NCBI GenBank assembly: GCA_020248905.1
Contig: JADCGR010000023.1
Span: 1 to 64,000, forward strand
Direction: 5' to 3'
DNA: 64,000 bases
Source: Curvibacter sp.
GTDB lineage: Bacteria > Pseudomonadota > Gammaproteobacteria > Burkholderiales > Burkholderiaceae_C
Under the pieces are notes generated by a model. That model saw only the letters and a list, made by a program, of their open reading frames with translations. It did no database searches and had not been told where the DNA came from. Position numbers and translations under genes: made by a program. Shown piece after piece: positions 1-64,000 of the stretch; within the stretch, counting starts at the first letter, position 1, and every line of letters begins with the position of its first letter.

Positions 1-58
1 CGACCTGTGACTTGAACTCGGTGCTATGCCGGCGACGGGTTTTGAGATGCTCGTTCAT
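1..58 (-). pseudogene. IS3-type transposase OrfA, N-terminal piece (runs off window)
   Basis: The reverse strand from 58 encodes MNEHLKTRRRHSTEFKSQV and runs off the left edge. A basic start followed by RRRHSxEFKxQV is typical of OrfA, the small DNA-binding transposase subunit of IS3-like elements. An inverted repeat of 9-bp arms (TGCTGTCCA at 60-68, TGGACAGCA at 80-88) lies just upstream and could be part of the element end. Only 19 codons are in the window, so it is unknown whether the rest of the element is intact. Confidence 0.55.
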
Positions 59-103
59 TTGCTGTCCACCTAGTTTTGATGGACAGCAATCGTGCTGGAT
101 TAG

Positions 104-355
104 CTGGGGGAATCAAGGTGGGGTGACCAGCCGCTTACGGCCGAAGCGGGCATGCCGATCAAGGAGTTGTGCCGCAAGGGCGGCTTCAGCGATGCCACTT
201 TTTACAAGTGGCGCGCCAAGTACGCTGGCATGAACGTGCCCGACGCGCGGCGACTGCGTGAGCTGGAGAGCGAGAACGCCAAGCTCAAGAAGCTGATGGC
301 CGAAGCCCACCTGGACATCCACGCGCTCAAGGGCGTCTTCGGGGTAAAGCGTTAG
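104..355 (+). pseudogene. IS3-family OrfA remnant, C-terminal part
   Basis: From about residue EAGMPIKELCRK the frame matches the second half of IS3/IS407-type OrfA: the helix-turn-helix stretch SDATFYKWRAKYAG, then the leucine-zipper-like stretch DARRLRELESENAKLKKLMAEAHLDIHALK. The usual N-terminal 25-30 residues are missing. The frame is open only back to 104 (a TAG lies at 101) and has no credible start there. The partner orfB (DDE integrase) is absent, because the sequence passes straight into the 3' end of the thiolase gene. I read it as an immobile fragment. The 59-103 stretch between the two OrfA pieces holds only the inverted repeat. Confidence 0.7.
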
Positions 356-419
356 CCAGCGCGCCGCAACCGCTGACGCAAGTCATCGGCCATGGTCAAC
401 GTGGTGGTGGTTGCTGACT

Positions 420-1622
420 TCACACGCGTTCGAGGATGACGGCAATGCCCTGCCCCACGCCAATGCACATCGTGCATAGCGCGTAGCGCCCTCCGCTGGC
501 CTGCAGGCGGTTGACCGCCGTGGTGGCCAGGCGCGCACCCGACGCACCCAGCGGATGGCCCAGTGCGATCGCGCCACCCCAGGCGTTGACGCGCTCGTCG
601 TCGTCTTTCAGACCCAGCAACCGCAGCACAGCGATGCCCTGGGCCGCGAATGCTTCGTTGAGTTCGATCACGTCGATCTGATCGAGCGTCAGCCCGGTCT
701 GGGCCAGCACTTTCTGGGTGGCCGGTGCCGGGCCGATGCCCATGATGCGCGGGGCCACGCCGGCGGTGGCCATGCCCACGATACGAGCCTTGGGGGTCAG
801 GCCGTTCCTCGCGGCAGTGGCTTCGTCGGCAAGCAGCAGCGCGCAGGCGCCGTCGTTGACGCCGCTGGCGTTGCCGGCGGTGACCGAACCATCGGGCCTG
901 ACCACGCCCTTGAGCTTGGCCAGCGCTTCTAGGCTGGTCTCGCGCGGGTGCTCGTCTTGGCTGACGACGACGGCATCGCCCTTTTTCTGGGGGATGGTGA
1001 CGGGGCAGATTTCTCGGGCGAGGTGGCCGGCCTGGATGGCCGCCACGGCTTTCATCTGGCTGGCCAGGGCCATGAGGTCCTGAGCTTCGCGCTCGATCTT
1101 GAATTCGACCGCGACGTTCTCGGCGGTCTCGGGCATGGAGTCCACACCGTACTTTTCTTTCATCAGCTTGTTGACGAAGCGCCAGCCGATGGTGGTGTCG
1201 TAGAGGGCGTTGCTGCGGCTGAAGGCGCTCTCGGCCTTGGGCATGACGAAGGGGGCGCGGCTCATACTTTCGACGCCGCCGGCGATCATCAGGGTGGCTT
1301 CACCGGCCTTTATGGCGCGGGCGGCGGTGCCGACGGCATCCAGGCCAGAGCCGCACAGGCGGTTGATGGTGGCGCCCGGCACTTGCAGGGGCAGGCCTGC
1401 AAGCAGGCTGCTCATGTGGGCGACGTTGCGGTTGTCTTCACCGGCCTGGTTGGCGCAGCCGAAGAGAACATCGGTGACGGCGGCCCAGTCCACCGAGGGG
1501 TTGCGGGCCATGAGGGCTGTTAGGGGAATGGCACCAAGGTCGTCGGTGCGCACCGAGCTGAGGGCACCGCTATAGCGGCCGAAGGGAGTGCGAATAGCGT
1601 CGCAAATGAAGGCTTGGGGCAT
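420..1622 (-). CDS. pcaF: acetyl-CoA acyltransferase, 3-oxoadipyl-CoA thiolase type
   Basis: This is a full-length thiolase of about 400 residues. It shows the N-terminal signature [18 protein letters not shown], the acyl-accepting cysteine in [11 protein letters not shown], the ELNEAFAAQ block, the [16 protein letters not shown] histidine motif and the C-terminal catalytic cysteine in [10 protein letters not shown]. The stretch [21 protein letters not shown] is typical of the PcaF/PaaJ subgroup, which cleaves 3-oxoadipyl-CoA to succinyl-CoA and acetyl-CoA in aromatic degradation. An in-frame ATG at 1643 directly abuts the MaoC stop codon; the ATG at 1622 (MPQAF) matches the usual family start and is preferred. 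It is the last gene of a MaoC-thiolase unit. The exact substrate is inferred, and PaaJ or another degradative thiolase remains possible. Confidence 0.85.
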
Positions 1623-1643
1623 GATTTGAAGGAGGAAGGGCAT

Positions 1644-2069
1644 CTACGGCTTAAAAAGGCTGGTGGCTTCGAGGTCCAGGACCTCAGCGTCTAACTGGTT
1701 GAACAGTTGCCAACGCCAACGCAGGATGCCAAGCCCCTTGCTGGAGGTACGCGCCTCCAGCACGGTGACCTTCAGAGCCAGTGTGTCGCCAGGGCGAACT
1801 GGTTGCGGCCACTTGATGTAGGCGATACCGGGCGACGCAAATGACTCTGAACCCCCGAGGAAGGTATCCGCTACCAGATACATGGCGATGCTGCAGGTGT
1901 GCCAGCCGCTGGCGATCAGCCCTTCAAATGGCCCCTCGGATGCGGCCTCTGGATCGGTATGGAACCATTGAGGGTCCCATTGCTTGGCAAAAGAAAGGAT
2001 CTCGGCTTCTCGGACGTTGTAGGGGCCTGCCTCAAGCACCTGCCCGGCCTGGAACTCTGCAAATTTCAT
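1644..2069 (-). CDS. MaoC-family (R)-specific enoyl-CoA hydratase
   Basis: A 141-residue single hot-dog-fold protein. The hydratase-2 catalytic region is visible as FAKQWDPQWFHTDPEAA (catalytic Asp and His) followed by GLIASGWHTCSIAM. Such proteins hydrate trans-2-enoyl-CoA thioesters in beta-oxidation-like routes. The stop codon abuts an ATG of the thiolase frame, so the two are probably co-transcribed and coupled. Upstream, only the tail of an enoyl-CoA hydratase remains, so the pathway this gene served is no longer complete here. The substrate cannot be told from the sequence. Confidence 0.85.
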   Translation of the reverse strand: MKFAEFQAGQVLEAGPYNVREAEILSFAKQWDPQWFHTDPEAASEGPFEGLIASGWHTCSIAMYLVADTFLGGSESFASPGIAYIKWPQPVRPGDTLALKVTVLEARTSSKGLGILRWRWQLFNQLDAEVLDLEATSLFKP

Positions 2070-2080
2070 TGGATGGTTTC

Positions 2081-2395
2081 TCAGGAAAAATTCGGGGTTC
2101 TCTTTTCCTTGAGCGCCGAGAGTCCCTCGCGAGCATCAGACCCTCCGAAGCAAAGGATCTCCAAGGCCAGGGAGTGTTCAAATGCGGGCCAAGCCGAACG
2201 TAGCCAGTGATTGAGGCTTCGCTTCGTAAAGGCCAATGCCGTCCGGCTACCGGCGGCCAGTTGCACGGCAATGGCCCGGGCCTGGCCAAGTAGCTCGGCC
2301 TCGGGTGCACATAGGCTCACCAAGCCGATGCGCTCGGCTTCAGCACCCGTCAGCGGGGCACAGGTCAGAAGGTGGTATTTGGCCTTTGCCATTCC
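2081..2395 (-). pseudogene. enoyl-CoA hydratase, C-terminal fragment
   Basis: About 103 residues match the C-terminal third of a crotonase-fold enoyl-CoA hydratase/isomerase: [34 protein letters not shown], then the helical tail ending [16 protein letters not shown], which is the normal family C-terminus. A complete protein has about 260 residues, so the N-terminal CoA-binding half and oxyanion-hole residues are lost. Immediately upstream the sequence becomes the LysR gene in another frame, so the 5' part was removed by a deletion. A crotonase active site cannot form from this remnant. Confidence 0.8.
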
Positions 2396-3060
2396 ACACT
2401 AACGAACTGGGACGGTATTGCTCGGGGCCCATACTGCGCGACCAACAGCCGCCCCACCTCGTCAGACAGTGGCGTCGCCGCCACCGGGTATGCCAGCACG
2501 TCGGCAAAAGTAACAGTCCGCAGCGCCAGCAGCGGATGGCCAGCTCGGACCATCCAGCCACCCGACATCTCCGCCACCGGCTGGATACTCAGGTCCTCGG
2601 CGGGCGGCACGACCCGCACGTCCACCACTAGCGCGTCAAGTTGACGCTCGCGCAACTGGATCAACTGGAGTTCGGTAGGGCCGCGTACCACCCGCAGCTT
2701 GACCCGTGGATGGTGGCGGGCCATATGGCACAGCAGGGGCGTCATCAAAATGGCGCCCGGACCTGATCCAAGGCCCACCCGCAGGGTCCCTGCGCTGGCT
2801 TCGCGCATCAGGTCCACGCCACGCTTGAGCTCGTGGGCATCCAGCACGATTCGCCGTGCCCGCTCCAGCACCTGACGGCCTAACGGGGTGAGTTCATTGC
2901 GCTTACCCACTCGGTCTAGTAGTTGGCCTTCCACCTCGGACTCCAGCGACTGAATGCTGCGGCTCAAGGCGGATTGGGTCAGGTGCAGCTTTTCGGCTGC
3001 GCGGCTGAAAGAGCCGGTCTCGGCCACGGCGAGGAAATGCTCGAGTTGGCGGACATTCAT
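2365..3060 (-). pseudogene. LysR-family regulator, C-terminally truncated
   Basis: The product begins MNVRQLEHFLAVAETGSFSRAAEKLHLTQSALSR, the canonical LysR winged-HTH start, so the ATG at 3060 is chosen over an upstream in-frame codon at 3129. The effector-binding domain is recognisable up to about residue 223 ([10 protein letters not shown]). The frame then crosses into the enoyl-CoA hydratase remnant and stops after eight unrelated residues. About 70 residues of the second effector subdomain are missing compared with the usual length of about 300. It lies divergent from the Bug receptor gene, the common arrangement for LysR control of catabolic clusters. The HTH could still bind DNA, but effector response is probably lost. 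Confidence 0.8.
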
Positions 3061-3216
3061 GGGAGGGAAACCCCTTGTTTTGAATGAGTAGTCAGAATGA
3101 TTATCAGAGAAATAATGCATTAGACACATACAAAGACGGCTACTAGCATAGCCCTACCCGAACACCCTCACACAGGTCGCCGGGCCCCAACAACCCCGAC
3201 ACCGGAGACAACGACC

Positions 3217-4213
3217 ATGACCGCCAGCAAACGTCATTTCCTGCGCCACACAGCAGCCGCCCTCGTCAGCCTAACCCTCGGCGCCAGCGCCTTCGCGCAG
3301 GCCTTTCCCACCAAGCCGGTGACGCTGATGGTTCCCTATCCAGCTGGGGGGTGTCTGACGTGATTGCGCGCACCCTGAGTAATACACTGGCCAAGCACCC
3401 GGGGCAGCCAGTGATCGTGGAGAACCTGGGGGTGCCAGTGGGGCTATCGCCGCGCAAAAAGTGCTGGCTGCGCCAGCCGACGGTCATGTCATATTCCAAG
3501 GTTCGCCCAACGAGCTGATCCTCGCACCGCTGGCCAATGCCTCCATCAAGCTTCGCGGCGAGGACTTCCGGATGGTGAACATGATCACCATCAACCCGTT
3601 GGCCATGTTCGGTCGCAAGGACCTGCCAGCCAACAGCGGCGAAGAACTGCTGGCCTATGCCCGCAAGTCTGCCGCCGAGGGCCGCCCGATGACCTATGCC
3701 AGCGTGGGACCCGGCTCCATGTACCACCTGCTCGGTGAGCATTTGTCCAAGGTCAGCGGCATCCCCATGACCCACGTCCCCTACAGGGGTGGCGCACCGG
3801 CCATCCAGGACCTGATCAGCGGGCAGGTCGACATCTTTATCACCCCTTACGGTAAGGGCCAGGTCGCGCTGGTCGACGAGGGCAAAATCAAGGCAGTGGC
3901 TGTGCTTTCGACCGAGCGTCAAGATCTGCTGAAGAAGGCGCCCCCGCTACAGGACGCGGCCAGCCTGCGCGGCTTCGTTTTCGACATGTGGGCCGGCTAC
4001 TTCGTGCGCAAGGAAACCCCCGAGCCCATAGTCGCAGCCCTGCACAAGGCGTTGGGCGAAACCTCCAACGACCCGACGGTACGCCAAGCACTGGAAGCCC
4101 AGTCCATGATCGTGCCGCGCCCGCAACCGCTGCCGGTACTGGCCCGCACTTACTCTGAGAACACTGAAAAGTACCGCGCCATCGCCCGGGCGATCGGCCT
4201 TCAGGCGCAGTGA
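3217..4213 (+). pseudogene. Bug-family tripartite tricarboxylate receptor, double frameshift
   Basis: The ATG at 3217 opens a signal peptide (MTASKRHFLRHTAAALVSL, cleaved near AFAQA), then FPTKPVTLMVPYPAGG, the hallmark of Bug periplasmic receptors. The frame breaks at the six-G run 3346-3351 and again at the five-G run 3428-3432. Adding one base at each restores GWSDVIARTLSN and ENLGGASGAIAAQKVLAA and joins a long intact C-terminal frame (from 3461) with PMTHVPYRGGAPAIQDLISGQVD. The whole reading frame would be about 330 residues, normal for the family. Both lesions are single-G losses in G runs, so sequencing error is an alternative. It is divergent from the truncated LysR gene. Confidence 0.85.
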
Positions 4214-4716
4214 CGGGAGCTCTTCAAGAGCCCGGCTACCTAGGCAACAGGTTGGCTTAGCGCCGGGGCGAGTTCGTTGCGCTACGGCGTGACATCCACG
4301 CCCACCCTGAGCTCCTGCTGCCAGCAGCTTCACCAGGCCTCTTACCAAAGTCTAGACCGAAGGCTTGGACGACGCCCATGTGCCCAGCGTACGACACGAT
4401 TCCGCCCCAGGCCACCAGTCTTCATGCGCCCCCGCGCCCAATTCGGGTTCTGGGGCGTTTCTACTTTCCAGGTGGGATTTCTACAATTTCTTGGTCGGTC
4501 CACCAACTCACCCCGGCGTTAACGCTCTCGGCGCTGGCTCGGACAGCCGTTAAGACCAGTGGGCCACAGGCTAATGGCGAGGCTGGCGATGCTGGCCATG
4601 CAATGTGCGCGTCGGCTTAAGTCGCCTGGGTGTAGCCGTTGTAAATGGTGGCGGATGGTTGACCAAGTGCCGACTGGCTTCCCGAGCAGCTGAGCACTGG
4701 TGCGGGTTGCTGCGGG
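4214..4716. other. intergenic stretch, no gene recognised
   Basis: About 500 bases separate the receptor pseudogene from the toxin gene. Short open frames exist on both strands but none has a recognisable domain, a convincing ribosome-binding site or a conserved-looking start. I saw no clear IS end or hairpin with a T-run. It is probably decayed DNA left by earlier rearrangements. Confidence 0.5.
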
Positions 4717-5058
4717 TCAAGCGCCCAGCAGGCGGCGAGCAAGCACGCTCTGCAGATCACGGCGTCCGTCGGCAATCAGGTAAATGATGACTTGGCTGCC
4801 TGTGGCACGGTAGATCACGCGGTACGGCTTGAAGAATGTCTGGCGGTATTCCTTGATGCCAAGACTGACCAGTTCCTTCGGATAGCTACCGCGTTCCGGG
4901 AATTTCGACAGGCTCTCCACAACGTCCATCAACGCATCCAACACGTGGTTGGCGTTGGATATGCAATCGAATTCGGAGATGTAGCCGTGGATGGCCTCCA
5001 AGTCCTGCTCCGCCCCATTGGTGAGCAAGACCTCGAATTTGGCCCGTGTGCCAGACAT
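4717..5058 (-). CDS. ParE/RelE-family toxin
   Basis: A 113-residue protein with the ParE/RelE fold pattern: an N-terminal strand FEVLLTNGAEQDLEAIHGYI, a helical hairpin, and the C-terminal YRQTFFKPYRVIYRATGSQVIIYLIADGRRDLQSVLARRLL. ParE-type members poison DNA gyrase and RelE-type members cleave mRNA; the sequence alone does not decide, but the helix-rich N-terminus favours ParE. The start overlaps the antitoxin stop by one base (TGATG), the usual antitoxin-first coupled arrangement. Confidence 0.85.
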   Translation of the reverse strand: MSGTRAKFEVLLTNGAEQDLEAIHGYISEFDCISNANHVLDALMDVVESLSKFPERGSYPKELVSLGIKEYRQTFFKPYRVIYRATGSQVIIYLIADGRRDLQSVLARRLLGA

Positions 5059-5333
5059 CAGACAACGGCTCGCTTGGCGCGAAGACGGGCAACGACATCG
5101 GCCACGGGTTTCACCTTGCCAGCGGCCATGTCCTGGTTGCCCAGCGCAAGGATTTTCAGCAGCGCCAGGGTTTCTTGCGTCTCTTCGAACGAGGCTACAT
5201 CCTGCAGGACAGCCTTGGCCTCACCGTTTTGGGTGATCACCATCGGTTCACGCTGCTCTGCGAGGTGCGCCAAAACCTCGGCTGCGTTGGCTTTGAGATA
5301 GCTGATCGGCTTGACGTGTGACGAGTAGCGCAT
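5058..5333 (-). CDS. Phd/YefM-family antitoxin
   Basis: A 91-residue protein beginning SHVKPISYLKANAAEVLAHLAEQREPMVITQNGEAKAVLQDVASFEE, the Phd/YefM N-terminal DNA-binding fold that binds its own operator. The C-terminal part would neutralise the toxin encoded immediately downstream. A palindrome (AGGACT-N6-AGTCCT, 5355-5372) lies about 20 bp upstream of the start and is a likely autoregulatory operator. Together they form a type II toxin-antitoxin pair beside the restriction locus. Confidence 0.85.
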   Translation of the reverse strand: MRYSSHVKPISYLKANAAEVLAHLAEQREPMVITQNGEAKAVLQDVASFEETQETLALLKILALGNQDMAAGKVKPVADVVARLRAKRAVV

Positions 5334-5354
5334 GGCAGGGCTCCGGACTTGGAT

Positions 5355-5372
5355 AGGACTTAATATAGTCCT
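5355..5372. promoter_or_regulatory. palindromic operator of the toxin-antitoxin pair
   Basis: AGGACT at 5355-5360 and AGTCCT at 5367-5372 form a perfect 6-bp inverted repeat around the AT-rich core TAATAT. It lies 22-39 bp upstream of the antitoxin ATG, where Phd/YefM proteins usually repress. The role is inferred from position. Confidence 0.5.
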
Positions 5373-5421
5373 TTTATGGTCCGATTACAACATGTGAAGA
5401 TGGCCTCAGGAGACTCCGTCC

Positions 5422-5957
5422 TCATTCGGCAGGGTCACCAGAACCGACCCTGTACCCCATCGCTCGATACCCTCGCTGCCGCTTGTCCCAAACCGATATC
5501 CGCATGGCCTGGGCTTTGTAGAACTCGGAATTCTGGAAGGCCGCCAAACGGATCAAGCGATTGGCCAGTGCCGGCGGCAAGTGACCGTATGCTTGCCGGG
5601 AAGATGGTCATAGAGCACCGCGTCGGTGAGCGGGATCAACAGCCGGTTGCTGCAATCACCGCACTTGATGCGCGGCTTCTCGCAGACCTCGGCGCGCCAC
5701 TCGTTCGCCCAGGCCGGTGCGTAGCCCGACTTGCCGCTGGTCTTGCCCTCCCAGCGGATCGGATAGACGTCGGTGCGGCCGCGAAACAGTCGGCGGAATA
5801 GTGCAACTTTCTCGGCGGTGGACAGCCTAGAAGGCCCGGGCTCGCGCGCTGCAAAGACGGTTGGCTGCGGGCGCCACTCAACGCCGTGCGATTCGAGCAG
5901 GGCGATCAGGCGTGCGTTTTCGGTTCGCAACGAAACCAGTTCGTCCCGGTCTGTCAT
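5422..5957 (-). pseudogene. TOTE-type primase-helicase remnant with internal deletion
   Basis: The first ~120 residues (coiled start MTDRDELVSLRTENARLIALLESHG, then FRRLFRGRTDVYPIRWEGKTSGKSGYAPAW and EKPRIKCGDCSNRLLIPLTD) match the archaeo-eukaryotic primase N-terminus of large DEAD/DEAH helicases annotated as TOTE conflict system proteins. After HLPGKHTV the frame runs out nine residues later. In the next frame the sequence continues LPPALANRLIRLAAFQNSEF and YKAQAMRISVW, which resembles a distal segment of the same kind of protein. Hundreds of codons between the two (primase core, helicase) are missing. It starts 4 bp after the hsdR stop, so it was the last gene of the restriction operon. 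The family assignment is from memory of conserved motifs. Confidence 0.65.
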
Positions 5958-5961
5958 TGAA

Positions 5962-8900
5962 TCAGTGAATCACCGGCGCACCGCTACCCAAGCCCGCGCT
6001 GTAGATATGCGCGAATACCGCACCAGCCTTCAGGTTGATTTCCTCTGGGTCATAGGCCGTAGACGGGAGGTTGGCAAACAGGTGCTTGATGATTTCGGCC
6101 TTCATCTGCGCCTGCACCGTGGCCATGGTGCGTAGCCGGTCGAGCGCGAACCGCTGATCCGAGAGCTTGCCCAAAAGATCTTTCGCGACCTTCTTGATCG
6201 CATCGCGTTCAGACTTGGTCAGTGCATCCTTCTGCAGAAGATCGAAGACGGCCAGTTCGTCTTCGTTTTCCAGGCCTTCGCGCAGGTAGCGCTTCTCCTC
6301 GTCGCTGCAGGTATCGTTGAAGGCGAAGAGGTCATCCATCACCTTCTGGATCTCGGCTGCGTCCTTGTCCTTGTTGTACTCCTGCACGATCTCCTGGTAA
6401 CGCTCGTACAGGTCGACTCGGGTCGGGTTGCGCTTCACCATCGAGGCCAGGCGCTCCTCGATCTTCTCCATCAAGTTCATGGCGACCACGTTCTTGAACG
6501 GGGTTTTGTCGAATTCGGCCCGCAGGCGGGTGAAGTCGATGTTCGAGAGGTCGTACTTGGCCGTTGGCTCCTTAACCATCAGCGTCTCGGTGCCGACCGC
6601 GATGTCCACCACGTCGTACAGGTCTTGCAGCAGTCTGCTGACGTCTGGCGTGACGCGTGCGTCCTGCAGCTTGTTGTAGATGGCTATGACCGCGCTTTCC
6701 TCGGCATCAAAATCGAACAGGCCAGGGTGTGGGAACAGCCCGCGATGCCGGGCTTGCACGTCCTCCACGATGACCTGATAGGTCTTGCGCCGTTCGTCGC
6801 TGTCGCACAGCAGGTTCACCGCAACCAGAATCTGCTGCTGCTTGTCGAAGCCCTTGGCGGCAATCAGCGCATCGAGGTCATATCCCAGGCCGGTCAGGAA
6901 ATCGCTCGCGGCCTTCAGGCTGTTGGCGTACTCGGCCAGCGCTTCCGTGTCGTCGCGGACGGTGTCCCGCTCGCCTTCACCCTTCCCGGTGCCCGCGCGG
7001 TCCCCTTGAGCAAAGGTGGCCAGTGCCCGGCGCAGGCTCTTGATCATGCCGTTGTAGTCGATGATCAAGCCGTGCTTCTTGCCACCGCCAACGCGGTTCA
7101 CGCGGGCAATGGCCTGCATCAGGGTGTGGCCCTGCATTGGCTTGTCCAGGTACAGGGTGGCCAGGCACTTCACGTCGAAGCCCGTGAGCCACATGGCGCA
7201 GACGATGGCGATGCGGAAGGGGTTGTCGGCTTTCTTGAATTCCTTCTCGAGGTCACGCTTGACCATCTTCTCGCGGTGCGGCGTGATGTCCAGGGGCTCG
7301 TCGCGGAAATTCTTCCACTTGGCGAAGTCCGCCACCTCTCCCTGCTCCTGAGAGACGACGACGCAGCACTCGGTGGCCTTCATCCATTCCACATGCTCGC
7401 GGCGCTGCTTGAGCAGGCCACTGGGCGCCTTGCCCTTGGCGGCGAATAGAGCTTCCTCGGCGACAACAGAGGCCTCCAACTCAGCGGCCTTGTCCTTCCA
7501 CTTCGCCACGATGAGATCGTGCATCTTTACGCACGTGATCTTGTCCAGGCAGACCATCAGCGCCTTGCCACCGCCGTTCTCCACTACGCGCCAGCGCTGG
7601 TGGAAGTGATCGACGAAGTTCTGTGCCACCGTGTCCAGACGTGTGGGTGCGGTCAGGATGGGGTAGTCGCGCGCCAGCTCGCGGTAGAGCTTTTCTTCCT
7701 TTTCGTCCGTCCAGGGGTCGTCGAGCGTGGCCGACTGCTTGGCGGCCTCGATGTGCTCCGTGATCCGTTCGCTGACGGCCGGGTCAATGATCTTGAGCTT
7801 CTCGCCGGCGTTCTCGTAGAACAGCGGCAAGGTGGCCCCGTCGGCGACCGCACGTTGAAAATCGTAGATGGAGACGTAGTCGCCAAAGACCTCGCGTGTG
7901 AGCTGCTTCTCACCCGTGTCGATCAGCGGGGTGCCGGTGAAGCCCAGGAACTTGGCGCGAGGCAGTCCCTTGCGCATGTTCAGGGCTAGCCGCCCGTACT
8001 GGGTTCGGTGCGCCTCGTCGCTGATGACGATGATGTCCTCGCGTTCGGAGTACGGCTCTGCCACCCGCTCGCGGTACTTCTGGATGAGGCCAAAGACGTA
8101 GCGACGGTTCTGGTCACGCAGCATGGACCGCAGCGCGGCGCCGTTCTTGGCTTGATCCGTCTTGGTGTTGGCGCGGCCGCAGTTGGTGTAGGTCGATGCA
8201 ATCTGATCATCCAGCTCGGTGCGGTCGGTAATGACCACGAACGACCACGACGCCGAGATCTTGCGGTGGATCTTCTCCGTCAGGAAGACCATTGAATACG
8301 ACTTGCCCGATCCCTGGGTATGCCAGAAGACGCCAAGCTGCCCGGCTGCCACCTCGGTTCGCACCTTGGGGTCAACGGAAATCAACCGATCAATGACCCG
8401 GTTCACGCCAAGGTACTGGTGGTTGCGGGCCACGATCTTGTTTGTGGCGCCTTCCGTAGCGTCGAACAGGATGAAGTTCTCCACCAGGTCCAGCAGTCGC
8501 TGCCGGTCGAGCATGCCCGAAAGAAGGAGGGGAAGTAGAGGCTGGTCCTTGTGCGGCTCCGGGTCGTCCTCGTCCAGCCGCTTCCAGCGATAGAAGTGCT
8601 CCTTGCTGGAGGTGAGCGAACCGTACTGCGCGTCGTGCCCATTGGAGATGACGACCAGCGCGTTCCAATGGAACAGGTGTGGGATGGTGTCGAGGTAGTC
8701 GGCGTAGTTGCGCTTGTAGGCGCTATCGATGTGGACCTCAAAGCGCTTGAGCTCGATGAAAACCAGCGGCAGGCCATTCACGAAGCCGATCACATCCGGG
8801 CGCCGCAGCCACAGCTTGCCGCGCACCCACATCTCGCGCACCGCCAGGTAGCGGTTCTTGTCTGGGTGGTCGAAATCGATCAGGCGCAGACGCTTGTCGA

Positions 8901-9258
8901 CCAGACGGCCGGCGCCGTGTGGTTCAGTTTCGCGGTACTTCACCGGAACACCGTCGCGGAGCAGCTTGTATTTCTCCTCGTTGAGCGCGATCAGCGTCTT
9001 GGTGATGTCGTCCTGCACCACGAGCGCCAGGGCCTGCGCGTAGGCTTCATCCGGCAGGCCAGGGTTGAGTCGCCTCAGGGCCGCCATGACTTCGCGCGTG
9101 AGGACCACCTCTGCATCGCTGGTGCGGCCCAGCAGGCTGTCCGGACCGAAGGCCTCGTCGTTGTAGGCCAGCACGCTGGTCCAGCCCAATTCCTGCTCCA
9201 GAAACTGGGCAGTGGGCGCCTGGATCAGCAGCTCCTCGGAGTAGTCCTTTTTAGTCAT
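5962..9258 (-). CDS. hsdR: type I restriction endonuclease subunit R
   Basis: A 1098-residue HsdR, the ATP-dependent translocase and nuclease of a type I restriction-modification complex. The N-terminal PD-(D/E)XK nuclease is seen at D155...E169-L-K171 (RPDVIGFVNGLPLVFIELK). The SF2 helicase follows with Walker A HTQGSGKS (313-320), DEAH at 414-417 and the TGTP motif at 441-444; later, MWLTGFDVK and QAIARVNRVG are helicase C-terminal motifs. A charged helical C-terminal domain of about 350 residues would dock to HsdM. All catalytic residues look intact. It lies 147 bp downstream of the AlbA_2-like gene, in the same direction. Confidence 0.95.
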   Translation of the reverse strand: MTKKDYSEELLIQAPTAQFLEQELGWTSVLAYNDEAFGPDSLLGRTSDAEVVLTREVMAALRRLNPGLPDEAYAQALALVVQDDITKTLIALNEEKYKLLRDGVPVKYRETEPHGAGRLVDKRLRLIDFDHPDKNRYLAVREMWVRGKLWLRRPDVIGFVNGLPLVFIELKRFEVHIDSAYKRNYADYLDTIPHLFHWNALVVISNGHDAQYGSLTSSKEHFYRWKRLDEDDPEPHKDQPLLPLLLSGMLDRQRLLDLVENFILFDATEGATNKIVARNHQYLGVNRVIDRLISVDPKVRTEVAAGQLGVFWHTQGSGKSYSMVFLTEKIHRKISASWSFVVITDRTELDDQIASTYTNCGRANTKTDQAKNGAALRSMLRDQNRRYVFGLIQKYRERVAEPYSEREDIIVISDEAHRTQYGRLALNMRKGLPRAKFLGFTGTPLIDTGEKQLTREVFGDYVSIYDFQRAVADGATLPLFYENAGEKLKIIDPAVSERITEHIEAAKQSATLDDPWTDEKEEKLYRELARDYPILTAPTRLDTVAQNFVDHFHQRWRVVENGGGKALMVCLDKITCVKMHDLIVAKWKDKAAELEASVVAEEALFAAKGKAPSGLLKQRREHVEWMKATECCVVVSQEQGEVADFAKWKNFRDEPLDITPHREKMVKRDLEKEFKKADNPFRIAIVCAMWLTGFDVKCLATLYLDKPMQGHTLMQAIARVNRVGGGKKHGLIIDYNGMIKSLRRALATFAQGDRAGTGKGEGERDTVRDDTEALAEYANSLKAASDFLTGLGYDLDALIAAKGFDKQQQILVAVNLLCDSDERRKTYQVIVEDVQARHRGLFPHPGLFDFDAEESAVIAIYNKLQDARVTPDVSRLLQDLYDVVDIAVGTETLMVKEPTAKYDLSNIDFTRLRAEFDKTPFKNVVAMNLMEKIEERLASMVKRNPTRVDLYERYQEIVQEYNKDKDAAEIQKVMDDLFAFNDTCSDEEKRYLREGLENEDELAVFDLLQKDALTKSERDAIKKVAKDLLGKLSDQRFALDRLRTMATVQAQMKAEIIKHLFANLPSTAYDPEEINLKAGAVFAHIYSAGLGSGAPVIH

Positions 9259-9405
9259 GTCTATAGACGCCTATGAACCAAGAATGCACCGCTTGCCCAA
9301 AAGATGTTCATAGAAACACGAATAAAATCAAAGCGTTATCGGCACACACCGATGTCTTTGATCTCGCCGGCCCTTGAGAACACTCGCCATTCGGAATGAC
9401 TGCGT

Positions 9406-11046
9406 TCATAGAGTCACCCCGTAGCGTGTCCATCTTCTTTCGCCCTTCGCCTGCACATCACCACTGGCAACCAGTTGGGCCAGCAGCGTCTGCAGGCGTC
9501 GACGCGGAATTTCCTGCCCGATGCGCTGGTGAATCTGGCCGATTGAGGAACTGGGGTAACGCTCCAAGTCCTCCAGCACCAATGCCCGCAGCCGATGATC
9601 TTCGATGCGCTTGAGTGTGGTGACCGCCGGAAAGGCGAGTGAGCGAAGCAACTCCGGCTTCAAGAAATAGCGCGTGGCCTTTGTCCTGCCGCTCTGGCCG
9701 ACGAGGCCCCATTCGCACAGCCGGCCCAGCCACGGGCGCAGCGCCTCCGCGTCCTGCAACTCGAGCCGCGTCGCGAGCTCCCGCGCCGACATCGCGTCGT
9801 CGCGGGCCAGCAGGCCCAGCGCGATGCGCTCACGCTGCGTCAGCGGATAGGACTCGCTCGCCTTGGCGATGAAAGCCAGAACCTGCCGGTCGGGCGCGGT
9901 GCGCGCCAGCGTCACCTTGACCCAATCGGCCCCTTCCTCAACCACGGGTGCCGGTCGTCCTTGCGACAATAGAACGTCATACATCGCATCAAAGCCGCTG
10001 CCCTCGCGTTCCATCAGCTTCAGGTCGTGGCACAGGCGTGCCAGATGCTCGTTGCGCCTCACCGACGCATGCAGCACGTTGCCCGGTGTCACCCCCAGCG
10101 GCAAGCGACCCGGATTCACGAATTCCAGCCGGTCAGGATGCAGATTGAGGTAGATGTCGCCGCGCTGGGTGTAGGGTCGATGCACCAGCGCGTTGATGAG
10201 CAGCTCGCGGATCACCCGCTCATCAAAGGCTGGAACCTGGGTACGAAAAAGTCCTTCGGCCACCTCATAAAACTCACGGAAATCCGGTACGTCCTGCCAC
10301 ACGGCATCCACCAGTTCCATCGGAGACAAGGTGTAGTCGTCCCAGGAGAGCTTGTTGACCTTGTTCTCCTGCGTGTCGCGCTTGATGAACTGGATAACGG
10401 GCGCAGAGCCGAGGCGCGCCCGGTCGCCTTGCAAACCCACACACAGCACGCCCAGGTGAGTGAGCCATTCACCTCGTGCCAGCTGGTAATGGTCCAGCAG
10501 CTCGTCATCGCGTTTTTCCTTGACCGAGGGTTTGACCCGGTCCGAGGCACGCAGGCCAGCCACCAGTGCTGCCATTTTGGTGGCGTCCACCTGGGTACGC
10601 GGGACCTCCATCGAGGTGAGCGTTTCCCAAGGCAGGGCCGAACGCTCGTTGGCCAGGCGCATCACGTCGTCGCCCAGGACCGGGGAACTGGTGTCGCCAA
10701 TGCGGAGAAAGAAGCGACCGTCCGAGGTTGAGGCCACACCGGACGACGAGCGCGCGACGGTCAAGTCGATGAATTCGCCGCCATTGCCGGCAGTGACGAC
10801 CAATGGCTGCACGGCCACGTTGATCGTGAGTTCGCCAACCCGTCGGCGCAATACATCGGGCAAGTCGGCCGGTATGCGCTGGCCAGATGGCGGCAACTCC
10901 TCGCCGTTTTCAATGCCGATCAACAGGCGCCCGCCCACGGCATTGGCGAATGCCACACAGTCCTTGGCCAGCTCCGGCCAGTCTGCCGACTTGCCCGTGA
11001 CGGCACGCAGCGACTTGCGGTCGAGGAGTTGGCCTTCGAGGCTCAT
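9406..11046 (-). CDS. AlbA_2/Schlafen-like ATP-binding DNA-binding protein
   Basis: A 546-residue protein. The N-terminal ~140 residues (GKSADWPELAKDCVAFANAVGGRLLIGIENG) form an AlbA_2 (Schlafen-type) domain. The middle (AFDERVIRELLINALVHRPY, EFVNPGRLPLGVTPGN, MEREGSGFDAMYDVL) is the GHKL-like C-terminal domain of RecG-related regulators. The last ~130 residues look like tandem winged helices. Its ATG overlaps the hsdS stop by four bases (ATGA), so it is a built-in member of the hsd operon, between hsdS and hsdR. Such proteins recur in type I loci; a regulatory or accessory defence role is inferred, not shown. Confidence 0.8.
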   Translation of the reverse strand: MSLEGQLLDRKSLRAVTGKSADWPELAKDCVAFANAVGGRLLIGIENGEELPPSGQRIPADLPDVLRRRVGELTINVAVQPLVVTAGNGGEFIDLTVARSSSGVASTSDGRFFLRIGDTSSPVLGDDVMRLANERSALPWETLTSMEVPRTQVDATKMAALVAGLRASDRVKPSVKEKRDDELLDHYQLARGEWLTHLGVLCVGLQGDRARLGSAPVIQFIKRDTQENKVNKLSWDDYTLSPMELVDAVWQDVPDFREFYEVAEGLFRTQVPAFDERVIRELLINALVHRPYTQRGDIYLNLHPDRLEFVNPGRLPLGVTPGNVLHASVRRNEHLARLCHDLKLMEREGSGFDAMYDVLLSQGRPAPVVEEGADWVKVTLARTAPDRQVLAFIAKASESYPLTQRERIALGLLARDDAMSARELATRLELQDAEALRPWLGRLCEWGLVGQSGRTKATRYFLKPELLRSLAFPAVTTLKRIEDHRLRALVLEDLERYPSSSIGQIHQRIGQEIPRRRLQTLLAQLVASGDVQAKGERRWTRYGVTL

Positions 11047-12299
11047 GCCGCGACCCCCTCGGGCAGCCGGATGCCGGAGACATCGAGCTGGCCGGACATC
11101 AGTTTAGGGAGCAGCAGGTCGCGGGCGCGGGCAAGTTCCTGAGTCTGTTTCTTGATCAATCGGACCTGTTGAATCAACGGGAATGTTCTGTACTCGAAAA
11201 ATTCCAATAGCGGGGCCGTCGGCCACAGCACAGGCAATGCACGGAAAGTCTTTTTCGATAGCTCCTTGAAGGTCGCGCCGGTTGCTAATCCGATCATTTC
11301 TTCGACACGACCCAACAAGTTGAACAGGAGGAACATCCGAGCATTGCCCTGCTTCGGTATTACAGAAATAAAACCTTGGTTCGTGCAGGCCGGCTTGTCC
11401 ATCAACGCAAAGAAGCCGATCGACGCACGACTGGTCATCAGGATAGTTTCGGCCGGCACTAGTTTGGCCGACGAGTTGGCAAGACCCGCTTCGGTGATCT
11501 TCTTTTCCGATTCGAGCAGCGCGAGGCAATCATTCCGAGTCACGTCAGTCGGGGTCACCCACACCACGTCTCCACCCCAATACTCAGGATGGCTTGTCGA
11601 CGGCGTTCCGCCGCCAACCGCATCGCAAACATCGCTCATGGTTAGTAGCTGCCACCCTTCAGGCACCCCATCGTTCACCGGCACCGATTCATGGCCGGGA
11701 AAGCGCAGGTGCACGAACCACTCGCGGTAAAGGCGCCGGGCGGCGTCTTCGAGCAGGGCGATGCGGCGTTGGTTGGTGGCGATCAGGTCGTCGTACACGG
11801 CTACTACCTGACGAATAGCAATCTGCTCACCAAGGGGTGGCACATGCACCTTGATCTGCTTCAGATCGCTACCACGAATCCCTTTTACAGCCGCACCCCC
11901 AACGATCGCTCTAATTCTTGACCTTCCGATTGGAGATCGGAAATAGTTGAAGAAGAATTCGGGATCGGCAACCGTTCTATCGAGGCGAACTCGTATGATC
12001 GACGATTCAAAGGTCAAAGGCCCGGTCGGCTTGTAAACCATCGAGCACTTGCCGGCGCCTTCCTCAACGAGCGAACGGCGGCCAAACAGCAGATCCCCAT
12101 CAGCTAGACCGCTTTTTTCCATTTCCGCATCGGACATCCGGATCAGCGACATGGCCTGATCCCCTATCCGGTTAAACGCAAACAATTCCCCCATGTTGAC
12201 AATGGGCACCCCCGATCCGTGGTGTTCCTTGCTTTTGTAGACACCATTCCGGCTTGGTGTCGAGAACAAGGATTCAAAGTCAACTTCGGGCCAATTCAT
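11043..12299 (-). CDS. hsdS: type I restriction specificity subunit S
   Basis: A 418-residue HsdS with the usual two target-recognition domains and two conserved helical spacers. TRD1 covers about 1-155 and is followed by the helix QIAIRQVVAVYDDLIATNQRRIALLEDAARRLY. TRD2 starts at VPEGWQLLTMSDVCDAVGGGTPST and is followed by the second helix ending ARDLLLPKLMSGQLDVSG. It sets the DNA sequence methylated and restricted by the complex. ATGA overlaps join it to hsdM upstream and to the AlbA_2-like gene downstream. It appears intact. Confidence 0.93.
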   Translation of the reverse strand: MNWPEVDFESLFSTPSRNGVYKSKEHHGSGVPIVNMGELFAFNRIGDQAMSLIRMSDAEMEKSGLADGDLLFGRRSLVEEGAGKCSMVYKPTGPLTFESSIIRVRLDRTVADPEFFFNYFRSPIGRSRIRAIVGGAAVKGIRGSDLKQIKVHVPPLGEQIAIRQVVAVYDDLIATNQRRIALLEDAARRLYREWFVHLRFPGHESVPVNDGVPEGWQLLTMSDVCDAVGGGTPSTSHPEYWGGDVVWVTPTDVTRNDCLALLESEKKITEAGLANSSAKLVPAETILMTSRASIGFFALMDKPACTNQGFISVIPKQGNARMFLLFNLLGRVEEMIGLATGATFKELSKKTFRALPVLWPTAPLLEFFEYRTFPLIQQVRLIKKQTQELARARDLLLPKLMSGQLDVSGIRLPEGVAA

Positions 12300-14497
12300 C
12301 CCAGCAACTCCTCAAAGTTGCCAGCAATCCGCCCCGCCAGTTCCGCCGCCTTCTCGTTCAACTCGGCCAGTTCGTCATGGATCTCGCGCAGCTTCTCCGC
12401 GAAATCGTCTTCGTCGTCGGCACCGGCCGGCGCCACGCCCACGTAGCGCCCCGGCGTCAGCGAATAGTCGTTGGCGGCGATCTCCTTCGTCGTCACAGCC
12501 TTGCATAGGCCCGGCACGTCCTCGAACAGCCCATGCGGGAAACGGCTGTGCAACCAGTGAACCTGATGGATGAAGTAGGCGGCCTGCTTCAGCGCGTCGA
12601 GCGTGGCATCGCGCACCGTGGGGGCTTCGTTCTTCCTGGCGTCAGCTGCCATCAGGGCGCGCTTCGCGTCGCGCGTCGCCTTGCCATCAAAGGCCCGACT
12701 GGATCGGGAGCGTAGGGTCTTCTCTGCCGTGTCCAGCAACTTGAGCCACTGTTTGTGGCGCGCCTCCAGGGCCTTGCCCACGGCCTTGAGCTGCGGCGCC
12801 AGGGCATCCAGCGTGGCTTGCAGCGCCACCTGCCCCGCATGGCTGGTGAGGTCGGCCGCAGCGACGGCGACGCGGGCCTGGGCGCAAGCGGCAAGCAGCG
12901 TGGTGATGGCGTCTGCCGCCTGTTTGTCGGCCTGTGCGGCGGCCAAGTCTGCTTTGAAGGTGTCGAGCTGTGCCTGGGTGATGTGCGCGTCCTGCGCCTG
13001 ATCGCTGTTGAGTTCGGCCAGAGTCGCACCCGCAGCAAAGGCCTGTAGCGGGCCGGCCAGTGCTTCAATGGCAGCGGTGTCGGCTGCAATGCGCTCAGGG
13101 ATGCGGGTCAGCCAGTGGTCTACCTGTCGCTGGTAGTGCGCGACGAGCGCCACGAACTTCTCCTGCTCGCCCCGGTACAGCCAGACGATGGCGTTGAGGT
13201 TGGCGTGCTGCTCGTCAGTGAAGATGTGCGAGCGCGCCGAGACCACGTGGTAGACGTTGCGCGCATCGATCATCAGCACCTGGTCTTGCAGGTCTTGCGG
13301 CTTGCCCCCACGCACGACGGTGCGCTTTCCCTTATCGAAGAACCACAGCGTGCAAGGCAAGCTGCGGGTGTAAAAGAACTTGTTGCCGATGGCCATCATC
13401 ACGTCGACGTGGCCGGTCTTGACGAGCTTCTCGCGGATGTCGCGGTCCTTGTTGCCAGCGTCCGAGGCGCTGGACGCCATCACGAATCCGGCGCGGCCGG
13501 TGTCGTTCAGGTAGGCGTAGAAGTACTGAATCCACAGACTGTTGGCATTGCTGATGGCGCGCGTCTTGGCGTTGGTGCCCGGCAGACCGAAGGGCAATCG
13601 GCCCGCGTCGTCAACCTGCCCCTCGACCTTCTTGGTGTCCACGCTGTCCACGTTGAACGGTGGATTGGCCATGACGAAATCGCATTGGCCCACCAGGTGG
13701 TCGATCTGGTCGTAGAAGGTATTGCCCTGGCGGATGTTGGATGCGTCCAGCCCATGCACCACCAGGTTCATACGCGCCAATTTGGTATTGGTGTCGCTCT
13801 TTTCCTGACCGTGGAAGGTCACCGAGTCGTTGACCACCGCGTGGCGCACGTCCTCGATGAAGTGGCCGGTCTGCACGAACATGCCGGCCGATCCGCAGGC
13901 CGGGTCCAGCACCAAGCCGTGGTCTGGCTCGATGATGTTGACGATCATCCGCACCAGGGACGGAGGCGTGAAGAACTCGCCGCCTTCCTGCGCGCCGCTC
14001 ATCGCGAACTTGTTCAGGAAGTATTCGTAGATGCGGCCGAACACATCCCCGGTGGCGGCCTTGATGGCGGGCCGGTCGAAGATCTTGACCAGTTCGGCCA
14101 GCAGGTCGGGCTCAAAGGCGGTGTAGCCACGTGGCAATGCGCCAGAGAGGACCGGGTACTCGGCCTCGATCACGTCCATCGCGGCATCGATGACCTCGCC
14201 AACGTTCGCACCTTGCGGCAGGCTGGCGATGCGGTCGAAGCGGGCGGCTTCCGGCAGGTAGATGGCCGCCTTGCCCTGGAAGCCCAACTTGATCAGCTGC
14301 TCGCGCTGGGCAGCTGGCACCTGCGCCGGGATGTCGGCTTCGATCTCGGGCAGGAAGGCCTTGAACCGGTTGTCCGCGTGGCGCAGGAAGATCAGGCCCA
14401 GCACCGGCATCGAATACTCGGCGGCGGTGAGCTTGGAGTTGGCGCGCAGCTGGTCCGCCGCCTCCCAGAGTTCGTTTTCGAGTTGCTGGACGTTCAT
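12296..14497 (-). CDS. hsdM: type I DNA N6-adenine methyltransferase subunit M
   Basis: A 733-residue HsdM. The N-terminal helical domain (MNVQQLENELWEAADQLRANSKLTAAEY) precedes the methylase with FFTPP (175-179), the SAM-binding motif DPACGSAGM (198-206) and the catalytic NPPF (278-281). The length exceeds the common ~500-540 residues. The excess is a long alanine- and glutamine-rich helical region after about residue 430, probably coiled coil, followed by a conserved C-terminal piece (YSLTPGRYVGVAPA). It methylates adenines in the HsdS target and is required for both modification and restriction. Confidence 0.93.
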   Translation of the reverse strand: MNVQQLENELWEAADQLRANSKLTAAEYSMPVLGLIFLRHADNRFKAFLPEIEADIPAQVPAAQREQLIKLGFQGKAAIYLPEAARFDRIASLPQGANVGEVIDAAMDVIEAEYPVLSGALPRGYTAFEPDLLAELVKIFDRPAIKAATGDVFGRIYEYFLNKFAMSGAQEGGEFFTPPSLVRMIVNIIEPDHGLVLDPACGSAGMFVQTGHFIEDVRHAVVNDSVTFHGQEKSDTNTKLARMNLVVHGLDASNIRQGNTFYDQIDHLVGQCDFVMANPPFNVDSVDTKKVEGQVDDAGRLPFGLPGTNAKTRAISNANSLWIQYFYAYLNDTGRAGFVMASSASDAGNKDRDIREKLVKTGHVDVMMAIGNKFFYTRSLPCTLWFFDKGKRTVVRGGKPQDLQDQVLMIDARNVYHVVSARSHIFTDEQHANLNAIVWLYRGEQEKFVALVAHYQRQVDHWLTRIPERIAADTAAIEALAGPLQAFAAGATLAELNSDQAQDAHITQAQLDTFKADLAAAQADKQAADAITTLLAACAQARVAVAAADLTSHAGQVALQATLDALAPQLKAVGKALEARHKQWLKLLDTAEKTLRSRSSRAFDGKATRDAKRALMAADARKNEAPTVRDATLDALKQAAYFIHQVHWLHSRFPHGLFEDVPGLCKAVTTKEIAANDYSLTPGRYVGVAPAGADDEDDFAEKLREIHDELAELNEKAAELAGRIAGNFEELLG

Positions 14498-14716
14498 TCA
14501 ATCGTTCTCATTCTTGTGTTCGGCGCCGGCCGCCGCGTCATCGTCGGCCCCGCCCGCACTCACCCATTCATCCACTTTGGACAGCTTGAACTTCCACAGC
14601 CGCCCAACGCGATGCGCAGGCAGTCCGCGGCTCTCACGCCAGCGTTAAACGTTGTCCTTGGCCACGCCCAGGTGCTGCGCGACTTGATCGACGGAAACCC
14701 AAGGTTCAGCAGTCAT
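14498..14716 (-). pseudogene. helix-turn-helix DNA-binding gene, nonsense mutation at codon 24
   Basis: From the ATG at 14716 the frame reads MTAEPWVSVDQVAQHLGVAKDNV, stop, RWRESRGLPAHRVGRLWKFKLSKVDEWV and ends at a TGA directly before the hsdM ATG. This is the excisionase/MerR-like HTH with a wing (RVGRLWKFKLSKVDEW) often found as the first gene of betaproteobacterial hsd operons, where the residue at the stop is usually an aromatic (YRW). The TAA at 14647-14645 therefore looks like a one-base change from TAC or TAT. Everything downstream stays in frame, which suggests a recent lesion or a base-calling error. Confidence 0.75.
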
Positions 14717-14909
14717 GGCGGCCTTTTTTGTCAGCTCAAACATACTCAAGCGGCTCTAACCGAATCAAAGTCTAGCAGTCCTAGGCATATCGCCCAGGAA
14801 TTGCGAAAGCCTGGCACGGTCCCCCGTGCACAGCCGTGACCAGGCTTGATGGGGTAAGTCCAGAGAATGACGCCCTCCTGATCCTCGTAGTCCCCCTGTC
14901 TCCATTTGC

Positions 14910-15359
14910 ATGCACAAGATTGTGCGCAGGCGCGCGTATCGTGCGCAAAGGCCACGTAGAGATCTCACCCCCCCCACCCCCCCTGGGGGCCGCCTAAAGA
15001 TCCGCGAGCGTGGCGGCAACAAGGCGGTGTTGCGACCGGATGGGGCGGTCGAGTCACCGGGCAAGGCCGCCAGCCTGATAACCCAGCGCATGCAGGTGGC
15101 GCTGACGCGGGCCTTCTGCTGGCAGCAATTGCTTGACGACGGCGTGGTCGGCAGTGGCTGCAAGATCGCCCAGCGCAAAGGCCTGCACTACTCGACGGTC
15201 AATGAGTTACTGCGGCTGACGCTACTGGAGCCCGCCATCATCCAGACCATTCTGGCTGGCCAGCAGCCCCGGTGTATGAGCCGGCTGTGGTTCCAGCGCA
15301 ATCCGCTGCCGACCGACTGGGTGGCACAGCGGGAGGTGGTGGCAAAGTTCGATGCGTGA
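14910..15359 (+). CDS. recombinase-associated HTH protein, start uncertain
   Basis: The recognisable part starts near GGNKAVLRPDG and continues TRAFCWQQLLDDGVVGSGCKIAQRKGLHYSTVNELLRLTLLEPAIIQTILAGQQP, ending PLPTDWVAQREVV. This pattern (RAxxWQxLLDxG, an HTH, LRLTLLxPxIxxxIL, PLPxxWxxQ) matches small proteins encoded beside serine recombinases in mobile regions of Proteobacteria. No recombinase is present here, so it is an orphan or remnant. The first ~30 codons are arginine- and proline-rich and overlap a C-run at 14968-14983; the true start may lie inside. It is divergent from the hsd operon. Confidence 0.5.
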   Translation: MHKIVRRRAYRAQRPRRDLTPPTPPGGRLKIRERGGNKAVLRPDGAVESPGKAASLITQRMQVALTRAFCWQQLLDDGVVGSGCKIAQRKGLHYSTVNELLRLTLLEPAIIQTILAGQQPRCMSRLWFQRNPLPTDWVAQREVVAKFDA

Positions 15360-15364
15360 TCGGG

Positions 15365-15778
15365 TTACGAACTCTCGATGACCCGGGCCACGTCACCTTG
15401 GCATTCGGCGCACTTGCCCAGCAGCAGCAAGTTGCCGCCCTTGAGGGTCCCGGTGAAGTTGGTGATGGTCGTTTCGTGACGACACTTGCCGCACCAGACG
15501 TTGGACAGCAGCCGCTGGCGGATAGTAGCGGGGATGGATTCCCAGCGCTGGCGGGCTGGCTGGGTGAAGGTCGGAAGGTGTTCAACACCCTTCACCAATG
15601 CTGCTGGTGATGGATCTTCCAACAGTTGCTCTGCTGCCTGCGCTGCACTCTGGAGAACGAAGGCCGACACGGGTATCCCTGCCACATCTGCGGCCCGGCG
15701 CAACAGTTCCTTCTGTGCAGGGGTCAGTCGCAGCGTGATTCGAGCCCCGTCGGTCGCCGAGGGTTTCTGATCCGTCAC
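15365..15778 (-). CDS. DUF1778 domain protein with C-terminal zinc ribbon
   Basis: The N-terminal part (ARITLRLTPAQKELLRRAADVAGIPVSAFVLQSAAQAAEQLL) is a DUF1778/TacA ribbon-helix-helix domain, normally an antitoxin and autorepressor. It is followed by a zinc-ribbon-like C-terminus with WCGKCRHETTITNF and LLLLGKCAECQGDV, two CxxC pairs. A GTG at 15778, one base after the doc stop and with AAGGAA upstream, is the best start; an in-frame ATG at 15838 would overlap doc by 59 bp. DUF1778 usually pairs with a GNAT toxin, which is absent here; the gene instead trails the Doc pair. Its function is unknown. Confidence 0.65.
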   Translation of the reverse strand: MTDQKPSATDGARITLRLTPAQKELLRRAADVAGIPVSAFVLQSAAQAAEQLLEDPSPAALVKGVEHLPTFTQPARQRWESIPATIRQRLLSNVWCGKCRHETTITNFTGTLKGGNLLLLGKCAECQGDVARVIESS

Positions 15779-15779
15779 G

Positions 15780-16163
15780 TCAGGTTCCTTCACCCTTGGC
15801 AAAACCCCGCAACCAGGGGTCAAGGTGTGCGATGTCAAATGTTCCGGTCTCGAACATCTCGATCATCTCGGCGTGAATCTGCATCGGAGCGCGTTTCAAC
15901 TGCCAGCCATTGATCCGCAAGAACACGTCAGCAGCGGCAAAGGCGATGCGTTTGTTGCCATCCACGAATGGATGGTTGATTGCCAAGCTTTCCAGCAGCG
16001 CAGCCGCTTCAGCCACGATGTCGTCGTAGTAGCCGGTCTGCGGGCGGAACAAGGCGGCCTCCAGCGCGCCAGGATCTCGCACGCCCGGTGCGCCCCCGTA
16101 GCGCTGCATCAGCACGGCGTGCATCCCGAGCACATCGGCCACGGTCAAGTAGTCGCGCAGCAC
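15780..16163 (-). CDS. doc: Doc-type Fic-domain toxin
   Basis: A 127-residue Fic-fold protein with the Doc core HPFVDGNKR (64-72), whose histidine, aspartate and basic residues form the active site. Doc kinases phosphorylate and inactivate elongation factor Tu. The start DYLTVADVLGMHAVLMQRYGG and the stretch ALEAALFRPQTGYY are typical of Doc. It begins 3 bp after its antitoxin, with which it forms a type II toxin-antitoxin module. The catalytic motif looks intact. Confidence 0.88.
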   Translation of the reverse strand: MLRDYLTVADVLGMHAVLMQRYGGAPGVRDPGALEAALFRPQTGYYDDIVAEAAALLESLAINHPFVDGNKRIAFAAADVFLRINGWQLKRAPMQIHAEMIEMFETGTFDIAHLDPWLRGFAKGEGT

Positions 16164-16166
16164 GGC

Positions 16167-16397
16167 TTACTTGGCCAGTTCACGGTAGAGGCTGTCAAAC
16201 TCGTCCAGACTGGACGCGAACGAGGCCATCACATGGCGGCGCGGACGTTCTTTCTGTTGCCGGTCGATGTAGTCGCGCAGGGCATCATCGAGCACCGCCT
16301 GGAACTGGCGTCCCTGGCTTTCTGCAATCTGGCGCAACGCCGCCAACACATCGGGCGCGGCTTGGGAAGAAAATTTTTCGCGAACGGCAGCGGTCAT
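16167..16397 (-). CDS. ribbon-helix-helix antitoxin of the Doc toxin
   Basis: A 76-residue protein from the ATG at 16397, chosen because GGAGAG lies 5 bp upstream; an in-frame ATG at 16412 lacks such a site. The middle (PDVLAALRQIAESQGRQFQAVLDDALRDYIDRQQ) is a ribbon-helix-helix DNA-binding unit and the acidic C-terminus (SLDEFDSLYRELAK) would cap the Doc active site. The upstream region (16410-16434) repeats CATGAT twice around an AT-rich core, a plausible operator. This RHH partner replaces the Phd antitoxin seen in phage P1. Confidence 0.78.
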   Translation of the reverse strand: MTAAVREKFSSQAAPDVLAALRQIAESQGRQFQAVLDDALRDYIDRQQKERPRRHVMASFASSLDEFDSLYRELAK

Positions 16398-16681
16398 GGT
16401 TCTCTCCATCATGATTCATCTTGATGCTTCATGATAGAGCAAGATGGGCGCGTTTACCATTGTGTGAATTGCGTTCGATGCCTGACTGGCCGCCTTGGTT
16501 GACAGCGAACACATACGCGTAAGTTTTTGATTTTGCAAGATCAACATCTGCGCCTACCCGCAGGTCAAACGGAAAATAGAGACGGCTCTGGCTAAGAAAG
16601 TGACCGATTTCGGGCGTTTCGGCTGGTGGCCACCCGCAGCACAGGTGGCCGGAAGCCCGCGTAGCGCGGGGATTTCAGGCA

Positions 16682-16712
16682 AGAAAAGGGCTCGGAGATC
16701 ATCCGAGCCCTT
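16682..16712 (-). terminator. rho-independent terminator, minus strand
   Basis: AAGGGCTCGG (16686-16695) and CCGAGCCCTT (16703-16712) form a perfect 10-bp stem with a 7-base loop. Reading the minus strand, the stem is followed by a run of T (TTTTCTT). It would end transcription arriving from the HMA-MauE gene side. Confidence 0.75.
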
Positions 16713-16720
16713 GTAGATGG

Positions 16721-16745
16721 TGGTGGAATACGGAATTGAACCCAG
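16721..16745 (-). other. tRNA/tmRNA 3'-end-like sequence, possible attachment site
   Basis: On the minus strand this reads GGGTTCAATTCC and then ends TTCCACCA, like the T-loop and CCA end of a tRNA or tmRNA. A proper T-stem does not form and no 5' part of a tRNA was found upstream. It could be a partial copy left by a tRNA-targeting integrase, just before the minus-strand terminator. Weak evidence. Confidence 0.3.
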
Positions 16746-16821
16746 AACCGCTCTTGCAACCCTTGGGGGAATTTGATGGCATTCGTGCCCTCATTTCGGA
16801 AAAATAAAATAGCCAAGAGCA

Positions 16822-17634
16822 CTACATGGATTGAATCAACATCAACCCTGCCATCCCCGCCATCCCGACATCTTCGACGATGGTCACGGTGGACATTGGT
16901 AACTGGAAAACGCTACCCAAACAGGCGCAACGAATTTTCTGTTTGTTCATCACTGCACGGAAAACACCAATAGTTGAAAAACCCATAACAACCAGTGTTG
17001 CCAGACTAACCAAGATAGGCTGCCAATGCAGCAAATAAGCCACACCCAAAGCCAGTTCAACAAAGGGGTAGAGCGTACCCCAAGGATACCAACGTGCTGC
17101 CAAAATATCATAGCCAGCGTAGGCTTTAGCAAAACTTTTAATATCCAGAAATTTGAAAAAAGAAAACACCAAGAAAAACCCTGCCATAAAGTAACGCATG
17201 GTTTCCTCAGATGTCACACCTCCCAATGGGATTTGCACCAGCACGCTGGCAAATCCAATATAAGTGACAATCAGTAGCAAAGGACTGTAGATTGTCAGCC
17301 AAGATTGATCGTTTGGCACAATCGGCAGCGTGGTCGATACTGCGACTTTTGACTTGCCTTGCTTCGAGTGTAGGTCGTCGCCCGATCTTTCTGCTTGGTT
17401 ATCTACAATCTTAATAAGATAACGCGTGTCAGCCAAGGCGTTTTGCAGAACGACTAAATCGCCCTTAGGGCGAATCAAGACAGCGTGAGGTGGGTTGAGA
17501 TTCACTGTCACCGTTTCAGCAAACGGAACCAATGCTGCGTGAACACGCTTGACGCAGCCCTGGCATGTCATGCCATCAATCTGGTATGTTGATTCCTCCG
17601 AGCTTGCCGGATTAGTGACTACATTGTTGATCAT
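16822..17634 (-). CDS. HMA domain fused to MauE/DoxX-like membrane protein
   Basis: The ATG at 17634 gives 270 residues; an in-frame codon at 17661 is also possible. Residues 1-75 form a heavy-metal-associated domain with the metal-binding motif GMTCQGC (C24, C27). After a ~45-residue polar linker come four or more membrane helices (IYSPLLLIVTYIGFASVLV, YFMAGFFLVFSFFKFLDI, WYPWGTLYPFVELALGVAYLL, ILVSLATLVVMGFSTIGVF) of the MauE/DoxX type, with a cysteine pair KIRCACLGSVF near the end as in MauE-like redox proteins. It is the last gene of the CDF operon and overlaps the transglutaminase-like gene by about 23 bp. A role in metal or thiol handling at the inner membrane is inferred. Confidence 0.8.
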   Translation of the reverse strand: MINNVVTNPASSEESTYQIDGMTCQGCVKRVHAALVPFAETVTVNLNPPHAVLIRPKGDLVVLQNALADTRYLIKIVDNQAERSGDDLHSKQGKSKVAVSTTLPIVPNDQSWLTIYSPLLLIVTYIGFASVLVQIPLGGVTSEETMRYFMAGFFLVFSFFKFLDIKSFAKAYAGYDILAARWYPWGTLYPFVELALGVAYLLHWQPILVSLATLVVMGFSTIGVFRAVMNKQKIRCACLGSVFQLPMSTVTIVEDVGMAGMAGLMLIQSM

Positions 17635-18388
17635 GGTTGTCCGCGTGATTAAAACCACCACGAATGTTCGATATATTTTCGTTCAATCGTTTATAAAAAT
17701 AGTTACGATATAGCCATCCTTTGATTCCACGTAGATTCGTCCCTTGTTTGGCATAAAATTCGTCTGGGGATTTGTATATTCCTAGTTCTCGCGCAATGCC
17801 ATCATGCTGGATGAATGTATCGCCCCCCGTCCATTCTACCCGTGGTCTTTGCAGATCGGCTGTTGCTACTGCGTAACCAAGAAAAGGATGGGTGCAGTGA
17901 GTAAATCGATGCTGAACAGCCTCGAGGTAGCCACTGTCCAGAATCAAGCCCTCCAATGCTACCCATTGATTCCCAAGTCTCGCCTCAGCCCAAGTATGAA
18001 TAATCTCGCGCGGAGCCATGAAGTACACGAAGGGCGTGAGTGCCCCACGTTGTAAGTTTTTGTGTATCGTAAAGGCATGCAACCGGCACGGGATGCCAAC
18101 TGATCGCAACAAGGCCATAAGTAAGGTCGCTTTCGTGTTGCAGTGCCCGACTCCTTCCGCCAGAACACGCGAAGCTGGCATGTCGTCTGCATCAGAATTA
18201 TAGCCAAACAAAATTTCTTCTCGGCAAAACTCGTAGACTGCATGCGCAGCATCTTCCTGACGACTTTGCTGCCTCCACCCCCGCCTGTCCACGAGGGCTC
18301 GAATGTTGTCAGCTTGAAAATCAAGCATTCTGGTCGGTTGTAGGAGTTCCGGTGATTCCGGTGAACCTGGCAAGTTTTCGTCCGTCAT
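17612..18388 (-). CDS. transglutaminase-like (cysteine protease fold) protein
   Basis: A 258-residue cytosolic-looking protein (no signal peptide) with a transglutaminase-like core. The catalytic cysteine is C83 in GVGHCNTKATLLMALLRSVGIPCRLH, the histidine is H131 in IIHTWAEARLGNQWVALEG, and the third position after WVAL is a glutamate (E146) instead of the usual aspartate, with D151 nearby. Such domains act as peptidases, amidases or cross-linkers. It lies 3 bp downstream of the CDF transporter and overlaps the HMA-MauE gene, so it belongs to the same MerR-controlled operon. Its substrate is unknown. Confidence 0.75.
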   Translation of the reverse strand: MTDENLPGSPESPELLQPTRMLDFQADNIRALVDRRGWRQQSRQEDAAHAVYEFCREEILFGYNSDADDMPASRVLAEGVGHCNTKATLLMALLRSVGIPCRLHAFTIHKNLQRGALTPFVYFMAPREIIHTWAEARLGNQWVALEGLILDSGYLEAVQHRFTHCTHPFLGYAVATADLQRPRVEWTGGDTFIQHDGIARELGIYKSPDEFYAKQGTNLRGIKGWLYRNYFYKRLNENISNIRGGFNHADNHDQQCSH

Positions 18389-18391
18389 GGC

Positions 18392-19060
18392 TTATGCCTC
18401 TTCCTTTCGGAGGATAGATTTAAGCTGAGTGGAAGGCGAGTCAGTTTGGGCCGTCAACTCTCGATTGGCTTGGCGCACTATGGCAACCCCAGACGAGAGC
18501 GCCAGTCCTGCCATAATTACCGCGACGACGAGGTCAGGCCAACCACTACCAGTGCCAAACACTCCGGCGGCAGCCAGCATGACCGCAACATTTCCAATGG
18601 CATCGTTGCGACTGCACAGCCAGACAGATCGCATATTGGCGTCACCGTCACGAAAGGCATAAAGCATGAGGGCCACAGCGCCGTTCGCGAGCAACGCCAG
18701 TACTGCGACAACACCCATCGTTAGTGGTTCTGGCGGAATGCCGTTGATCGCGGCCCAACCCGTTTTGGCAAGCACGAACAGCCCGAACGCCACCATCGAC
18801 ATGCCTTTTACTATCGCGGCGCGTGATCGCCATGCCAGCCCCATAGATAGCACGGCTAGCGAGATTCCGTAGTTGGCAGCATCACCAGCGAAGTCAACCG
18901 CATCGGCAAACAGTGAAACCGAGCCTGACTTTAGCCCGCCAGCAATTTCGACAATGAACATCACGGCATTGAGGATCAGCGCAGCCCACAGTACCTTGCG
19001 ATAGCGCGGGCTAGCGGCAGTTTGTGATGAACAGGTAGAGCCACAGCAACTGGCAGACAT
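18392..19060 (-). CDS. CDF-family cation efflux transporter, short form
   Basis: A 222-residue membrane protein with six predicted helices of the cation diffusion facilitator fold. The N-terminus is cysteine-rich (SASCCGSTCSS), a likely metal-binding tail. The helix-2 metal motif is D56-x3-D60 (ADAVDFAGDAANY) and the helix-5 motif is C149-x3-D153 (WLCSRNDAIGN), unlike the His/Asp sites of zinc-specific CDFs. It ends soon after helix 6, so the usual cytosolic C-terminal dimerisation domain is missing, as in short bacterial homologues. It is divergent from the MerR gene, with the MerR operator between them. It probably exports a soft divalent metal such as Cd, Pb or Zn. Confidence 0.85.
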   Translation of the reverse strand: MSASCCGSTCSSQTAASPRYRKVLWAALILNAVMFIVEIAGGLKSGSVSLFADAVDFAGDAANYGISLAVLSMGLAWRSRAAIVKGMSMVAFGLFVLAKTGWAAINGIPPEPLTMGVVAVLALLANGAVALMLYAFRDGDANMRSVWLCSRNDAIGNVAVMLAAAGVFGTGSGWPDLVVAVIMAGLALSSGVAIVRQANRELTAQTDSPSTQLKSILRKEEA

Positions 19061-19085
19061 ACATCTCCTTTAAGTATCTATGCTA

Positions 19086-19118
19086 GTATTACACACCCTG
19101 TAGCAACTCCAGGGTCAA
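19086..19118 (-). promoter_or_regulatory. MerR-type operator and promoter of the CDF operon
   Basis: ACCCTG (19095-19100) and CAGGGT (19110-19115) form an inverted repeat with a 9-bp centre, the shape bound by MerR-family dimers. On the minus strand the -35 TTGACC (19118-19113) and a -10 such as TGTAAT (19093-19088) lie 19 bp apart, the overlong spacing that MerR activators correct. It sits between the divergent CDF and merR-like genes. A near-identical operator occurs at 24127-24147. Confidence 0.8.
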
Positions 19119-19159
19119 GCGAATAAAATGGGGCGACTTTCGTCAGCCAAGGAGTGTCA

Positions 19160-19660
19160 ATGGAAACTGCCATGCGCATCGGTGAACTGGGACAGGCCAC
19201 CGGCGTTGATATCGAAACGATTCGCTACTACGAGAAAACCGGGCTGCTGCCCGATCCTGTACGCAGTCACAACGGCTACCGTGCTTACAGCCAAGCGCAT
19301 CTGGAACGCTTGGCATTCATCCGTCACTGCCGGGCGCTGGATATTTCGCTTGCTGACGTGAGGCGGCTGCTTGACTTTGTCGCACATCCCGGTACCGACT
19401 GTGCCGATATCAACCAACTAATCGATGGGCAACTGGCCCGGGTGCGCGCACGACTGGAGAGTATGCGGGCACTTGAGCGACAACTCGCCGCTTTGCGTGG
19501 TCGGTGCGGCTCCAACCATGCCGCAGGGGAGTGCGGAATTCTTCATGATTTGGTTGCCGCTGCACACGGCGAGGCTTGTGCCTGCCATCTCGACACATCA
19601 ACTGGTTCATCGCAGGATTTTGTGCCAAGCAACAGGTTGATGCGTGGGACTATAAAATAA
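19160..19660 (+). CDS. MerR-family metal sensor, CadR/PbrR type
   Basis: A 166-residue regulator; the ATG at 19160 is preferred because AAGGAG lies 5 bp upstream (a GTG at 19154 is in frame). The N-terminus MRIGELGQATGVDIETIRYYEKTGLLPDPVRSHNGYRAY is the MerR winged helix. A long dimerisation helix follows, and the metal-binding cysteines are C81 (TDCADINQLID), C116 (GRCGSNH) and C125 (GECGILHDL). The C81/C116/C125 arrangement and CGILHDL are typical of Cd(II)/Pb(II) sensors; the loop of eight residues between the last two cysteines is slightly longer than in CadR. A C-terminal CACH adds possible ligands. It likely controls both operators in this region. Confidence 0.88.
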   Translation: METAMRIGELGQATGVDIETIRYYEKTGLLPDPVRSHNGYRAYSQAHLERLAFIRHCRALDISLADVRRLLDFVAHPGTDCADINQLIDGQLARVRARLESMRALERQLAALRGRCGSNHAAGECGILHDLVAAAHGEACACHLDTSTGSSQDFVPSNRLMRGTIK

Positions 19661-19693
19661 ATACAGATTTATACGGTCGCACACCTTTGCCAA

Positions 19694-20923
19694 TCAATAA
19701 ATTAGACTCAATTCGACAAAAGCGGTGTCGTTCTTTTTTCTGGCACCAAAGAACGTCTGGTTATCTCCTCGGAAATAGTCGATTCCAACTCCGAGCTTGA
19801 GCGAATCATTGAATGCGTAGCTGGCGCGCGGACGCAATACCAAGCTCTGATTCGTCATGTCTGCGATTGCGGCCAACTCTAGCTTGAGTCGATCATTGAG
19901 GAAGCGGTTTGAAACGCGAAACGTCATGCCCCATTCTCGAGCAGCAAACTCAGAATTAAGACGATCCAAGGCGAGAGCAAAAGGCTTTTGCGCGGCGAGC
20001 ACGGACTCGGGGTCTTGATAGCTGCGAACGACAGAAAACAATTGGAAATTAATGTTCGCGGTGTCCCAAAAATCCCGGTCAACACCAAGAACTGCGCGAG
20101 CCACCTTGCGTCGATTCAGCTCACAGGTGGCACAACTCTGCTCTAAGTGAGAATAAGAGAATTCGCCACGCATCGTCCATGCACCTTGCGCCCATGCGAA
20201 GTCAGCACCTAAAGTTTGCATCCGTTCGTAGGTGCTACGGAACACTGGCGTCGTTGGCGACGTGAAGTCAACTCTGTACCGCGCAAAGCGATCAAAACCG
20301 TCGAAATAGGAAATAGACCAATCAACGCCACCACCAGACCTGTCTAACTTGAGTGCCCATTCAGGGCGGCTAGGATCAGTGGATCGGTTCAAATTTTGGG
20401 GTAGTGAGCCTAGCGGAATTCTGTTTGCCTCGAACTGGGCAACAACCGCCGTTAGCGAGAGTGAATTGTCAATGTTGTAACGAACAAGTGCTGCATTGAT
20501 GCCATTGCGCTGCTCATCGTCATCCGGCACGAGCAGTGTTAAATCACGCGGCGATAGACTGTCAGTAGGGTTGATTCGATCCGAGCGACCCCAGGCGATA
20601 ATCTGACGTCCAATACGCCAAGTAAGTGCGCCCGAATCAATCTCCAAAAAACCTTCGCGAAGTCGCCCATGAGTACCTTCGCCATCGCCAGCGTCACGAG
20701 CGCCAAGGTGCGCGTTCATCCCCAATCGCATACCTTCGCCGAGAGAAGGATGCCAGTTAACAAAACATGTCGCCTTCGATATGGCTTCTTTGTCATCAAG
20801 GTTCCGGTTTGAAGACCAGTAACCTGTCCGGCATTCACCGAATGGCATCCCCTGCGCCATTACGGGAACGCCTTGAATCAGTGCTGCAATACAGATCGCA
20901 TTGAAAAAGTATCTGATCCGCAT
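19694..20923 (-). CDS. outer-membrane beta-barrel protein of the RND export unit
   Basis: A 409-residue protein with an N-terminal signal peptide (RIRYFFNAICIAALIQGVPVMAQ). Alternating amphipathic strands follow throughout and it ends ELSLIY, with a C-terminal aromatic as in barrels folded by the BAM machinery. LREGFLEIDSGALTWRIGRQIIAWGRSDRINPTDSLSPRDL resembles the DUF1302-like barrels that accompany RND/MMPL exporters. It lies 8 bp downstream of the RND-LolA-like gene and is the last gene of that operon. It probably provides the outer-membrane step for the exported compound; two cysteines (SCATCE) lie in one loop. Confidence 0.75.
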   Translation of the reverse strand: MRIRYFFNAICIAALIQGVPVMAQGMPFGECRTGYWSSNRNLDDKEAISKATCFVNWHPSLGEGMRLGMNAHLGARDAGDGEGTHGRLREGFLEIDSGALTWRIGRQIIAWGRSDRINPTDSLSPRDLTLLVPDDDEQRNGINAALVRYNIDNSLSLTAVVAQFEANRIPLGSLPQNLNRSTDPSRPEWALKLDRSGGGVDWSISYFDGFDRFARYRVDFTSPTTPVFRSTYERMQTLGADFAWAQGAWTMRGEFSYSHLEQSCATCELNRRKVARAVLGVDRDFWDTANINFQLFSVVRSYQDPESVLAAQKPFALALDRLNSEFAAREWGMTFRVSNRFLNDRLKLELAAIADMTNQSLVLRPRASYAFNDSLKLGVGIDYFRGDNQTFFGARKKNDTAFVELSLIY

Positions 20924-20931
20924 CTGTCAGC

Positions 20932-23900
20932 CTATTCTTCTTTTTCAAGATAGCGGACGGAAAAATACTCGTCGCCAACTTTTGTGTTGGCATCAAATTT
21001 TTCCATTTTCACAATGGTGCTACCATTTGTTTGATGGTTCTTGACTTGAACCAACATTGGCTGCCATTTTCTATTTTTTATATCAACCTGCTTAAGCTCT
21101 GAGCTATCCGCTGTTTTAAGTAATGCTCCCGCAGGATCGTAAAAATCCACTTTAAGTGCTACAAAGCTATCCTTGTCAATCCAACTGACGCGCTTTGAAT
21201 AACCTGAGTCGACAGCTATATCCGGCGACTTTGGCACCGATTCGACAACGTAAGTCGTAAAAGTGGCGAGTTTTTCCTGGCGAACAAACTTATGAGTCCA
21301 GTTCTGTGGCTTATGGCCGACCAAGTCACCATAGGACAGATCAGTTCCAACAAAACTGCTTTTCTTGTTGTTTCCTGCCAGTCGCCTAGGCTTTTTCAAG
21401 GCTGGTAGGTAAACCCAAATTTCATCTTCGTTCGCTGCGTTCTCGACCAGCAATGTCGTCGTGTTGCGCACATCGCTCGGAGACAAAAACCGAATGACGC
21501 GTCGGTTACCCACACCATCAAGTTGCAGCTTTGTTGCACCAAAAGTCTTGCGCACACGCTCCTGTCCCGACGAACTGACTAGGCGAAAGGTTGCCTCCGA
21601 CAGCGAGTTGTCTACCCGCGTGGCCTGATAGTTGCGCTCCATGATCTCGTCAGCCTTTAGTTCCTGTGCCTGAGCGGACTGGTGCGACATTACGACACCT
21701 AAAGCCAGCAACACGACAGCAGTAGACGCAAGCGCAGGACTAAGAGGTCGGCGCATTCCTCGACTGAGAAAATTTGGCGGAAAGGCTTTAAGAAGCGCAG
21801 GCACCAAGATCAGCGCCGACAATGCGCTGACGACCATCGACATGACAATTAGGATGCCGAACCAAATATGCACATAGAAGTTGAAAGACAACATCAGCAC
21901 TGAATACCCTCCGGCGATTGCAGTGGCAACATAAACCACTGCTTTCCCCGCCGTGCGTAACGTTTCACGTAATGCCAAATCGAAGTCTCCGAGTCGCTGC
22001 AATTCCTCCCGCATACGGTACAGGATATAGATTGCGTAGTCGGCACCGATGCCGATGGCCATCGCTGAGGCGACCGAGTTGGGGGTATTGAGCGGAATAC
22101 CGGTGACACCCATGACACCAAAATTTACCAACACCGTTACCAACAACGGAACGATCAGGTAGATACCTGCAAGTAGCGAACGAAAAATAACAATCCCAGC
22201 CACGAAGACCACGAAGATCATCTGCGATATATTGAGTATCTTCCCATGTACAAGCGTTTCGCTTAATGCCGACGACTGCGGAACGCTACCGCCGATCTGA
22301 ACACTGATCCCCTTCGGAAGTTTTGCCTGCAAGTGATCGCGAATGCTGGTAACGATTGACGCAGCGTACTTGCTACTGTCGTTCTTCATCCACACAATAA
22401 GGTTAGCGTTGCGGTATTCGTAGTCGATATAAGAATCGAAGTCAGTCGGCTGCCCGGACATTGAATACAAGAGCAGATACTGAGAAACCATGTCTTGCGA
22501 AGCCGGAAGCACATTGAACTGCGCTGCACCGGCGTTCATCGACCGGTTCATTTGCTTGATCAGGTCGACGATTGAAACTGTCTTGCCTACGTCGGGCAAT
22601 GTCTCAATATAACGTTGCGCCTCCTCTATCACCTTGAGGACTGTAGGTTCCTTCATGCGATCAGGGCGATCACCTTGGAATACCACGTAAAGCGTGTTGG
22701 TTCCCGCCATCTTGTTATTGAGGAACCGATCCTGCTGGCGCACAGGCAAGTTTTCGCCAAAGTAGCTTTTAGTGGAGTTTTCTTGGTTGATGAACAGCAG
22801 GCCAACCGAAGAGATTGCGCCTATCAACAAAAACGCTATGACGATGGTCTTGCGACGGGCAAGTACCGTCGTAGCCACCGCATCGGATAGCCTGTCCCAC
22901 AAGCGGCGCGATTCCTGTGCGCTCACCTGCTTGGCTTTGGGTGGTGCGGGTAAATAGCTGCGCAGCGCTGGAATGAACGTCAGTTCGATTAACAATGCAC
23001 TAAGGATGCCGATCCCTGTGAAAATACCGAATGTACGGATGGTGGCCACGTCGAATGTGATTAAGGAAAAGAAGCCAAGTGCAGCAACAAAACCTGCTGT
23101 TAGCATCACTGGAGCTACCTTCGTCAAAGATTCGATGATGGCCTTTTCATTCGCTACGGCTGGCGCGTCTTCAGGGTGCGCTAGCGTGGTTCGGTCATAC
23201 TCTTCATAGTAACGTTTGAGAATCTGTACGGCATGGCCTGCCGCGACCGCAAGAATGAGGATCGGTGTTGTAGCGTTGAATGCGTCCATTGGAACCTTTG
23301 CAGCACCCATGATGCCCAAGCCCCAGATGACTGCCAGCAATGCGGTCACCAATGGCAATATCAGTCCTTGTATGGTGCGAAATGCCTCGAAGTGGATGAG
23401 ACCGATCAGTAGCAGAGCAATTGGAAACAGAAACGCCATGCGCTGCGCGAATCGCTCGACCGCAGCGAAAAAAACCGGCGCACCGCTTGAGTTAATCGTG
23501 ACCGTAGCGCTGCTTTCCTTTTCAACCACCGCTTGGACCTTGTCCATGATTTCGCGGAAACCACCTTGCCCCGACTTGATTGCAAAAGAGATCGATGCCA
23601 CTGTGCCGTCGGCTGATACCAGAGTTCCCTGATAGATCGGGTTGTCGGCAATACGCTTTCCAAGTAGGGCCGCTGCCGCTGCATTGATTGGCGAATCCAA
23701 CATTGGTTCAACACGCATTTCGGTTTCTGAGCCCGAGATCGATTTAGCTTTGTCAGCTGACACGCTCATCAGTGTGTGGCGCTTGACACCAGGAATGTCA
23801 GCCATCTGCGTCGACATTCTGGCAACGACCGACAAGACCTCTGGACGCAACGCACTACCACCGTCGGCCGCACTTACGCCAATGACGACAACGTGCTTAG

Positions 23901-24087
23901 ACCCGAACAAGGACTCAGCAATGTTAGTGCCCACGACGTTGGGATGTGATTTGGGGAGCATTGTGTTCGGATCGATCACAATTTTCAGGTTTCGAACCTG
24001 AGCCCCAAAAAAAATCGTCAGCAACGTGATCGCGGCGATCACCAAAAATTTTCGCCGAACGATAAATGCAATTGAACTTCTAAGCAT
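20932..24087 (-). CDS. RND/MMPL exporter fused to LolA-like periplasmic domain
   Basis: A 1051-residue protein. Residues 1 to ~775 form an MMPL-type RND pump: a first helix, a large periplasmic loop, a helix bundle with IGLIHFEAFRTIQGLILPLVTALLAVIWGL, then the same plan repeated, with GIGADYAIYILYRMREEL in the second half. At residue 778 a sequence like a complete signal peptide begins (MRRPLSPALASTAVVLLAL, ending SAQAQEL). It is followed by ~240 residues of an outer-membrane lipoprotein-sorting (LolA-like) domain with GNRRVIRFLSPSDVRNTTTLL and DEIWVYLPALKKPRRL. The two parts are usually separate neighbouring genes. The ATG of residue 778 (21756) has a weak GAGG and could be a second start. 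The operon starts at a MerR-type operator. Confidence 0.85.
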   Translation of the reverse strand: MLRSSIAFIVRRKFLVIAAITLLTIFFGAQVRNLKIVIDPNTMLPKSHPNVVGTNIAESLFGSKHVVVIGVSAADGGSALRPEVLSVVARMSTQMADIPGVKRHTLMSVSADKAKSISGSETEMRVEPMLDSPINAAAAALLGKRIADNPIYQGTLVSADGTVASISFAIKSGQGGFREIMDKVQAVVEKESSATVTINSSGAPVFFAAVERFAQRMAFLFPIALLLIGLIHFEAFRTIQGLILPLVTALLAVIWGLGIMGAAKVPMDAFNATTPILILAVAAGHAVQILKRYYEEYDRTTLAHPEDAPAVANEKAIIESLTKVAPVMLTAGFVAALGFFSLITFDVATIRTFGIFTGIGILSALLIELTFIPALRSYLPAPPKAKQVSAQESRRLWDRLSDAVATTVLARRKTIVIAFLLIGAISSVGLLFINQENSTKSYFGENLPVRQQDRFLNNKMAGTNTLYVVFQGDRPDRMKEPTVLKVIEEAQRYIETLPDVGKTVSIVDLIKQMNRSMNAGAAQFNVLPASQDMVSQYLLLYSMSGQPTDFDSYIDYEYRNANLIVWMKNDSSKYAASIVTSIRDHLQAKLPKGISVQIGGSVPQSSALSETLVHGKILNISQMIFVVFVAGIVIFRSLLAGIYLIVPLLVTVLVNFGVMGVTGIPLNTPNSVASAMAIGIGADYAIYILYRMREELQRLGDFDLALRETLRTAGKAVVYVATAIAGGYSVLMLSFNFYVHIWFGILIVMSMVVSALSALILVPALLKAFPPNFLSRGMRRPLSPALASTAVVLLALGVVMSHQSAQAQELKADEIMERNYQATRVDNSLSEATFRLVSSSGQERVRKTFGATKLQLDGVGNRRVIRFLSPSDVRNTTTLLVENAANEDEIWVYLPALKKPRRLAGNNKKSSFVGTDLSYGDLVGHKPQNWTHKFVRQEKLATFTTYVVESVPKSPDIAVDSGYSKRVSWIDKDSFVALKVDFYDPAGALLKTADSSELKQVDIKNRKWQPMLVQVKNHQTNGSTIVKMEKFDANTKVGDEYFSVRYLEKEE

Positions 24088-24118
24088 CGGTGTATCCCAT
24101 TCAAAACCACTACACCAG

Positions 24119-24150
24119 CATCATCCACCCTGTAGTTGCTACAGAGTCAA
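24119..24150 (-). promoter_or_regulatory. second MerR-type operator, in front of the RND operon
   Basis: ACCCTG (24127-24132) and CAGAGT (24142-24147) flank a 9-bp centre, matching the operator at 19095-19115 in sequence, length and position. On the minus strand the -35 is TTGACT (24150-24145) and a weak -10 (GATGAT, 24125-24120) lies 19 bp away. It overlaps the stop codon of the FAD gene and ends about 40 bp upstream of the RND start. This indicates control by the same MerR sensor. Confidence 0.75.
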
Positions 24151-25220
24151 GCAATGGTGTGAACTTTATTTTCTTGCATACTTTTAAGAACAAGGCCAAC
24201 CACCATGCTCGCATCACGCTCGCAGCCAAGTACTAGCTCTGATGCGCGGCAAGTAAGCCACTTACGTCCAACCACGAAAAAGCCGCTTTCTGACGTTCTC
24301 CCGTGGTGTTCGCTTAAGGATTTATCGCGATCAATCGATGGCAAAGCGATCCAGTCCGTATTCTCCCTGTACCCGACACACCAGATCACAGCATCGACGC
24401 GCTCGCGCGATCCGTCCGAAAAAAGGAGATGGTCGTCATGCACATCTACGGCACGAGGTTTTAGCTTGACGCCCCGAACGGCTAGCTGTCTATCGTTGGC
24501 AGATGCCGCAGGAATCGGATCACGCTTCTTCATGAGTTTGGCGACGATAGTGTCACGTCCAGCAAATAACAGGCCAATTTTGTCTAACCACCAGAACACA
24601 TCACGACCGAACACTACATTCGGAACAAGCTTGCGCACCCGCCCCCGCGCAAGGTAGACCTGATGCCGGTCAGCAAGCTCAAGTGCGATTTGCCGCCCGC
24701 TCGCACCGTCACCAATGACACCAACTCTCCATCCATCCGGCAAATGATCAGCATCGCGGAATTCAGATGCCACTATTTGGTGAACTGTCGAGGCCATTTT
24801 TTTTGCGAATATAGGGTAAGTTGGGATCTGGTTCGATCCTGTGGCGTTGATCACGGTCTTACTACTTAATCTGTTGCCATTCTCAAGTTCAGCAACAAAT
24901 CCAGCTTCAGATCGAAACAAGCGAATAACTCGCGTACTAAACGACACATTGATCGCCTTATCGATAGCAAATCGCTCGACGTGATCAGCAAATTCTTCGC
25001 CCGAAGGAAAACCGTTCTGGTCATCTGGCATGGATAGGTCAGCAAGACGACAAAATTGGCGAGAGGTGAAGAGGCGCAAGTTGCGCGGACGATTCCGCCA
25101 TACATCACCAGCACGAGCGGAGGCATCAACAACCAAGTAGTTTTTTACTCCAGCACGCCCAAGCAAATAACCGCACATGAGACCACAATGACCGCCACCA
25201 ATGATTAGACAATCTAGCAC
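24147..25220 (-). CDS. FAD/NAD(P)-dependent oxidoreductase (monooxygenase-like)
   Basis: A 357-residue two-dinucleotide-binding flavoprotein. The FAD Rossmann motif is LIIGGGHCGLMCGYLLGRAG near the N-terminus, the NAD(P) motif is RVGVIGDGASGRQIALELADR in the middle, and VINATGSNQIPTYP plus VIWCVGYRENTDW are the typical ATG motifs of this flavoprotein group. It resembles flavin-containing monooxygenases and YpdA/thioredoxin reductase-like enzymes but shows no CxxC redox pair. It is the last gene of the acyl-sulfur cluster, directly abutting the ACP gene. It probably oxidises the ACP-bound or released product; the reaction is unknown. Confidence 0.75.
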   Translation of the reverse strand: MLDCLIIGGGHCGLMCGYLLGRAGVKNYLVVDASARAGDVWRNRPRNLRLFTSRQFCRLADLSMPDDQNGFPSGEEFADHVERFAIDKAINVSFSTRVIRLFRSEAGFVAELENGNRLSSKTVINATGSNQIPTYPIFAKKMASTVHQIVASEFRDADHLPDGWRVGVIGDGASGRQIALELADRHQVYLARGRVRKLVPNVVFGRDVFWWLDKIGLLFAGRDTIVAKLMKKRDPIPAASANDRQLAVRGVKLKPRAVDVHDDHLLFSDGSRERVDAVIWCVGYRENTDWIALPSIDRDKSLSEHHGRTSESGFFVVGRKWLTCRASELVLGCERDASMVVGLVLKSMQENKVHTIA

Positions 25221-25583
25221 TTAAATCTCCAAGACTTTCTTTATATCCATCGGCGTACCACTAACCACCGACCAGACAAATTCAGAAAGCGCACGCACGG
25301 TAACGAAGTCATAGGCTGCGGTGGGGTCTAATGACACACCACACTCTTTCTCCAATCCAACGAGCAAGTTCACACGAGCAAGGGAATCGAGACCGATATA
25401 GTCGAAGGACATATCATCTCCGATGGGCTCGGTAAAATCGTGCCGCTCTTCCTGTAAATATTTTGTCAATAGAAATTTGATCCGCTCACTAACTTGCTCG
25501 ACGCTATTTGGCTTTGACACTATAGGAGCAGCTACGACCGATGCATTGGGGATGCTCTCTGGGGATGGAATTTTTGTAGTCAT
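25221..25583 (-). CDS. acyl carrier protein
   Basis: A 120-residue carrier protein from the ATG at 25583, which overlaps the stop of the AMP-ligase gene (ATGA). The phosphopantetheine site is S67 in DYIGLDSLARVNLL. The usual four-helix carrier fold follows to residue ~105, after a longer than normal N-terminal tail (~28 residues). It lacks the very acidic profile of fatty-acid-synthesis ACP and looks like a dedicated carrier loaded by the adjacent fatty-acyl-AMP ligase. It lies between the ligase and the FAD enzyme. Confidence 0.85.
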   Translation of the reverse strand: MTTKIPSPESIPNASVVAAPIVSKPNSVEQVSERIKFLLTKYLQEERHDFTEPIGDDMSFDYIGLDSLARVNLLVGLEKECGVSLDPTAAYDFVTVRALSEFVWSVVSGTPMDIKKVLEI

Positions 25584-27361
25584 AAGCCAATAGATTCGAG
25601 TTGCCGACCCACATGCTGACGAGTCGTAAATAGGGTCTGCGCGCAAACGTCGATTTCGCGCGAGGCATACATATCAGCGCAGCGCTTACGCTGGATTTTC
25701 CCGCTGGAGGTGCGAGGGATTTTTCCGTGCGATAGAAAATAAATGTCTCGCAGATGTACATCGTGAACTTGGGCTACCGCCATGCGCAAGGTATGAGCTA
25801 CTGAGTGGAATTCCTGGCCAGGGTAATCCTTGGTGCGACGAGGCAACTCAACATACGCCACAACGTTTGATCCGTCGTCCGAGTCCGCTGCAAATACTGC
25901 AGCCTGCACTTCACTGAAGATGGCAGATGTCTTGATCAGAGTCGATTCGATATCATGGGGATACAGATTGCGTCCACGAAAAATTATCAGTTCCTTGATT
26001 CGCCCAGTGATGAACAGTCCCTCGTTGTGGAAAAATCCGAGGTCACCTGTACGCATGAATGGGCCTTCGCCACACGAAGTCATTGCTTTAAATGTTTCCA
26101 TCGTCGCCACCGGATTCCGCCAATAGCCCGACGCCACACTGCTCCCAGCAAACCAGACTTCCCCGACTTGACCATTGCTCAAGATGCACCCAGTGGACGG
26201 GTCGACGATCACGATGCGATGTTCCAGTACTGGCCGACCACAGCACACGACCGTCTGTGTCGGCTGTGCCGAATCGTGCTGCACTTCGGCTCGGCCCACT
26301 GTCAACGCAGCACGACCCACAAACAGTGTGCGCAAGTTATTTGGAGCCACTCCCCCGGAAACCATCAACGTCGCCTCGGCGAGCCCATAGCACGGTTTGA
26401 TTGCGTCACTCCGCAAGCCAAAGCGTGAAAACCGGAGTTCAAATCGTTCAATAGCATCCGCGTTTACAGGCTCTGCTCCGCAGAAGATCGTCGATAGTGT
26501 GGACAAATCCAGTGCCTCTATCTCGTCATCCGGTTGCGCTTTCGCGCATAACTCCAGCGCGAAATTTGGCGCTGCGGTCGCCACCGCACGGTAGTGGCTA
26601 ATCATCTTCAGCCAGCGTAACGGTCGCTGAAGGAAGTGCAGTGGCGACATGAAGACATAATGCCCGCCAAGCGCGACAGGCTGCAGCGTGGCTCCAATCA
26701 GTCCCATGTCATGAAACTGCGGTAACCAGCCCGCCCCAACCAAGTTCTCAGGCAGATCTGCCGAGCGCTGGATGGCCCTCTCATTGGCCACCAGTTGGGC
26801 ATGGGTAATCATTACGCCTTTGGGTTCACCAGTCGATCCCGAGGTGTACTGCAGGAAAGCCAACTGCTCCTGTGCTGGCAATGTGACAGAACAGGTAACG
26901 ACCGGCTCGTCGGATTCGCAAAACACCGCGACATGCGATGTGTCTACACCTGAACCAAGCAGTCCTTCGCCTATCGAACTCCGGAGACTTCGTGTGGTAA
27001 GAACCGCTCGAGTCTCAGAGTCCAGGATGATCTGCCGCAGCCGCGCATAGTGGTGGCTGTTGCGCGCCAAATTCGCAGGCACGCTAACGGCACCGGCGTA
27101 GGCACACGCGAAGAACGCAATAATGAAGTCCAGACCTGACGGGAACAGTAATAGCACCGCTTTGTGCGACAGTCCACAATCTCGCAATTGCTGTCCGTAT
27201 GCAACGGCACGACTGCGAAGATCGCCGTATGTCAGGACGCGTTCTTGGTCGTCACCGTTAACGAGAAATGTGTAGGCACGCTCTTCTGGACGTGTCTGAG
27301 AGTAGTGTTCCAGACATTCCAGAATGGTACTGGCCGAATCAAGCGGGAGTTGTCTGTTCAT
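25580..27361 (-). CDS. fatty-acyl-AMP ligase
   Basis: A 593-residue adenylate-forming enzyme of the FAAL group. It shows the P-loop QYTSGSTGEPKGVMITH (A3 motif 172-183), WLPQFHDMGLIG (characteristic of FAAL proteins), CYGLAEATLMVSGG, the TGDLGFFHNEGLFITGR hinge motif and the C-terminal catalytic lysine in SSGKIQRKRC (K555). FAALs activate a fatty acid as the acyl-AMP and pass it to a carrier protein, not to coenzyme A. The adjacent ACP is the likely acceptor. It overlaps the cysteine desulfurase gene by 23 bp and the ACP gene by 4 bp. Confidence 0.9.
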   Translation of the reverse strand: MNRQLPLDSASTILECLEHYSQTRPEERAYTFLVNGDDQERVLTYGDLRSRAVAYGQQLRDCGLSHKAVLLLFPSGLDFIIAFFACAYAGAVSVPANLARNSHHYARLRQIILDSETRAVLTTRSLRSSIGEGLLGSGVDTSHVAVFCESDEPVVTCSVTLPAQEQLAFLQYTSGSTGEPKGVMITHAQLVANERAIQRSADLPENLVGAGWLPQFHDMGLIGATLQPVALGGHYVFMSPLHFLQRPLRWLKMISHYRAVATAAPNFALELCAKAQPDDEIEALDLSTLSTIFCGAEPVNADAIERFELRFSRFGLRSDAIKPCYGLAEATLMVSGGVAPNNLRTLFVGRAALTVGRAEVQHDSAQPTQTVVCCGRPVLEHRIVIVDPSTGCILSNGQVGEVWFAGSSVASGYWRNPVATMETFKAMTSCGEGPFMRTGDLGFFHNEGLFITGRIKELIIFRGRNLYPHDIESTLIKTSAIFSEVQAAVFAADSDDGSNVVAYVELPRRTKDYPGQEFHSVAHTLRMAVAQVHDVHLRDIYFLSHGKIPRTSSGKIQRKRCADMYASREIDVCAQTLFTTRQHVGRQLESIGL

Positions 27362-28544
27362 GATCGACGGCCTTGCTAATGCGTTGAAGGGAACGCACGC
27401 CTTGCGCCATCGCGTCCACGAAGCGTTTCAAATCCTGCTCTTCGGTGTACCGACCGAAACTCACGCGCAAAGTGGCTTTGATGGCGCGCTCGCTCACTCC
27501 CATCGCTACCAATACATGCGACAGCGATACCGTCTTGTTATTTGCACAGGCCGACCCAAGCGATACCTGGATGCCATGCATCTGATCAAGTATTGCAGCG
27601 AGGGCCTCAGCGCGAATACCATCAATGCAAACGCTGAGCGTATACGGCACTTGCTGCTCTGGATCGCTCGGCCCATGGAAAGACACACCCGGAACGCATT
27701 CGATCAGCAGACGGCTGAAGGTGATGCGGTAGTTGGCCGCCCGAAATACGAGCTCCGGCAGCACCGCATAGATCGCTTCAGCAGCTGCCCCCATCGCGAC
27801 GATCAGGCCAACGGCCTCGGTGCCTCCACGCAGGCCGCCTTCCTGGCCGCCACCGTGTAATAGCGGCTCGATGGTTAGGCCATGCCTGACGTAGAGACCA
27901 CCGACCCCCTTGGGGCCGTAGAATTTGTGCGCTGCGAACGACATGGTGTCCACGCCGAGCTCGTGCGCGTTGACGTGAATTTTTCCGACAGCTTGCACGC
28001 CATCAACGTGAAAGTGGATGTCACGCGCTCGGAGCAATGTAGAAATCTCACGGACAGGCTGTATGGTTCCGACCTCATTGTTCACCAACATGATCGAAAC
28101 CAGTTGGGTATTCGGACGTAGCACAGCCTCGACCGCTTCGGCTGAGACGATGCCTTCGGCATTTGGTTTGATCCGGGTCACCTCGAAGCCGAACACGCGC
28201 TCCAAGTAGGATGCGATCTCAAGCACTGAGGAGTGCTCGATACCGGACACGATGACATGCGCTGGCTGCGCGTGGCCAATGAAGCCGCGTGACGTCAATG
28301 CGCCTTTTATCGCCCAGTTGTTCGCTTCGGTTCCGCCTGAAGTGAACGTGAGTTCCGACGAGTCGCATCCTACCAGCCGAGCTACCTGCCTGCGGGCACT
28401 CTCCAGCCTCTGCTTTGAGAGATTCGCCAGCGAGTATTTGCTGGAGGGGTTGCCGAAATCGAGTAATGCGCCGTTGAGCGCCTCGATCGCTTGCTGACAC
28501 ATCGGGGTTGTGGCGTTGTAGTCGAAATAGCCTTGCAACGACAT
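27339..28544 (-). CDS. NifS/IscS-like cysteine desulfurase
   Basis: A 401-residue PLP enzyme; the ATG at 28544 is chosen because AAGGAG lies 7 bp upstream. The fold-type I signature is complete: FDYNATTPM at the start, TFTSGGTEANNWAIKGA, H104 stacking on PLP (SGIEHSSVLE), K207 in FAAHKFYGPKGVGG, and the persulfide-bearing C333 in SLGSACANNK. It removes sulfur from cysteine as an enzyme-bound persulfide. It lies between the IscU-like and FAAL genes, outside any isc, suf or nif operon. This suggests a dedicated sulfur supply for the pathway encoded here. Confidence 0.9.
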   Translation of the reverse strand: MSLQGYFDYNATTPMCQQAIEALNGALLDFGNPSSKYSLANLSKQRLESARRQVARLVGCDSSELTFTSGGTEANNWAIKGALTSRGFIGHAQPAHVIVSGIEHSSVLEIASYLERVFGFEVTRIKPNAEGIVSAEAVEAVLRPNTQLVSIMLVNNEVGTIQPVREISTLLRARDIHFHVDGVQAVGKIHVNAHELGVDTMSFAAHKFYGPKGVGGLYVRHGLTIEPLLHGGGQEGGLRGGTEAVGLIVAMGAAAEAIYAVLPELVFRAANYRITFSRLLIECVPGVSFHGPSDPEQQVPYTLSVCIDGIRAEALAAILDQMHGIQVSLGSACANNKTVSLSHVLVAMGVSERAIKATLRVSFGRYTEEQDLKRFVDAMAQGVRSLQRISKAVDHEQTTPA

Positions 28545-28554
28545 GACAATCTCC

Positions 28555-28920
28555 TTATTTTGCCGGAGCATGGATCTGCTTCAGCCGTTGAAACAGTGCC
28601 CTGAGCATTTCCAGGCAGTGGTGTTGCGAAGGCTCCAACTCGCCGAGCATCGTCTCAATATCGTCGTTGGACGTGTCCAACACCACGCTGAGCGGTTTGC
28701 CATCGATACAGGCACAGAAAACGTTACCGGTGGCCAGCGAAGTAGCGCACCCCCAGGCCTGATAGCGTGCTCGCTTGATGAAACCGTCTGTCACATCAAG
28801 TTGCACTCGAATGCGGTCGCCACAAACCGGGTTGCCGATTTCTATGGATGCGGTTGCCTCGTCGAGTTCCGATGCGAACGCAGGATCAGAGAAATTTTTG
28901 ACGATAATCTCATTGAACAT
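28555..28920 (-). CDS. IscU/NifU-like scaffold protein
   Basis: A 121-residue protein starting MFNEIIVKNFSDP (ATG at 28920 with GAGAG upstream). The three scaffold cysteines are present: C33 with D35 in GNPVCGDRIRV, C58 in WGCATSLATG and C102 in QHHCLEML. The aspartate that makes assembled clusters labile is kept. The LPPVK chaperone-recognition motif of housekeeping IscU is missing, which suggests it does not work with HscA. It is immediately upstream of the NifS-like gene, so it probably accepts its sulfur, either as a cluster or as a persulfide passed on to the product. Confidence 0.8.
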   Translation of the reverse strand: MFNEIIVKNFSDPAFASELDEATASIEIGNPVCGDRIRVQLDVTDGFIKRARYQAWGCATSLATGNVFCACIDGKPLSVVLDTSNDDIETMLGELEPSQHHCLEMLRALFQRLKQIHAPAK

Positions 28921-28928
28921 ATCGGCTC

Positions 28929-30104
28929 TCAGTTCGCAACCGGGCATACATTGGGAGAATCCTCGTCCATCTTTTTCTCAAGGTTGACGGCACAACAACC
29001 AAACTCCAATGACGACGGAGCGCGCATGATGTATTCCATTCGCTGGCCGCTACGTCCTGAAGGGCTATTACCAGGAACTAGAGAGACTATGTCTTCGGTA
29101 AGTATCATTCCCGGAGTAGCTAGCGCAAGAGGATCCAGTATGCCGAGCACGCCTTTTTCGCCAACGGGTACTTCCTTGCTGAGGTCGTTCATGTCACGAA
29201 CAGTCAAATGCACGTAGGGTGAGACATGTTTGATTTGGTGCTCGTCATCTATCGCCATCACGTTTGATTCGACGAGCGCATAAATATCGCGTACTCCATT
29301 GGGCTCAAGGCCAAGGTACTCCTCGCACATGAGATTGAACTCGCGGCGGGATATCATCTGACCGGTAAATCGTTTCCATCCACCTAAAGTGACGACGCGG
29401 CTGCCACGGTCGAGCTTAATGTGCTGACCCGTTTGCTTGAGAAACTGCAGCAGACGATAAATGAGGAACGGCGGGCCAATGATGTGGCGGGTGAACTGGT
29501 TCTCCCAAGTCTTGAGTTGAGCGAGCGCATCCTCCGGCACGAACCGCTCTTGTTTGACCATGAAGCGATGAGTGTCAAGCAGGCCTGCAAGCATGTTCAA
29601 CGCCTTGATCATTCCCATTTCCGGGATCTCTTCCGTGGACGGGCAGACATACAGACCCGCACCTTTGGAAATGCCGAGGAATTCGCGGTACATCGCATAG
29701 ATTGCAACAACGGCGACATCGACGGTGTCACTACAGCGACGCGAAATACTGGGTAACCCGCTGGTTCCAGTACTACGCATTTCATGCTCGATTGCGTGTA
29801 GCGGCTTGGATAGCAGTTCGTGGCTACTGGCTGACTTGAACTTGGCAATCGGGACAAGTGGGATCTTGATCAGATCCTCAAAGGTGAGAATCTGATCAGG
29901 ATGCACGCCCTTGCTGTCGCATGCCTCACGGTAGTAGGCATTATTCTCATAGTGATGCCGAAAAGCGTCGGAAATGAGCGCCAACTTGACACTATTGAGA
30001 TCATCCTGCGGCATCCGATAGAGCTCGGACACAGATGCGACAGCCGCAGCCAAGGGATCAAGTCCAAGCTGGCGAATCGACGTTACAAAGGCGTGGCTAG
30101 TCAT
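28929..30104 (-). CDS. LuxE/PaaK-family acyl-protein synthetase-like enzyme
   Basis: A 391-residue protein of the LuxE group; the ATG at 30104 is preferred because AGGGAG lies just upstream, although the frame stays open to 30164. Features include MRSTGTSGLPSISRRCSD (nucleotide-binding loop), GPPFLIYRLLQFL, VTLGGWKRFTGQMISRREF and, near the C-terminus, cysteines at about 370/371 (SLEFGCCAVNL) where LuxE proteins carry the acylated cysteine. LuxE activates a fatty acid with ATP and transfers the acyl group through that cysteine. No LuxC reductase or luciferase is present, so a bioluminescence role is unlikely. It is the first gene of the acyl-sulfur operon. Confidence 0.82.
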   Translation of the reverse strand: MTSHAFVTSIRQLGLDPLAAAVASVSELYRMPQDDLNSVKLALISDAFRHHYENNAYYREACDSKGVHPDQILTFEDLIKIPLVPIAKFKSASSHELLSKPLHAIEHEMRSTGTSGLPSISRRCSDTVDVAVVAIYAMYREFLGISKGAGLYVCPSTEEIPEMGMIKALNMLAGLLDTHRFMVKQERFVPEDALAQLKTWENQFTRHIIGPPFLIYRLLQFLKQTGQHIKLDRGSRVVTLGGWKRFTGQMISRREFNLMCEEYLGLEPNGVRDIYALVESNVMAIDDEHQIKHVSPYVHLTVRDMNDLSKEVPVGEKGVLGILDPLALATPGMILTEDIVSLVPGNSPSGRSGQRMEYIMRAPSSLEFGCCAVNLEKKMDEDSPNVCPVAN

Positions 30105-30134
30105 CTTACTCCCTACTTCATCAAAAAAACCACG

Positions 30135-30164
30135 ATGATAACCTAAGATCGAGTCTGGTGGCAA
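30135..30164 (-). promoter_or_regulatory. sigma70-like promoter of the acyl-sulfur operon
   Basis: On the minus strand TTGCCA (30164-30159) and TATCAT (30140-30135) are separated by 18 bp; each matches five of six consensus bases. The -10 lies 30 bp upstream of the luxE-like ATG. The -35 box starts 4 bp after the end of the pentanucleotide repeat tract. Confidence 0.6.
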
Positions 30165-30168
30165 TTTC

Positions 30169-30253
30169 TTGCCTTGCCTTGCCTTGCCTTGCCTTGCCTT
30201 GCCTTGCCTTGCCTTGCCTTGCCTTGCCTTGCCTTGCCTTGCCTTGCCTTGCC
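30169..30253. repeat. pentanucleotide tandem repeat, TTGCC x17
   Basis: Seventeen perfect copies of TTGCC (GGCAA on the minus strand) cover 85 bases with no interruption. The tract stands directly upstream of the -35 box of the luxE-like gene, in the UP-element or activator position, and about 100 bp from the XRE gene on the other side. On the minus strand the luxE frame is open through the tract but meets TAG at 30260-30258, and I found no usable start above it. An effect on transcription is therefore more likely than translational phase switching. Confidence 0.95.
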
Positions 30254-30308
30254 GAAGCTATGCGTTTAGCGTCAATCGTTCATGGTGTGTTTAGCGTCAT
30301 TACAAATA

Positions 30309-30350
30309 CGTCGTAAAAACACGACGATTGCTGTCATTTACAAGGACAGC
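30309..30350 (+). promoter_or_regulatory. inverted repeats in front of the XRE regulator
   Basis: CGTCGT-N6-ACGACG (30309-30326) is a palindrome that could bind a repressor. GCTGTC-N9-GACAGC (30330-30350) forms a hairpin that includes the ribosome-binding site AAGGAC of the XRE gene. Both suggest autoregulation; the roles are inferred from position only. Confidence 0.4.
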
Positions 30351-30355
30351 AACGC

Positions 30356-30766
30356 ATGGCAAAGCCCATACGTCGGTCGCTGGCCAGACGCTTGGGTCGC
30401 AACATCGGAGACCGCCGTCGGGCCGTTGGCCTGACACAGGAACAACTCGCCGAGTACCTTGAGATCGACACCCTGACCGTGTCGCGCTACGAGACCGGCA
30501 ACATCCTCCCGCCATTGACCGTGGTGGACGTGGCCGCACGGCTGCTCAACACCACCATCGCCGATCTGCTGGGCGAAGCACCTGTTCAGCCCGTCGAGCA
30601 TGCTGATCGCATTGGCATCTGGTTGGCCAGCCTTCCCCTGTCCGACCGCGATTGGATCGAAGGTATTGTCAAGCAACTGGTTGAACGCTGCCAGCCACGC
30701 AAACGCGGTCGTCCACGCACCCGTCCAAAAACAGGCAAAGCTCCTCCGCCATCTCCATCCGCTTGA
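30356..30766 (+). CDS. XRE-family transcriptional regulator
   Basis: A 136-residue DNA-binding protein with a Cro/cI-type helix-turn-helix at about residues 13-68 (LGRNIGDRRRAVGLTQEQLAEYLEIDTLTVSRYETGNILP). The C-terminus is rich in arginine, lysine and proline (RKRGRPRTRPKTGKAPPP). It has no protease domain, so it is not a cleavable repressor. It starts the phage block next to the LexA-type repressor and probably takes part in the lysogeny decision. Its ribosome-binding site is inside a small hairpin. Confidence 0.8.
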   Translation: MAKPIRRSLARRLGRNIGDRRRAVGLTQEQLAEYLEIDTLTVSRYETGNILPPLTVVDVAARLLNTTIADLLGEAPVQPVEHADRIGIWLASLPLSDRDWIEGIVKQLVERCQPRKRGRPRTRPKTGKAPPPSPSA

Positions 30767-30815
30767 CGTGCCAGTCCTAGACGGCCCGATCCTGCAGCTT
30801 TTGTTTTAAGGTGTC

Positions 30816-30844
30816 GAATTGTTCACTATAATAGCGAACAATTC
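30816..30844 (+). promoter_or_regulatory. palindromic operator over a TATAAT box
   Basis: GAATTGTTC (30816-30824) and GAACAATTC (30836-30844) are perfect 9-bp arms around an 11-bp centre that contains TATAAT (30827-30832). It lies 15 bp upstream of the LexA-like start. A repressor bound here would cover the -10 box, so this is very likely the autoregulatory operator of the LexA-type protein. The -35 box is weak. Confidence 0.8.
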
Positions 30845-30859
30845 AACTGGATTGTTGCC

Positions 30860-31456
30860 ATGCGCCACGCCAACCGAGACGCCGACCACCTGAACACCCT
30901 GCGCCAGTACTTCGCGCAGAACCGCCGCATTCCCAGCTACCAGCGCATTGCTGACCTGCTGGGCTTTGCCTCGCGCGCGGCGGCGGTGAAGTTCATGGGG
31001 CGCATGGAAGCGGAAGGTTTTGTGGTGCGTACTGTGGATGACGACGCCTGGATGCCAGCGCGGCGCTTCTTCGAGCATCCGTTGGCGCAAGCCACTGTGC
31101 AGGCCGGGCAGCCAGCGGTTGCCATCGACGTGAGTGCCGAGCCGTTCCTGTTTGACGACTACCTCGTCAAGAAGCCTGCCGACACCGTGGTGGTGCCGGT
31201 GCAAGGGGACTCGATGATCGAGGCGGGCATCTTCGAAGGCGATCTAGCGGTGGTGGAACGCACGGCTTCGGCCAAGCTGGGTAGTTTCGTGGTGGCGCAG
31301 GTGGAAGACCGTTTCACCCTCAAGGAACTGGTCAAGGTTGATGGCGTTCATGCGCTCAAAGCACACAACCGGCGCTACCCGCTGATTCGCCCCGAGGGGG
31401 TGTGGCACATTTTCGGCGTGATGGTCGGATTGGTCAGACGGTATCAGCGTTGTTGA
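30860..31456 (+). CDS. LexA/UmuD-like self-cleaving repressor (S24 peptidase)
   Basis: A 198-residue protein with a winged-helix N-terminus (LRQYFAQNRRIPSYQRIADLLGFASRAAAVKFMGRMEAEGFV) like LexA. An Ala-Gly pair at 82-83 (VQAGQP) fits the cleavage site, and the S24 protease domain has nucleophile S118 (QGDSMIEAGIFEGDLAVV) and K155 (FTLKEL). RecA filaments would trigger self-cleavage during DNA damage, releasing the operator and inducing the prophage. A palindromic operator overlaps its own -10 box. It is the most likely SOS-responsive master repressor of the phage. Confidence 0.88.
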   Translation: MRHANRDADHLNTLRQYFAQNRRIPSYQRIADLLGFASRAAAVKFMGRMEAEGFVVRTVDDDAWMPARRFFEHPLAQATVQAGQPAVAIDVSAEPFLFDDYLVKKPADTVVVPVQGDSMIEAGIFEGDLAVVERTASAKLGSFVVAQVEDRFTLKELVKVDGVHALKAHNRRYPLIRPEGVWHIFGVMVGLVRRYQRC

Positions 31457-31539
31457 AACTCGGGGTGTCGCGTAGCTGCGGTGCAAGGACAAACAAGGAA
31501 TGTCAATGTGACGACGTAAGGACGGAAAGAGGTGAGGCG

Positions 31540-32829
31540 ATGAAGGTTTTCAATGCAAGGCATTTTCTGCGGCACATCTCGATGCCGACGCTCAAACAGT
31601 TCACCGACGGCCATGTGCTGGGCGTGCGGTTGAACGTGGACTGGAGCCTGTCAGCCGATAGCCTGCCCGCAGCCGTTGGCGATGCCGTGCAAGACTTGGA
31701 AAACCTCCTTACCACGCCAGAGTTTGATGCTACCGAACGCCCTGCTGTTGAACATGACCTACGTCTGTGGGTGGACGACCTGCGGCGTGCGCACCTGATG
31801 TCCAACGGACTGGCACTCGCTGAATTCCGAAGTAGCTGCCAATTGGATGCCGAAGCCCTGGCTGCATTCGCCGACCGCGACGAGCGCGAGATCGCTTTGT
31901 GGATGCTGGCCATGCGCGACAAGGCATTCCGCGACGTCGAACTGCATCTGGCGTTTCAGGCCAAGACCAATGGCAAGTACTGGAAGAAGCATCGGATTCA
32001 ATGCGGCCTCGACCCGTGCCGCGACCGGGTGCAACTGGAGTTGTTCTGTCATGACGTGGCCAATCTCTACAAAAAGGCGGGTGCGGGCGATGGCGTGCAT
32101 GTGGAGTTCAGCGAGCGAGCCGGTCTTGACGCCAGCGACGCAGCCAGTATCCAGCTGACGATCTACGTCGAAGGGCCGGTGACGGCGCTGGCGCATTTCA
32201 CGCAAAGCCACTTCACACGCATCACCACCCGCATTGCGCTGGAGACGGCCTTGGTCTATCACCCCGCCACCGGCGAGGTGGAAACCATCGTCAAGGGCGG
32301 CACCAAGAACCATGCTGCCGTGCTGGAGTTGTTCGGCAAGCATGTAGTGCGTCAGCCCATCACGCCCGAATTGATCGAAAAGCAGCGCTACCGCCTCAAC
32401 GCTTTGCGCGACGGGCTGATGGAACCCTTCGAGGACTGGTCAATGCTGGGGGTGGAGCAAGTGCGATTGCGCCGCGCTCGGTTGTGTCCGGCCGGGCAAA
32501 CCGCCATCAGTTTCAATGTAGAAGCCTCGCCGGACAAGGCACAACCGGATGCGATCCACCTTGCTCGAGGTGCGCTCAAGGTCGAGCACTTGTTCGAGGC
32601 CGAATACAACCTTGAGGGTGCCACGGTGATCGTCCACACCACGCCCATCGAGGACGGCGGCAAGCCCGGGCATTTCAGCTTTGACGTGTATGCATCCGGC
32701 TCGTCGACCATCAAGAATCTGTCGCCACGCAATCAGACTATCGCACGCAAGGTGCTGCAGGCACTGCTTGTGATTGATGCCGACGAGCCACCAGTGCCAG
32801 AACCAGTGGAAGAAGCCGTGGCCGCATGA
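31540..32829 (+). CDS. phage protein of unknown function (429 aa)
   Basis: The ATG at 31540 is preceded by AGAGGTGAGG; the frame is open upstream into the repressor gene but has no better site. The product has no recognised family. It has mixed alpha/beta composition, no signal peptide or membrane helix, and stretches such as KTNGKYWKKHRIQCGLDPCRDRVQLELFCHDVANLY and ALVYHPATGEVETIVKGGTKNHAAVLELFGKHVV. It is followed after 7 bp by the next unknown gene, so the two probably work together. Position after the repressor suggests an early function. Confidence 0.75.
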   Translation: MKVFNARHFLRHISMPTLKQFTDGHVLGVRLNVDWSLSADSLPAAVGDAVQDLENLLTTPEFDATERPAVEHDLRLWVDDLRRAHLMSNGLALAEFRSSCQLDAEALAAFADRDEREIALWMLAMRDKAFRDVELHLAFQAKTNGKYWKKHRIQCGLDPCRDRVQLELFCHDVANLYKKAGAGDGVHVEFSERAGLDASDAASIQLTIYVEGPVTALAHFTQSHFTRITTRIALETALVYHPATGEVETIVKGGTKNHAAVLELFGKHVVRQPITPELIEKQRYRLNALRDGLMEPFEDWSMLGVEQVRLRRARLCPAGQTAISFNVEASPDKAQPDAIHLARGALKVEHLFEAEYNLEGATVIVHTTPIEDGGKPGHFSFDVYASGSSTIKNLSPRNQTIARKVLQALLVIDADEPPVPEPVEEAVAA

Positions 32830-32836
32830 GGTCAGC

Positions 32837-33811
32837 ATGAGCCAAACGCAGGTGAAAGCCACCGCCTTGCTGTGCCGCCTGCTGGAGCGTGACAAGCCCG
32901 AGATCAACGGCCAAGCGCTGGTGACTGACCATGCCGACGCAGCGACCCATTTGCTGCGCGAACGGCTGCTGGTACTCGGGCGAACGCTCGACTGGGTGAC
33001 TTGCCCGGAATGCAGCGTTGAGACCGCTCGCGTGATGCGCGAGTTGTCGCCAGATCGAATCGCGCTTCGCTGCCCGGACTGCGCCGATGTCGAAGCGCTG
33101 CGTCGTCTGAGAGAAACCCACAAGGTCGCGCTGCAACGCGTGATTGCGGCGCTGCTTAACGGCCTGGGACTCTCCGCCAACGGACTCAAGCCCATCGACC
33201 ATGAACTGACGTGGCGGCTGGGCACGACGGAACCCAGCCGGGGTAAGGCGCTGACCTGGTATTTCGCGCGTCGACTGTCCCGCGCCGATGTCGCAGTCCG
33301 TTTGCGCGAGCAGATCGCATTGGAGCGCACAACCACCTCGTGCGTGGTGCTAACCAGTAGCGAGTTGCCGTTGCCACCGGCGTCACCCGTGGTGGGATTT
33401 GATGTCCGATCCCTGCCCAACGTGGCCCGCATTGGCCAGAGCCGTTTCGAGTTCTTCGCCGAGCGTCAGGCATTGCCCGGGCCACAGACCATCGCCGAAG
33501 TCGACCCGGTGACCACTGCCATGACCACGCTGCAATACGTGCGTGCCCACAGCAAGGTGTTCGTCGATGGCGTGGGACACGCGCTGGAACCGCGCCAGCA
33601 GAGCATCCTGCTGGCCTTGATCGACGACCTCGACCACGAGCTGGACAAGGATGCGCTCAAATCCGCCTGTGGCTCGCAGGCGCAGCGGTTTTCTCCGAGC
33701 AAGGAGTTTGACCGCAACCCGCTGGTCTACAAGACCTTCATCCGCTACCTGCGCGATGACGAGCGCTACGCGCTGATCATCCCCAATGGCGACCGCACAT
33801 GGCGCCGATGA
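32837..33811 (+). CDS. phage protein of unknown function with zinc-ribbon motif
   Basis: A 324-residue product from the ATG at 32837 (GAGGTCAGC upstream), 7 bp after the preceding unknown gene. Residues ~55-82 contain TCPECSVETARVM and ALRCPDCADVEALRRL, two CxxC pairs like a zinc ribbon. The C-terminal ~100 residues (RQQSILLALIDDLDHELDKDALKSACGS, then NPLVYKTFIRYLRDDERYALII) look like a winged-helix domain. The combination suggests nucleic-acid binding. It ends before a strong terminator at 33881. Confidence 0.75.
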   Translation: MSQTQVKATALLCRLLERDKPEINGQALVTDHADAATHLLRERLLVLGRTLDWVTCPECSVETARVMRELSPDRIALRCPDCADVEALRRLRETHKVALQRVIAALLNGLGLSANGLKPIDHELTWRLGTTEPSRGKALTWYFARRLSRADVAVRLREQIALERTTTSCVVLTSSELPLPPASPVVGFDVRSLPNVARIGQSRFEFFAERQALPGPQTIAEVDPVTTAMTTLQYVRAHSKVFVDGVGHALEPRQQSILLALIDDLDHELDKDALKSACGSQAQRFSPSKEFDRNPLVYKTFIRYLRDDERYALIIPNGDRTWRR

Positions 33812-33880
33812 CATCGGCGTGATGCACCTCGAAACCCAGCGGTAGCAACGGCCCCCACGCCACCCGCCACTCCTCCAGCA

Positions 33881-33918
33881 AGGCCCGGCACTGATGTTGA
33901 TCAGTCCGGGCCTTTTTG
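33881..33918 (+). terminator. rho-independent terminator after the early gene pair
   Basis: AGGCCCGG (33881-33888) and CCGGGCCT (33906-33913) pair, with an inner stem ACTGAT/ATCAGT, followed by a run of T. It separates the repressor-proximal genes from the replication genes and may be an antitermination point. Confidence 0.8.
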
Positions 33919-34086
33919 CATTTTGGCAGCGGACGAACCGCACAGATCGGTTTTGAGGAACGTGTTTGAGGAATCTGAGGAACGGTGCGCGGCACCCCGT
34001 TCGAGACCATGACGGCATCGGTTGGCAGTGCAGGCAGACCCGCATGCAACCGGTGTTCATCCACCTCATTCGTCATGGAGATTTTT

Positions 34087-34392
34087 ATGCACCGCGCCCC
34101 TTACCAAACACTTTACCGGAATCCGTCACAGGACTCCTCATCCACTCAAAACCAGCGCCACCTCACCCAACGCGAGCTGGCCGACCGCTGGAACAAATCC
34201 GAAGCCACCATCGAACGCTACCGCTCCGACGGCGTCGGCCCGCGTTTTTTGAAGATTGGCGGGGCCGTGCGCTACCGGCTGGAAGACATCGAAGCCTTCG
34301 AGCAGGAGTGCTTGTATGACAGCCCGCACAGCCGTTGCGCCTCCACCCGCCCCAGCCTTGCCGGTGCGACCTTGCAAGGAGCGACAGCATGA
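34087..34392 (+). CDS. small HTH protein (AlpA/excisionase-like)
   Basis: A 101-residue product from the ATG at 34087, with GGAG upstream. The core HLTQRELADRWNKSEATIERYRSDGVGPRFLKIGGAVRYRLEDIEAFEQE is the winged HTH of AlpA/MerR-like excisionase proteins: helix-turn-helix, then RFLKIGG wing and YRLEDIEAFE helix. It overlaps the next gene by ATGA. It may act as a transcriptional activator or excision factor of the phage. Confidence 0.8.
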   Translation: MHRAPYQTLYRNPSQDSSSTQNQRHLTQRELADRWNKSEATIERYRSDGVGPRFLKIGGAVRYRLEDIEAFEQECLYDSPHSRCASTRPSLAGATLQGATA

Positions 34393-34895
34393 ATTTCACC
34401 CACATTCAACACACGCTTCAACACGCCGTCCGCCACACCCCAGCCGATTACGCCGCCGCGCCGCCGGATGCTTTCCAACAGTTCATCACGCAAGTCGAGC
34501 AACTCCAGGCATTCACAAAGACAGTGCGCGAATTCGCCGATCAGGCTTGTGAACTACGTTACGCCGAACTCGCGCGTCAGCGTCGCATCTCTGAAGGCCG
34601 GGACTTCGGCTCCGTGCGTATCGATGACCACGGCGAAACCGTGATCTGCGACCAACGCAAGATCATTGATTGGGATCAGGCGCAACTGGCGGCGCTGGCA
34701 CGCAAAATTGCCGATGCGGGCGATGACCCGGCGCAGTACATGGACGTGAGCTTCAAGGTTCCCGAGTCCAAATACAGCGCATGGCCGCAAGTCTTGCGCG
34801 AGCAGTTTGAAGGCGCGCGCACTGTCCGCCCCGGCAAGGCAAGTTTCAAGCTGGCCAGCGTGGATGGCGCATTTCCGGCCAAGGAGGTGCGGTAA
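34389..34895 (+). CDS. phage protein of unknown function (168 aa)
   Basis: The ATG at 34389 has AAGGAG upstream and overlaps the preceding stop; its own stop overlaps the next ATG (TAATG). The product is mostly helical and charged, with QVEQLQAFTKTVREFADQACELRYAELARQRRISEGRDFGSVRIDDHGETVICDQRKI. No family is recognised. It is part of the tightly packed recombination/replication operon just before the Sak4-like ATPase. Confidence 0.7.
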   Translation: MNFTHIQHTLQHAVRHTPADYAAAPPDAFQQFITQVEQLQAFTKTVREFADQACELRYAELARQRRISEGRDFGSVRIDDHGETVICDQRKIIDWDQAQLAALARKIADAGDDPAQYMDVSFKVPESKYSAWPQVLREQFEGARTVRPGKASFKLASVDGAFPAKEVR

Positions 34896-35761
34896 TGGCA
34901 CTCCCCATCATCAGCGCCGACCAGCGCTTGGCCGAACCGCGCTGCGCCAAGATCGTGCTGGTCGGCGTGCCCGGCGCTGGCAAAACCAGTCAGCTCAAAA
35001 CCCTGCCGGAAGACAGCACGCTATTCGTCGATCTGGAAGCCGGTGACTTGGCCGTACAGGACTGGCGCGGCGACACCTTGCGGCCACGCTCCTGGCCGGA
35101 GTTTCGTGACCTCGTGGTATTCCTCGCCGGGCCAAATCCGGCTGCCAGTGCAGAACAGCCGTACTCGCAGGCGCACTTCGATGCCGTGTGCCAGCGCTTC
35201 GGTGACCCGACGCAACTCGCCAAGTACCGCACCTACTTTGTCGACTCGATCACGGTGCTCTCGCGCCTGTGTCTGGCCTGGGCCAAGACGCAGCCGCAGG
35301 CCTTCTCAGATCGCACCGGCAAACCGGACACACGCGGTGCCTATGGCCTGCTGGGCACCGAGATGATTTCGGCACTCACCCACTTGCAGCATGTGCGCGA
35401 CAAGCACGTCGTGTTCGTGGCCATCCTGGAAGAGAAGACCGACGAGTTCAATCGCCGTTACTTCGCCATTCAGTTGGAAGGCAGCAAGACCGCACTGGAA
35501 TTGCCCGGCGTGATTGACGAGGTCATCACCCTGGCTTTGCTGCGCCCGGATACGCCTGCCGATGGGACGGACGGCAGCACGGCAGCCACGCCAGCGCCAG
35601 TCAAACCCTTCCGAGCCTTCGTCACCCACACCGACAACCCTTGGGGCTACCCCGCCAAGGATCGCTCAGGCCGCCTCGACCCTATCGAAGAACCGCATCT
35701 TGGCAAGTTGATCGCCAAGAGCGCAGGCGCTCGCGCGGCTACCTCATCCACACATTCCTGA
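34895..35761 (+). CDS. RecA-fold ATP-binding protein, Sak4-like
   Basis: A 288-residue AAA_24/RecA-core protein with Walker A GVPGAGKT (24-31), a Walker B-like strand in YRTYFVDSITVLSRL and HVVFVAILEEKTDE downstream. Phage proteins of this type (Sak4) are single-strand annealing recombinases that act with an SSB-like protein; the following gene fits that partner. It is linked by a one-base overlap to the upstream gene. Nucleotide-binding is clear; the recombinase role is by family and context. Confidence 0.78.
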   Translation: MALPIISADQRLAEPRCAKIVLVGVPGAGKTSQLKTLPEDSTLFVDLEAGDLAVQDWRGDTLRPRSWPEFRDLVVFLAGPNPAASAEQPYSQAHFDAVCQRFGDPTQLAKYRTYFVDSITVLSRLCLAWAKTQPQAFSDRTGKPDTRGAYGLLGTEMISALTHLQHVRDKHVVFVAILEEKTDEFNRRYFAIQLEGSKTALELPGVIDEVITLALLRPDTPADGTDGSTAATPAPVKPFRAFVTHTDNPWGYPAKDRSGRLDPIEEPHLGKLIAKSAGARAATSSTHS

Positions 35762-35778
35762 TTTTGGAGAACCTCACC

Positions 35779-36420
35779 ATGACTTCGCAACACAGTAACT
35801 GGAACGACTTCAATGACGCTGGCCAACAGGCTGGTTTTGATCTGATCCCCAAGGGCACCCTGCTCAAGGTGCGCATGACCATCAAGCCGGGCGGATTCGA
35901 CGATCCCACGCGCGGCTGGACGGGCGGATGGGCCACTGAGTCGGATCAAACCGGCAGTGTTTATCTCAACGCCGAGTTCGTCGTGCTCGATGGCTCATTT
36001 GCCAAACGCAAGCTGTGGTCGACGATTGGCCTGCATTCCGCCAAGGGCGATGAGTGGGCCAATATGGGTCGGGCCTTCATCCGCGCCGCGCTCAATTCGG
36101 CGCGCGGCATCCAACCGGGTGACACCAGCGCACAGGCGCAGGCAGCACGGCGTATCCAGCATTTTGGCGAGATTGACGGCTTGGTCTTCGTGGGCCGCGT
36201 CGATGTCGAAAAAGACAGCCGTGGCGACGACAAGAACGCCATCAAACAAGCCATCGAGCCCGACCACAAGGATTACGCACGGTTGATGGCGGGTAGTACT
36301 TCGTCTGCAGCGAGTCCGACCGGCATGGCGTCATCTACCCCTGCGGCGGCAGTGCCGGTTGCACAGTCGAGCTACGCCAAACCCGCCACCGGCATCACCA
36401 AGCCCTCCTGGGCGCAATAA
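35779..36420 (+). CDS. SSB-like phage protein next to Sak4
   Basis: A 213-residue product starting MTSQHSNWNDFNDAGQQAGFDLIPKGTLLKVRMTIKPGG. The first ~150 residues alternate beta-strands and polar loops as in an OB-like single-strand binding domain (VYLNAEFVVLDGSFAKRKLWSTIGL), and the C-terminal ~50 residues are a low-complexity Ser/Ala/Pro tail, as in many SSBs. The tail ends KPSWAQ, without the acidic DDDIPF-type tip. Its position right after the Sak4-like gene supports a role in recombination. Fold assignment is inferred. Confidence 0.65.
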   Translation: MTSQHSNWNDFNDAGQQAGFDLIPKGTLLKVRMTIKPGGFDDPTRGWTGGWATESDQTGSVYLNAEFVVLDGSFAKRKLWSTIGLHSAKGDEWANMGRAFIRAALNSARGIQPGDTSAQAQAARRIQHFGEIDGLVFVGRVDVEKDSRGDDKNAIKQAIEPDHKDYARLMAGSTSSAASPTGMASSTPAAAVPVAQSSYAKPATGITKPSWAQ

Positions 36421-36429
36421 GGAGGGACT

Positions 36430-36909
36430 GTGAAATGTTGGGTTTGCCATCGACAAGCACGCGGCTATCGCCACTCGGATTTGCGATTCCGACCTGGCGA
36501 TCCGCGCCACCATCCCCTCGACTGGGTATTTTGTTCGCGCCGTTGTCAGGACGCATTCCACGCGCTGTACGGCGTGTGGAACAAGACCGAGCCGCCGTTG
36601 GGTCACACGCTGACCAGGGAGGTGCTCATGATTGACGCGACTGAACTGGAACGCGCGGCCATGCACCGCTGTCTGCGCCACTTCGGTGAGGCGGCGGGCG
36701 AGATCGGCTTCGACAAGCCGCTGGGCCACTACACCGAAGCCGAGGCACTGCGGGTCATCGACGCCATCGTGTCGTCCTACGTGGATTCGATGGCCCTCGC
36801 GCATCAAAACCTGCGCTATCCGCCAGTACGCGAGGCGGGCAAGGCGCTGCCCGCGCCGTGCAGCAATCCGTTTGCCGACATGGCCGACGACATTCCGTGG
36901 GAGGCGTGA
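36430..36909 (+). CDS. DUF6511-type phage zinc-finger protein
   Basis: A 159-residue product with a GTG start at 36430 and GGAGG just upstream. The N-terminus MKCWVCHRQARGYRHSD plus WVFCSRRCQDAFHALYG makes a four-cysteine zinc finger. The second half (EAAGEIGFDKPLGHYTEAEALRVIDAIVSSYVDSM) is helical. I recall this arrangement as DUF6511 in Proteobacterial prophages; the function is unknown. It overlaps the nuclease gene by one base (TGATG). Confidence 0.7.
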   Translation: MKCWVCHRQARGYRHSDLRFRPGDPRHHPLDWVFCSRRCQDAFHALYGVWNKTEPPLGHTLTREVLMIDATELERAAMHRCLRHFGEAAGEIGFDKPLGHYTEAEALRVIDAIVSSYVDSMALAHQNLRYPPVREAGKALPAPCSNPFADMADDIPWEA

Positions 36910-37667
36910 TGCTGGATTTCAACCATCGCCCCAAACCCCACGAGACCATCACCACGCTGATCGATGCCGCATTGGCGCACGAGCGGGCAGAGCAACCTGT
37001 CCGCACCTATCTCGGTGCATCGCGGCTCGGCATCTCCTGCGAACGGGCCTTGCAGTACGAGTACGCGGGAGCGCCTGTTGATCCTGCGCACGGGTTCTCT
37101 GGCCGGGTGCTGCGCATCTTTGAAGTTGGCCATGCCTTGGAAGCCTTGGCCATTCGCTGGCTGCGCATGGCTGGCTTTGATCTGCGCACCGTGGACGAGC
37201 AAGGATTGCAGTTCGGCTTTGCCGTGGCCGATGGCCGTATCGCTGGTCACTGCGACGGCATCGTGATCTCTGCTCCAGCCGAACTCGGACTCTCCGGCCC
37301 GATGCTCTGGGAGTGCAAGACGATGGCAGACAAGCACTGGCGTGACTGCGCCAAGAAGGGTGTCGCCATCGCCAAGCCCGTCTATGCCGCTCAATTGGCG
37401 CTGTACCAAGCCTATTTGCACGAGGCATGGCCCGGACTGGCGGACAACCCGGCCTTGTTCACGGCGATCAACAAGGACACGCAGGAGCTGTGGTTCGAGC
37501 TGGTGCCGTTTGATGGCTCACTTGCACAGCGCATGTCGGATCGTGGGGTGCGCTTGGTGCAGGCAACGCAAGCTCAGGAGTTGCTGCCACGCGGATTTTC
37601 TGAGCGCACGCATTTTGAGTGCCGCTTCTGCGCCTACCAAGAACGCTGCTGGGGAGGTGCCGCATGA
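36909..37667 (+). CDS. PD-(D/E)XK nuclease with likely Fe-S cluster (Cas4/AddB-like)
   Basis: A 252-residue nuclease. The active-site pattern is GHCDGIVI (D116) followed by LWECKTM (E135-x-K137), the PD-(D/E)XK core. Four cysteines in the Cas4/AddB spacing (C44 near the N-terminus; C238, C241 and C247 in CRFCAYQERCW) are expected to hold a 4Fe-4S cluster. Phage enzymes of this type resect DNA ends for recombination, matching the Sak4-like gene nearby. It is linked by overlaps on both sides (TGATG, ATGA). Confidence 0.85.
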   Translation: MLDFNHRPKPHETITTLIDAALAHERAEQPVRTYLGASRLGISCERALQYEYAGAPVDPAHGFSGRVLRIFEVGHALEALAIRWLRMAGFDLRTVDEQGLQFGFAVADGRIAGHCDGIVISAPAELGLSGPMLWECKTMADKHWRDCAKKGVAIAKPVYAAQLALYQAYLHEAWPGLADNPALFTAINKDTQELWFELVPFDGSLAQRMSDRGVRLVQATQAQELLPRGFSERTHFECRFCAYQERCWGGAA

Positions 37668-38077
37668 GTGCCACAACACCTCTGGAAGTGCGTCGTCGGC
37701 AACGCGCCAAGTTGCCGCCGCCACTGGTCACCATCCGCGCCATCGAAAAGCTCCTGCTGCGCCACATCAGCGCACCGCCGTCTGGCCCATTGCCAGAGCA
37801 ACGTTTGATCGTGGCTGTGATTTGCCAGGCCATTGCGGATCTGCGCTGCGGCACCACGGGTGAACAGCGACAGGCACGTCGGTTCCTGCTGGGCGATGAC
37901 CTCGGCGCTTGGGCGGCATGGGTCGATCTGCAGCCCAGTTTCATTCGTGAAGTGGCGGCGAAGACGCTGTACCTGTTACCCGTCGCCGAGGAGGCCGTCA
38001 CACCGTGCGAGCCATCTGGTGACCATTCAGAAAGGAGGCACGATGCTGGACTTCAACCCTATCACGCCCCCGCCTGA
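37664..38077 (+). CDS. phage protein of unknown function (137 aa)
   Basis: The ATG at 37664 overlaps the nuclease stop (ATGA), and the 3' end overlaps the primase-helicase start by 35 bp. The product is helical with LEVRRRQRAKLPPPLVTIRAIEKLLLRHI and REVAAKTLYLLPVAEEA. No family is recognised. The operon position between nuclease and primase suggests a replication-related role. Confidence 0.65.
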   Translation: MSATTPLEVRRRQRAKLPPPLVTIRAIEKLLLRHISAPPSGPLPEQRLIVAVICQAIADLRCGTTGEQRQARRFLLGDDLGAWAAWVDLQPSFIREVAAKTLYLLPVAEEAVTPCEPSGDHSERRHDAGLQPYHAPA

Positions 38078-40400
38078 ATCGGCATCGCGCCACCCGGCCC
38101 GCAACACTGATGCGGAATCCTTGCGCGGTGAGTTGATCGCGCGGCTTGACTCGGTACTCGTCACACTGTTTCCGGCTGGCAAGAAGCGCCGAGGGAAGTT
38201 CCTGATCGGTGACGTGCTGGGCAGCCCAGGTGACAGCCTTGAGGTTGTTCTCGACGGTGAGAAGGCGGGACTGTGGACGGATCGCGCCACCGGGGACGGC
38301 GGCGATATCTTTGCCTTGATCGCCGCCACGCTGGGCATCCATGTCCATGCCGACTTTCCTCGTGTGCTGGAGAAGGCTGCGGAGTTGCTGGGGCACACGC
38401 ACTCCGCTCCCGTCCGCAAGGCCAAGAAGGAGGTCGCCGTAGATGATCTGGGCCCGGCCACAGCCAAGTGGGACTATCTGGATGCAACGGGACGGCTGAT
38501 TGCGGTGGTCTACCGCTATGACCCGGTGGGCGAAGATGGTCAGCGGCGCAAGGAGTTCCGGCCCTGGGATGCCAAACGACGTAAATCTGCGCCGCCGGAA
38601 CCACGCCCGCTTTACAACCAGCCGGGTCTGCTCACCGCGCAGCGCGTCGTGTTGGTCGAAGGCGAGAAGTGCGCACAGGCCCTGATCGACATCGGCATCT
38701 CGTCCACCACGGCGATGCATGGCGCAAACGCCCCGGTCGACAAAACCGACTGGTCGCCGCTGGTGGGCAAGTCTGTGCTGATCTGGCCCGACAAAGACAA
38801 GCCCGGCTGGGAATACGCCCTGCGTGCGGCGGAGGCCGTGTTGTCCAGCGGGGCCACCCAATGCATGGTGCTCTTGCCGCCGGACGACAAGCCCGAGGGT
38901 TGGGACGCGGCAGATGCTGTTTCGCAAGGCTTTGACATCGCCGCATTTCTGGAGCGCGGCGAGCGCTATGTGATGCAGCCCACTCTGCCGCCGTCAGGGA
39001 ACGTCGTCGGCACCGACGATGGCAGTCCCGAGTGCAGCGTCTGGGCCACCGAAGATGCGTTGGCTTTGGCCTTCACAGGCAAGTTTTCTCAGGATTGGCG
39101 CTATGTCGCGGCCTGGGGACGCTGGCTGGTCTGGACGGGCCAGCGTTGGCAGCACGAGGACACGCTCAAGTCGCAGCACCTGATCCGCCACATCTGCCGC
39201 GACGCTGCGCTGAAGATGGACAACCACAAGTCCGCCGTCAAGCTGGCGTCCAGTGGCACGGTGGGCGGTGTGGAGCGGCTGGCGCGCACCGACCGCAGGC
39301 ACGCCGCCACGGCCACCGAATGGGATGCCGATCCGTGGCTGCTCAACACGCCCGGTGGCGTGGTCAATCTCAAAAATGGTCTGGCCCGACCACACGACCG
39401 TGTGGATCGCATGACCAAGATGAGCACGGCCAAGCCCATGGCAGTCAACAGCGCAGATGCGAGCTGCCCAACCTGGCGATCCTTTCTGAACTCGACGACC
39501 AATGGCGACGAGGCCTTGCAAGCCTATCTGGCACGCATGGTGGGCTATTGCCTGACGGGATCGACACAGGAGCACGCGATCTTCTTCGTCTATGGCACCG
39601 GCGGCAACGGCAAGTCGGTGTTCATCAACACGGTCGCCAACCTGCTGGGCGATTACGCCACGCACGCGCCCATGGACAGTTTCATGGAAACGCGCTCCGA
39701 CCGGCATCCCACCGACATGGCGGGGTTGCGCGGTGCCCGGCTGGTGTGCTCGATTGAAACCGAGCAAGGGCGGCGCTGGGCCGAATCGAAGATCAAGGCA
39801 CTCACCGGGGGTGACCCGATCTCAGCGCGCTTCATGCGACAGGACTTTTTCGAGTTCACGCCGCAGTTCAAGCTGGTGGTGGCGGGCAATCACAAGCCGT
39901 CGATCCGCAACGTGGATGAGGCAATGAAGCGACGGCTGCACCTGATTCCGTTCACGGTGACGATCCCGCCTGAGCAGCGTGACCAGCACCTGCCCGAGAA
40001 ACTGCTGGCCGAGCGCGACGGCGTTTTGGCGTGGGCCATTCAGGGTTGCCTGGAATGGCAGCGCATGGGCTTGCGGCCGCCGCAATGCGTGCTGGACGCC
40101 ACCGATGAGTATTTCGAATCAGAGGACGCCATTGGCCGCTGGCTCGCCGAGCGCTGCGTGCGCCATGCCAATGCCAAGGCCTTGACCATCGAACTGTTCA
40201 ACGACTGGAAGCAGTGGGCTGAGACCAACGGCGAGTTCATCGGTTCGCAAAAACGCTTCGCTGATGCGCTGCTTACACGTCGCATCGACAAATGGCGCAA
40301 CGGCATGGGCGCGCGCGGCTTTGTTGGCATTGGCCTGAAAGCGCCCGCAGAACCCCACCAACAACCCTATTCACAGCATCTTCCCTACAAGGACAACTGA
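38043..40400 (+). CDS. phage primase-helicase (TOPRIM-like plus D5/SF3)
   Basis: The ATG at 38043 has AGGAGG 6 bp upstream, giving 785 residues. The N-terminal half has a primase-like region (GLWTDRATGDGGDIFALIA) and a TOPRIM-like segment (VVLVEGEKCAQALIDIG, then SVLIWPDKDKPG). The C-terminal half is a D5-type superfamily 3 helicase with Walker A GTGGNGKS (518-525), MAGLRGARLVCSIETEQGRRWAESKIKALTGGD and the sensor-like KLVVAGNHKPSI. It would prime and unwind DNA at the phage origin. All main motifs are visible. Confidence 0.9.
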   Translation: MLDFNPITPPPESASRHPARNTDAESLRGELIARLDSVLVTLFPAGKKRRGKFLIGDVLGSPGDSLEVVLDGEKAGLWTDRATGDGGDIFALIAATLGIHVHADFPRVLEKAAELLGHTHSAPVRKAKKEVAVDDLGPATAKWDYLDATGRLIAVVYRYDPVGEDGQRRKEFRPWDAKRRKSAPPEPRPLYNQPGLLTAQRVVLVEGEKCAQALIDIGISSTTAMHGANAPVDKTDWSPLVGKSVLIWPDKDKPGWEYALRAAEAVLSSGATQCMVLLPPDDKPEGWDAADAVSQGFDIAAFLERGERYVMQPTLPPSGNVVGTDDGSPECSVWATEDALALAFTGKFSQDWRYVAAWGRWLVWTGQRWQHEDTLKSQHLIRHICRDAALKMDNHKSAVKLASSGTVGGVERLARTDRRHAATATEWDADPWLLNTPGGVVNLKNGLARPHDRVDRMTKMSTAKPMAVNSADASCPTWRSFLNSTTNGDEALQAYLARMVGYCLTGSTQEHAIFFVYGTGGNGKSVFINTVANLLGDYATHAPMDSFMETRSDRHPTDMAGLRGARLVCSIETEQGRRWAESKIKALTGGDPISARFMRQDFFEFTPQFKLVVAGNHKPSIRNVDEAMKRRLHLIPFTVTIPPEQRDQHLPEKLLAERDGVLAWAIQGCLEWQRMGLRPPQCVLDATDEYFESEDAIGRWLAERCVRHANAKALTIELFNDWKQWAETNGEFIGSQKRFADALLTRRIDKWRNGMGARGFVGIGLKAPAEPHQQPYSQHLPYKDN

Positions 40401-40402
40401 CC

Positions 40403-41017
40403 ATGACTTCACCCACTTTCACACCCGGTCTGACGGATCGGACAGATTACATCGTTACTTCTTCCGCGTGCGTGCGTGCGCACACGCAAGAGGAGTTACG
40501 TCAATATCCGTCCGATCCGTCAGACGCCACGTTGACCAGCGAACAACCGCGCGCTCGGGACACCCTGTTGGCCCTTGATCTGGGCACCACCACGGGCTGG
40601 GCCTTGAAGCATCGTGACACCACCATCATCAGCGGCACGCAATCGTTCAAACCGCAGCGCTTTGAAGGCGGTGGCATGCGCTACTTGCGCTTCAAACGCT
40701 GGTTGACCGAGATCAAGGCGACCGTGGACGGCATCGATGAGGTGGTGTTCGAGGAAGTGCGTCGCCACGCGTCGACCGACTCGGCCCATGTGTATGGCGG
40801 CCTGCTGGCGACACTGACTGCCTGGTGCGAGCACCACCACATCGCCTATCAGGGCATTCCAGTGGGAACGATCAAGAAGCATGCGACCGGCAAGGGCAAT
40901 GCCAGCAAGGACGATATGGTGGCCGCGATGAAATTGCGTGGCCACAAACCCGCTGACGACAACGAAGCCGATGCCCTGGCTTTGTTGTACTTCGCGCTCA
41001 CTGCTCAGGAGGTGTGA
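40403..41017 (+). CDS. RuvC-like Holliday junction resolvase
   Basis: A 204-residue RNase H-fold protein. Acidic catalytic residues are at D59 (LLALDLGTTTGWAL), E116/E117 (DEVVFEEVRRH) and D184-D189 (KPADDNEADALALLYFA), the RuvC pattern. The first ~50 residues are a variable tail not usual in RuvC. It follows the primase-helicase after 2 bp and would resolve recombination or replication intermediates before packaging. Confidence 0.85.
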   Translation: MTSPTFTPGLTDRTDYIVTSSACVRAHTQEELRQYPSDPSDATLTSEQPRARDTLLALDLGTTTGWALKHRDTTIISGTQSFKPQRFEGGGMRYLRFKRWLTEIKATVDGIDEVVFEEVRRHASTDSAHVYGGLLATLTAWCEHHHIAYQGIPVGTIKKHATGKGNASKDDMVAAMKLRGHKPADDNEADALALLYFALTAQEV

Positions 41018-41018
41018 C

Positions 41019-41228
41019 ATGCAATCTCTCACACCGCCTTACCGCTGTGCCCTGGGTCGGCTGCAACCCCAGACCACGGATCTGGATGCCATCAAAGAAC
41101 GGGGCTGGCGTGACCAGCACATCCTGGTGGTCAACGCGTCCGACGAACGATTGGACTTCATCGAGCGCGAGATCGTTCGGCGCATCGGTGAGCGACTGTA
41201 CGGGGAAGGAGGGAAGCGTCATGGCTAA
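41019..41228 (+). CDS. small phage protein (69 aa), unknown
   Basis: The ATG at 41019 is preceded by CAGGAGGTG. The product (ALGRLQPQTTDLDAIKERGWRDQHILVVNASDERLDFIEREIVRRIGERLYG) is small and charged with a predicted C-terminal helix. No family is recognised. It overlaps the next gene by 8 bp. Confidence 0.65.
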   Translation: MQSLTPPYRCALGRLQPQTTDLDAIKERGWRDQHILVVNASDERLDFIEREIVRRIGERLYGEGGKRHG

Positions 41229-41655
41229 TCGACCAACGCACTGGACACCCGATGCCGTGGCAACACGTTTTGAAGACGCAGCCCATACCGGACGCGCCCT
41301 ACCACCCGTGCGTGTGCAGGGCTACTTCAACGTGTGGCCGCAGATCGTGCGTGAGCAGTGGGAGCGCTTGTCCGCCGACGAGCAGCCACGCCACTACTAC
41401 CCGCCCAGCCCTGAGGCTATTGATCGGATGCTGGAGACGATGCGCTGGGTGCATTGCTTGGAAGTCGAGCAACGGCATCTGGTATGGATGCGGGCCGACC
41501 GGCATGAGTGGCAGCGCATTGCTAGGCGCTTCGGTTGTTGCGTCAAGACAGCCCAGCGGCGCTGGCAGCGTGCCATGCAGATGGTGGCGGATCAGCTCAA
41601 TGGTGTGACGCCCATTGCTACAACGCAGGGCACGAGCAATTTTGAGCAATATTGA
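41221..41655 (+). CDS. DUF6362-type phage DNA-binding protein
   Basis: A 144-residue product containing ERLSADEQPRHYYPPSPEAIDRMLETMRWVHCLEVEQRHLVWMRADRHEWQRIARRFGCCVKTAQRRWQRAMQMVADQLN. The second half is a helix-turn-helix like that of sigma-factor region 4 or small terminase proteins (WQRIARRFGCCVKTAQRRW). I recall such late-regulator-like proteins as DUF6362. It is the last gene before a ~320-bp leader and terminator, so it may control late transcription. Confidence 0.65.
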   Translation: MANRPTHWTPDAVATRFEDAAHTGRALPPVRVQGYFNVWPQIVREQWERLSADEQPRHYYPPSPEAIDRMLETMRWVHCLEVEQRHLVWMRADRHEWQRIARRFGCCVKTAQRRWQRAMQMVADQLNGVTPIATTQGTSNFEQY

Positions 41656-41975
41656 CAAAGGGTGCAGTGCTTTGCAGGTCAGTGCAGACGGTTGCGGAAA
41701 GTGGGGCTTGCTGGGGGTGTCGCATTTGCCCTGCGATTTCGCTACATTCATGGTCATGGTCGCAAGACCTGCGCGAGTGGCGAGGGATGTCCCAGGCGAA
41801 AGGGGTCCTTCCTCGCCAAAATCCAATGCGGGGGGCGCGAGCGCGGCATTCGCCTAGCGTCCGACTGCAAACCAAGGTTTGCAGGGTTTGCAGTTTGCAC
41901 CCGCTCCAGTTCGCACCCATCACGAGCCCGCCCACGGTTTTTCCGTCGGCGGGCTTTCTTTTTGAGGAATCGATT
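41656..41975 (+). other. leader region before the methyltransferase genes
   Basis: About 320 bp with no clear gene, although a frame stays open through it into the methyltransferase. It is base-skewed and ends in a strong terminator hairpin (41925-41962) placed just before the ribosome-binding site of the next gene. It probably carries a late promoter or antitermination signal; none could be identified with confidence. Confidence 0.45.
41925..41962 (+). terminator. terminator or attenuator before the methyltransferases
   Basis: AGCCCGCC (41925-41932) pairs with GGCGGGCT (41948-41955) around a 15-base loop, followed by TTCTTTTT. The stem ends 14 bp from the AGGA of the downstream gene, so read-through would be needed for expression from upstream promoters. 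Confidence 0.8.
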
Positions 41976-43385
41976 CTGAACACGCTCAACGTCGAGTACC
42001 GCAAGGTCGAGGCGCTGATTCCCTACTCCCGTAATCCGCGCACGCACACGGATGAGCAGGTGGCCAAGATCGCCGCCAGCATCGTCGAGTACGGTTGGAC
42101 GAATCCGGTGCTGGTGGACGGCGACAACGGGATCATCGCGGGCCACGGTCGTCTGGCCGCCGCGCGCAAGCTCGGGCTGGATCAGGTGCCGGTCATCGAA
42201 CTGGCACACCTCTCGCCCACACAGAAGCGTGCCTACGTCATCTCCGACAACCGGCTGGCCCTCGACGCCGGTTGGAACGAGGAGATGCTGGCGCTGGAGA
42301 TAGCCGAGTTGTCTGAGGCCGGGTACGACCTCGCGTTGACCGGCTTCGAGGATGCCGAGATCGAGGCCTTGCTCGCTGACGACGTGGAAACCGATGACGC
42401 CGACCAGGAGGCAGATGCCGACGAGCCGGACGCTGCTGACGATGTGCCGGATGCCACTGTGGTGTCGGTGTCCCGAACCGGCGATGTCTGGGCCATCGGG
42501 CCCCACCGTCTGATCTGTGGCGACGCCACCGAACCAACCGTCGTCGCGGCGCTGATGCAGGGCGATGCGGCCCGGCTGTGCTTCACCTCGCCGCCCTACG
42601 GCAACCAGCGTGACTACACCAGCGGCGGTGTCAAGGATTGGGATGGCCTGATGCGCGGCGTGTTTGCCAACGTGCCGATGACCGACGACGGGCAGGTGCT
42701 GGTCAACCTCGGGCTGATCCACCGAGACAACGAAGTCATTCCGTATTGGGATGCGTGGCTTGGCTGGATGCGCACGCAGGGCTGGCGGCGCTTCGCTTGG
42801 TACGTCTGGGATCAAGGGCCTGGGATGCCCGGGGACTGGGCGGGTCGGTTCGCGCCGAGTTTCGAGTTCGTCTTTCACTTCAACCGAGCCAGCCGCAAGC
42901 CCAACAAGATCGTGCCGTGCAAGCACGCGGGCCAGGAGTCGCACCTGCGCGCCGACGGGTCGTCCACGGCCATGCGCGGCAAGGACGGCGAAGTCGGCGG
43001 CTGGACGCATAAGGGCCAGCCGACACAGGACACCCGGATTCCCGACTCGGTGATCCGCGTGATGCGCCACAAGGGCAAGATCGGTCAGGACATCGACCAC
43101 CCGGCCGTGTTCCCGGTGGCGCTGCCGGAATTCGTGATCGATGCCTATTCGGACACTGGCGACGTTGTGTTCGAGCCCTTTGGTGGCAGCGGCACCACGA
43201 TGCTGGCCGCGCAGCGTACGGGTCGTGTGTGCCGCAGCGTGGAGATCGCGCCGCAGTACGTAGATGTTGCTATCAAGCGCTTCCAGCAGAACCACCCCGG
43301 CGTGCCCGTGATGCTGCTGGCGACAGGCCAGTCCTTCGACGAGGTGGTCAATGAACGTCTGGCCACCAGGGAGGTAGAGCAATGA
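41976..43385 (+). CDS. ParB-like domain fused to DNA methyltransferase (first copy)
   Basis: About 469 residues if translation starts at CTG 41976 (LNTLNVEYRKVEALIPYSRNPRTH), which has AGGA 6 bp upstream; no ATG gives a sensible N-terminus. Residues 1-130 form a ParB/Srx-like domain (VDGDNGIIAGHGRLAAARKLG). After an acidic linker the amino-methyltransferase has catalytic SPPYGNQRDY and the SAM motif FEPFGGSGTTMLAAQ in beta-class order (IV before I). SPPY is common in N4-cytosine methylases, so target and product may differ from the second copy. It overlaps that copy by ATGA. Confidence 0.85.
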   Translation: MNTLNVEYRKVEALIPYSRNPRTHTDEQVAKIAASIVEYGWTNPVLVDGDNGIIAGHGRLAAARKLGLDQVPVIELAHLSPTQKRAYVISDNRLALDAGWNEEMLALEIAELSEAGYDLALTGFEDAEIEALLADDVETDDADQEADADEPDAADDVPDATVVSVSRTGDVWAIGPHRLICGDATEPTVVAALMQGDAARLCFTSPPYGNQRDYTSGGVKDWDGLMRGVFANVPMTDDGQVLVNLGLIHRDNEVIPYWDAWLGWMRTQGWRRFAWYVWDQGPGMPGDWAGRFAPSFEFVFHFNRASRKPNKIVPCKHAGQESHLRADGSSTAMRGKDGEVGGWTHKGQPTQDTRIPDSVIRVMRHKGKIGQDIDHPAVFPVALPEFVIDAYSDTGDVVFEPFGGSGTTMLAAQRTGRVCRSVEIAPQYVDVAIKRFQQNHPGVPVMLLATGQSFDEVVNERLATREVEQ

Positions 43386-44653
43386 CCGCCTCCTGGTTTG
43401 CCGACAAGATCGAGCAGTGGCCGACCGCCAAGCTGCTGCCCTATGCCCGCAACGCGCGCACCCACTCAGACGATCAGGTGGCTCAGATCGCCGCGTCAAT
43501 TGCCGAGTTCGGATTTACCAACCCGATCCTCGCCGGTAGCGACGGCGTCATCGTGGCCGGGCACGGACGGCTTGCCGCCGCTCTCAAGCTCGGTCTGGAG
43601 GTGGTGCCGGTGGTCGTGCTGGATCATCTGAGCCCGACACAGCGCCGGGCCCTGGTGATCGCGGACAACCGCATCGCCGAGAACGCGGGCTGGGACGACG
43701 CGATGCTGCGCATCGAGATCGCAGCCTTGCAGGACGACGACTTCGACGTGTCGCTGACCGGCTTCGATGCCGATGCGCTGGCCGAGTTGATGGCGGGCGA
43801 TGAGCCGGATGGCGAAGGCGAAACCGATGACGATGCGGTGCCCGAGTTGTCGGAGACGCCGATCTCTCGTCCGGGCGATGTCTGGCTGCTGGGTGGTCAC
43901 CGCCTGCTGTGCGGGGACTCCACCGTGGCCGAGAGCTACCAGCAGTTGCTCAAGGGTGAGACAGTCGACATGGTCTTCACCGACCCGCCCTACAACGTGA
44001 ATTACGCCAACAGCGCCAAGGACAAGATGCGTGGCAAGGATCGCGCGATCCTGAACGACAACCTGGGCGACGGCTTCTACGACTTCCTGCTGGCGGCGCT
44101 GACGCCGACCATCGCGCATTGCCGGGGCGGTATCTACGTGGCGATGTCGTCCAGCGAACTCGACGTGCTGCAAGCCGCATTCCGCGCCGCCGGTGGCAAG
44201 TGGTCGACGTTCATCATCTGGGCCAAGAACACCTTCACGCTGGGCCGGGCCGACTACCAGCGCCAGTACGAGCCGATCCTGTACGGATGGCCCGAGGGCG
44301 CGCAGCGTCACTGGTGCGGCGACCGCGACCAGGGCGACGTCTGGAACATCAAGAAGCCGCAGAAGAACGACCTGCACCCGACGATGAAGCCGGTCGAGTT
44401 GGTCGAACGCGCGATCCGCAATTCAAGCCGCCCTGGCAACGTGGTGCTTGACCCGTTTGGTGGCTCCGGCACGACGCTGATCGCCGCCGAAAAGTCAGGT
44501 CGGCTGGCACGGCTGATCGAGCTCGACCCGAAGTACGCGGACGTGATCGTGCGCCGCTGGCAGGAATGGACTGGCAAGCAAGCCACCCGTGAGTCGGATG
44601 GCGCGTTGTTCGATGATCAGGCGGCGAGCGACTCTTCCGCGATCTCGCAATGA
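43382..44653 (+). CDS. ParB-like domain fused to DNA methyltransferase (second copy)
   Basis: A 423-residue protein with the same layout as its neighbour: a ParB-like domain (IVAGHGRLAAALKLGLEVVPVVVLDHLSPTQRRA), a short acidic linker, then a beta-class methyltransferase with DPPY (201-204) and DPFGGSGTTLIAAE near the C-terminus. DPPY favours N6-adenine methylation. The two ParB parts are clearly related, so the pair arose by duplication or shared recombination. Modification of phage DNA to escape host restriction is the likely role. Its end overlaps the reverse-strand gene by 37 bp. Confidence 0.88.
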   Translation: MTASWFADKIEQWPTAKLLPYARNARTHSDDQVAQIAASIAEFGFTNPILAGSDGVIVAGHGRLAAALKLGLEVVPVVVLDHLSPTQRRALVIADNRIAENAGWDDAMLRIEIAALQDDDFDVSLTGFDADALAELMAGDEPDGEGETDDDAVPELSETPISRPGDVWLLGGHRLLCGDSTVAESYQQLLKGETVDMVFTDPPYNVNYANSAKDKMRGKDRAILNDNLGDGFYDFLLAALTPTIAHCRGGIYVAMSSSELDVLQAAFRAAGGKWSTFIIWAKNTFTLGRADYQRQYEPILYGWPEGAQRHWCGDRDQGDVWNIKKPQKNDLHPTMKPVELVERAIRNSSRPGNVVLDPFGGSGTTLIAAEKSGRLARLIELDPKYADVIVRRWQEWTGKQATRESDGALFDDQAASDSSAISQ

Positions 44654-44985
44654 ATCACGAAGCCCGTCAGGTAAGGCAAGCCGCGCGGGATGCCGTATTG
44701 CTTGCTGGTCAGGCGTCCAATCGTCCAGCCCATCCACTGCTGGGTGGCGGCGTTGATGGCGTCTGCCAGGGCGTGGCCCGCGTGCTGTTGGTTGAGGACG
44801 TCGTCGGCGAAGTGGCGTCCGTGGCGGCTGTCGAGGAAGACCCGTACTGATTCGAGGGGCTGGCTGGTGGCGTCCGAGATGGCGGTCATCGCCAAGGGCC
44901 ACGCTGCGCTGGCGTGTTCGTTCATCGTGCCCCAGAAGCCCCAGGCTTCGTTCTGGGTGGCGGGCATTTGCTGGTTGGTGTTCAT
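44617..44985 (-). CDS. plasmid/phage hypothetical protein (122 aa), reverse strand
   Basis: The ATG at 44985 (MNTNQQMPATQNEAWGFWGTMNEHASAAW) has AGGAGC-like purines upstream. Characteristic stretches are FLDSRHGRHFADDVLNQQHAGHALADAINAATQQWMGWTIGR and IPRGLPYLTGFVIHCEIAEE. I know similar proteins of unknown function on plasmids and integrative elements of Proteobacteria. It is the last of three reverse-strand genes that share a repeated leader sequence. Confidence 0.75.
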   Translation of the reverse strand: MNTNQQMPATQNEAWGFWGTMNEHASAAWPLAMTAISDATSQPLESVRVFLDSRHGRHFADDVLNQQHAGHALADAINAATQQWMGWTIGRLTSKQYGIPRGLPYLTGFVIHCEIAEESLAA

Positions 44986-45024
44986 CTCTGGCTCCTTGGG
45001 GTTGATCGTTGCGACACCCGTAGT

Positions 45025-45065
45025 AACGCGCTGTTCGATTGAGAAGCCAAGCGCTGCTTGGCTTC
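45025..45065 (-). repeat. repeated leader element, copy 1 (with hairpin)
   Basis: AACGCGCTGTTC (45025-45036) is followed by GAAGCCAAGC (45043-45052), which pairs perfectly with GCTTGGCTTC (45056-45065). The unit stands 40-80 bp upstream of the 44985 start. Copies occur at 45640-45684 and 45932-45959. Confidence 0.8.
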
Positions 45066-45082
45066 TTTCTCGATCTTTCTGA

Positions 45083-45598
45083 TCAGGCGATCCGGTAGAC
45101 CCGCTCGCCACCTTGGGCCTTGTCCGAGACGATGGTCAGGCCGAGCTTCTTCTTGAAGGCCCCGGCAAAGGTGCCGCGCACCGTGTGCGCCTGCCAGCCG
45201 GTGGTCTGGCAGATCTGCTGCACGGTTGCGCCCTCGGGGCGCTGCAGCATCTGGATCACGGTGGCCTGCTTGCTGTTCTCCCTGGTGCGGGGCTTGGCCT
45301 CCGAGCGCTCCTTGGCCCACGTGGCCTCTGCGGCCGCGACGGTGGCCTCGATTTCGGGGTCTGTCTCCAAGGGCGCAGACGCAGGCCGGGCGCGCCCCAT
45401 CGCGTCGTAGCCCTCGGCGGCCACGAACCAGTGGGTGCCGTTGGAGGTGATCAGGGCGCGGTTGAACAAGCCGTCGAGCACCTTCTTGCGTGCGCCGCCT
45501 TTGATGTTGTCGGGGAACCAGTCGATCTTGCCGTCGGTGTGTTCGAGGGCGTAGGCCAGGATCGCGTGCTGGGCCGGGGTCAGTTGGGTGGTGGTCAT
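45083..45598 (-). CDS. DUF3489 domain protein
   Basis: A 171-residue product from the ATG at 45598, with AGGAGAAG upstream. The C-terminal half (ENSKQATVIQMLQRPEGATVQQICQTTGWQAHTVRGTFAGAFKKKLGLTIVSDKAQGGERVYRI) is the DUF3489 winged-helix domain found on many mobile elements. The N-terminal half (LTPAQHAILAYALEHTDGKIDWFPDNIKGGARKKVLDGLFNRALI) looks like a second winged helix. A DNA-binding regulatory role is likely. It is the middle gene of the reverse trio. Confidence 0.85.
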   Translation of the reverse strand: MTTTQLTPAQHAILAYALEHTDGKIDWFPDNIKGGARKKVLDGLFNRALITSNGTHWFVAAEGYDAMGRARPASAPLETDPEIEATVAAAEATWAKERSEAKPRTRENSKQATVIQMLQRPEGATVQQICQTTGWQAHTVRGTFAGAFKKKLGLTIVSDKAQGGERVYRIA

Positions 45599-45639
45599 TT
45601 GCTTCTCCTTGTGCAAGGGGTTGATGGGGTGGCGTGATG

Positions 45640-45684
45640 AACGCGCTGTTCGGGAGTGAAGCCAAGCGCTATCTGCTTGGCTTC
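45640..45684 (-). repeat. repeated leader element, copy 2 (with hairpin)
   Basis: AACGCGCTGTTC at 45640-45651, GAAGCCAAGC at 45658-45667 and its complement GCTTGGCTTC at 45675-45684. It stands 42-86 bp upstream of the DUF3489 start, directly after the end of the DUF6900 gene. Confidence 0.8.
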
Positions 45685-45696
45685 GCAGGTTCTTGA

Positions 45697-45894
45697 TCAG
45701 TTGTTGGCCTTGTCCGACGTCGCCGTCTTGCGGCCCTGCTCGACGCCCGCGTTGAACGCGGCCTCCAATGCGTCGCGCAGGCACCAAACCGCCACGTCAT
45801 GGAAGTCGAGGCCGTCGGATTTGCGGGTTTCCAGGGTTTCGATGCCCAGCTTGTCCTGCGCGATGTCGGTCAGGAGTTGTTCGATCTTGCTCAT
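45697..45894 (-). CDS. DUF6900-type small protein
   Basis: A 65-residue product from the ATG at 45894 (AGGACG upstream): MSKIEQLLTDIAQDKLGIETLETRK, then SDGLDFHDVAVWCLRDALEAAFNAG. I recall this LGIETLETRxSDxLDFHDVAVWxLxxAL pattern as DUF6900, widespread on plasmids and integrative elements, usually next to DUF3489 genes as here. The function is unknown. It is the first gene of the reverse trio. Confidence 0.78.
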   Translation of the reverse strand: MSKIEQLLTDIAQDKLGIETLETRKSDGLDFHDVAVWCLRDALEAAFNAGVEQGRKTATSDKANN

Positions 45895-45931
45895 TGCTGC
45901 GTCCTTTGATGGTGTTGATGACGTCCGTATG

Positions 45932-45959
45932 AACGCGCTGTTCCAGAGAGAAGCCAAGC
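45932..45959 (-). repeat. repeated leader element, copy 3 (half hairpin)
   Basis: AACGCGCTGTTC (45932-45943) and GAAGCCAAGC (45950-45959) are present, but the complementary arm GCTTGGCTTC is missing. It stands 38-65 bp upstream of the DUF6900 start, so it is the leader of the first gene in the trio. The stretch 45960-46011 up to the terminase gene holds no gene. Confidence 0.75.
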
Positions 45960-46011
45960 TGATTTCGAGTGAATGACGAACAAATGATTGAAGGGGCAAC
46001 CGGTTCTCAAA

Positions 46012-46539
46012 ATGGGCATTTCGATTCGCGCTTACGCCCGTCACCGTGGTGTGACCGACACCGCTGTTCACAAGGCCATCCGCGCAGGTCGGATCACGCC
46101 GGAGGCTGACGGCACCATCGATGCCGACCGTGCTGACCGCGAATGGGCGCGCAATTCCGATGCCCCCAAGGCCGGAACGCGCGCCAAGGCCACGAAGGTC
46201 GCTGTGCCAGAGGGCGGTAGCGACGGGCCTGCGGCCTTGCCCGCTGGCGGTGCGTCCTTGCTTCAGGCGCGCACGGTCAATGAGGTGGTCAAGGCGCAGA
46301 CCAACAAGGTACGGCTGGCCCGGCTGAAGGGCGAGTTGGTGGATCGGCCGCAGGCCATCGCCCACGTTTTCAAGCTGGCGCGCTCCGAGCGCGATGCGTG
46401 GCTGAATTGGCCCGCGCGTGTTTCCGCGCAGATGGCCGCCAAGCTCAATGTCGATCCGCACACGATGCACGTTGCCCTGGAGGCGGCGGTACGTGAGCAT
46501 CTGCAGGAGCTGGGCGAACTGCGGCCCAGGGTGGACTGA
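46012..46539 (+). CDS. terminase small subunit-like protein (Nu1-like)
   Basis: A 175-residue product from the ATG at 46012; a TTG at 45988 is also in frame. The N-terminus GISIRAYARHRGVTDTAVHKAIRAGRITPEADGTIDADRADREWARNSD is the winged HTH of phage terminase small subunits. The rest is helical with LARLKGELVDRPQAIAHVFKLARSERDAWLNWPARVSAQMAAKL. It would bind the packaging site and load the large subunit, whose gene overlaps its stop (TGATG). Confidence 0.82.
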   Translation: MGISIRAYARHRGVTDTAVHKAIRAGRITPEADGTIDADRADREWARNSDAPKAGTRAKATKVAVPEGGSDGPAALPAGGASLLQARTVNEVVKAQTNKVRLARLKGELVDRPQAIAHVFKLARSERDAWLNWPARVSAQMAAKLNVDPHTMHVALEAAVREHLQELGELRPRVD

Positions 46540-48506
46540 TGCTGGACGTTGAATACGAAGGCGCTGCCGAAATCGAGCGCGCGTGGCGCGAAGGGCTGAC
46601 ACCTGATCCTCTGCTCTCGGTGTCCGAATGGTCGGATCGGCACCGGATGCTTTCCAGCAAGGCGTCCGCCGAGCCGGGGCGCTGGCGCACCAGTCGCACG
46701 CCGTACCTCAAGGCGATCATGGATTGCCTGTCGCCGACGTCGCCGGTCGAGCGCGTGGTATTCATGAAGGCAGCCCAGCTCGGTGCGACCGAGATGGGCT
46801 CGAACTGGATCGGCTACGTGATCCACCACGCGCCGGGGCCGATGATGGCGGTGTGGCCGACGGTGGATATGGCCAAGCGCAACTCCAAGCAGCGGATCGA
46901 TCCGCTGATCGAGGAGTCGGCCGCGCTGAGCGAATTGATTTCGCCAGCACGATCCCGAGACTCAGGCAACACCATCCTGGCCAAGGAGTTCCGGGGCGGT
47001 GTGCTGGTGATGACCGGGGCCAACAGCGCGGTTGGCCTGCGGTCTATGCCGGTGCGGTATCTGTTCCTCGACGAGGTGGATGGCTACCCGCTGGACGTCG
47101 ATGGCGAAGGCGACGCGATCTCGCTGGCCGAGGCGCGCACGCGTACCTTTGCCCGCCGCAAGATCTTCATCGTGTCGACGCCAACGATCTCGGGGGCGAG
47201 CGCCATCGAGCGCGAGTACGAGGCGAGCGATCAGCGCCGCTACTTCGTGCCGTGCCCGCATTGTTCGCATCGCCAGTGGCTGCGATTCGAGCAGTTGCGC
47301 TGGGAGAAGGCGCAACCCGACACGTCGGCCTACATCTGCGAGTCCTGCGATGAGCCCATTGCCGAGCACCACAAGACATGGATGCTGGAGCACGGCGAGT
47401 GGCGCGCGCTGATCAGCGACGGCACCGGCAAGACGGCGGGGTTCCACCTGTCGTCGCTATACAGCCCTGTCGGCTGGCGCAGTTGGCGTGACATCGCCGC
47501 TGCGTGGGAAAGCTCCGTCAACAAGGAGTCGGGTTCGGCGGCGGCGATCAAGACTTTCAAGAACACCGAACTGGGCGAGACCTGGGTCGAGGAAGGCGAA
47601 GCGCCCGACTGGCAACGGCTGGTCGAGCGCCGTGAGGACTACCGCATCGGCACGGTGCCACCGGGTGGGCTGCTCCTGGTAGGTGCTGCCGACGTTCAGA
47701 AGGATCGCATCGAGGCTTCCATCTGGGCCTTCGGGCGCGGCAAGGAGTCTTGGTTGGTGGATCACCGGGTGCTAATGGGCGACACCGCCCGCGACGCGGT
47801 GTGGAAGCGACTCGCTGAGCTGCTTGCCGAAAACTGGACGCACGCCTCGGGCGCGGCGATGCCGCTGGCCCGTTTCGCCCTGGACACCGGCTTTGCGACG
47901 CAGGAGGCCTACGCCTTTGTGCGCGCCTGCCGCGACCCGCGCGTGATGCCTGTCAAGGGTGTACCGCGAGGGGCGGCATTGATCGGCACGCCAACGGCCA
48001 TCGATGTCTCGCAAGGCGGCAAGAAGCTGCGCCGGGGCATCAAGGTGTTCTCGGTAGCGGTTGGCATCGCCAAGCTGGAGTTCTACAACAACCTGCGCAA
48101 GGGGGCAGACGTGAACGAGGACAGTGTGACCACGGTATTCCCGGCTGGGTTTGTCCACCTGCCAAAGATCGACGCGGAGTTCATCCAGCAGCTCTGCGCC
48201 GAGCAGTTGATCACCCGCCGCGACCGCAACGGATTCCCGATTCGGGAGTGGCAAAAGATGCGCGAGCGCAACGAAGCGCTCGACTGCTACGTGTACGCCC
48301 GCGCGGCCGCATCGGCGGCGGGTCTGGATCGCTTCGAGGAACGCCACTGGCGCGAACTGGAGCGCCAACTCGGGATGGAGAGGCCGCCGGATGAGCCGCC
48401 CCCGATTCAAGCATTCGACCCAGACGAGGCCACCCAACGCGGTGGCCTCTCTGTTTCTGCAACCCCACCACGGCGGCGCGTCATCAAGAGCCGCTGGTTG
48501 TCCTGA
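46539..48506 (+). CDS. terminase large subunit, lambda gpA type
   Basis: A 655-residue packaging ATPase-nuclease of the gpA family. The ATPase part has VVFMKAAQLGATEMGSNW (Walker A-like, QxGxTE), VWPTVDMAKRNSKQRIDPL and Walker B RYLFLDEVDGYPLD. A zinc-ribbon-like insert follows (CPHCSHRQW with CESCDEPI), then the RNase H-like nuclease with VGAADVQKDRIEASIWAFG and FALDTGFATQEAYAF. It cuts concatemers at cos and pumps DNA into proheads. It is intact and linked to its small subunit by overlap. Confidence 0.93.
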   Translation: MLDVEYEGAAEIERAWREGLTPDPLLSVSEWSDRHRMLSSKASAEPGRWRTSRTPYLKAIMDCLSPTSPVERVVFMKAAQLGATEMGSNWIGYVIHHAPGPMMAVWPTVDMAKRNSKQRIDPLIEESAALSELISPARSRDSGNTILAKEFRGGVLVMTGANSAVGLRSMPVRYLFLDEVDGYPLDVDGEGDAISLAEARTRTFARRKIFIVSTPTISGASAIEREYEASDQRRYFVPCPHCSHRQWLRFEQLRWEKAQPDTSAYICESCDEPIAEHHKTWMLEHGEWRALISDGTGKTAGFHLSSLYSPVGWRSWRDIAAAWESSVNKESGSAAAIKTFKNTELGETWVEEGEAPDWQRLVERREDYRIGTVPPGGLLLVGAADVQKDRIEASIWAFGRGKESWLVDHRVLMGDTARDAVWKRLAELLAENWTHASGAAMPLARFALDTGFATQEAYAFVRACRDPRVMPVKGVPRGAALIGTPTAIDVSQGGKKLRRGIKVFSVAVGIAKLEFYNNLRKGADVNEDSVTTVFPAGFVHLPKIDAEFIQQLCAEQLITRRDRNGFPIREWQKMRERNEALDCYVYARAAASAAGLDRFEERHWRELERQLGMERPPDEPPPIQAFDPDEATQRGGLSVSATPPRRRVIKSRWLS

Positions 48507-48523
48507 TTTTCAGAGGAGTTTTC

Positions 48524-49015
48524 ATGAGTCTTGCCACCCGTATCGAGAGCCTGGTCATCCGGGTCGCCCAAGAGTTCAACGACGTCCGCGCGACGGCAGG
48601 CAGTCTGGCCAGCCTGTCCACCAACGACAAGTCGAGTCTTGTCGCCGCCATCAACGAGCTCAAGGCAGCGGTCTTGTCTGCGATGGCCATCGACGACAAC
48701 CAGATCGCCACCACCAGCACCTACTCGTCGAACAAGGTCGTGTCACTGCTGGACGCGCTCAAGGCAGACATTCTGGGTGGCGCGGACGCCGCCTATGACA
48801 CCCTGGTGGAAATCCAGCAGGCGCTGCAGAGCGGCACTAGCGGCCTGGACGCGATTCTGGCTGCGGTCAATCTACGTGTCCGCTTCGATGCGGCGCAGAC
48901 CCTGACCGTGGCCGAGCAACTGCAGGCACGTACCAACATTGGTGCGGTCGCTGTCAGCGATGTCGGCAACACCGACACCGATTTCGTCGTGATCTTTGAC
49001 GGCGCGCTTGCCTGA
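48524..49015 (+). CDS. phage structural protein, tail-fibre-like (163 aa)
   Basis: A 163-residue product with GAGGAG upstream of the ATG. NDVRATAGSLASLSTNDKSSLVAAINELKAAV and SSNKVVSLLDALKADILGGADAAYDTLVEIQQALQ resemble repeats found in tail-fibre proteins of tailed phages. It is followed, overlapping by one base, by a second small fibre-like gene. Both lie between terL and gpW, which is unusual for lambda-type head modules. The exact role is unknown. Confidence 0.65.
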   Translation: MSLATRIESLVIRVAQEFNDVRATAGSLASLSTNDKSSLVAAINELKAAVLSAMAIDDNQIATTSTYSSNKVVSLLDALKADILGGADAAYDTLVEIQQALQSGTSGLDAILAAVNLRVRFDAAQTLTVAEQLQARTNIGAVAVSDVGNTDTDFVVIFDGALA

Positions 49016-49407
49016 TGAGCCTCACTTCCAGCATCGCCTCCCTGGCTGCGCGCATCGGCTTCGAGGTCAAAACCAAGATCGACGCCACCCATCCCGGCAT
49101 CGCCCGGGTGTGGGTCAGCTTCGGCTACGTGGGCGGTCAGGTCGTGATCGCCAGCGCGCACAACGTCGCCAGCGTGGTGCGCACGGCGGCGGGCAGGTAC
49201 CGCGTGCATTTCGCGGTAGCGATGCCGGATGCGAATTACTGCTGGACGGCACTCGCCCGTAGCAGCACCAACACCGGCCAGCAGCGCGTGGCCATCGTGC
49301 GTGCCAGCTCCGACCTCAAGACCGCGCAGTACGTCGACGTCTCGTGTGCGACGGCGGCGTTGTCGTTTGACGACTCGTCTGAAATCAACCTCGTGGTGTA
49401 CCGCTGA
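49015..49407 (+). CDS. phage protein, fibre-tip-like (130 aa)
   Basis: A 130-residue beta-rich product (SSIASLAARIGFEVKTKID, GRYRVHFAVAMPDANYCWTALARSS, QYVDVSCATAALSFDDSSEINLVVYR). The C-terminal part resembles small beta-sandwich domains at the ends of phage fibres that occur as separate or fused units. It overlaps its neighbours on both sides by one base. Function inferred from pattern only. Confidence 0.6.
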   Translation: MSLTSSIASLAARIGFEVKTKIDATHPGIARVWVSFGYVGGQVVIASAHNVASVVRTAAGRYRVHFAVAMPDANYCWTALARSSTNTGQQRVAIVRASSDLKTAQYVDVSCATAALSFDDSSEINLVVYR

Positions 49408-49628
49408 TGGCCTACACAGAAGTCCAACTCCAGGCATTGGAGACCGCGCTCGCCAAGGGCGAACACCGCGTCAGCTTCGGAGACAAGACGGTCGAGTACC
49501 GCTCGGTAGATGAGCTGAAGGCGGCGATCCGCGAAGTCAAGCGCGGCATCCTGGAGCAGGCAGCCGCCACCGGACTATGGCCGGGTGCGCCGCGCCAGAT
49601 CCGGGTCACGACCTCGAAGGGGTTCTGA
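49407..49628 (+). CDS. head-tail joining protein, gpW type
   Basis: A 73-residue product: QLQALETALAKGEHRVSFGDKTVEYRSVDELKAAIREVKRGI is the gpW fold, two helices with a beta-hairpin (RVSFGDKTVEYRSV). In lambda, gpW seals filled heads and lets gpFII attach. The gene lies right before the portal gene with a TGATG overlap, the lambda order. Confidence 0.85.
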   Translation: MAYTEVQLQALETALAKGEHRVSFGDKTVEYRSVDELKAAIREVKRGILEQAAATGLWPGAPRQIRVTTSKGF

Positions 49629-51139
49629 TGGCCTGGTATTCAAAGATCCGCAGCCTGTTCGGCCAGCAGCCCGTCCACGAAGCGGCTGGCCGTGGCCGCC
49701 GCTCGCTAGCGTGGATGCCCGGAAATCCTGGTGCTGTCGCCGCGATGTTGGCGACCAACACCGAACTGCGCATCAAGAGCCGCGACCTCGTGCGCCGCAA
49801 TGCCTGGGCGCAAGCTGGTATCGAGGCCTTCGTGTCCAACGCGGTCGGCACTGGCATCAAGCCGCAGAGTCTGGCAGCGGACGAACGTTTCAAGACCGAC
49901 GTGCAGGCGCTGTGGCGTGACTGGACGGAGGAAGCGGACGCCGCTGGCCAGACCGATTTCTATGGCCTGCAGGCGCTAGCCTGCCGCGCGATGCTCGAAG
50001 GCGGTGAATGCCTGATCCGGCTGCGTCCGCGTCGTCCAGAGGATGGCTTGGTGGTGCCCTTGCAACTGCAGTTGCTCGAGCCCGAGCACCTGCCGATCAG
50101 TCTCAACCTCGATCTGCCTTCGGGCAACGTGGTGCGCTCGGGCATCGAATTCGACAGTCTCGGTCGGCGCGTCGCCTACCACCTGTACCGCTCGCACCCC
50201 GAAGACGGTCGTCTGGCTCCGATGTCGGGCCAGGGCGGGATGGACACGGTGCGCATCGATGCGAAGGAAATCATCCACCTGTTCCGCGTCCTGCGTCCCG
50301 GCCAGATCCGGGGCGAGCCGTGGTTGTCGCGGGCCCTGGTCAAGCTCAACGAACTCGACCAGTACGACGACGCAGAACTGGTGCGCAAGAAGACAGCCGC
50401 GATGTTCGCCGGGTTCGTGACACGGCAGAACCCGGAGGACAACCTGATGGGTGAAGGCGCGGCCGATGGCGATGGCATTGCGCTCGCCGGACTGGAACCG
50501 GGCACTTTGCAGATTCTGGAGCCCGGAGAGGACATCAAGTTTTCTGACCCGGCCGACGTCGGCGGCTCGTATGGCGAGTTCCTGCGCACGCAATTCCGTG
50601 CGGTCGCCGCTGCCATCGGTGTCACCTACGAGCAGTTGACTGGCGACCTGACAGGCGTGAACTACTCGTCTATTCGCGCCGGGATGCTGGAGTTCCGGCG
50701 GCGCTGCGAAATGGTGCAGCACGGTGTGCTCGTACATCAAATGTGCCGTCCGGTGTGGGCCGCGTGGATGAAGCAGGCCGTGCTCGCCGGTGCAATTGAC
50801 GCGCCCGGCTTCGCGCGTGGCGGCCCAGCCCGTCGCCGCCAATACCTGCAGGTGAAGTGGATTCCACAGGGCTGGCAGTGGGTCGATCCCGAGAAAGAGT
50901 TCAAGGCAATGCTGCTGGCCATCCGGGCCGGGTTGATGAGCCGTTCGGAAGCCATTTCCGCCTTTGGCTACGACGCAGAGGACGTTGACCGCGAGATCGC
51001 CGCCGACAACCAGCGCGCCGACGACCTGGGGTTGATCTTCGACTCCGACCCGCGCCGCACCTCCAAGGACGGCGGAAGCGCCGAGCCGAACAAGAACGCT
51101 GCCGACACCACGCAAACCGGCAGCTCATCGTCTGCCTGA
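49628..51139 (+). CDS. portal protein, lambda gpB type
   Basis: A 503-residue portal. It has the lambda-type N-terminus (ATNTELRIKSRDLVRRNAWAQAGIEAFVSNAVGTGIKPQS), PEHLPISLNLDLPSGNVVRSGIEFDSLGRRVAYHLYRSHPEDG, HLFRVLRPGQIRGEPWLSRAL and GVTYEQLTGDLTGVNYSSIRAGMLEFRRRCE. Twelve copies form the DNA channel of the head. The C-terminal ~30 residues are a polar low-complexity tail. ATG at 49628 overlaps the gpW stop. Confidence 0.93.
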   Translation: MAWYSKIRSLFGQQPVHEAAGRGRRSLAWMPGNPGAVAAMLATNTELRIKSRDLVRRNAWAQAGIEAFVSNAVGTGIKPQSLAADERFKTDVQALWRDWTEEADAAGQTDFYGLQALACRAMLEGGECLIRLRPRRPEDGLVVPLQLQLLEPEHLPISLNLDLPSGNVVRSGIEFDSLGRRVAYHLYRSHPEDGRLAPMSGQGGMDTVRIDAKEIIHLFRVLRPGQIRGEPWLSRALVKLNELDQYDDAELVRKKTAAMFAGFVTRQNPEDNLMGEGAADGDGIALAGLEPGTLQILEPGEDIKFSDPADVGGSYGEFLRTQFRAVAAAIGVTYEQLTGDLTGVNYSSIRAGMLEFRRRCEMVQHGVLVHQMCRPVWAAWMKQAVLAGAIDAPGFARGGPARRRQYLQVKWIPQGWQWVDPEKEFKAMLLAIRAGLMSRSEAISAFGYDAEDVDREIAADNQRADDLGLIFDSDPRRTSKDGGSAEPNKNAADTTQTGSSSSA

Positions 51140-51148
51140 AGGATTCCC

Positions 51149-52378
51149 ATGACCCTGTTGCCCCATTTGGCGGCACGCCTCTACGGTGTGCCGCTGGCGA
51201 TCCATCGCCCAAAACTTGACGTGATCCTGGCCGTGCTCGGCCCCCGGATCGGCTTGGCTGATTTGGCTGCACCCTCGGGCTTCACGCCGCCCGCACGTCC
51301 CGCAGCCACCCAGACGACGAAGGTCGCGGTCATCCCCATCCACGGCACGCTGGTGCGTCGCACCGTAGGCCTGGAAGCCGAATCCGGCTTGACCAGTTAC
51401 GCGGGCGTAAGCGCGCAATTGGACGCCGCGCTGGCCAGCCCGGATGTCGCCGCCATCCTGCTCGACGTCGACTCACCGGGTGGCGAGTCGGGCGGCGTGT
51501 TCGATCTGGCCGACCGCATCCGTGCGGCTGCCCAGACGAAACCAGTCTGGGCCGTGGCCAACGACATGGCCTTTTCGGCGGCCTACGCACTGGCATCTGC
51601 TGCCAGCAAGGTGTTCGTCTCGCGCACTGGCGGCGTCGGCTCGATTGGCGTCATTGCGATGCACGTCGACCAATCCGAGAGGGATGCCCAGGACGGCGTT
51701 CGCTACACGGCGGTCTTCGCGGGCGACCGCAAGAACGATCTGAACCCACACGAGCCGATTTCCAGCGAAGCCCACGCCTTTCTCAAGGGTGAGGTGAATC
51801 GCGTCTACGGCCTGTTCGTCGAGACGGTGGCCCGCAACCGAGGCATCGAGGCATCTGCCGTGCGCGACACCGAGGCGGGGCTGTTCTTCGGGCAGGCCGC
51901 CGTGGCTATCGGGTTGGCCGATGCCATCGGCACCTTCGACGACGCACTTGCGCAGCTTTGCGAATCCGTTTCCCCACTCCCGAAGTTGGCGGCAAGCCAC
52001 TCCGGTCTTTTTAGCAACCCCCAGATGGAGTCATCAATGAATGATCGAACCGACACCGCTGCTCCTGATCGGCTTGCTGCTGATCCTGCTGGCAGTCCTT
52101 CTCAAACGGCGGCCACCGCCATGACCGTGGCCGACGCGATTGAGGTCGCCCAGACCTGCACCTTGGCCGGTCGAACCGACCTGATCGCAGGCTTTCTCGA
52201 GTCGAAGGCCTCGCCCGCCAAGGTGCGCAGCCAGTTGCTGGCTGCGCAGGCTGAAGCCAGCCCCGAGATCGTCAGCCGCATCGCCCCCAATGCCGCCGCA
52301 TCCACAGCCAGCAACCCGCTGCTCGATGCCGCGAAGCAGCTCGCCGCCAAGTCCGCATCACTGAAAAAGGAGATCTGA
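51149..52378 (+). CDS. S49-type prohead protease with C-terminal scaffold (gpC/Nu3 type)
   Basis: A 409-residue protein. Residues 50-260 are an S49/SppA-like serine protease: VAVIPIHGTLV, AILLDVDSPGGESGGVFDLADRI, the nucleophile serine in DMAFSAAYALASAASKVFVSRTGGVGSIGVI. The C-terminal ~110 residues are helical and polar, as in the scaffold part of lambda gpC. An internal ATG at 52037 with GGAG 6 bp upstream could give a separate scaffold protein of 113 residues, as Nu3 is made inside lambda C. It is required for capsid assembly and maturation. Confidence 0.9.
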   Translation: MTLLPHLAARLYGVPLAIHRPKLDVILAVLGPRIGLADLAAPSGFTPPARPAATQTTKVAVIPIHGTLVRRTVGLEAESGLTSYAGVSAQLDAALASPDVAAILLDVDSPGGESGGVFDLADRIRAAAQTKPVWAVANDMAFSAAYALASAASKVFVSRTGGVGSIGVIAMHVDQSERDAQDGVRYTAVFAGDRKNDLNPHEPISSEAHAFLKGEVNRVYGLFVETVARNRGIEASAVRDTEAGLFFGQAAVAIGLADAIGTFDDALAQLCESVSPLPKLAASHSGLFSNPQMESSMNDRTDTAAPDRLAADPAGSPSQTAATAMTVADAIEVAQTCTLAGRTDLIAGFLESKASPAKVRSQLLAAQAEASPEIVSRIAPNAAASTASNPLLDAAKQLAAKSASLKKEI

Positions 52379-52379
52379 G

Positions 52380-52760
52380 ATGCCCACCGTGTTTTCTGAA
52401 TCGATGAACTTGGGCGACCTGCTCAAGTACGAGGCCCCGAACCTCTACTCGCGCGACCGCGTCACCGTGGTCGCTGGCCAAAACCTGCCGCTGGGCGCAG
52501 TAGTCGGGATGGTCACTGCCACCGGCAAGGTCAAGCAGATCGACCCCTCGGCCACTGACGGCAGCCAGTACGCCGCTGGCGTGCTGATGCAGGCCGTCGA
52601 TGCCGCCCTGGCAGAACGCCCAGACGGCTTGATGGTGGCGCGTCACGCCATCGTCGCCGACCACGCGTTGCAGTGGCCCACCGGCATCACCACCGCCGAG
52701 CAGCAGGCGGCCGTTGCCCAGCTCAAAGCGCTGGGTGTCCTCGTCCGCCAAGGAGTCTGA
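52380..52760 (+). CDS. head decoration protein, gpD type
   Basis: A 126-residue product: LLKYEAPNLYSRDRVTVVAGQNLPLGAVVGMVTATGKVKQIDPSATDGSQYAAGVLMQAVDA is the gpD beta-tulip fold. It binds the capsid surface as trimers after expansion and stabilises the head. It lies 1 bp after the protease stop and 2 bp before the capsid gene. Confidence 0.9.
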   Translation: MPTVFSESMNLGDLLKYEAPNLYSRDRVTVVAGQNLPLGAVVGMVTATGKVKQIDPSATDGSQYAAGVLMQAVDAALAERPDGLMVARHAIVADHALQWPTGITTAEQQAAVAQLKALGVLVRQGV

Positions 52761-52762
52761 CC

Positions 52763-53782
52763 ATGCAGAACATCTTCGAAAACCCCGCTTTCTCGATGTC
52801 GGCGCTCACCGCCGCCATCAATTTCCTGCCCAACAACTACGACCGCCTGGGCGCAATGGGCCTGTTTGTCGACAAGCCGCAGCGTTTTCGCTCGGTGATC
52901 GTCGAGGAGCAGAACGGCGTGCTCACCCTGCTGCCGACGATGCCCCCGGGCTCGCCGGGCACCGTGGGCGTGCGCGGCAAGCGCAAGGTGCGTTCGTTCA
53001 CCATCCCACACATCCCGCATGACGATGTGATCCTGCCCGAGGAAGTCCAGGGTATCCGCGCCTTTGGCTCGGAGACGGAACTGCAGACCGTGGCGGGCGT
53101 GATGGCGCAGCACCTGCAGACGATGCGCAACAAGCACGCGATCACGCTGGAGCATCTGCGCTTCGGTGCGCTCAAGGGTCAGATACTGGATGCCGATGGC
53201 AGCGTCATCTACGACCTCTACAACGAGTTCGAGATCACGCCCAAGGAGTTCGCCTTTGACATCGCCGATCCCGCCAGCGGGTTCGACGTCAAGAAGGCCT
53301 GTCTGGACGTCGTCCGCTACGTCGAGGACAACCTGCAGGGCGAGCGTATGAGCGGCCTGCACGCCTTCGTCGGCGAGGACTTCTTCGATGCGCTCACCGG
53401 GCACGACGAGGTGAAGGCCGCTTACGACCGCTGGCAGGATGGGCAAGCGCTGCGCACCGATATGCGCGCGGGCTTCACCTTTGCCGGGATCACTTTCGAA
53501 GAGCATCGCGGCCGGGCCGTCGCGCCGGGCAGTGCTGTGCGCCGATTCGTCGAACCCGATGAGGGTCACATCCTGCCGCTGGGCACGATGGACACGTTCG
53601 CCACCTACTACGCGCCCGCCGACTTCAACGAGACGGCCAACACGGTGGCGCTACCCCTGTACGCGAAGCAGGAGCCGCGCAAGTTCGACCGGGGCACCGA
53701 TCTGCACACGCAGGCCAATCCGCTGCCGCTGTGCCACCGCCCGGCGCTGCTGGTGAAACTGGTGATGGGTGGTGGCGTATGA
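52763..53782 (+). CDS. major capsid protein, gpE type
   Basis: A 339-residue HK97-fold capsid protein of the lambda gpE family. It shows FSMSALTAAINFLPNNYDRLGAMGLF near the start, PHDDVILPEEVQGIRAFGSETELQTVAGVMAQHLQTMRNKHAITLEHLRFGALKGQI in the middle and MDTFATYYAPADFNETANTVALPLYAKQEPRKFDRGTDLHTQANPLPLCHRPALLVKL at the end. The ATG at 52763 fits the family start. It would be the most abundant virion protein. Confidence 0.93.
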   Translation: MQNIFENPAFSMSALTAAINFLPNNYDRLGAMGLFVDKPQRFRSVIVEEQNGVLTLLPTMPPGSPGTVGVRGKRKVRSFTIPHIPHDDVILPEEVQGIRAFGSETELQTVAGVMAQHLQTMRNKHAITLEHLRFGALKGQILDADGSVIYDLYNEFEITPKEFAFDIADPASGFDVKKACLDVVRYVEDNLQGERMSGLHAFVGEDFFDALTGHDEVKAAYDRWQDGQALRTDMRAGFTFAGITFEEHRGRAVAPGSAVRRFVEPDEGHILPLGTMDTFATYYAPADFNETANTVALPLYAKQEPRKFDRGTDLHTQANPLPLCHRPALLVKLVMGGGV

Positions 53783-54081
53783 GTCTGGTCGCCCAGATCT
53801 ACGAGTCGGCCGCGAACGCTGGGCTGCTGAAGGAATGCGTTTGGTATCCGTCGAACGGTGCGCCATCGCAACGGCATCAGGTCGGCTTTGCCGCGCCGGA
53901 TGAATCCGTTCTAGACGGCCTGACCTTGAGCACCGATTACGAGATGACCTACCCAGGCACGGCATTCGGGGGACTTGCTGCACGCGAGGTGGTCGAGGTC
54001 GGTGGATCGTCCTTCCAGGTGCGAGACATCCGAGCCGTGGGCGACGGTTCCGAACTCCGCGCCAAGCTGACCCGGCTCTGA
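53779..54081 (+). CDS. head-tail attachment protein, gpFII-like
   Basis: A 100-residue product (ATGA overlap with the capsid stop), with SVLDGLTLSTDYEMTYPGTAFGGLAAREVVEVGGSSFQVRDIRAVGDGSELRAKLTRL. Small beta-rich proteins in this position after the capsid gene are gpFII-type connectors. Position and the final strand pattern support the call; sequence identity to gpFII is not obvious. Confidence 0.7.
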   Translation: MSLVAQIYESAANAGLLKECVWYPSNGAPSQRHQVGFAAPDESVLDGLTLSTDYEMTYPGTAFGGLAAREVVEVGGSSFQVRDIRAVGDGSELRAKLTRL

Positions 54082-54096
54082 GCGGGAGATTCGCCA

Positions 54097-54543
54097 ATGG
54101 CTGACAACTCGATCCGCGAGCGGATTCTGCTGGCGGTGATGGCGGCTGCCCGTCCGGCAGTCGAAGGGCTCGGGGCCACGCTGCACCGGTCGCCCACGGT
54201 GGCCATCAGCCGCGATCTTTGCCCGGCGCTGGCGGTGTTTCCCGAGTCGGAGTCCATCACCGAGCGCGCCAACGACCGCGTCACACGCGACCTGATTGTC
54301 CGCGTCGTCGCGCTCGCGCGGTCGGTACCACCCGCGTCCCCCGAAACCGAGGCCGACCGTCTGCTCACCGCTGCCCACGCTGCCTTGTTTGCGGACGGCA
54401 CGTTCGGTGGTTTGGCACTGGGCATCCGTGAGCAGGAAAGCGAGTGGGAGGTCGAGGACGCCGATGCGGTGGCCGTGGCTCTCCCGGCGCGTTACCGCAT
54501 CACGTACCGGACGCTGGCCAATGACCTTTCAACCCTTGGATGA
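54097..54543 (+). CDS. tail completion/terminator-like protein
   Basis: A 148-residue product with SIRERILLAVMAAARPAVEGLGATLHRSPTVAISRDLCPALAVFPESESITERANDRVTRDLIVRVVALAR. This alpha/beta pattern with a central strand pair and a closing arginine-rich strand (ALPARYRITYRTL) resembles gpU/gpZ-type tail terminator proteins. Its place between connector and tail tube genes agrees. The assignment to U or Z type is uncertain. Confidence 0.65.
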   Translation: MADNSIRERILLAVMAAARPAVEGLGATLHRSPTVAISRDLCPALAVFPESESITERANDRVTRDLIVRVVALARSVPPASPETEADRLLTAAHAALFADGTFGGLALGIREQESEWEVEDADAVAVALPARYRITYRTLANDLSTLG

Positions 54544-54749
54544 CCCCTATGACCCAACTTGTCTTGACACGCCCGCACACCCACGCGGGCAAGACGCATG
54601 GCGTCGGTGACCGGATCGAGATCGACGCCACATCAGCCGACTGGCTGATCGCGCACGGCATCGCCACGCCGGAGCCGACCGTCCCAGCCCCTGAACCCAT
54701 CACTGACCCTGAACCCAAAACCCTCCAACGCAAGGAACCCAAGCAATGA
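54540..54749 (+). CDS. small phage protein (69 aa)
   Basis: The ATG at 54540 overlaps the preceding stop; a second ATG at 54549 is also possible. TRPHTHAGKTHGVGDRIEIDATSADWLIAHGIATPEP is a small domain common before tail tube genes in siphophages, followed by a proline-rich tail. Its function is unknown. It overlaps the tail tube gene by four bases. Confidence 0.65.
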   Translation: MTPMTQLVLTRPHTHAGKTHGVGDRIEIDATSADWLIAHGIATPEPTVPAPEPITDPEPKTLQRKEPKQ

Positions 54750-55498
54750 GCACCTATGCCAGTTTTCAAGGCCGCGTCTTCCTCGGCAAGCGCGACACCG
54801 ACGGCCTTCCCATCGAAGTGCGCTCGCCCGGCAACGTCGCCGAGCTGAAGCTCTCCCTCAAGACCGATGTCCTGGAGCACTACGAAAGCCAGACGGGCCA
54901 GCGCTCGCTGGATCACCGGATGGTCAAGCAGAAGTCCGCCACCGTGAACCTCACCATCGAGGAATTCACCAAGGAGAACCTTGCACTGGCCCTCTACGGC
55001 AACCACGTCGTCGGCACGCCGGGTACGGTCACCGCCGAGCCGGTGGGCGGTGCAACGCCGATTGCGGGCGACCGTTACTTCCTGGCCCACCCGAAGGTGT
55101 CGTCCCTGGTCGTGGTGGATTCGGCAGGCACGCCCGCGACCCTGGTCTTGGGCACGAACTACACCTCTGACCCCGACTTCGGCGCCCTCCAGTTTCTGGA
55201 TACCACCGGTCTCACCGCGCCATTCAAGGCCAGTTACGCCTACGGCGTGGCCACCGAAATCGGCATCTTCACGCAAGCTCTGCCGGAACGATTCCTGCGC
55301 CTCGAAGGCATCAACACCGCCCAGGGCAATGCCAAGGTGCTGGTCGAGCTTTACCGCGTGGCTTTCGATCCGCTGAAGGAAATCTCCTTCATCTCGGACG
55401 AGTACAACAAGTTCGAGCTGGAAGGGTCTCTGTTGGCCGACACCACCAAGCCCTTCGACGCGGTGCTGGGCCAGTTCGGCCGCATCGTGCAGCTCTGA
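54746..55498 (+). CDS. phage tail tube protein
   Basis: A 250-residue product: TYASFQGRVFLGKRDTDGLPIEVRSPGNVAELKLSLKTDVLEHYESQTGQRSLDHRMVKQKSATVNLTIEEFTKENLALALYG is the tail-tube beta-barrel with its long loop. The inserted segment 75-160 (GGATPIAGDRYFLAHPKVSSLVVVDSAGTPATLVLGTNYT) is an Ig-like or beta-sandwich decoration. Hexameric rings of this protein form the tail shaft. It overlaps both neighbours. Confidence 0.8.
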   Translation: MSTYASFQGRVFLGKRDTDGLPIEVRSPGNVAELKLSLKTDVLEHYESQTGQRSLDHRMVKQKSATVNLTIEEFTKENLALALYGNHVVGTPGTVTAEPVGGATPIAGDRYFLAHPKVSSLVVVDSAGTPATLVLGTNYTSDPDFGALQFLDTTGLTAPFKASYAYGVATEIGIFTQALPERFLRLEGINTAQGNAKVLVELYRVAFDPLKEISFISDEYNKFELEGSLLADTTKPFDAVLGQFGRIVQL

Positions 55499-55911
55499 TG
55501 GAAGCCGCCATGAGCGATCTGGACACCCTGATTCCGCAGTCGGTCGAGCTGGTCATCGATGGTGAGCCGCTGGCTATCAAGCCGTTGAAGGTCGGGCAGA
55601 TGCCCGCCTTCTTGCGGGCGATCTCGCCGGTGATGCAGCAGCTCACTGCATCCAACATCGACTGGCTGGCGATGTTCGGCGAACGTGGCGACGACCTGCT
55701 GTCGGCCATCGCCATTGCCGTCGGCAAGCCTCGGGCGTGGGTCGATGAGCTGGCCGCCGACGAGGCGATCCTGCTCGCTGCCAAAGTGATCGAGGTGAAC
55801 GCCGATTTTTTTACCCGGACGGTGATCCCGAAACTCGACGGTCTGTTCGGCCAGGTGAGCCTGCCGCCCATCGTGAGGGCGGCGGCTGGTTCGACGCCGT
55901 CCAGCACCTGA
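55498..55911 (+). CDS. tail assembly chaperone, zero-frame product
   Basis: A 137-residue product (or 133 from an ATG at 55510): DTLIPQSVELVIDGEPLAIKPLKVGQMPAFLRAISPVMQQL, ending VIEVNADFFTRTVIPKLDGLFGQVSLPPIVRAAAGSTPSST. It lies between tail tube and tape measure genes, the place of lambda G. Near its end the codons GAT TTT TTT form a U-UUU-UUU slippery heptamer at 55806-55812, from which a -1 shift enters the next frame. It would chaperone the tape measure during tail assembly. Confidence 0.78.
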   Translation: MEAAMSDLDTLIPQSVELVIDGEPLAIKPLKVGQMPAFLRAISPVMQQLTASNIDWLAMFGERGDDLLSAIAIAVGKPRAWVDELAADEAILLAAKVIEVNADFFTRTVIPKLDGLFGQVSLPPIVRAAAGSTPSST

Positions 55912-56111
55912 TCGAGCACGGGCACCGCCTGCCCGACATCTTCGACTACACCCTGGCGCAGATGCGCGGCTTCGTCGCAGCGACCGCACGCACCGACGCA
56001 GCCCGCGATGCACGGCTGCTGTCCGTGATTGCCATAGGCACGCGCGGCGATGCCCGCCACCTCGACCAAACCCTCGACCGACTCACCGACAAGGCAACCG
56101 ACCGTGCCTGA
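55806..56111 (+). CDS. -1 frame extension of the tail chaperone (GT-like)
   Basis: The -1 frame is open from before 55806 to TGA at 56109-56111. It reads EGGGWFDAVQHLIEHGHRLPDIFDYTLAQMRGFVAATARTDAARDARLLSVIAIGTRGDARHLDQTLDRLTDKA, which looks like a genuine conserved domain. It has no start codon with a ribosome-binding site near its beginning. Reading U-UUU-UUU at 55806-55812 with a -1 slip would fuse it to the chaperone, as in lambda G-GT. The domain would bind tail tube subunits. Confidence 0.7.
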   Translation, partial: FFYPDGDPETRRSVRPGEPAAHREGGGWFDAVQHLIEHGHRLPDIFDYTLAQMRGFVAATARTDAARDARLLSVIAIGTRGDARHLDQTLDRLTDKATDRA

Positions 56112-56116
56112 CGACT

Positions 56117-56761
56117 ATGCGCATTTCCGTTCAGATCGATAGCGCCGCAGCCCAGGCGCAGTTGCGCCGTTGGGGCGGTGAGTTCCGCGACAAGGTCAAG
56201 AAGGCGGTGTCGCGGGCGATTGCCAGCGAGGCGGTCGAACTCAAGCAAGACGTGCGCAGCCACGTCGCCAGCCAGATGGCCGTGGTCAAGAAGTCCTTCC
56301 TCAAGGGCTTCACCGCCAAGGTACTGGACAAAGACCCGAACCGACTGCCTGCGCTGTACGTGGGTTCGCGCATTCCGTGGTCGGGGATGCACGAGACCGG
56401 CGGCCAGATTGCCGGGCGGATGCTGATTCCACTGAACGGTCGGGTGGGCCGCAAGCGATTCAAGGCGCAGGTGGCCGAGCTGATGCGCGGCGGCAATGCC
56501 TATTTCATCAAGAACGCGAAGGGGAACATCGTCCTGATGGCCGAGAACATCAAAGAGCACGACCGGCCACTGGCGGGCTTCAAGCGTCGCTACCGCAAGG
56601 CCGAGGGCATCAAGCGCCTCAAGCGCGGTGCGGACATCCCGATTGCTGTCCTGGTGCCCAAGGTCGTACTCAAGAAGCGCATCGATGTCGAGCGGCTGGT
56701 CGCGGGTCGCATCCCGCGTCTGGCAGCGGCCGTCGAGAAGCAGATCAGCACGGTGGATTGA
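56117..56761 (+). CDS. phage tail-associated protein (DUF6441-type)
   Basis: A 214-residue basic product: MRISVQIDSAAAQAQLRRWGGEFRDKVKKAVSRAIASEAVELKQDVRSHV, then PALYVGSRIPWSGMHETGGQIAGRMLIPLNGRVGRKRFKAQVAELMRGGNAYFIKNAKGN. I recall this as DUF6441, found before tape measure genes in siphophages. It resembles minor tail proteins by composition. The function is not established. It lies 3 bp before the tape measure gene. Confidence 0.7.
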   Translation: MRISVQIDSAAAQAQLRRWGGEFRDKVKKAVSRAIASEAVELKQDVRSHVASQMAVVKKSFLKGFTAKVLDKDPNRLPALYVGSRIPWSGMHETGGQIAGRMLIPLNGRVGRKRFKAQVAELMRGGNAYFIKNAKGNIVLMAENIKEHDRPLAGFKRRYRKAEGIKRLKRGADIPIAVLVPKVVLKKRIDVERLVAGRIPRLAAAVEKQISTVD

Positions 56762-56764
56762 TTC

Positions 56765-59700
56765 ATGGCCAAGCGAATTTCCATCCTCGTCGCGCTCGAA
56801 GGGGCCGACGAGGGGCTCAAACGCGCCATCACGTCGGCGGAGCGCAGTCTCGGTGAGCTGTCGACCACCGCCAAGACCGCTGGGGCCAAGGCTGCAGCCG
56901 GAATGGCCGAGGTCAAGGCCGGGATGTCGGCATTCGGCGATCAGGTTGCGACGGCCAAGACGCAGTTGATGGCCTTCCTATCGATCAGCTGGGCCGCTGG
57001 CAAGGTGCAGGAGATCGTCCAGATCGCCGACGCCTGGAACATGATGTCCGCGCGCCTGAAGTTGGCGACGGCGGGCCAGCGTGAGTTCACGACCGCGCAG
57101 GCGGCACTGTTCGACATCGCCCAGCGTATCGGCGTGCCGATTCAGGAGACGGCCAACCTGTACGGCAAGCTCCAGCAGGCTGTTCGGATGCTGGGTGGCG
57201 AGCAGAAGGACGCGCTCACGATCACCGAGAGCATTTCGCAGGCACTGCGCCTGTCGGGCGCATCGGCCTCTGAGGCGCAGTCGTCCCTGCTGCAATTCGG
57301 CCAGGCGCTCGCCTCCGGTGTGCTGCGGGGCGAGGAATTCAACTCCGTCGTCGAAAACAGCCCCCGTCTGGCGCAGGCCCTGGCCGATGGTTTGAACGTG
57401 CCCATCGGGCGGTTGCGCAAGCTGGCCGAAGAAGGCCGCTTGACCGCCGACGTGGTGGTCAATGCGCTGATGAGCCAGAAGGACAAGCTGGCCAGCGAGT
57501 ACGCCCAACTGCCGCAGACCGTAAGCCAAGCCTTTGAGCGCCTGCGCAATGCATTCGGGCAGTGGATCAACCGGGTCGACGAATCAACGGGTCTGACCAA
57601 GAAGCTGGCCGAGGCGCTGACCTTCCTGGCTAACAACCTCGACACGGTGATGCAGTGGTTGAAGCGCATCGCCGAAGTTGGGCTCGCGGTGCTGATCTAT
57701 CGCCTGATCCCGGCGCTCATCACCGCTTGGCAGACCGCCGGTGCGGCGGCCGTTACCGCCGCCAGCGCCACCGCTGCCGCCTGGACGACGGCGAATCTGT
57801 CGGTGTCGGCAGCCGTGGCCAGCGTCGGCCTGCTCAAGACGGCGTTCGCCGTGCTGGGCGCGTTCCTGGTCGGATGGGAAATCGGGACGTGGCTGTCAGA
57901 GAAATTCGAGATCGTCCGCAAGGCGGGCATCTTCATGGTCGAGATGCTGGTCAAGGCGGTCGAGCAGTTGCGCTACCGCTGGGAGGCATTCGCCGCCATC
58001 TTCACGTCGGACACGATTGCTGAGGCGACCAAGCGCCACGAGGCCCGTCTCGCGGAGATGAATCAGATCTTTGCGCAGATGTACGCCGACGCGACCAAGG
58101 GGGCAGATGCGGCAAAGGGTGCAATGAACACCGCTGCGACCACCGCCGAGGAAATCGCCAAGCGGCTCGAAGCCGTGCGTCAGGGCACACAGGAGGCCGT
58201 CGGTCGCGGTGTCGAGGCCGTCCATAGCGCCCTGGAGAAACTGAAATCCCGCCTCGGTGAGGTCGAGCAGGCTGTCGGCAAGGCCAATCAGACGGTCAAC
58301 GACGCCACTGCCAAGATGGCCGAGGCCTACAAGGGCCTAACGTCCATCGTCGAGGCCAACCTGCTGCGCCAGATCGACGCGGTCAAGGCGCGCTACCAGC
58401 AGGAACAGTCGGCGCTGGAGACATCCAAGCAGTCCGAAGCGGCGCTGATCACCAAGTCGACGCAATTGCTGACAGATGCCCTCACGCAGCAGACAACGCT
58501 GCGGCGGCAGTCCACGACCGACACGCTGAAGCTCATTGACGATGAGTCCAAGGCGCGGATCGAGTCGGCGCGCCGCCAGGGTCAGACGGAAGAAGATCGC
58601 CGCGCCAACGTCCAGCGTGTTGAAAACGACATCCTGGCCACCAAGCGCCAGACGATGACGCAGGCGCTGGCCGAGTACCGGCAGCACATCGATGCGCTCA
58701 ACGCAGAGGCCAACCGGCATCTGACTGAGATCAAGCGCATCGAGGAGGAGAAGCGCCAGCTCTCAATGACGACGGAGGAACGTGTCCGCGACATCCGTCG
58801 GCAGGGCATGACCGATTTCGAGGCGACCGAAGACCGCAAGCGCCAGATCGCCGAGTACCAGGGGAAGGCACGTGAGGCGCTGGCCAACGGCGAGTTCGAG
58901 CAGGCTCGGCAACTCGCCCAGAAAGCGATGGACTTGGCCGCACAGGTGGCCAGCTCGCAAACCAGTGAAGCCAAGCGCGGCGAAGATGCCCGCAAGCAGT
59001 CCGAGCAGGCGGTTTCGCAGGTCACCCAGATCGAATCGCAGTCACGCGATGCCTATCGCAAGCAGGAATACGCGCAAGCCGAAGCCCTGATGCGCCAAGC
59101 AGACGCGTTGCGCGCCGAACTGGCCCAGAAGACCAAGGATGCGGACACCCAGATTGCGCAAGGCAAGGATGGTGTCAATCAGGCCATCCAGCGCATCCGC
59201 GAGTCAGAGGAAATCCTCAACAAGACCCTGGATGCCGAAGCCAAGGCGCACCAGACCGCCGCACAGTCGGCATTGACGGCCCGCGACCAAATCCAGCAGA
59301 CCCTCACGCAGACCGAAAACCAGATCGACCAGATCACGGCCAAGTTGAAAGACGGTCTGAAGGTCACGCTGGACGCCGATACGACCCGCTTCGACAAAGC
59401 CATCGCGGATCTGGACAAGGCCCTGGCGGAAAAGGAGTTCCTGCTCAAGATTCAGGCTGACTTGCAGGAGGCCGAGAAACAGCTGCAGCAGTACGAGCAA
59501 CTGTTGAAAGAGGGCAAAACACTCCCGGTCGATGCCGACGTGTCCAAGGCCAAGGAGGCGCTGGACAAGCTCAAGACCTACGCCGACCAGAACTCGCAGT
59601 TCGAACTGAAGGTGGCGACCGAGAAGGCGCAGGCCGCGATCACCAACGTCGAAGGGATGATCAAGGCGCTGGACCGCATCCAGACCGAGTCCCGGCATCA

Positions 59701-60808
59701 GGTCAGCACCAATGCCGACGCAGCCCGCTCGGAAATCATGAGTCTCAACGGGGCCAACACCTCAAGCACGCACACGATCTATGTGCGCAAGGTAGAGGCA
59801 AACGCGACTGGCGGTTTGGTGGGCGGTGGCGTGCGCCGCTTCGCTGACGGCGGCGCTGTTGCCCCGGCCTTTCCCCGAATGAGCGGTGGATCGGTTCCCG
59901 GCTCTGGCCACCACGACACCGTGCCGCGCACCTTGGAATCCGGGGCTTTCGTGATTCGCAAGGCGGCGGTGCAGAAGTACGGCGGCGGTGCGCTCTCACG
60001 GCTGGCCAACGGTGTCGCCCGATTCGCCGTCGGTGGTCGCGTGCAGGGCTTTGGCAACGGTCGATCTCAAGGCACCGATCCCGATGCCAAGCCGATTGTC
60101 CCGAAGAAGAACCGGGAGGCAGTCGAGGCGATGAAGATGATCGACCTCGGCCTGCAGGGGATGAACGAGTACACCAATTGGCTCCAGTGGAACTACGGTG
60201 CCTCGGTCAGTCTGGATATGCGCAGCAAGACGATGGATAGCTACGGCAAGCAGGCCCAGCAGGATCGGCGCGCGCTGGAAGACTTCATCAGTCGTAAGAC
60301 GCTCACCGGCAACGAGCGCCAGAACCTGGAGCGCATCAAGCAGACGTGGCGGCAGGCGATGGCCCAACCGCTGCTCTGGGGCAAAGACCTGGAGCGTGAG
60401 CTGATCGACTATATGGAGCAGAACCAGGGCGAGTTCTACCGGCGCGGCGGCATGGCCAAGTCCGACACCGTCCCGGCGATGCTCACGCCGGGTGAGTTTG
60501 TCGTGAACAAGGATGCCGTGTCCCGCTACGGGGCTGGCTTCTTCGAAGCGATCAACAACCTGACTGCCCCGGCGCAAGCCCTGGCCGGGCGTGCGCTTGC
60601 GGGCGTTCAGGGCTTTGCCACGGGCGGGCTGGTGCAACCCAGCGGGTCGCGGCTGACCCGTCCGGTGTTGGCCACCGATGCCGGGCCCAGCCGCACGGTA
60701 CGCGTGGAACTGTCCTCGGGACAGCAAAAGGTCAACGCCACCGTCGACGCACGAGACGAGTCTCGTCTGCTGCAACTGCTGGACGCTGCTCGCGCCCGCA
60801 CTGCCTGA
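56765..60808 (+). CDS. tape measure protein
   Basis: A 1347-residue protein. The N-terminal domain (TAAQAALFDIAQRIGVPIQETANLYGKLQQAVRMLGGEQKDALTITESISQALRLSGASASEAQSSLLQFGQALASGVLRGEEFNSVVEN) is the tape-measure domain of lambda-like phages. Two hydrophobic stretches follow near residues 300-385, then several hundred residues of coiled coil rich in Gln, Glu and Ala. The C-terminus has glycine-rich repeats such as GGXVPGSGHHDTVPXXLXXGAFVIRKAAVQKYG and SDTVPAMLTPGEFVVNKDAVSRYG. Its length sets the tail length, roughly 200 nm by the usual 0.15 nm per residue. Confidence 0.92.
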   Translation: MAKRISILVALEGADEGLKRAITSAERSLGELSTTAKTAGAKAAAGMAEVKAGMSAFGDQVATAKTQLMAFLSISWAAGKVQEIVQIADAWNMMSARLKLATAGQREFTTAQAALFDIAQRIGVPIQETANLYGKLQQAVRMLGGEQKDALTITESISQALRLSGASASEAQSSLLQFGQALASGVLRGEEFNSVVENSPRLAQALADGLNVPIGRLRKLAEEGRLTADVVVNALMSQKDKLASEYAQLPQTVSQAFERLRNAFGQWINRVDESTGLTKKLAEALTFLANNLDTVMQWLKRIAEVGLAVLIYRLIPALITAWQTAGAAAVTAASATAAAWTTANLSVSAAVASVGLLKTAFAVLGAFLVGWEIGTWLSEKFEIVRKAGIFMVEMLVKAVEQLRYRWEAFAAIFTSDTIAEATKRHEARLAEMNQIFAQMYADATKGADAAKGAMNTAATTAEEIAKRLEAVRQGTQEAVGRGVEAVHSALEKLKSRLGEVEQAVGKANQTVNDATAKMAEAYKGLTSIVEANLLRQIDAVKARYQQEQSALETSKQSEAALITKSTQLLTDALTQQTTLRRQSTTDTLKLIDDESKARIESARRQGQTEEDRRANVQRVENDILATKRQTMTQALAEYRQHIDALNAEANRHLTEIKRIEEEKRQLSMTTEERVRDIRRQGMTDFEATEDRKRQIAEYQGKAREALANGEFEQARQLAQKAMDLAAQVASSQTSEAKRGEDARKQSEQAVSQVTQIESQSRDAYRKQEYAQAEALMRQADALRAELAQKTKDADTQIAQGKDGVNQAIQRIRESEEILNKTLDAEAKAHQTAAQSALTARDQIQQTLTQTENQIDQITAKLKDGLKVTLDADTTRFDKAIADLDKALAEKEFLLKIQADLQEAEKQLQQYEQLLKEGKTLPVDADVSKAKEALDKLKTYADQNSQFELKVATEKAQAAITNVEGMIKALDRIQTESRHQVSTNADAARSEIMSLNGANTSSTHTIYVRKVEANATGGLVGGGVRRFADGGAVAPAFPRMSGGSVPGSGHHDTVPRTLESGAFVIRKAAVQKYGGGALSRLANGVARFAVGGRVQGFGNGRSQGTDPDAKPIVPKKNREAVEAMKMIDLGLQGMNEYTNWLQWNYGASVSLDMRSKTMDSYGKQAQQDRRALEDFISRKTLTGNERQNLERIKQTWRQAMAQPLLWGKDLERELIDYMEQNQGEFYRRGGMAKSDTVPAMLTPGEFVVNKDAVSRYGAGFFEAINNLTAPAQALAGRALAGVQGFATGGLVQPSGSRLTRPVLATDAGPSRTVRVELSSGQQKVNATVDARDESRLLQLLDAARARTA

Positions 60809-60818
60809 AGGTTTCCCG

Positions 60819-61226
60819 ATGCATCTGACGAACCTCGAAACCGGGGTGGCTTTGCCATTGCCCGATGACTTGCTGTGGAGCGACGAACACACGTGGTCGC
60901 CCGCTGTGGCGACCACGTCTTACCTCATCACCGGAGCCTTGCTGATCCAGTCTGCCACCCGGCAAGCCGGTCGCCCCATCACGCTGGTGGGCGCACCCGA
61001 CATGGCTTGGGTCACGCGGGCCACGGTCGAGCAACTACGGGCCTGGGCCGCGCTTCCAGTCGGCAGTGCTACCGGCCGATTCGGCTTGACCTTCGCCGAT
61101 GGCCGCTCGTTCACCGTTGCATTCCGCCACGCAGAAACGGCCATCGAAGCCGAGCCCGTGCTGGGCATCCCGGCCCGTGCCGCTACCGACTTCTATCGCC
61201 TGACCCTTCGATTCCTGGAGATTTGA
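60819..61226 (+). CDS. minor tail protein (135 aa), unknown
   Basis: A 135-residue product: LTNLETGVALPLPDDLLWSDEHTWSPAVATTSYLITGALLIQSATRQAGRPITLVGAPDMAWVTRATVEQLRAWAALPVGSATGRFGLTFADGRSFTVAFRHAETAIEAEPV. It is beta-rich and lies directly after the tape measure, where lambda has gene M-like tail tip genes. No family is named with confidence. Confidence 0.7.
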   Translation: MHLTNLETGVALPLPDDLLWSDEHTWSPAVATTSYLITGALLIQSATRQAGRPITLVGAPDMAWVTRATVEQLRAWAALPVGSATGRFGLTFADGRSFTVAFRHAETAIEAEPVLGIPARAATDFYRLTLRFLEI

Positions 61227-61227
61227 A

Positions 61228-64000
61228 ATGCCGATCCAATCCGGCGACGTGAAACTGCTGAAGTCCGCCGTGATGGCGGATGTGCCCGAGGGCGGTGGCG
61301 CGCCCACGGGCAACACCATTGCCGATGGCGTCTCGAACGCCATCTTTCCTGACATTTCCGAGCTGGATCGCGCCGGGGGGCGGGTCAACCTGCGCAAGTC
61401 CTTCGTGTCGGTGCAGACCGACGACACCGACACCTACTTCGGTGCCAACGTGATCGTGGCCGAGCCGCCGCAGGATGCGCGCGTCAGCGTCACGCTGTTC
61501 AGCACCGAGAAGACCTTCGACACTCGCGAGCAGGCGCAAGTCCGCATCGAGGCCTACCTCAACAAGGGCCCGGAGTGGGCTGGCTACCTGTTCGAGAACC
61601 ACATCGCCGGTCAGCGGGTGATCCAGCTTTTCCAGCGCACCACCGACACCGGTCCCAATGTCGGCCAGACCTTGGTCTTGATCGAGAACGAGGGACTTGG
61701 CACCCAGAAAGAGCAGTACATCCGGGCCACCTCGGTGTCCGTCGTCGAGCGCACCTTCACTTATGACGGCGACAAGGACTACAAGGCCAGCATCGTCACA
61801 GTCGACATCAGCGATGCCCTGCGCTACGACTTCACCGGCTCGCCCGCAAGCCGCACGTTCACCCGGGCCGCGAACAGCACCAAGACGCGCGACACGGTCG
61901 TGGCGGACGCCGGAACCTACGTCGGGGTGGTACCGCTGACGCAGGCTGCCGCCGTCGGCGACTTCACGATCAAGGGCACATCGATCTACACGCAGTTGGT
62001 GCCGAGCGCGCAGACCGAGACGCCGATCTCCTTTGTTCCTCCCTACGCGGCCGCCGGACTGCCGGTGCCGGGGGCGGTCGCGGTGAGCTACACGGCTTAT
62101 CACGCGTGGACGACCAGCATCAAATTCAACTTGCCGGGCGGTTGCTTGCCAGGGTCGCTGACCATCGCCACCGATGGCATCACGATCTTTGACGACGCGG
62201 GCTTGCTCAAGACCGCCAGCGGGACGATGGGCACCATCGACTACGCCAACGGCATCCTGACCCTGAACTCGGGGATGATGTCGAACGCGAAGGTGGTCAC
62301 CTACACGCCCGCCGCGCAGATTCTGCGTGCGCCGCAAAGCTCGGAGATCCCGGTCACGCCCGAGTCGCGCAGCCAGTCCTACGTGGGCACGGTCAACCCC
62401 GTGCCGCAGCCCGGCACGCTGTCGATCAGCTACATAGCCCAGGGCCGTTGGTATGTCTTGTCCGACAGTGGCAACGGTTCGCTCAAAGGGTTGGACGCCA
62501 GCTACGGCGCGGGCACGTTCAACCGGAACACCGGGGCCTTCGTGGTGACGTTGGGTGCATTGCCCGACGTCGGCAGTTCCCTCGTGCTGACCTGGAACGT
62601 GCCGACGCAGGAGACGCAGCAGCCATCGACCACCCTCAAGGCGTCGCAGGGTCTGACCTTGAACCCGCCAGCTGGGACGGCAGTGCAACCCGGCTCGCTC
62701 ACCGTGTCGTGGGAGTACGGCGGCACCAAGACGGCAACGGCGGCCACGTCGGGCGTGCTGTCGGGTGCCGCCACTGGCAGTCTGAGCGTGGCGCAGAACC
62801 GCGTGGACTTCGCGCCGAATGTGCTGCCGTCGGTGGGGACAGAGCTCACCGTGAGCTATGTCGCAGGCCCCAAGCAGGAAGATTCGTTCGCGCATCCGTC
62901 CCGCAGCGGATCGGGGCTGTTGCCGGTAACCGCAACCCTCGGGGCCATCGAGCCGGGCTCGCTCGAAGTCGAGTGGAACACTTTCACCGACGAGGCGGTT
63001 CTCGGCGCGTACACCTTCGCTCAATTGCAAGAGATGGGTATCGCCGTCTCGATCTGGCGCGACCCCACCCAGATCGCCCGAGATGATGGGAATGGCGGCG
63101 TAGTGCTCAACGGGATCTCTATTGGCACCGTCAACTACGCAACCGGTCAGGTGACATTCAATCCGGATGTCTCGATCCGCATCCCACGCCCGGTCTACAC
63201 GGCAGTCGCCATCAACGGCACTGGTCGGTGGCGATTGAACTACGGCGGCATCGCCTACGTCGATGCGCCATCGCTGTACCCCAACGACGAGTCCGGCTAC
63301 GTCAAGCTGCGCTACAACAGCGCGGGCTCGACCAGCAACCAGTCCGAGACCTTCCAGTTCCTCCCGACCTTTAAGTTGGTGCCGGGTGTGAATGCCCAGG
63401 TGGTGACGGGCACTGTGCTTCTCTCCATCAGTGGCGCGCAGCCGTGGGGCGACAACGGACAGGGCACGCTGCGCGAGTTCACCACCAGTGGCTGGGTCAC
63501 GCGCGGCACGATCAACTACCTGTCCGGGGATGTGGCGCTGACCTCCTGGACGGCAGGAACGAACAACGCCATCACGCGAGCCAGTTGCGTGACCACTGTC
63601 GGCGAGAACATTTCAAGCGAGTTCGTCTTCCGCACTGGCGCGGCACCGCTTCGTCCTGGGTCGCTGTCGATCCAGTACGCCCGCGCGGTTGGTGGCACGC
63701 AAAACGTGACGGCCGGGATTGACGGCAAGATCGAGTCAACCGGCATCAGCGGCAGCGTCGACTACGAGACCGGTCTGGTGCGCGTGCGCTTCGGCACGAT
63801 GGTCACGGCGGCCGGGAACGAGAGCCAGCCTTGGTACGCCGCCGACCGGGTGGGCACGGACGGCAAGATCTTCCGGCCCGAGCCGGTGGCTGCATCCAGC
63901 GTGCGCTACAGCGCGGTGGCCTACAGCTATCTGCCGCTGGATGCCGATCTGCTTGGCATCGATCCGGTGCGCCTGCCCAGCGATGGGCGCGTGCCGATCT
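61228..64000 (+). CDS. large repetitive tail protein (partial, runs off window)
   Basis: The ATG at 61228 opens a frame with no stop through 64000, at least 924 residues. The start is PIQSGDVKLLKSAVMADVPEGGGAPTGNTIADGVSNAIFPDISELDRAGGRVNLRKSFVSVQT. Several related beta-rich units follow, each with a pattern like PGSLTVSWEYGG or PGTLSISYIAQG, then a G-x-V-D-Y-x-T-G-x-V element (for example near 62220, 62640, 62940, 63120 and 63660). It follows the tape measure and minor tail genes, so it is probably a tail-tip or baseplate-hub protein with repeated domains. The C-terminus is outside the window. Confidence 0.8.
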   Translation, partial: MPIQSGDVKLLKSAVMADVPEGGGAPTGNTIADGVSNAIFPDISELDRAGGRVNLRKSFVSVQTDDTDTYFGANVIVAEPPQDARVSVTLFSTEKTFDTREQAQVRIEAYLNKGPEWAGYLFENHIAGQRVIQLFQRTTDTGPNVGQTLVLIENEGLGTQKEQYIRATSVSVVERTFTYDGDKDYKASIVTVDISDALRYDFTGSPASRTFTRAANSTKTRDTVVADAGTYVGVVPLTQAAAVGDFTIKGTSIYTQLVPSAQTETPISFVPPYAAAGLPVPGAVAVSYTAYHAWTTSIKFNLPGGCLPGSLTIATDGITIFDDAGLLKTASGTMGTIDYANGILTLNSGMMSNAKVVTYTPAAQILRAPQSSEIPVTPESRSQSYVGTVNPVPQPGTLSISYIAQGRWYVLSDSGNGSLKGLDASYGAGTFNRNTGAFVVTLGALPDVGSSLVLTWNVPTQETQQPSTTLKASQGLTLNPPAGTAVQPGSLTVSWEYGGTKTATAATSGVLSGAATGSLSVAQNRVDFAPNVLPSVGTELTVSYVAGPKQEDSFAHPSRSGSGLLPVTATLGAIEPGSLEVEWNTFTDEAVLGAYTFAQLQEMGIAVSIWRDPTQIARDDGNGGVVLNGISIGTVNYATGQVTFNPDVSIRIPRPVYTAVAINGTGRWRLNYGGIAYVDAPSLYPNDESGYVKLRYNSAGSTSNQSETFQFLPTFKLVPGVNAQVVTGTVLLSISGAQPWGDNGQGTLREFTTSGWVTRGTINYLSGDVALTSWTAGTNNAITRASCVTTVGENISSEFVFRTGAAPLRPGSLSIQYARAVGGTQNVTAGIDGKIESTGISGSVDYETGLVRVRFGTMVTAAGNESQPWYAADRVGTDGKIFRPEPVAASSVRYSAVAYSYLPLDADLLGIDPVRLPSDGRVPI

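Follow-up and report, generated by a model that had tools for sequence, protein, structure and literature searches.

A recurrent LuxE, IscU-like and NifS-like gene trio from Curvibacter sp. as a candidate thiocarboxylate-forming cassette

Six genes of Curvibacter sp., located in a window of 64,000 nucleotides (contig JADCGR010000023.1 of assembly GCA_020248905.1, positions 1 to 64,000 of the forward strand), constitute a rare, non-random grouping that is conserved across widely differing bacteria. The LuxE-IscU-NifS trio within it is read here as a cassette that would form a thiocarboxylate (acyl-COSH), the product of which would then be oxidised and exported, and we give this reading an even chance of being correct.

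All six reading frames are open, lie on the minus strand and are closely packed, so that the tight block described in an earlier, sequence-only reading is real. They encode a LuxE-type acyl-adenylating enzyme (P0006, 28929..30104; Pfam LuxE 130.4 bits, gathering cut-off 24.9), an IscU-like sulfur acceptor or relay protein (P0005, 28555..28920; Pfam NifU_N 69 bits; C33, D35, C58 and C102), a NifS-like cysteine desulfurase (P0004, 27339..28544; Pfam Aminotran_5 234 bits; K207 and C333), a FAAL-like fatty acyl-AMP ligase (P0003, 25580..27361; Pfam AMP-binding 224 bits plus a DIP2-like AMP domain), an acyl carrier protein (ACP; P0002, 25221..25583; Pfam PP-binding 40 bits; Ser67) and an FAD/NAD(P) monooxygenase-like enzyme (P0001, 24147..25220; Pfam Pyr_redox_3 75 bits). 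The GC content dips at the block, to 50-57% over 16-30 kb compared with 60-66% in the surrounding window, a prophage adjoins this low-GC island, and a close relative of the LuxE-type gene was absent from 99 related genomes searched.

Recurrence of the block was evident from 44 loci that a LuxE-based scan retrieved from a collection of species genomes, a set that is biased to close LuxE relatives because LuxE peptide patterns were used for retrieval. The LuxE, IscU-like and NifS-like genes were adjacent and on the same strand in 43 of these loci, the remaining locus being cut by a transposase, while FAAL, ACP and the FAD enzyme occurred in 37, 38 and 35 loci, respectively. Record titles placed the loci in Pseudomonadota, one cyanobacterium and Bacillota, and the trio was also carried on Priestia plasmids; no relatives were found among viral contigs (30 pattern matches examined). 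The Deefgea locus had a gene order identical to that of the window and 83% DNA identity to it across 10.5 kb. Co-divergence of the five larger proteins was indicated by correlations of their pairwise distances (r = 0.89-0.97, compared with 0.22 or less in 999 permutations), with rows L024, L035, L048 (frameshifted) and L051 (interrupted) excluded from this comparison and from those of the IscU-like and NifS proteins. In four loci from Bacilli (L049, L050, L052 and L053) the trio stood without a nearby FAAL or ACP match, and it is therefore regarded as the core of the system. Since an acetate--CoA-ligase-like gene was noted 2 kb upstream in L049, LuxE need not be the sole acyl-activating enzyme there. 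The adjacency of the trio in 43 of 44 loci rules out sulfur genes peculiar to the source genome and answers the concern that sulfur and acyl genes might occur together only here; likewise, the proposal that a sulfur-mobilising pair is dedicated to acyl activation gains from a conserved unit that extends far beyond that genome. The set had also been described as unrecognised, and the searchable literature yielded no characterised cluster or pathway sharing these genes, as represented by titles and the starts of abstracts, with noisy lists for LuxE and with subscription papers mostly outside it.

The LuxE-type protein of the window carries the tail motif FGCCAVNLEK, which includes Cys370 and Cys371. 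This Cys-Cys pair was found in 45 of 46 cluster LuxE proteins aligned; at the same site, 14 other LuxE/PaaK-type proteins had Gly-Cys (11 proteins), Asn-Cys (1) or no cysteine (2). Cys371, present in all 46 cluster proteins, aligns with the LuxE tail cysteine, a residue with an acyl-accepting role, and Cys370 is thus the additional one. The only other cysteine conserved among cluster LuxE proteins was C62, which is shared with most of the LuxE-type outgroup. The alignment suggests that the Cys-Cys tail may be the place where sulfur meets the acyl group. Membership of the LuxE/PF04443 superfamily was supported by the Pfam score, a PaaK/ANL-type fold and the tail cysteine, although the score against the NCBIfam LuxE long-chain-fatty-acid--protein ligase equivalog was 129.2 bits, compared with a cut-off of 550. 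In sequence comparisons with the PDB the protein matched 7xc6 LuxE (E=2e-30, residues 32-371). The predicted fold was PaaK/ANL, with PaaK chains matched at a TM of about 0.67 by query length; the 50 fold matches listed were PaaK-type chains and did not include 7xc6, and the tail was disordered in the model. Thus, the protein resembles LuxE of the bacterial luciferase system (the fatty acid reductase complex of 7xc6) in family and tail cysteine but differs from it in the extra Cys370 and in its sulfur-gene partners. A remnant of a bioluminescence system was rejected, as no LuxC/LuxD-like partner was seen in the block and a lux-type LuxE from a plasmid record lacked the Cys-Cys pair.

Assignment of the NifS-like protein as a cysteine desulfurase was supported by K207, C333 and H104, each present in all 42 cluster NifS proteins aligned (L024, L035 and L048 omitted, L023 trimmed, L051 without NifS), and the earlier claim for K207 and C333 accordingly holds. 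Scores were below the cut-offs of the NifS (363 against 530.75 bits), IscS (298.9 against 643.2) and DndA (312.6 against 480) equivalogs, and identity to the other match in the same genome was 39%. The IscU-like protein has, as described earlier, three cysteines (C33, C58 and C102) and no LPPVK, the site for the HscA chaperone; cluster proteins carry ELEPSQxHC, compared with LPPVK in ten second-copy IscU proteins. Such a second, separate IscU/SufU match was noted in 13 of 16 genomes searched as well as in the source genome, and the 42 cluster IscU-like proteins grouped separately from 15 second-copy IscU/SufU proteins. With ELEPSQ in place of LPPVK the protein scored 44.8 bits against the IscU cut-off of 192.4, with no insert before the third cysteine it scored 55.7 bits against the SufU cut-off of 92.5, and it also fell below the cut-off of the NifU model. 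The pair is like SufS/SufU and IscS/IscU in placing a desulfurase beside an acceptor that has three cysteines and belongs to the NifU_N family but unlike them in the separate grouping of the acceptor, in the replacement of LPPVKIHC or the SufU insert and in the scores.

Fatty-acid--AMP ligase models were among the best NCBIfam fits of the FAAL-like protein, all below cut-off, and the L65-D66-S67 site of the ACP was present in 31 of 31 proteins aligned. The best solved-structure matches of the FAD enzyme (4usr, 4c5o and 4a9w) are named monooxygenase or flavin monooxygenase, and the glycines of its two GxGxxG sites were invariant (19/19). In seven of the 44 loci, all from Bacillota, adjacent U32/UbiU-like and UbiV-like genes followed NifS, an arrangement that recalls the UbiU/UbiV O2-independent hydroxylase in the part of PMC6747719 consulted; six of the seven had no FAD enzyme nearby. 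An FAD enzyme or a UbiU/UbiV-like pair was thus present in 41 of 44 loci, which fits a common oxidation step. Because L055 carries both, the two are not simple substitutes, and strict replacement of one by the other is further weakened by L035, which has neither within the stretch examined. Four cysteines were kept in all six UbiV-like proteins aligned, with the spacing CX12CX3C, given as the UbiV cysteine motif in the same part of PMC6747719, in four Bacilli rows and with 14 and 15 residues rather than 12 in two Clostridia rows. The pair nevertheless differs from UbiU/UbiV, since its invariant cysteines miss the UbiU motif CX6CX16CX38C (PMC6747719, as far as consulted) and its scores were far below the cut-offs for UbiU (48.2 bits for L050 and 63.4 for L060, cut-off 440) and UbiV (17.5 bits for L050 and no match for L060, cut-off 275). 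For the UbiU-like protein of L060, TrhP, a tRNA hydroxylase, was a marginally better fit than UbiU (65.5 bits compared with 63.4), and a structure search with the UbiV-like model gave weak barrel-type matches only (TM 0.3-0.5).

Downstream of the block, also on the minus strand, are genes for an RND exporter of the MMPL family that carries a fused LolA_like domain (P0007, 20932..24087; MMPL 147 bits, LolA_like 182 bits), a DUF1302-like protein that is probably its outer-membrane partner (P0008, 19694..20923; DUF1302 37 bits) and a transglutaminase-like protein (17612..18388; Transglut_core 61 bits; invariant Cys83, His131 and Asp151) for which no PDB sequence match was found. MMPL exporters occurred in 20 of the 44 loci, MFS exporters in 13 and DUF1302 relatives in eight. 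The transglutaminase-like gene was also seen in eight (Deefgea, Azohydromonas, two Cellvibrio, Pseudomonas huaxiensis, Actibacterium and two Lysinibacillus) and was not found in Pseudoduganella, a longer stretch included; the MauE-HMA gene (16822-17661) had no match in the loci at E<=1e-5. The original limits of the block were too narrow, as the exporter, DUF1302 and transglutaminase-like genes recur with them; the LuxE Cys-Cys tail, the transglutaminase-like gene and the UbiU/UbiV-like pair of Bacillota had been overlooked.

A CadR/PbrR-type MerR regulator is encoded on the plus strand of the window (19154..19660; TIGR02047 158.4 bits, cut-off 151.45) and was the only family match in the source genome at E<=1e-25; the genome-wide search covered 30 genomes, i.e., the source genome and those of 29 of the 44 loci. 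A predicted CadR/MerR-type operator with a TTGACT element, a 9-3-9 dyad (24127..24147, minus strand), lies between the FAD enzyme stop and the MMPL start, in agreement with the metal-sensor operator earlier placed before the exporter. It matched 17 of 17 positions of a composite pattern that had been drawn up with knowledge of this site. A closely similar predicted dyad (19095..19115, minus strand) lies between the CadR-type gene and that of a CDF cation efflux protein (18392..19060, minus strand; Cation_efflux 61 bits), and matches on the opposite strand were the same dyads in reverse. Judging from the TIGR02047 score and the MerR-type dyad behind a TTGAC element, the CadR/PbrR-type protein probably regulates both operators. 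Predicted CadR-type operator sites were found in five genomes. Such sites preceded LuxE in one genome of Pseudoduganella and two of Pseudomonas; together with the site ahead of the window exporter, they back a metal link for that subgroup only. The CDF gene, with relatives near the block in only three of 44 loci (two Cytobacillus and one Cellvibrio), was rejected as a recurring member and is a local addition. The CadR-type gene was rejected only in part, as it was also near the block in the Deefgea and Pseudoduganella stretches examined, and an AraC-type gene was present in place of a metal-type regulator in 16 loci. The MerR and CDF genes are thus mostly local, and metal-linked regulation is supported in part of the beta/gamma-proteobacterial subgroup, the link being confined to a few loci.

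In the proposed pathway, NifS would draw sulfur from cysteine to form a persulfide on Cys333, and a cysteine of the IscU-like protein would take up this sulfur, acting as a relay, as SufU does, rather than as an Fe-S scaffold. LuxE would adenylate a carboxylic acid and keep the acyl group near its flexible tail, where one of Cys370 and Cys371 would bear the acyl group or persulfide and the partner would accept it or resolve the intermediate via a disulfide, with release of the acyl-COSH thioacid. FAAL and ACP would load an acyl chain; the order of steps is ambiguous because two acyl activators, LuxE and FAAL, share one operon. The flavin monooxygenase would oxidise the intermediate at S (to an acylsulfenic acid), N or C, and a likeness may be drawn to the sulfenicin pathway, in which a flavin enzyme reportedly adds a hydroxyl group to the sulfur atom of a thiocarboxylic acid, in that the block joins a sulfur cassette to a flavin monooxygenase. 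Where present, the transglutaminase-like enzyme would transfer or release the acyl group, and export would be by the MMPL-LolA-like and DUF1302 proteins or, in other groups, by MFS or ABC proteins. Expression in part of the beta/gamma subgroup would be under the Cd/Pb-type MerR regulator, which makes a soft-metal chelator the favoured role there, and the product is possibly such a chelator. A fuller version, in which the LuxE Cys-Cys pair acts as a swinging tail that takes persulfide from its own sulfur pair, fatty or aryl acids become thioacids, oxidation is by flavin or O2-independent UbiU/UbiV-like enzymes, and the exported product is in some hosts metal-induced and soft-metal-binding, is rather doubtful as a whole.

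Among alternatives to thiocarboxylate formation, the IscU-like and NifS proteins might instead build an Fe-S cluster for a pathway enzyme (e.g., the UbiU/UbiV-like pair or LuxE itself), the product being free of sulfur. Retention of C33, D35, C58 and C102, the residues that hold a nascent cluster, indicates that the IscU-like protein may assemble clusters, and the UbiV-like cysteines point to likely Fe-S clients in the loci concerned, the UbiU/UbiV-like pair probably requiring such clusters. However, in the 34 loci that have the FAD enzyme but lack this pair, the genes identified, from flanks scanned in part, showed no Fe-S client, the few conserved LuxE cysteines include one that is common in the outgroup, and LPPVK is lost. 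We therefore consider this explanation unlikely, and an ordinary Fe-S operon was not preferred on the same grounds of a separate IscU-like group and no Fe-S protein among identified genes of FAD-containing blocks. Entry of sulfur in a form other than a thiocarboxylic acid, namely an acyl persulfide, a disulfide or a thiol lipid, which would come close to the persulfide lipid of the earlier reading, is quite unlikely: the Cys-Cys tail could also release an acyl persulfide, and FAAL and ACP, with the MMPL exporter, point to a lipid-like product, but neither a dedicated reductase nor an enzyme for thiol formation could be recognised among the recurring genes and the four Bacilli trios have no FAAL or ACP match.

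Protein acylation or repair during metal or redox stress (e.g., S-acylation of the IscU-like protein), with no secreted molecule, would accord with the family name of LuxE, acyl-protein synthetase, and with the operator sites in five genomes. This explanation appears very improbable given the unrelated exporter types beside the trio, the usual presence of ACP and FAAL and the PKS pieces in L048, which resemble metabolite biosynthesis. A chance neighbourhood or decayed mobile island, as the low-GC setting beside a prophage and the absence from related genomes might imply, is refuted by recurrence and is extremely improbable, since the frames are open, catalytic residues are conserved and Deefgea shares the gene order at high DNA identity.

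If the thiocarboxylate reading is right, the block resembles PtmA3/PtmU4 of thioplatensimycin synthesis, which, according to the part of PMC6006322 consulted, forms a thiocarboxylic acid from an activated carboxylate and sulfur and recurs as a compact cassette in several pathways. It differs from that system, a CoA ligase and type III CoA-transferase served by cellular sulfur-carrier proteins (PMC6006322, same part), in using LuxE, IscU-like and NifS proteins, and a Pfam scan of 18 proteins of the window gave no CoA-transferase. The trio would then represent a second, self-contained route to thiocarboxylic acids with its own sulfur source, movable between hosts as a unit and detectable from two short signatures in the protein sequences. 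This would also give a function outside Fe-S assembly to an orphan IscU/NifU branch and one beyond light production to LuxE-type enzymes, and, in some bacteria, would connect the sensing of heavy metals with a sulfur metabolite that is secreted.

All six genes of the block were found intact and closely packed on the minus strand at 24147-30104, as the sequence-only reading had claimed, with 8 and 10 bases separating LuxE, the IscU-like gene and NifS and with overlaps of 23 bases between NifS and FAAL and 4 bases between FAAL and ACP. GC content from 16 to 30 kb, the stretch that holds the block, was approximately 50-57% as opposed to 60-66% on either side. HsdM was noted to the left of the block and prophage-type genes to the right, the latter encoding an AAA_24 protein, a D5-type (D5_N) protein and a GpA terminase at approximately 34900-48500. 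A close LuxE was present in none of 99 genomes labelled as related, the best match scoring 60.7 bits compared with 884.5 bits for the window's own gene. Together, the low GC content, the prophage-type neighbours and this absence of a close LuxE point to horizontal gain of the block. Just upstream of LuxE (30168-30253) was a perfect tandem array of 17.2 copies of the 5-base unit CTTGC, in which slippage could change promoter spacing. Among the matches listed (the best 25 for FAAL and NifS), none of the block's proteins reached curated NCBIfam cut-offs.

Relatives of the block were collected by scanning a species-genome collection once for two peptide patterns, those of a two-row LuxE alignment. 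This gave 44 loci, a set whose make-up depends on these LuxE-based patterns; genes in the relatives were six-frame ORFs and tblastn matches rather than curated annotation, and part of the flanking genes was scanned. LuxE, IscU-like and NifS genes (the trio) were consecutive on one strand in 43 of the 44 loci and are thus not confined to the window, which had been the question for a synteny search. The sole exception was L051, where a shortened LuxE was directly followed by a DDE transposase and, soon after, by the contig end. FAAL-type genes were noted in 37/44 loci (in the two Clostridia loci 5-7 kb off and just 27-29% identical), the FAD enzyme in 35/44, the MMPL-family exporter in 20/44 and ACP in 29/44 by one count, with nine further loci by other comparisons. 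Pairwise distances for the five larger proteins, compared over 34-42 genomes, were correlated at 0.89-0.97 (permutation maximum, 0.22). Block genes were also carried by Priestia plasmids (in the best record 49% for LuxE and 38% for the IscU-like gene; FAAL split in two). The gene set is rare, since a LuxE profile at E<=1e-50 matched only 2 of 397 Pseudomonadota, own genome aside, and none of 298 Bacilli, centre genome aside; one of the two Pseudomonadota matches had the trio while the other was a distant relative (174 bits) that lacked sulfur genes in the 4 kb examined.

Several records showed individual arrangements. In Xenorhabdus anantnagensis (L046, 11216-13607), a second NifS-like gene and then an MFS gene came right after the six-gene block, and in Peribacillus (L048), PKS pieces of ketoacyl synthase and acyltransferase type lay inside the block at approximately 11589-17825, the IscU and NifS matches each being in two pieces. 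A Nostocales record (L028) carried the six genes, and none of the exporter queries used had a match in it. A Streptomyces plasmid (L093) had YcaO, DUF692 and MBL-fold genes as neighbours of its LuxE- and LuxC-like genes, and its annotation at this place lists no sulfur gene.

Distinctive residues were noted in two of the trio's proteins. In the IscU-like proteins of the clusters, C33, D35 and C58 were present in 45/45 and C102 in 44/45, and ELEPSQxHC, with small variations, occupied the place where others have LPPVKIHC. Compared with 15 second-copy IscU/SufU proteins from cluster genomes and the own genome (LPPVK in 10, the SufU form in 5), 42 cluster proteins formed one group (support 0.74). 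The cluster LuxE tail reads GCCA, in which C371 (46/46) aligns with the LuxE tail cysteine and C370 (45/46, the exception being the transposon-cut L051) is additional; 14 other aligned LuxE/PaaK-type proteins had Gly-Cys (11), Asn-Cys (1) or no cysteine (2, PaaK-like) at this place. An AlphaFold2 model of LuxE (mean pLDDT 83) had a PaaK/ANL-type fold, and its tail at 365-391 (pLDDT <50) fits a mobile arm.

The best solved matches of the FAD enzyme carry the names monooxygenase or flavin monooxygenase. In seven Bacilli and Clostridia loci (L049, L050, L052, L053, L055, L059 and L060), NifS was followed by two adjacent genes resembling the UbiU/UbiV U32 pair. The first, a Peptidase_U32 in L049, gave UbiU- or TrhP-like scores, and the UbiU cysteine motif was absent from these genes. 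The second gave UbiV-like scores that were weak at best and had four cysteines invariant in 6/6 aligned, spaced exactly as in the UbiV motif CX12CX3C (PMC6747719) in the four Bacilli rows and with CX14 or CX15 in the two Clostridia rows. Either the FAD enzyme or this pair was present in 41/44 loci, and both in L055; neither was seen in L024 (contig end), L035 or L051. Four Bacilli loci carried, in addition, an acyl-CoA-dehydrogenase-type gene and an MFS exporter, one of them (L049) with an acetate--CoA-ligase-like gene 2 kb upstream, and a phosphopantetheinyl transferase gene followed the block in L029 and L031.

A transglutaminase-like gene at 17612-18388, separated from DUF1302 (the probable outer-membrane partner of the exporter) by the CDF and CadR genes, recurred in 8/44 loci after the flanks of five loci were extended: Deefgea (81%), Azohydromonas, two Cellvibrio, Pseudomonas huaxiensis (opposite strand, 2.6 kb beyond DUF1302), Actibacterium (shortly before LuxE) and two Lysinibacillus (40-42%). 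None was found in Pseudoduganella, even with an extended flank. Cys83, His131 and Asp151 were invariant in 9/9 aligned proteins. In andrimid biosynthesis, amide bonds are made by a transglutaminase homologue. Overlapping the transglutaminase-like gene in the window was another (16822-17661) for an HMA domain and a MauE-like membrane part, which had no relative near the block in other loci.

The putative metal-sensor operator claimed earlier for the exporter corresponds to a dyad, ACCCTGTAG-N3-CTACAGAGT, at 24127-24147 just before the exporter gene, and a near copy, also a candidate operator, precedes CDF at 19095-19115. A scan with these two sites, which constitutes the independent test, covered the 400 bp preceding LuxE and the 260 bp preceding MMPL in relatives. 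Before LuxE, 16/18 positions agreed in two Pseudomonas, 14/18 in Pseudoduganella and 13/18 in Shewanella abyssi (L047), whereas nothing before MMPL exceeded 13/18; shuffling one 290-base stretch 200 times gave at most 13, a score reached in 5 shuffles. A composite TTGAC-plus-dyad pattern with 17 fixed positions, derived afterwards from the sites in the window, in Pseudomonas and in Pseudoduganella, scored 17/17 at five places among 1.93 million position-strand pairs: two in the window, one in each of two Pseudomonas (322-325 bp before LuxE) and one in Deefgea, before a ZntA-like ATPase gene that is directly upstream of LuxE and adjoined by a CadR-like gene. Pseudoduganella scored 16/17 at 112 bp before LuxE, the next unrelated site scoring 14. 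Every operator-like site was oriented toward the gene whose control it would exert. Four of the eight DUF1302-bearing relatives (L020, L021, L022 and L025) lacked such a site, and an AraC-type gene is carried by 16 other loci.

Co-occurrence with MerR-type regulators, the check suggested earlier, was seen in part of the beta/gamma-proteobacterial subgroup only. Of the CadR-family genes, 3 of 14 (E<=1e-25) in nine subgroup genomes were at the block as opposed to 0.06 expected (rough Poisson figure ~3e-5, chosen after the fact), and in the own genome and Pseudoduganella the gene at the block was the sole one. None of 11 such genes in the 21 other genomes was inside the locus stretches examined.

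Judged from gene content, the smallest set that travels together comprises acyl activation and cysteine-sulfur delivery, which makes an acyl group bearing cysteine-derived sulfur, i.e., a thiocarboxylic acid, the simplest product to expect from the trio, a reading to which we give an even chance. The Cys-Cys tail of LuxE is a plausible place of sulfur/acyl exchange, and the FAD enzyme would oxidise the product, which would match the flavin-enzyme oxidation reported for sulfenicin. The known thioacid cassette PtmA3/PtmU4 achieves thioacid formation with different enzymes (PMC6006322). The full scheme of thioacid formation, oxidation, export and a metal role is a tentative and rather doubtful proposal. 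It is only regulation and exporters, in the one subgroup, that suggest the product may be a secreted metal-binding molecule.
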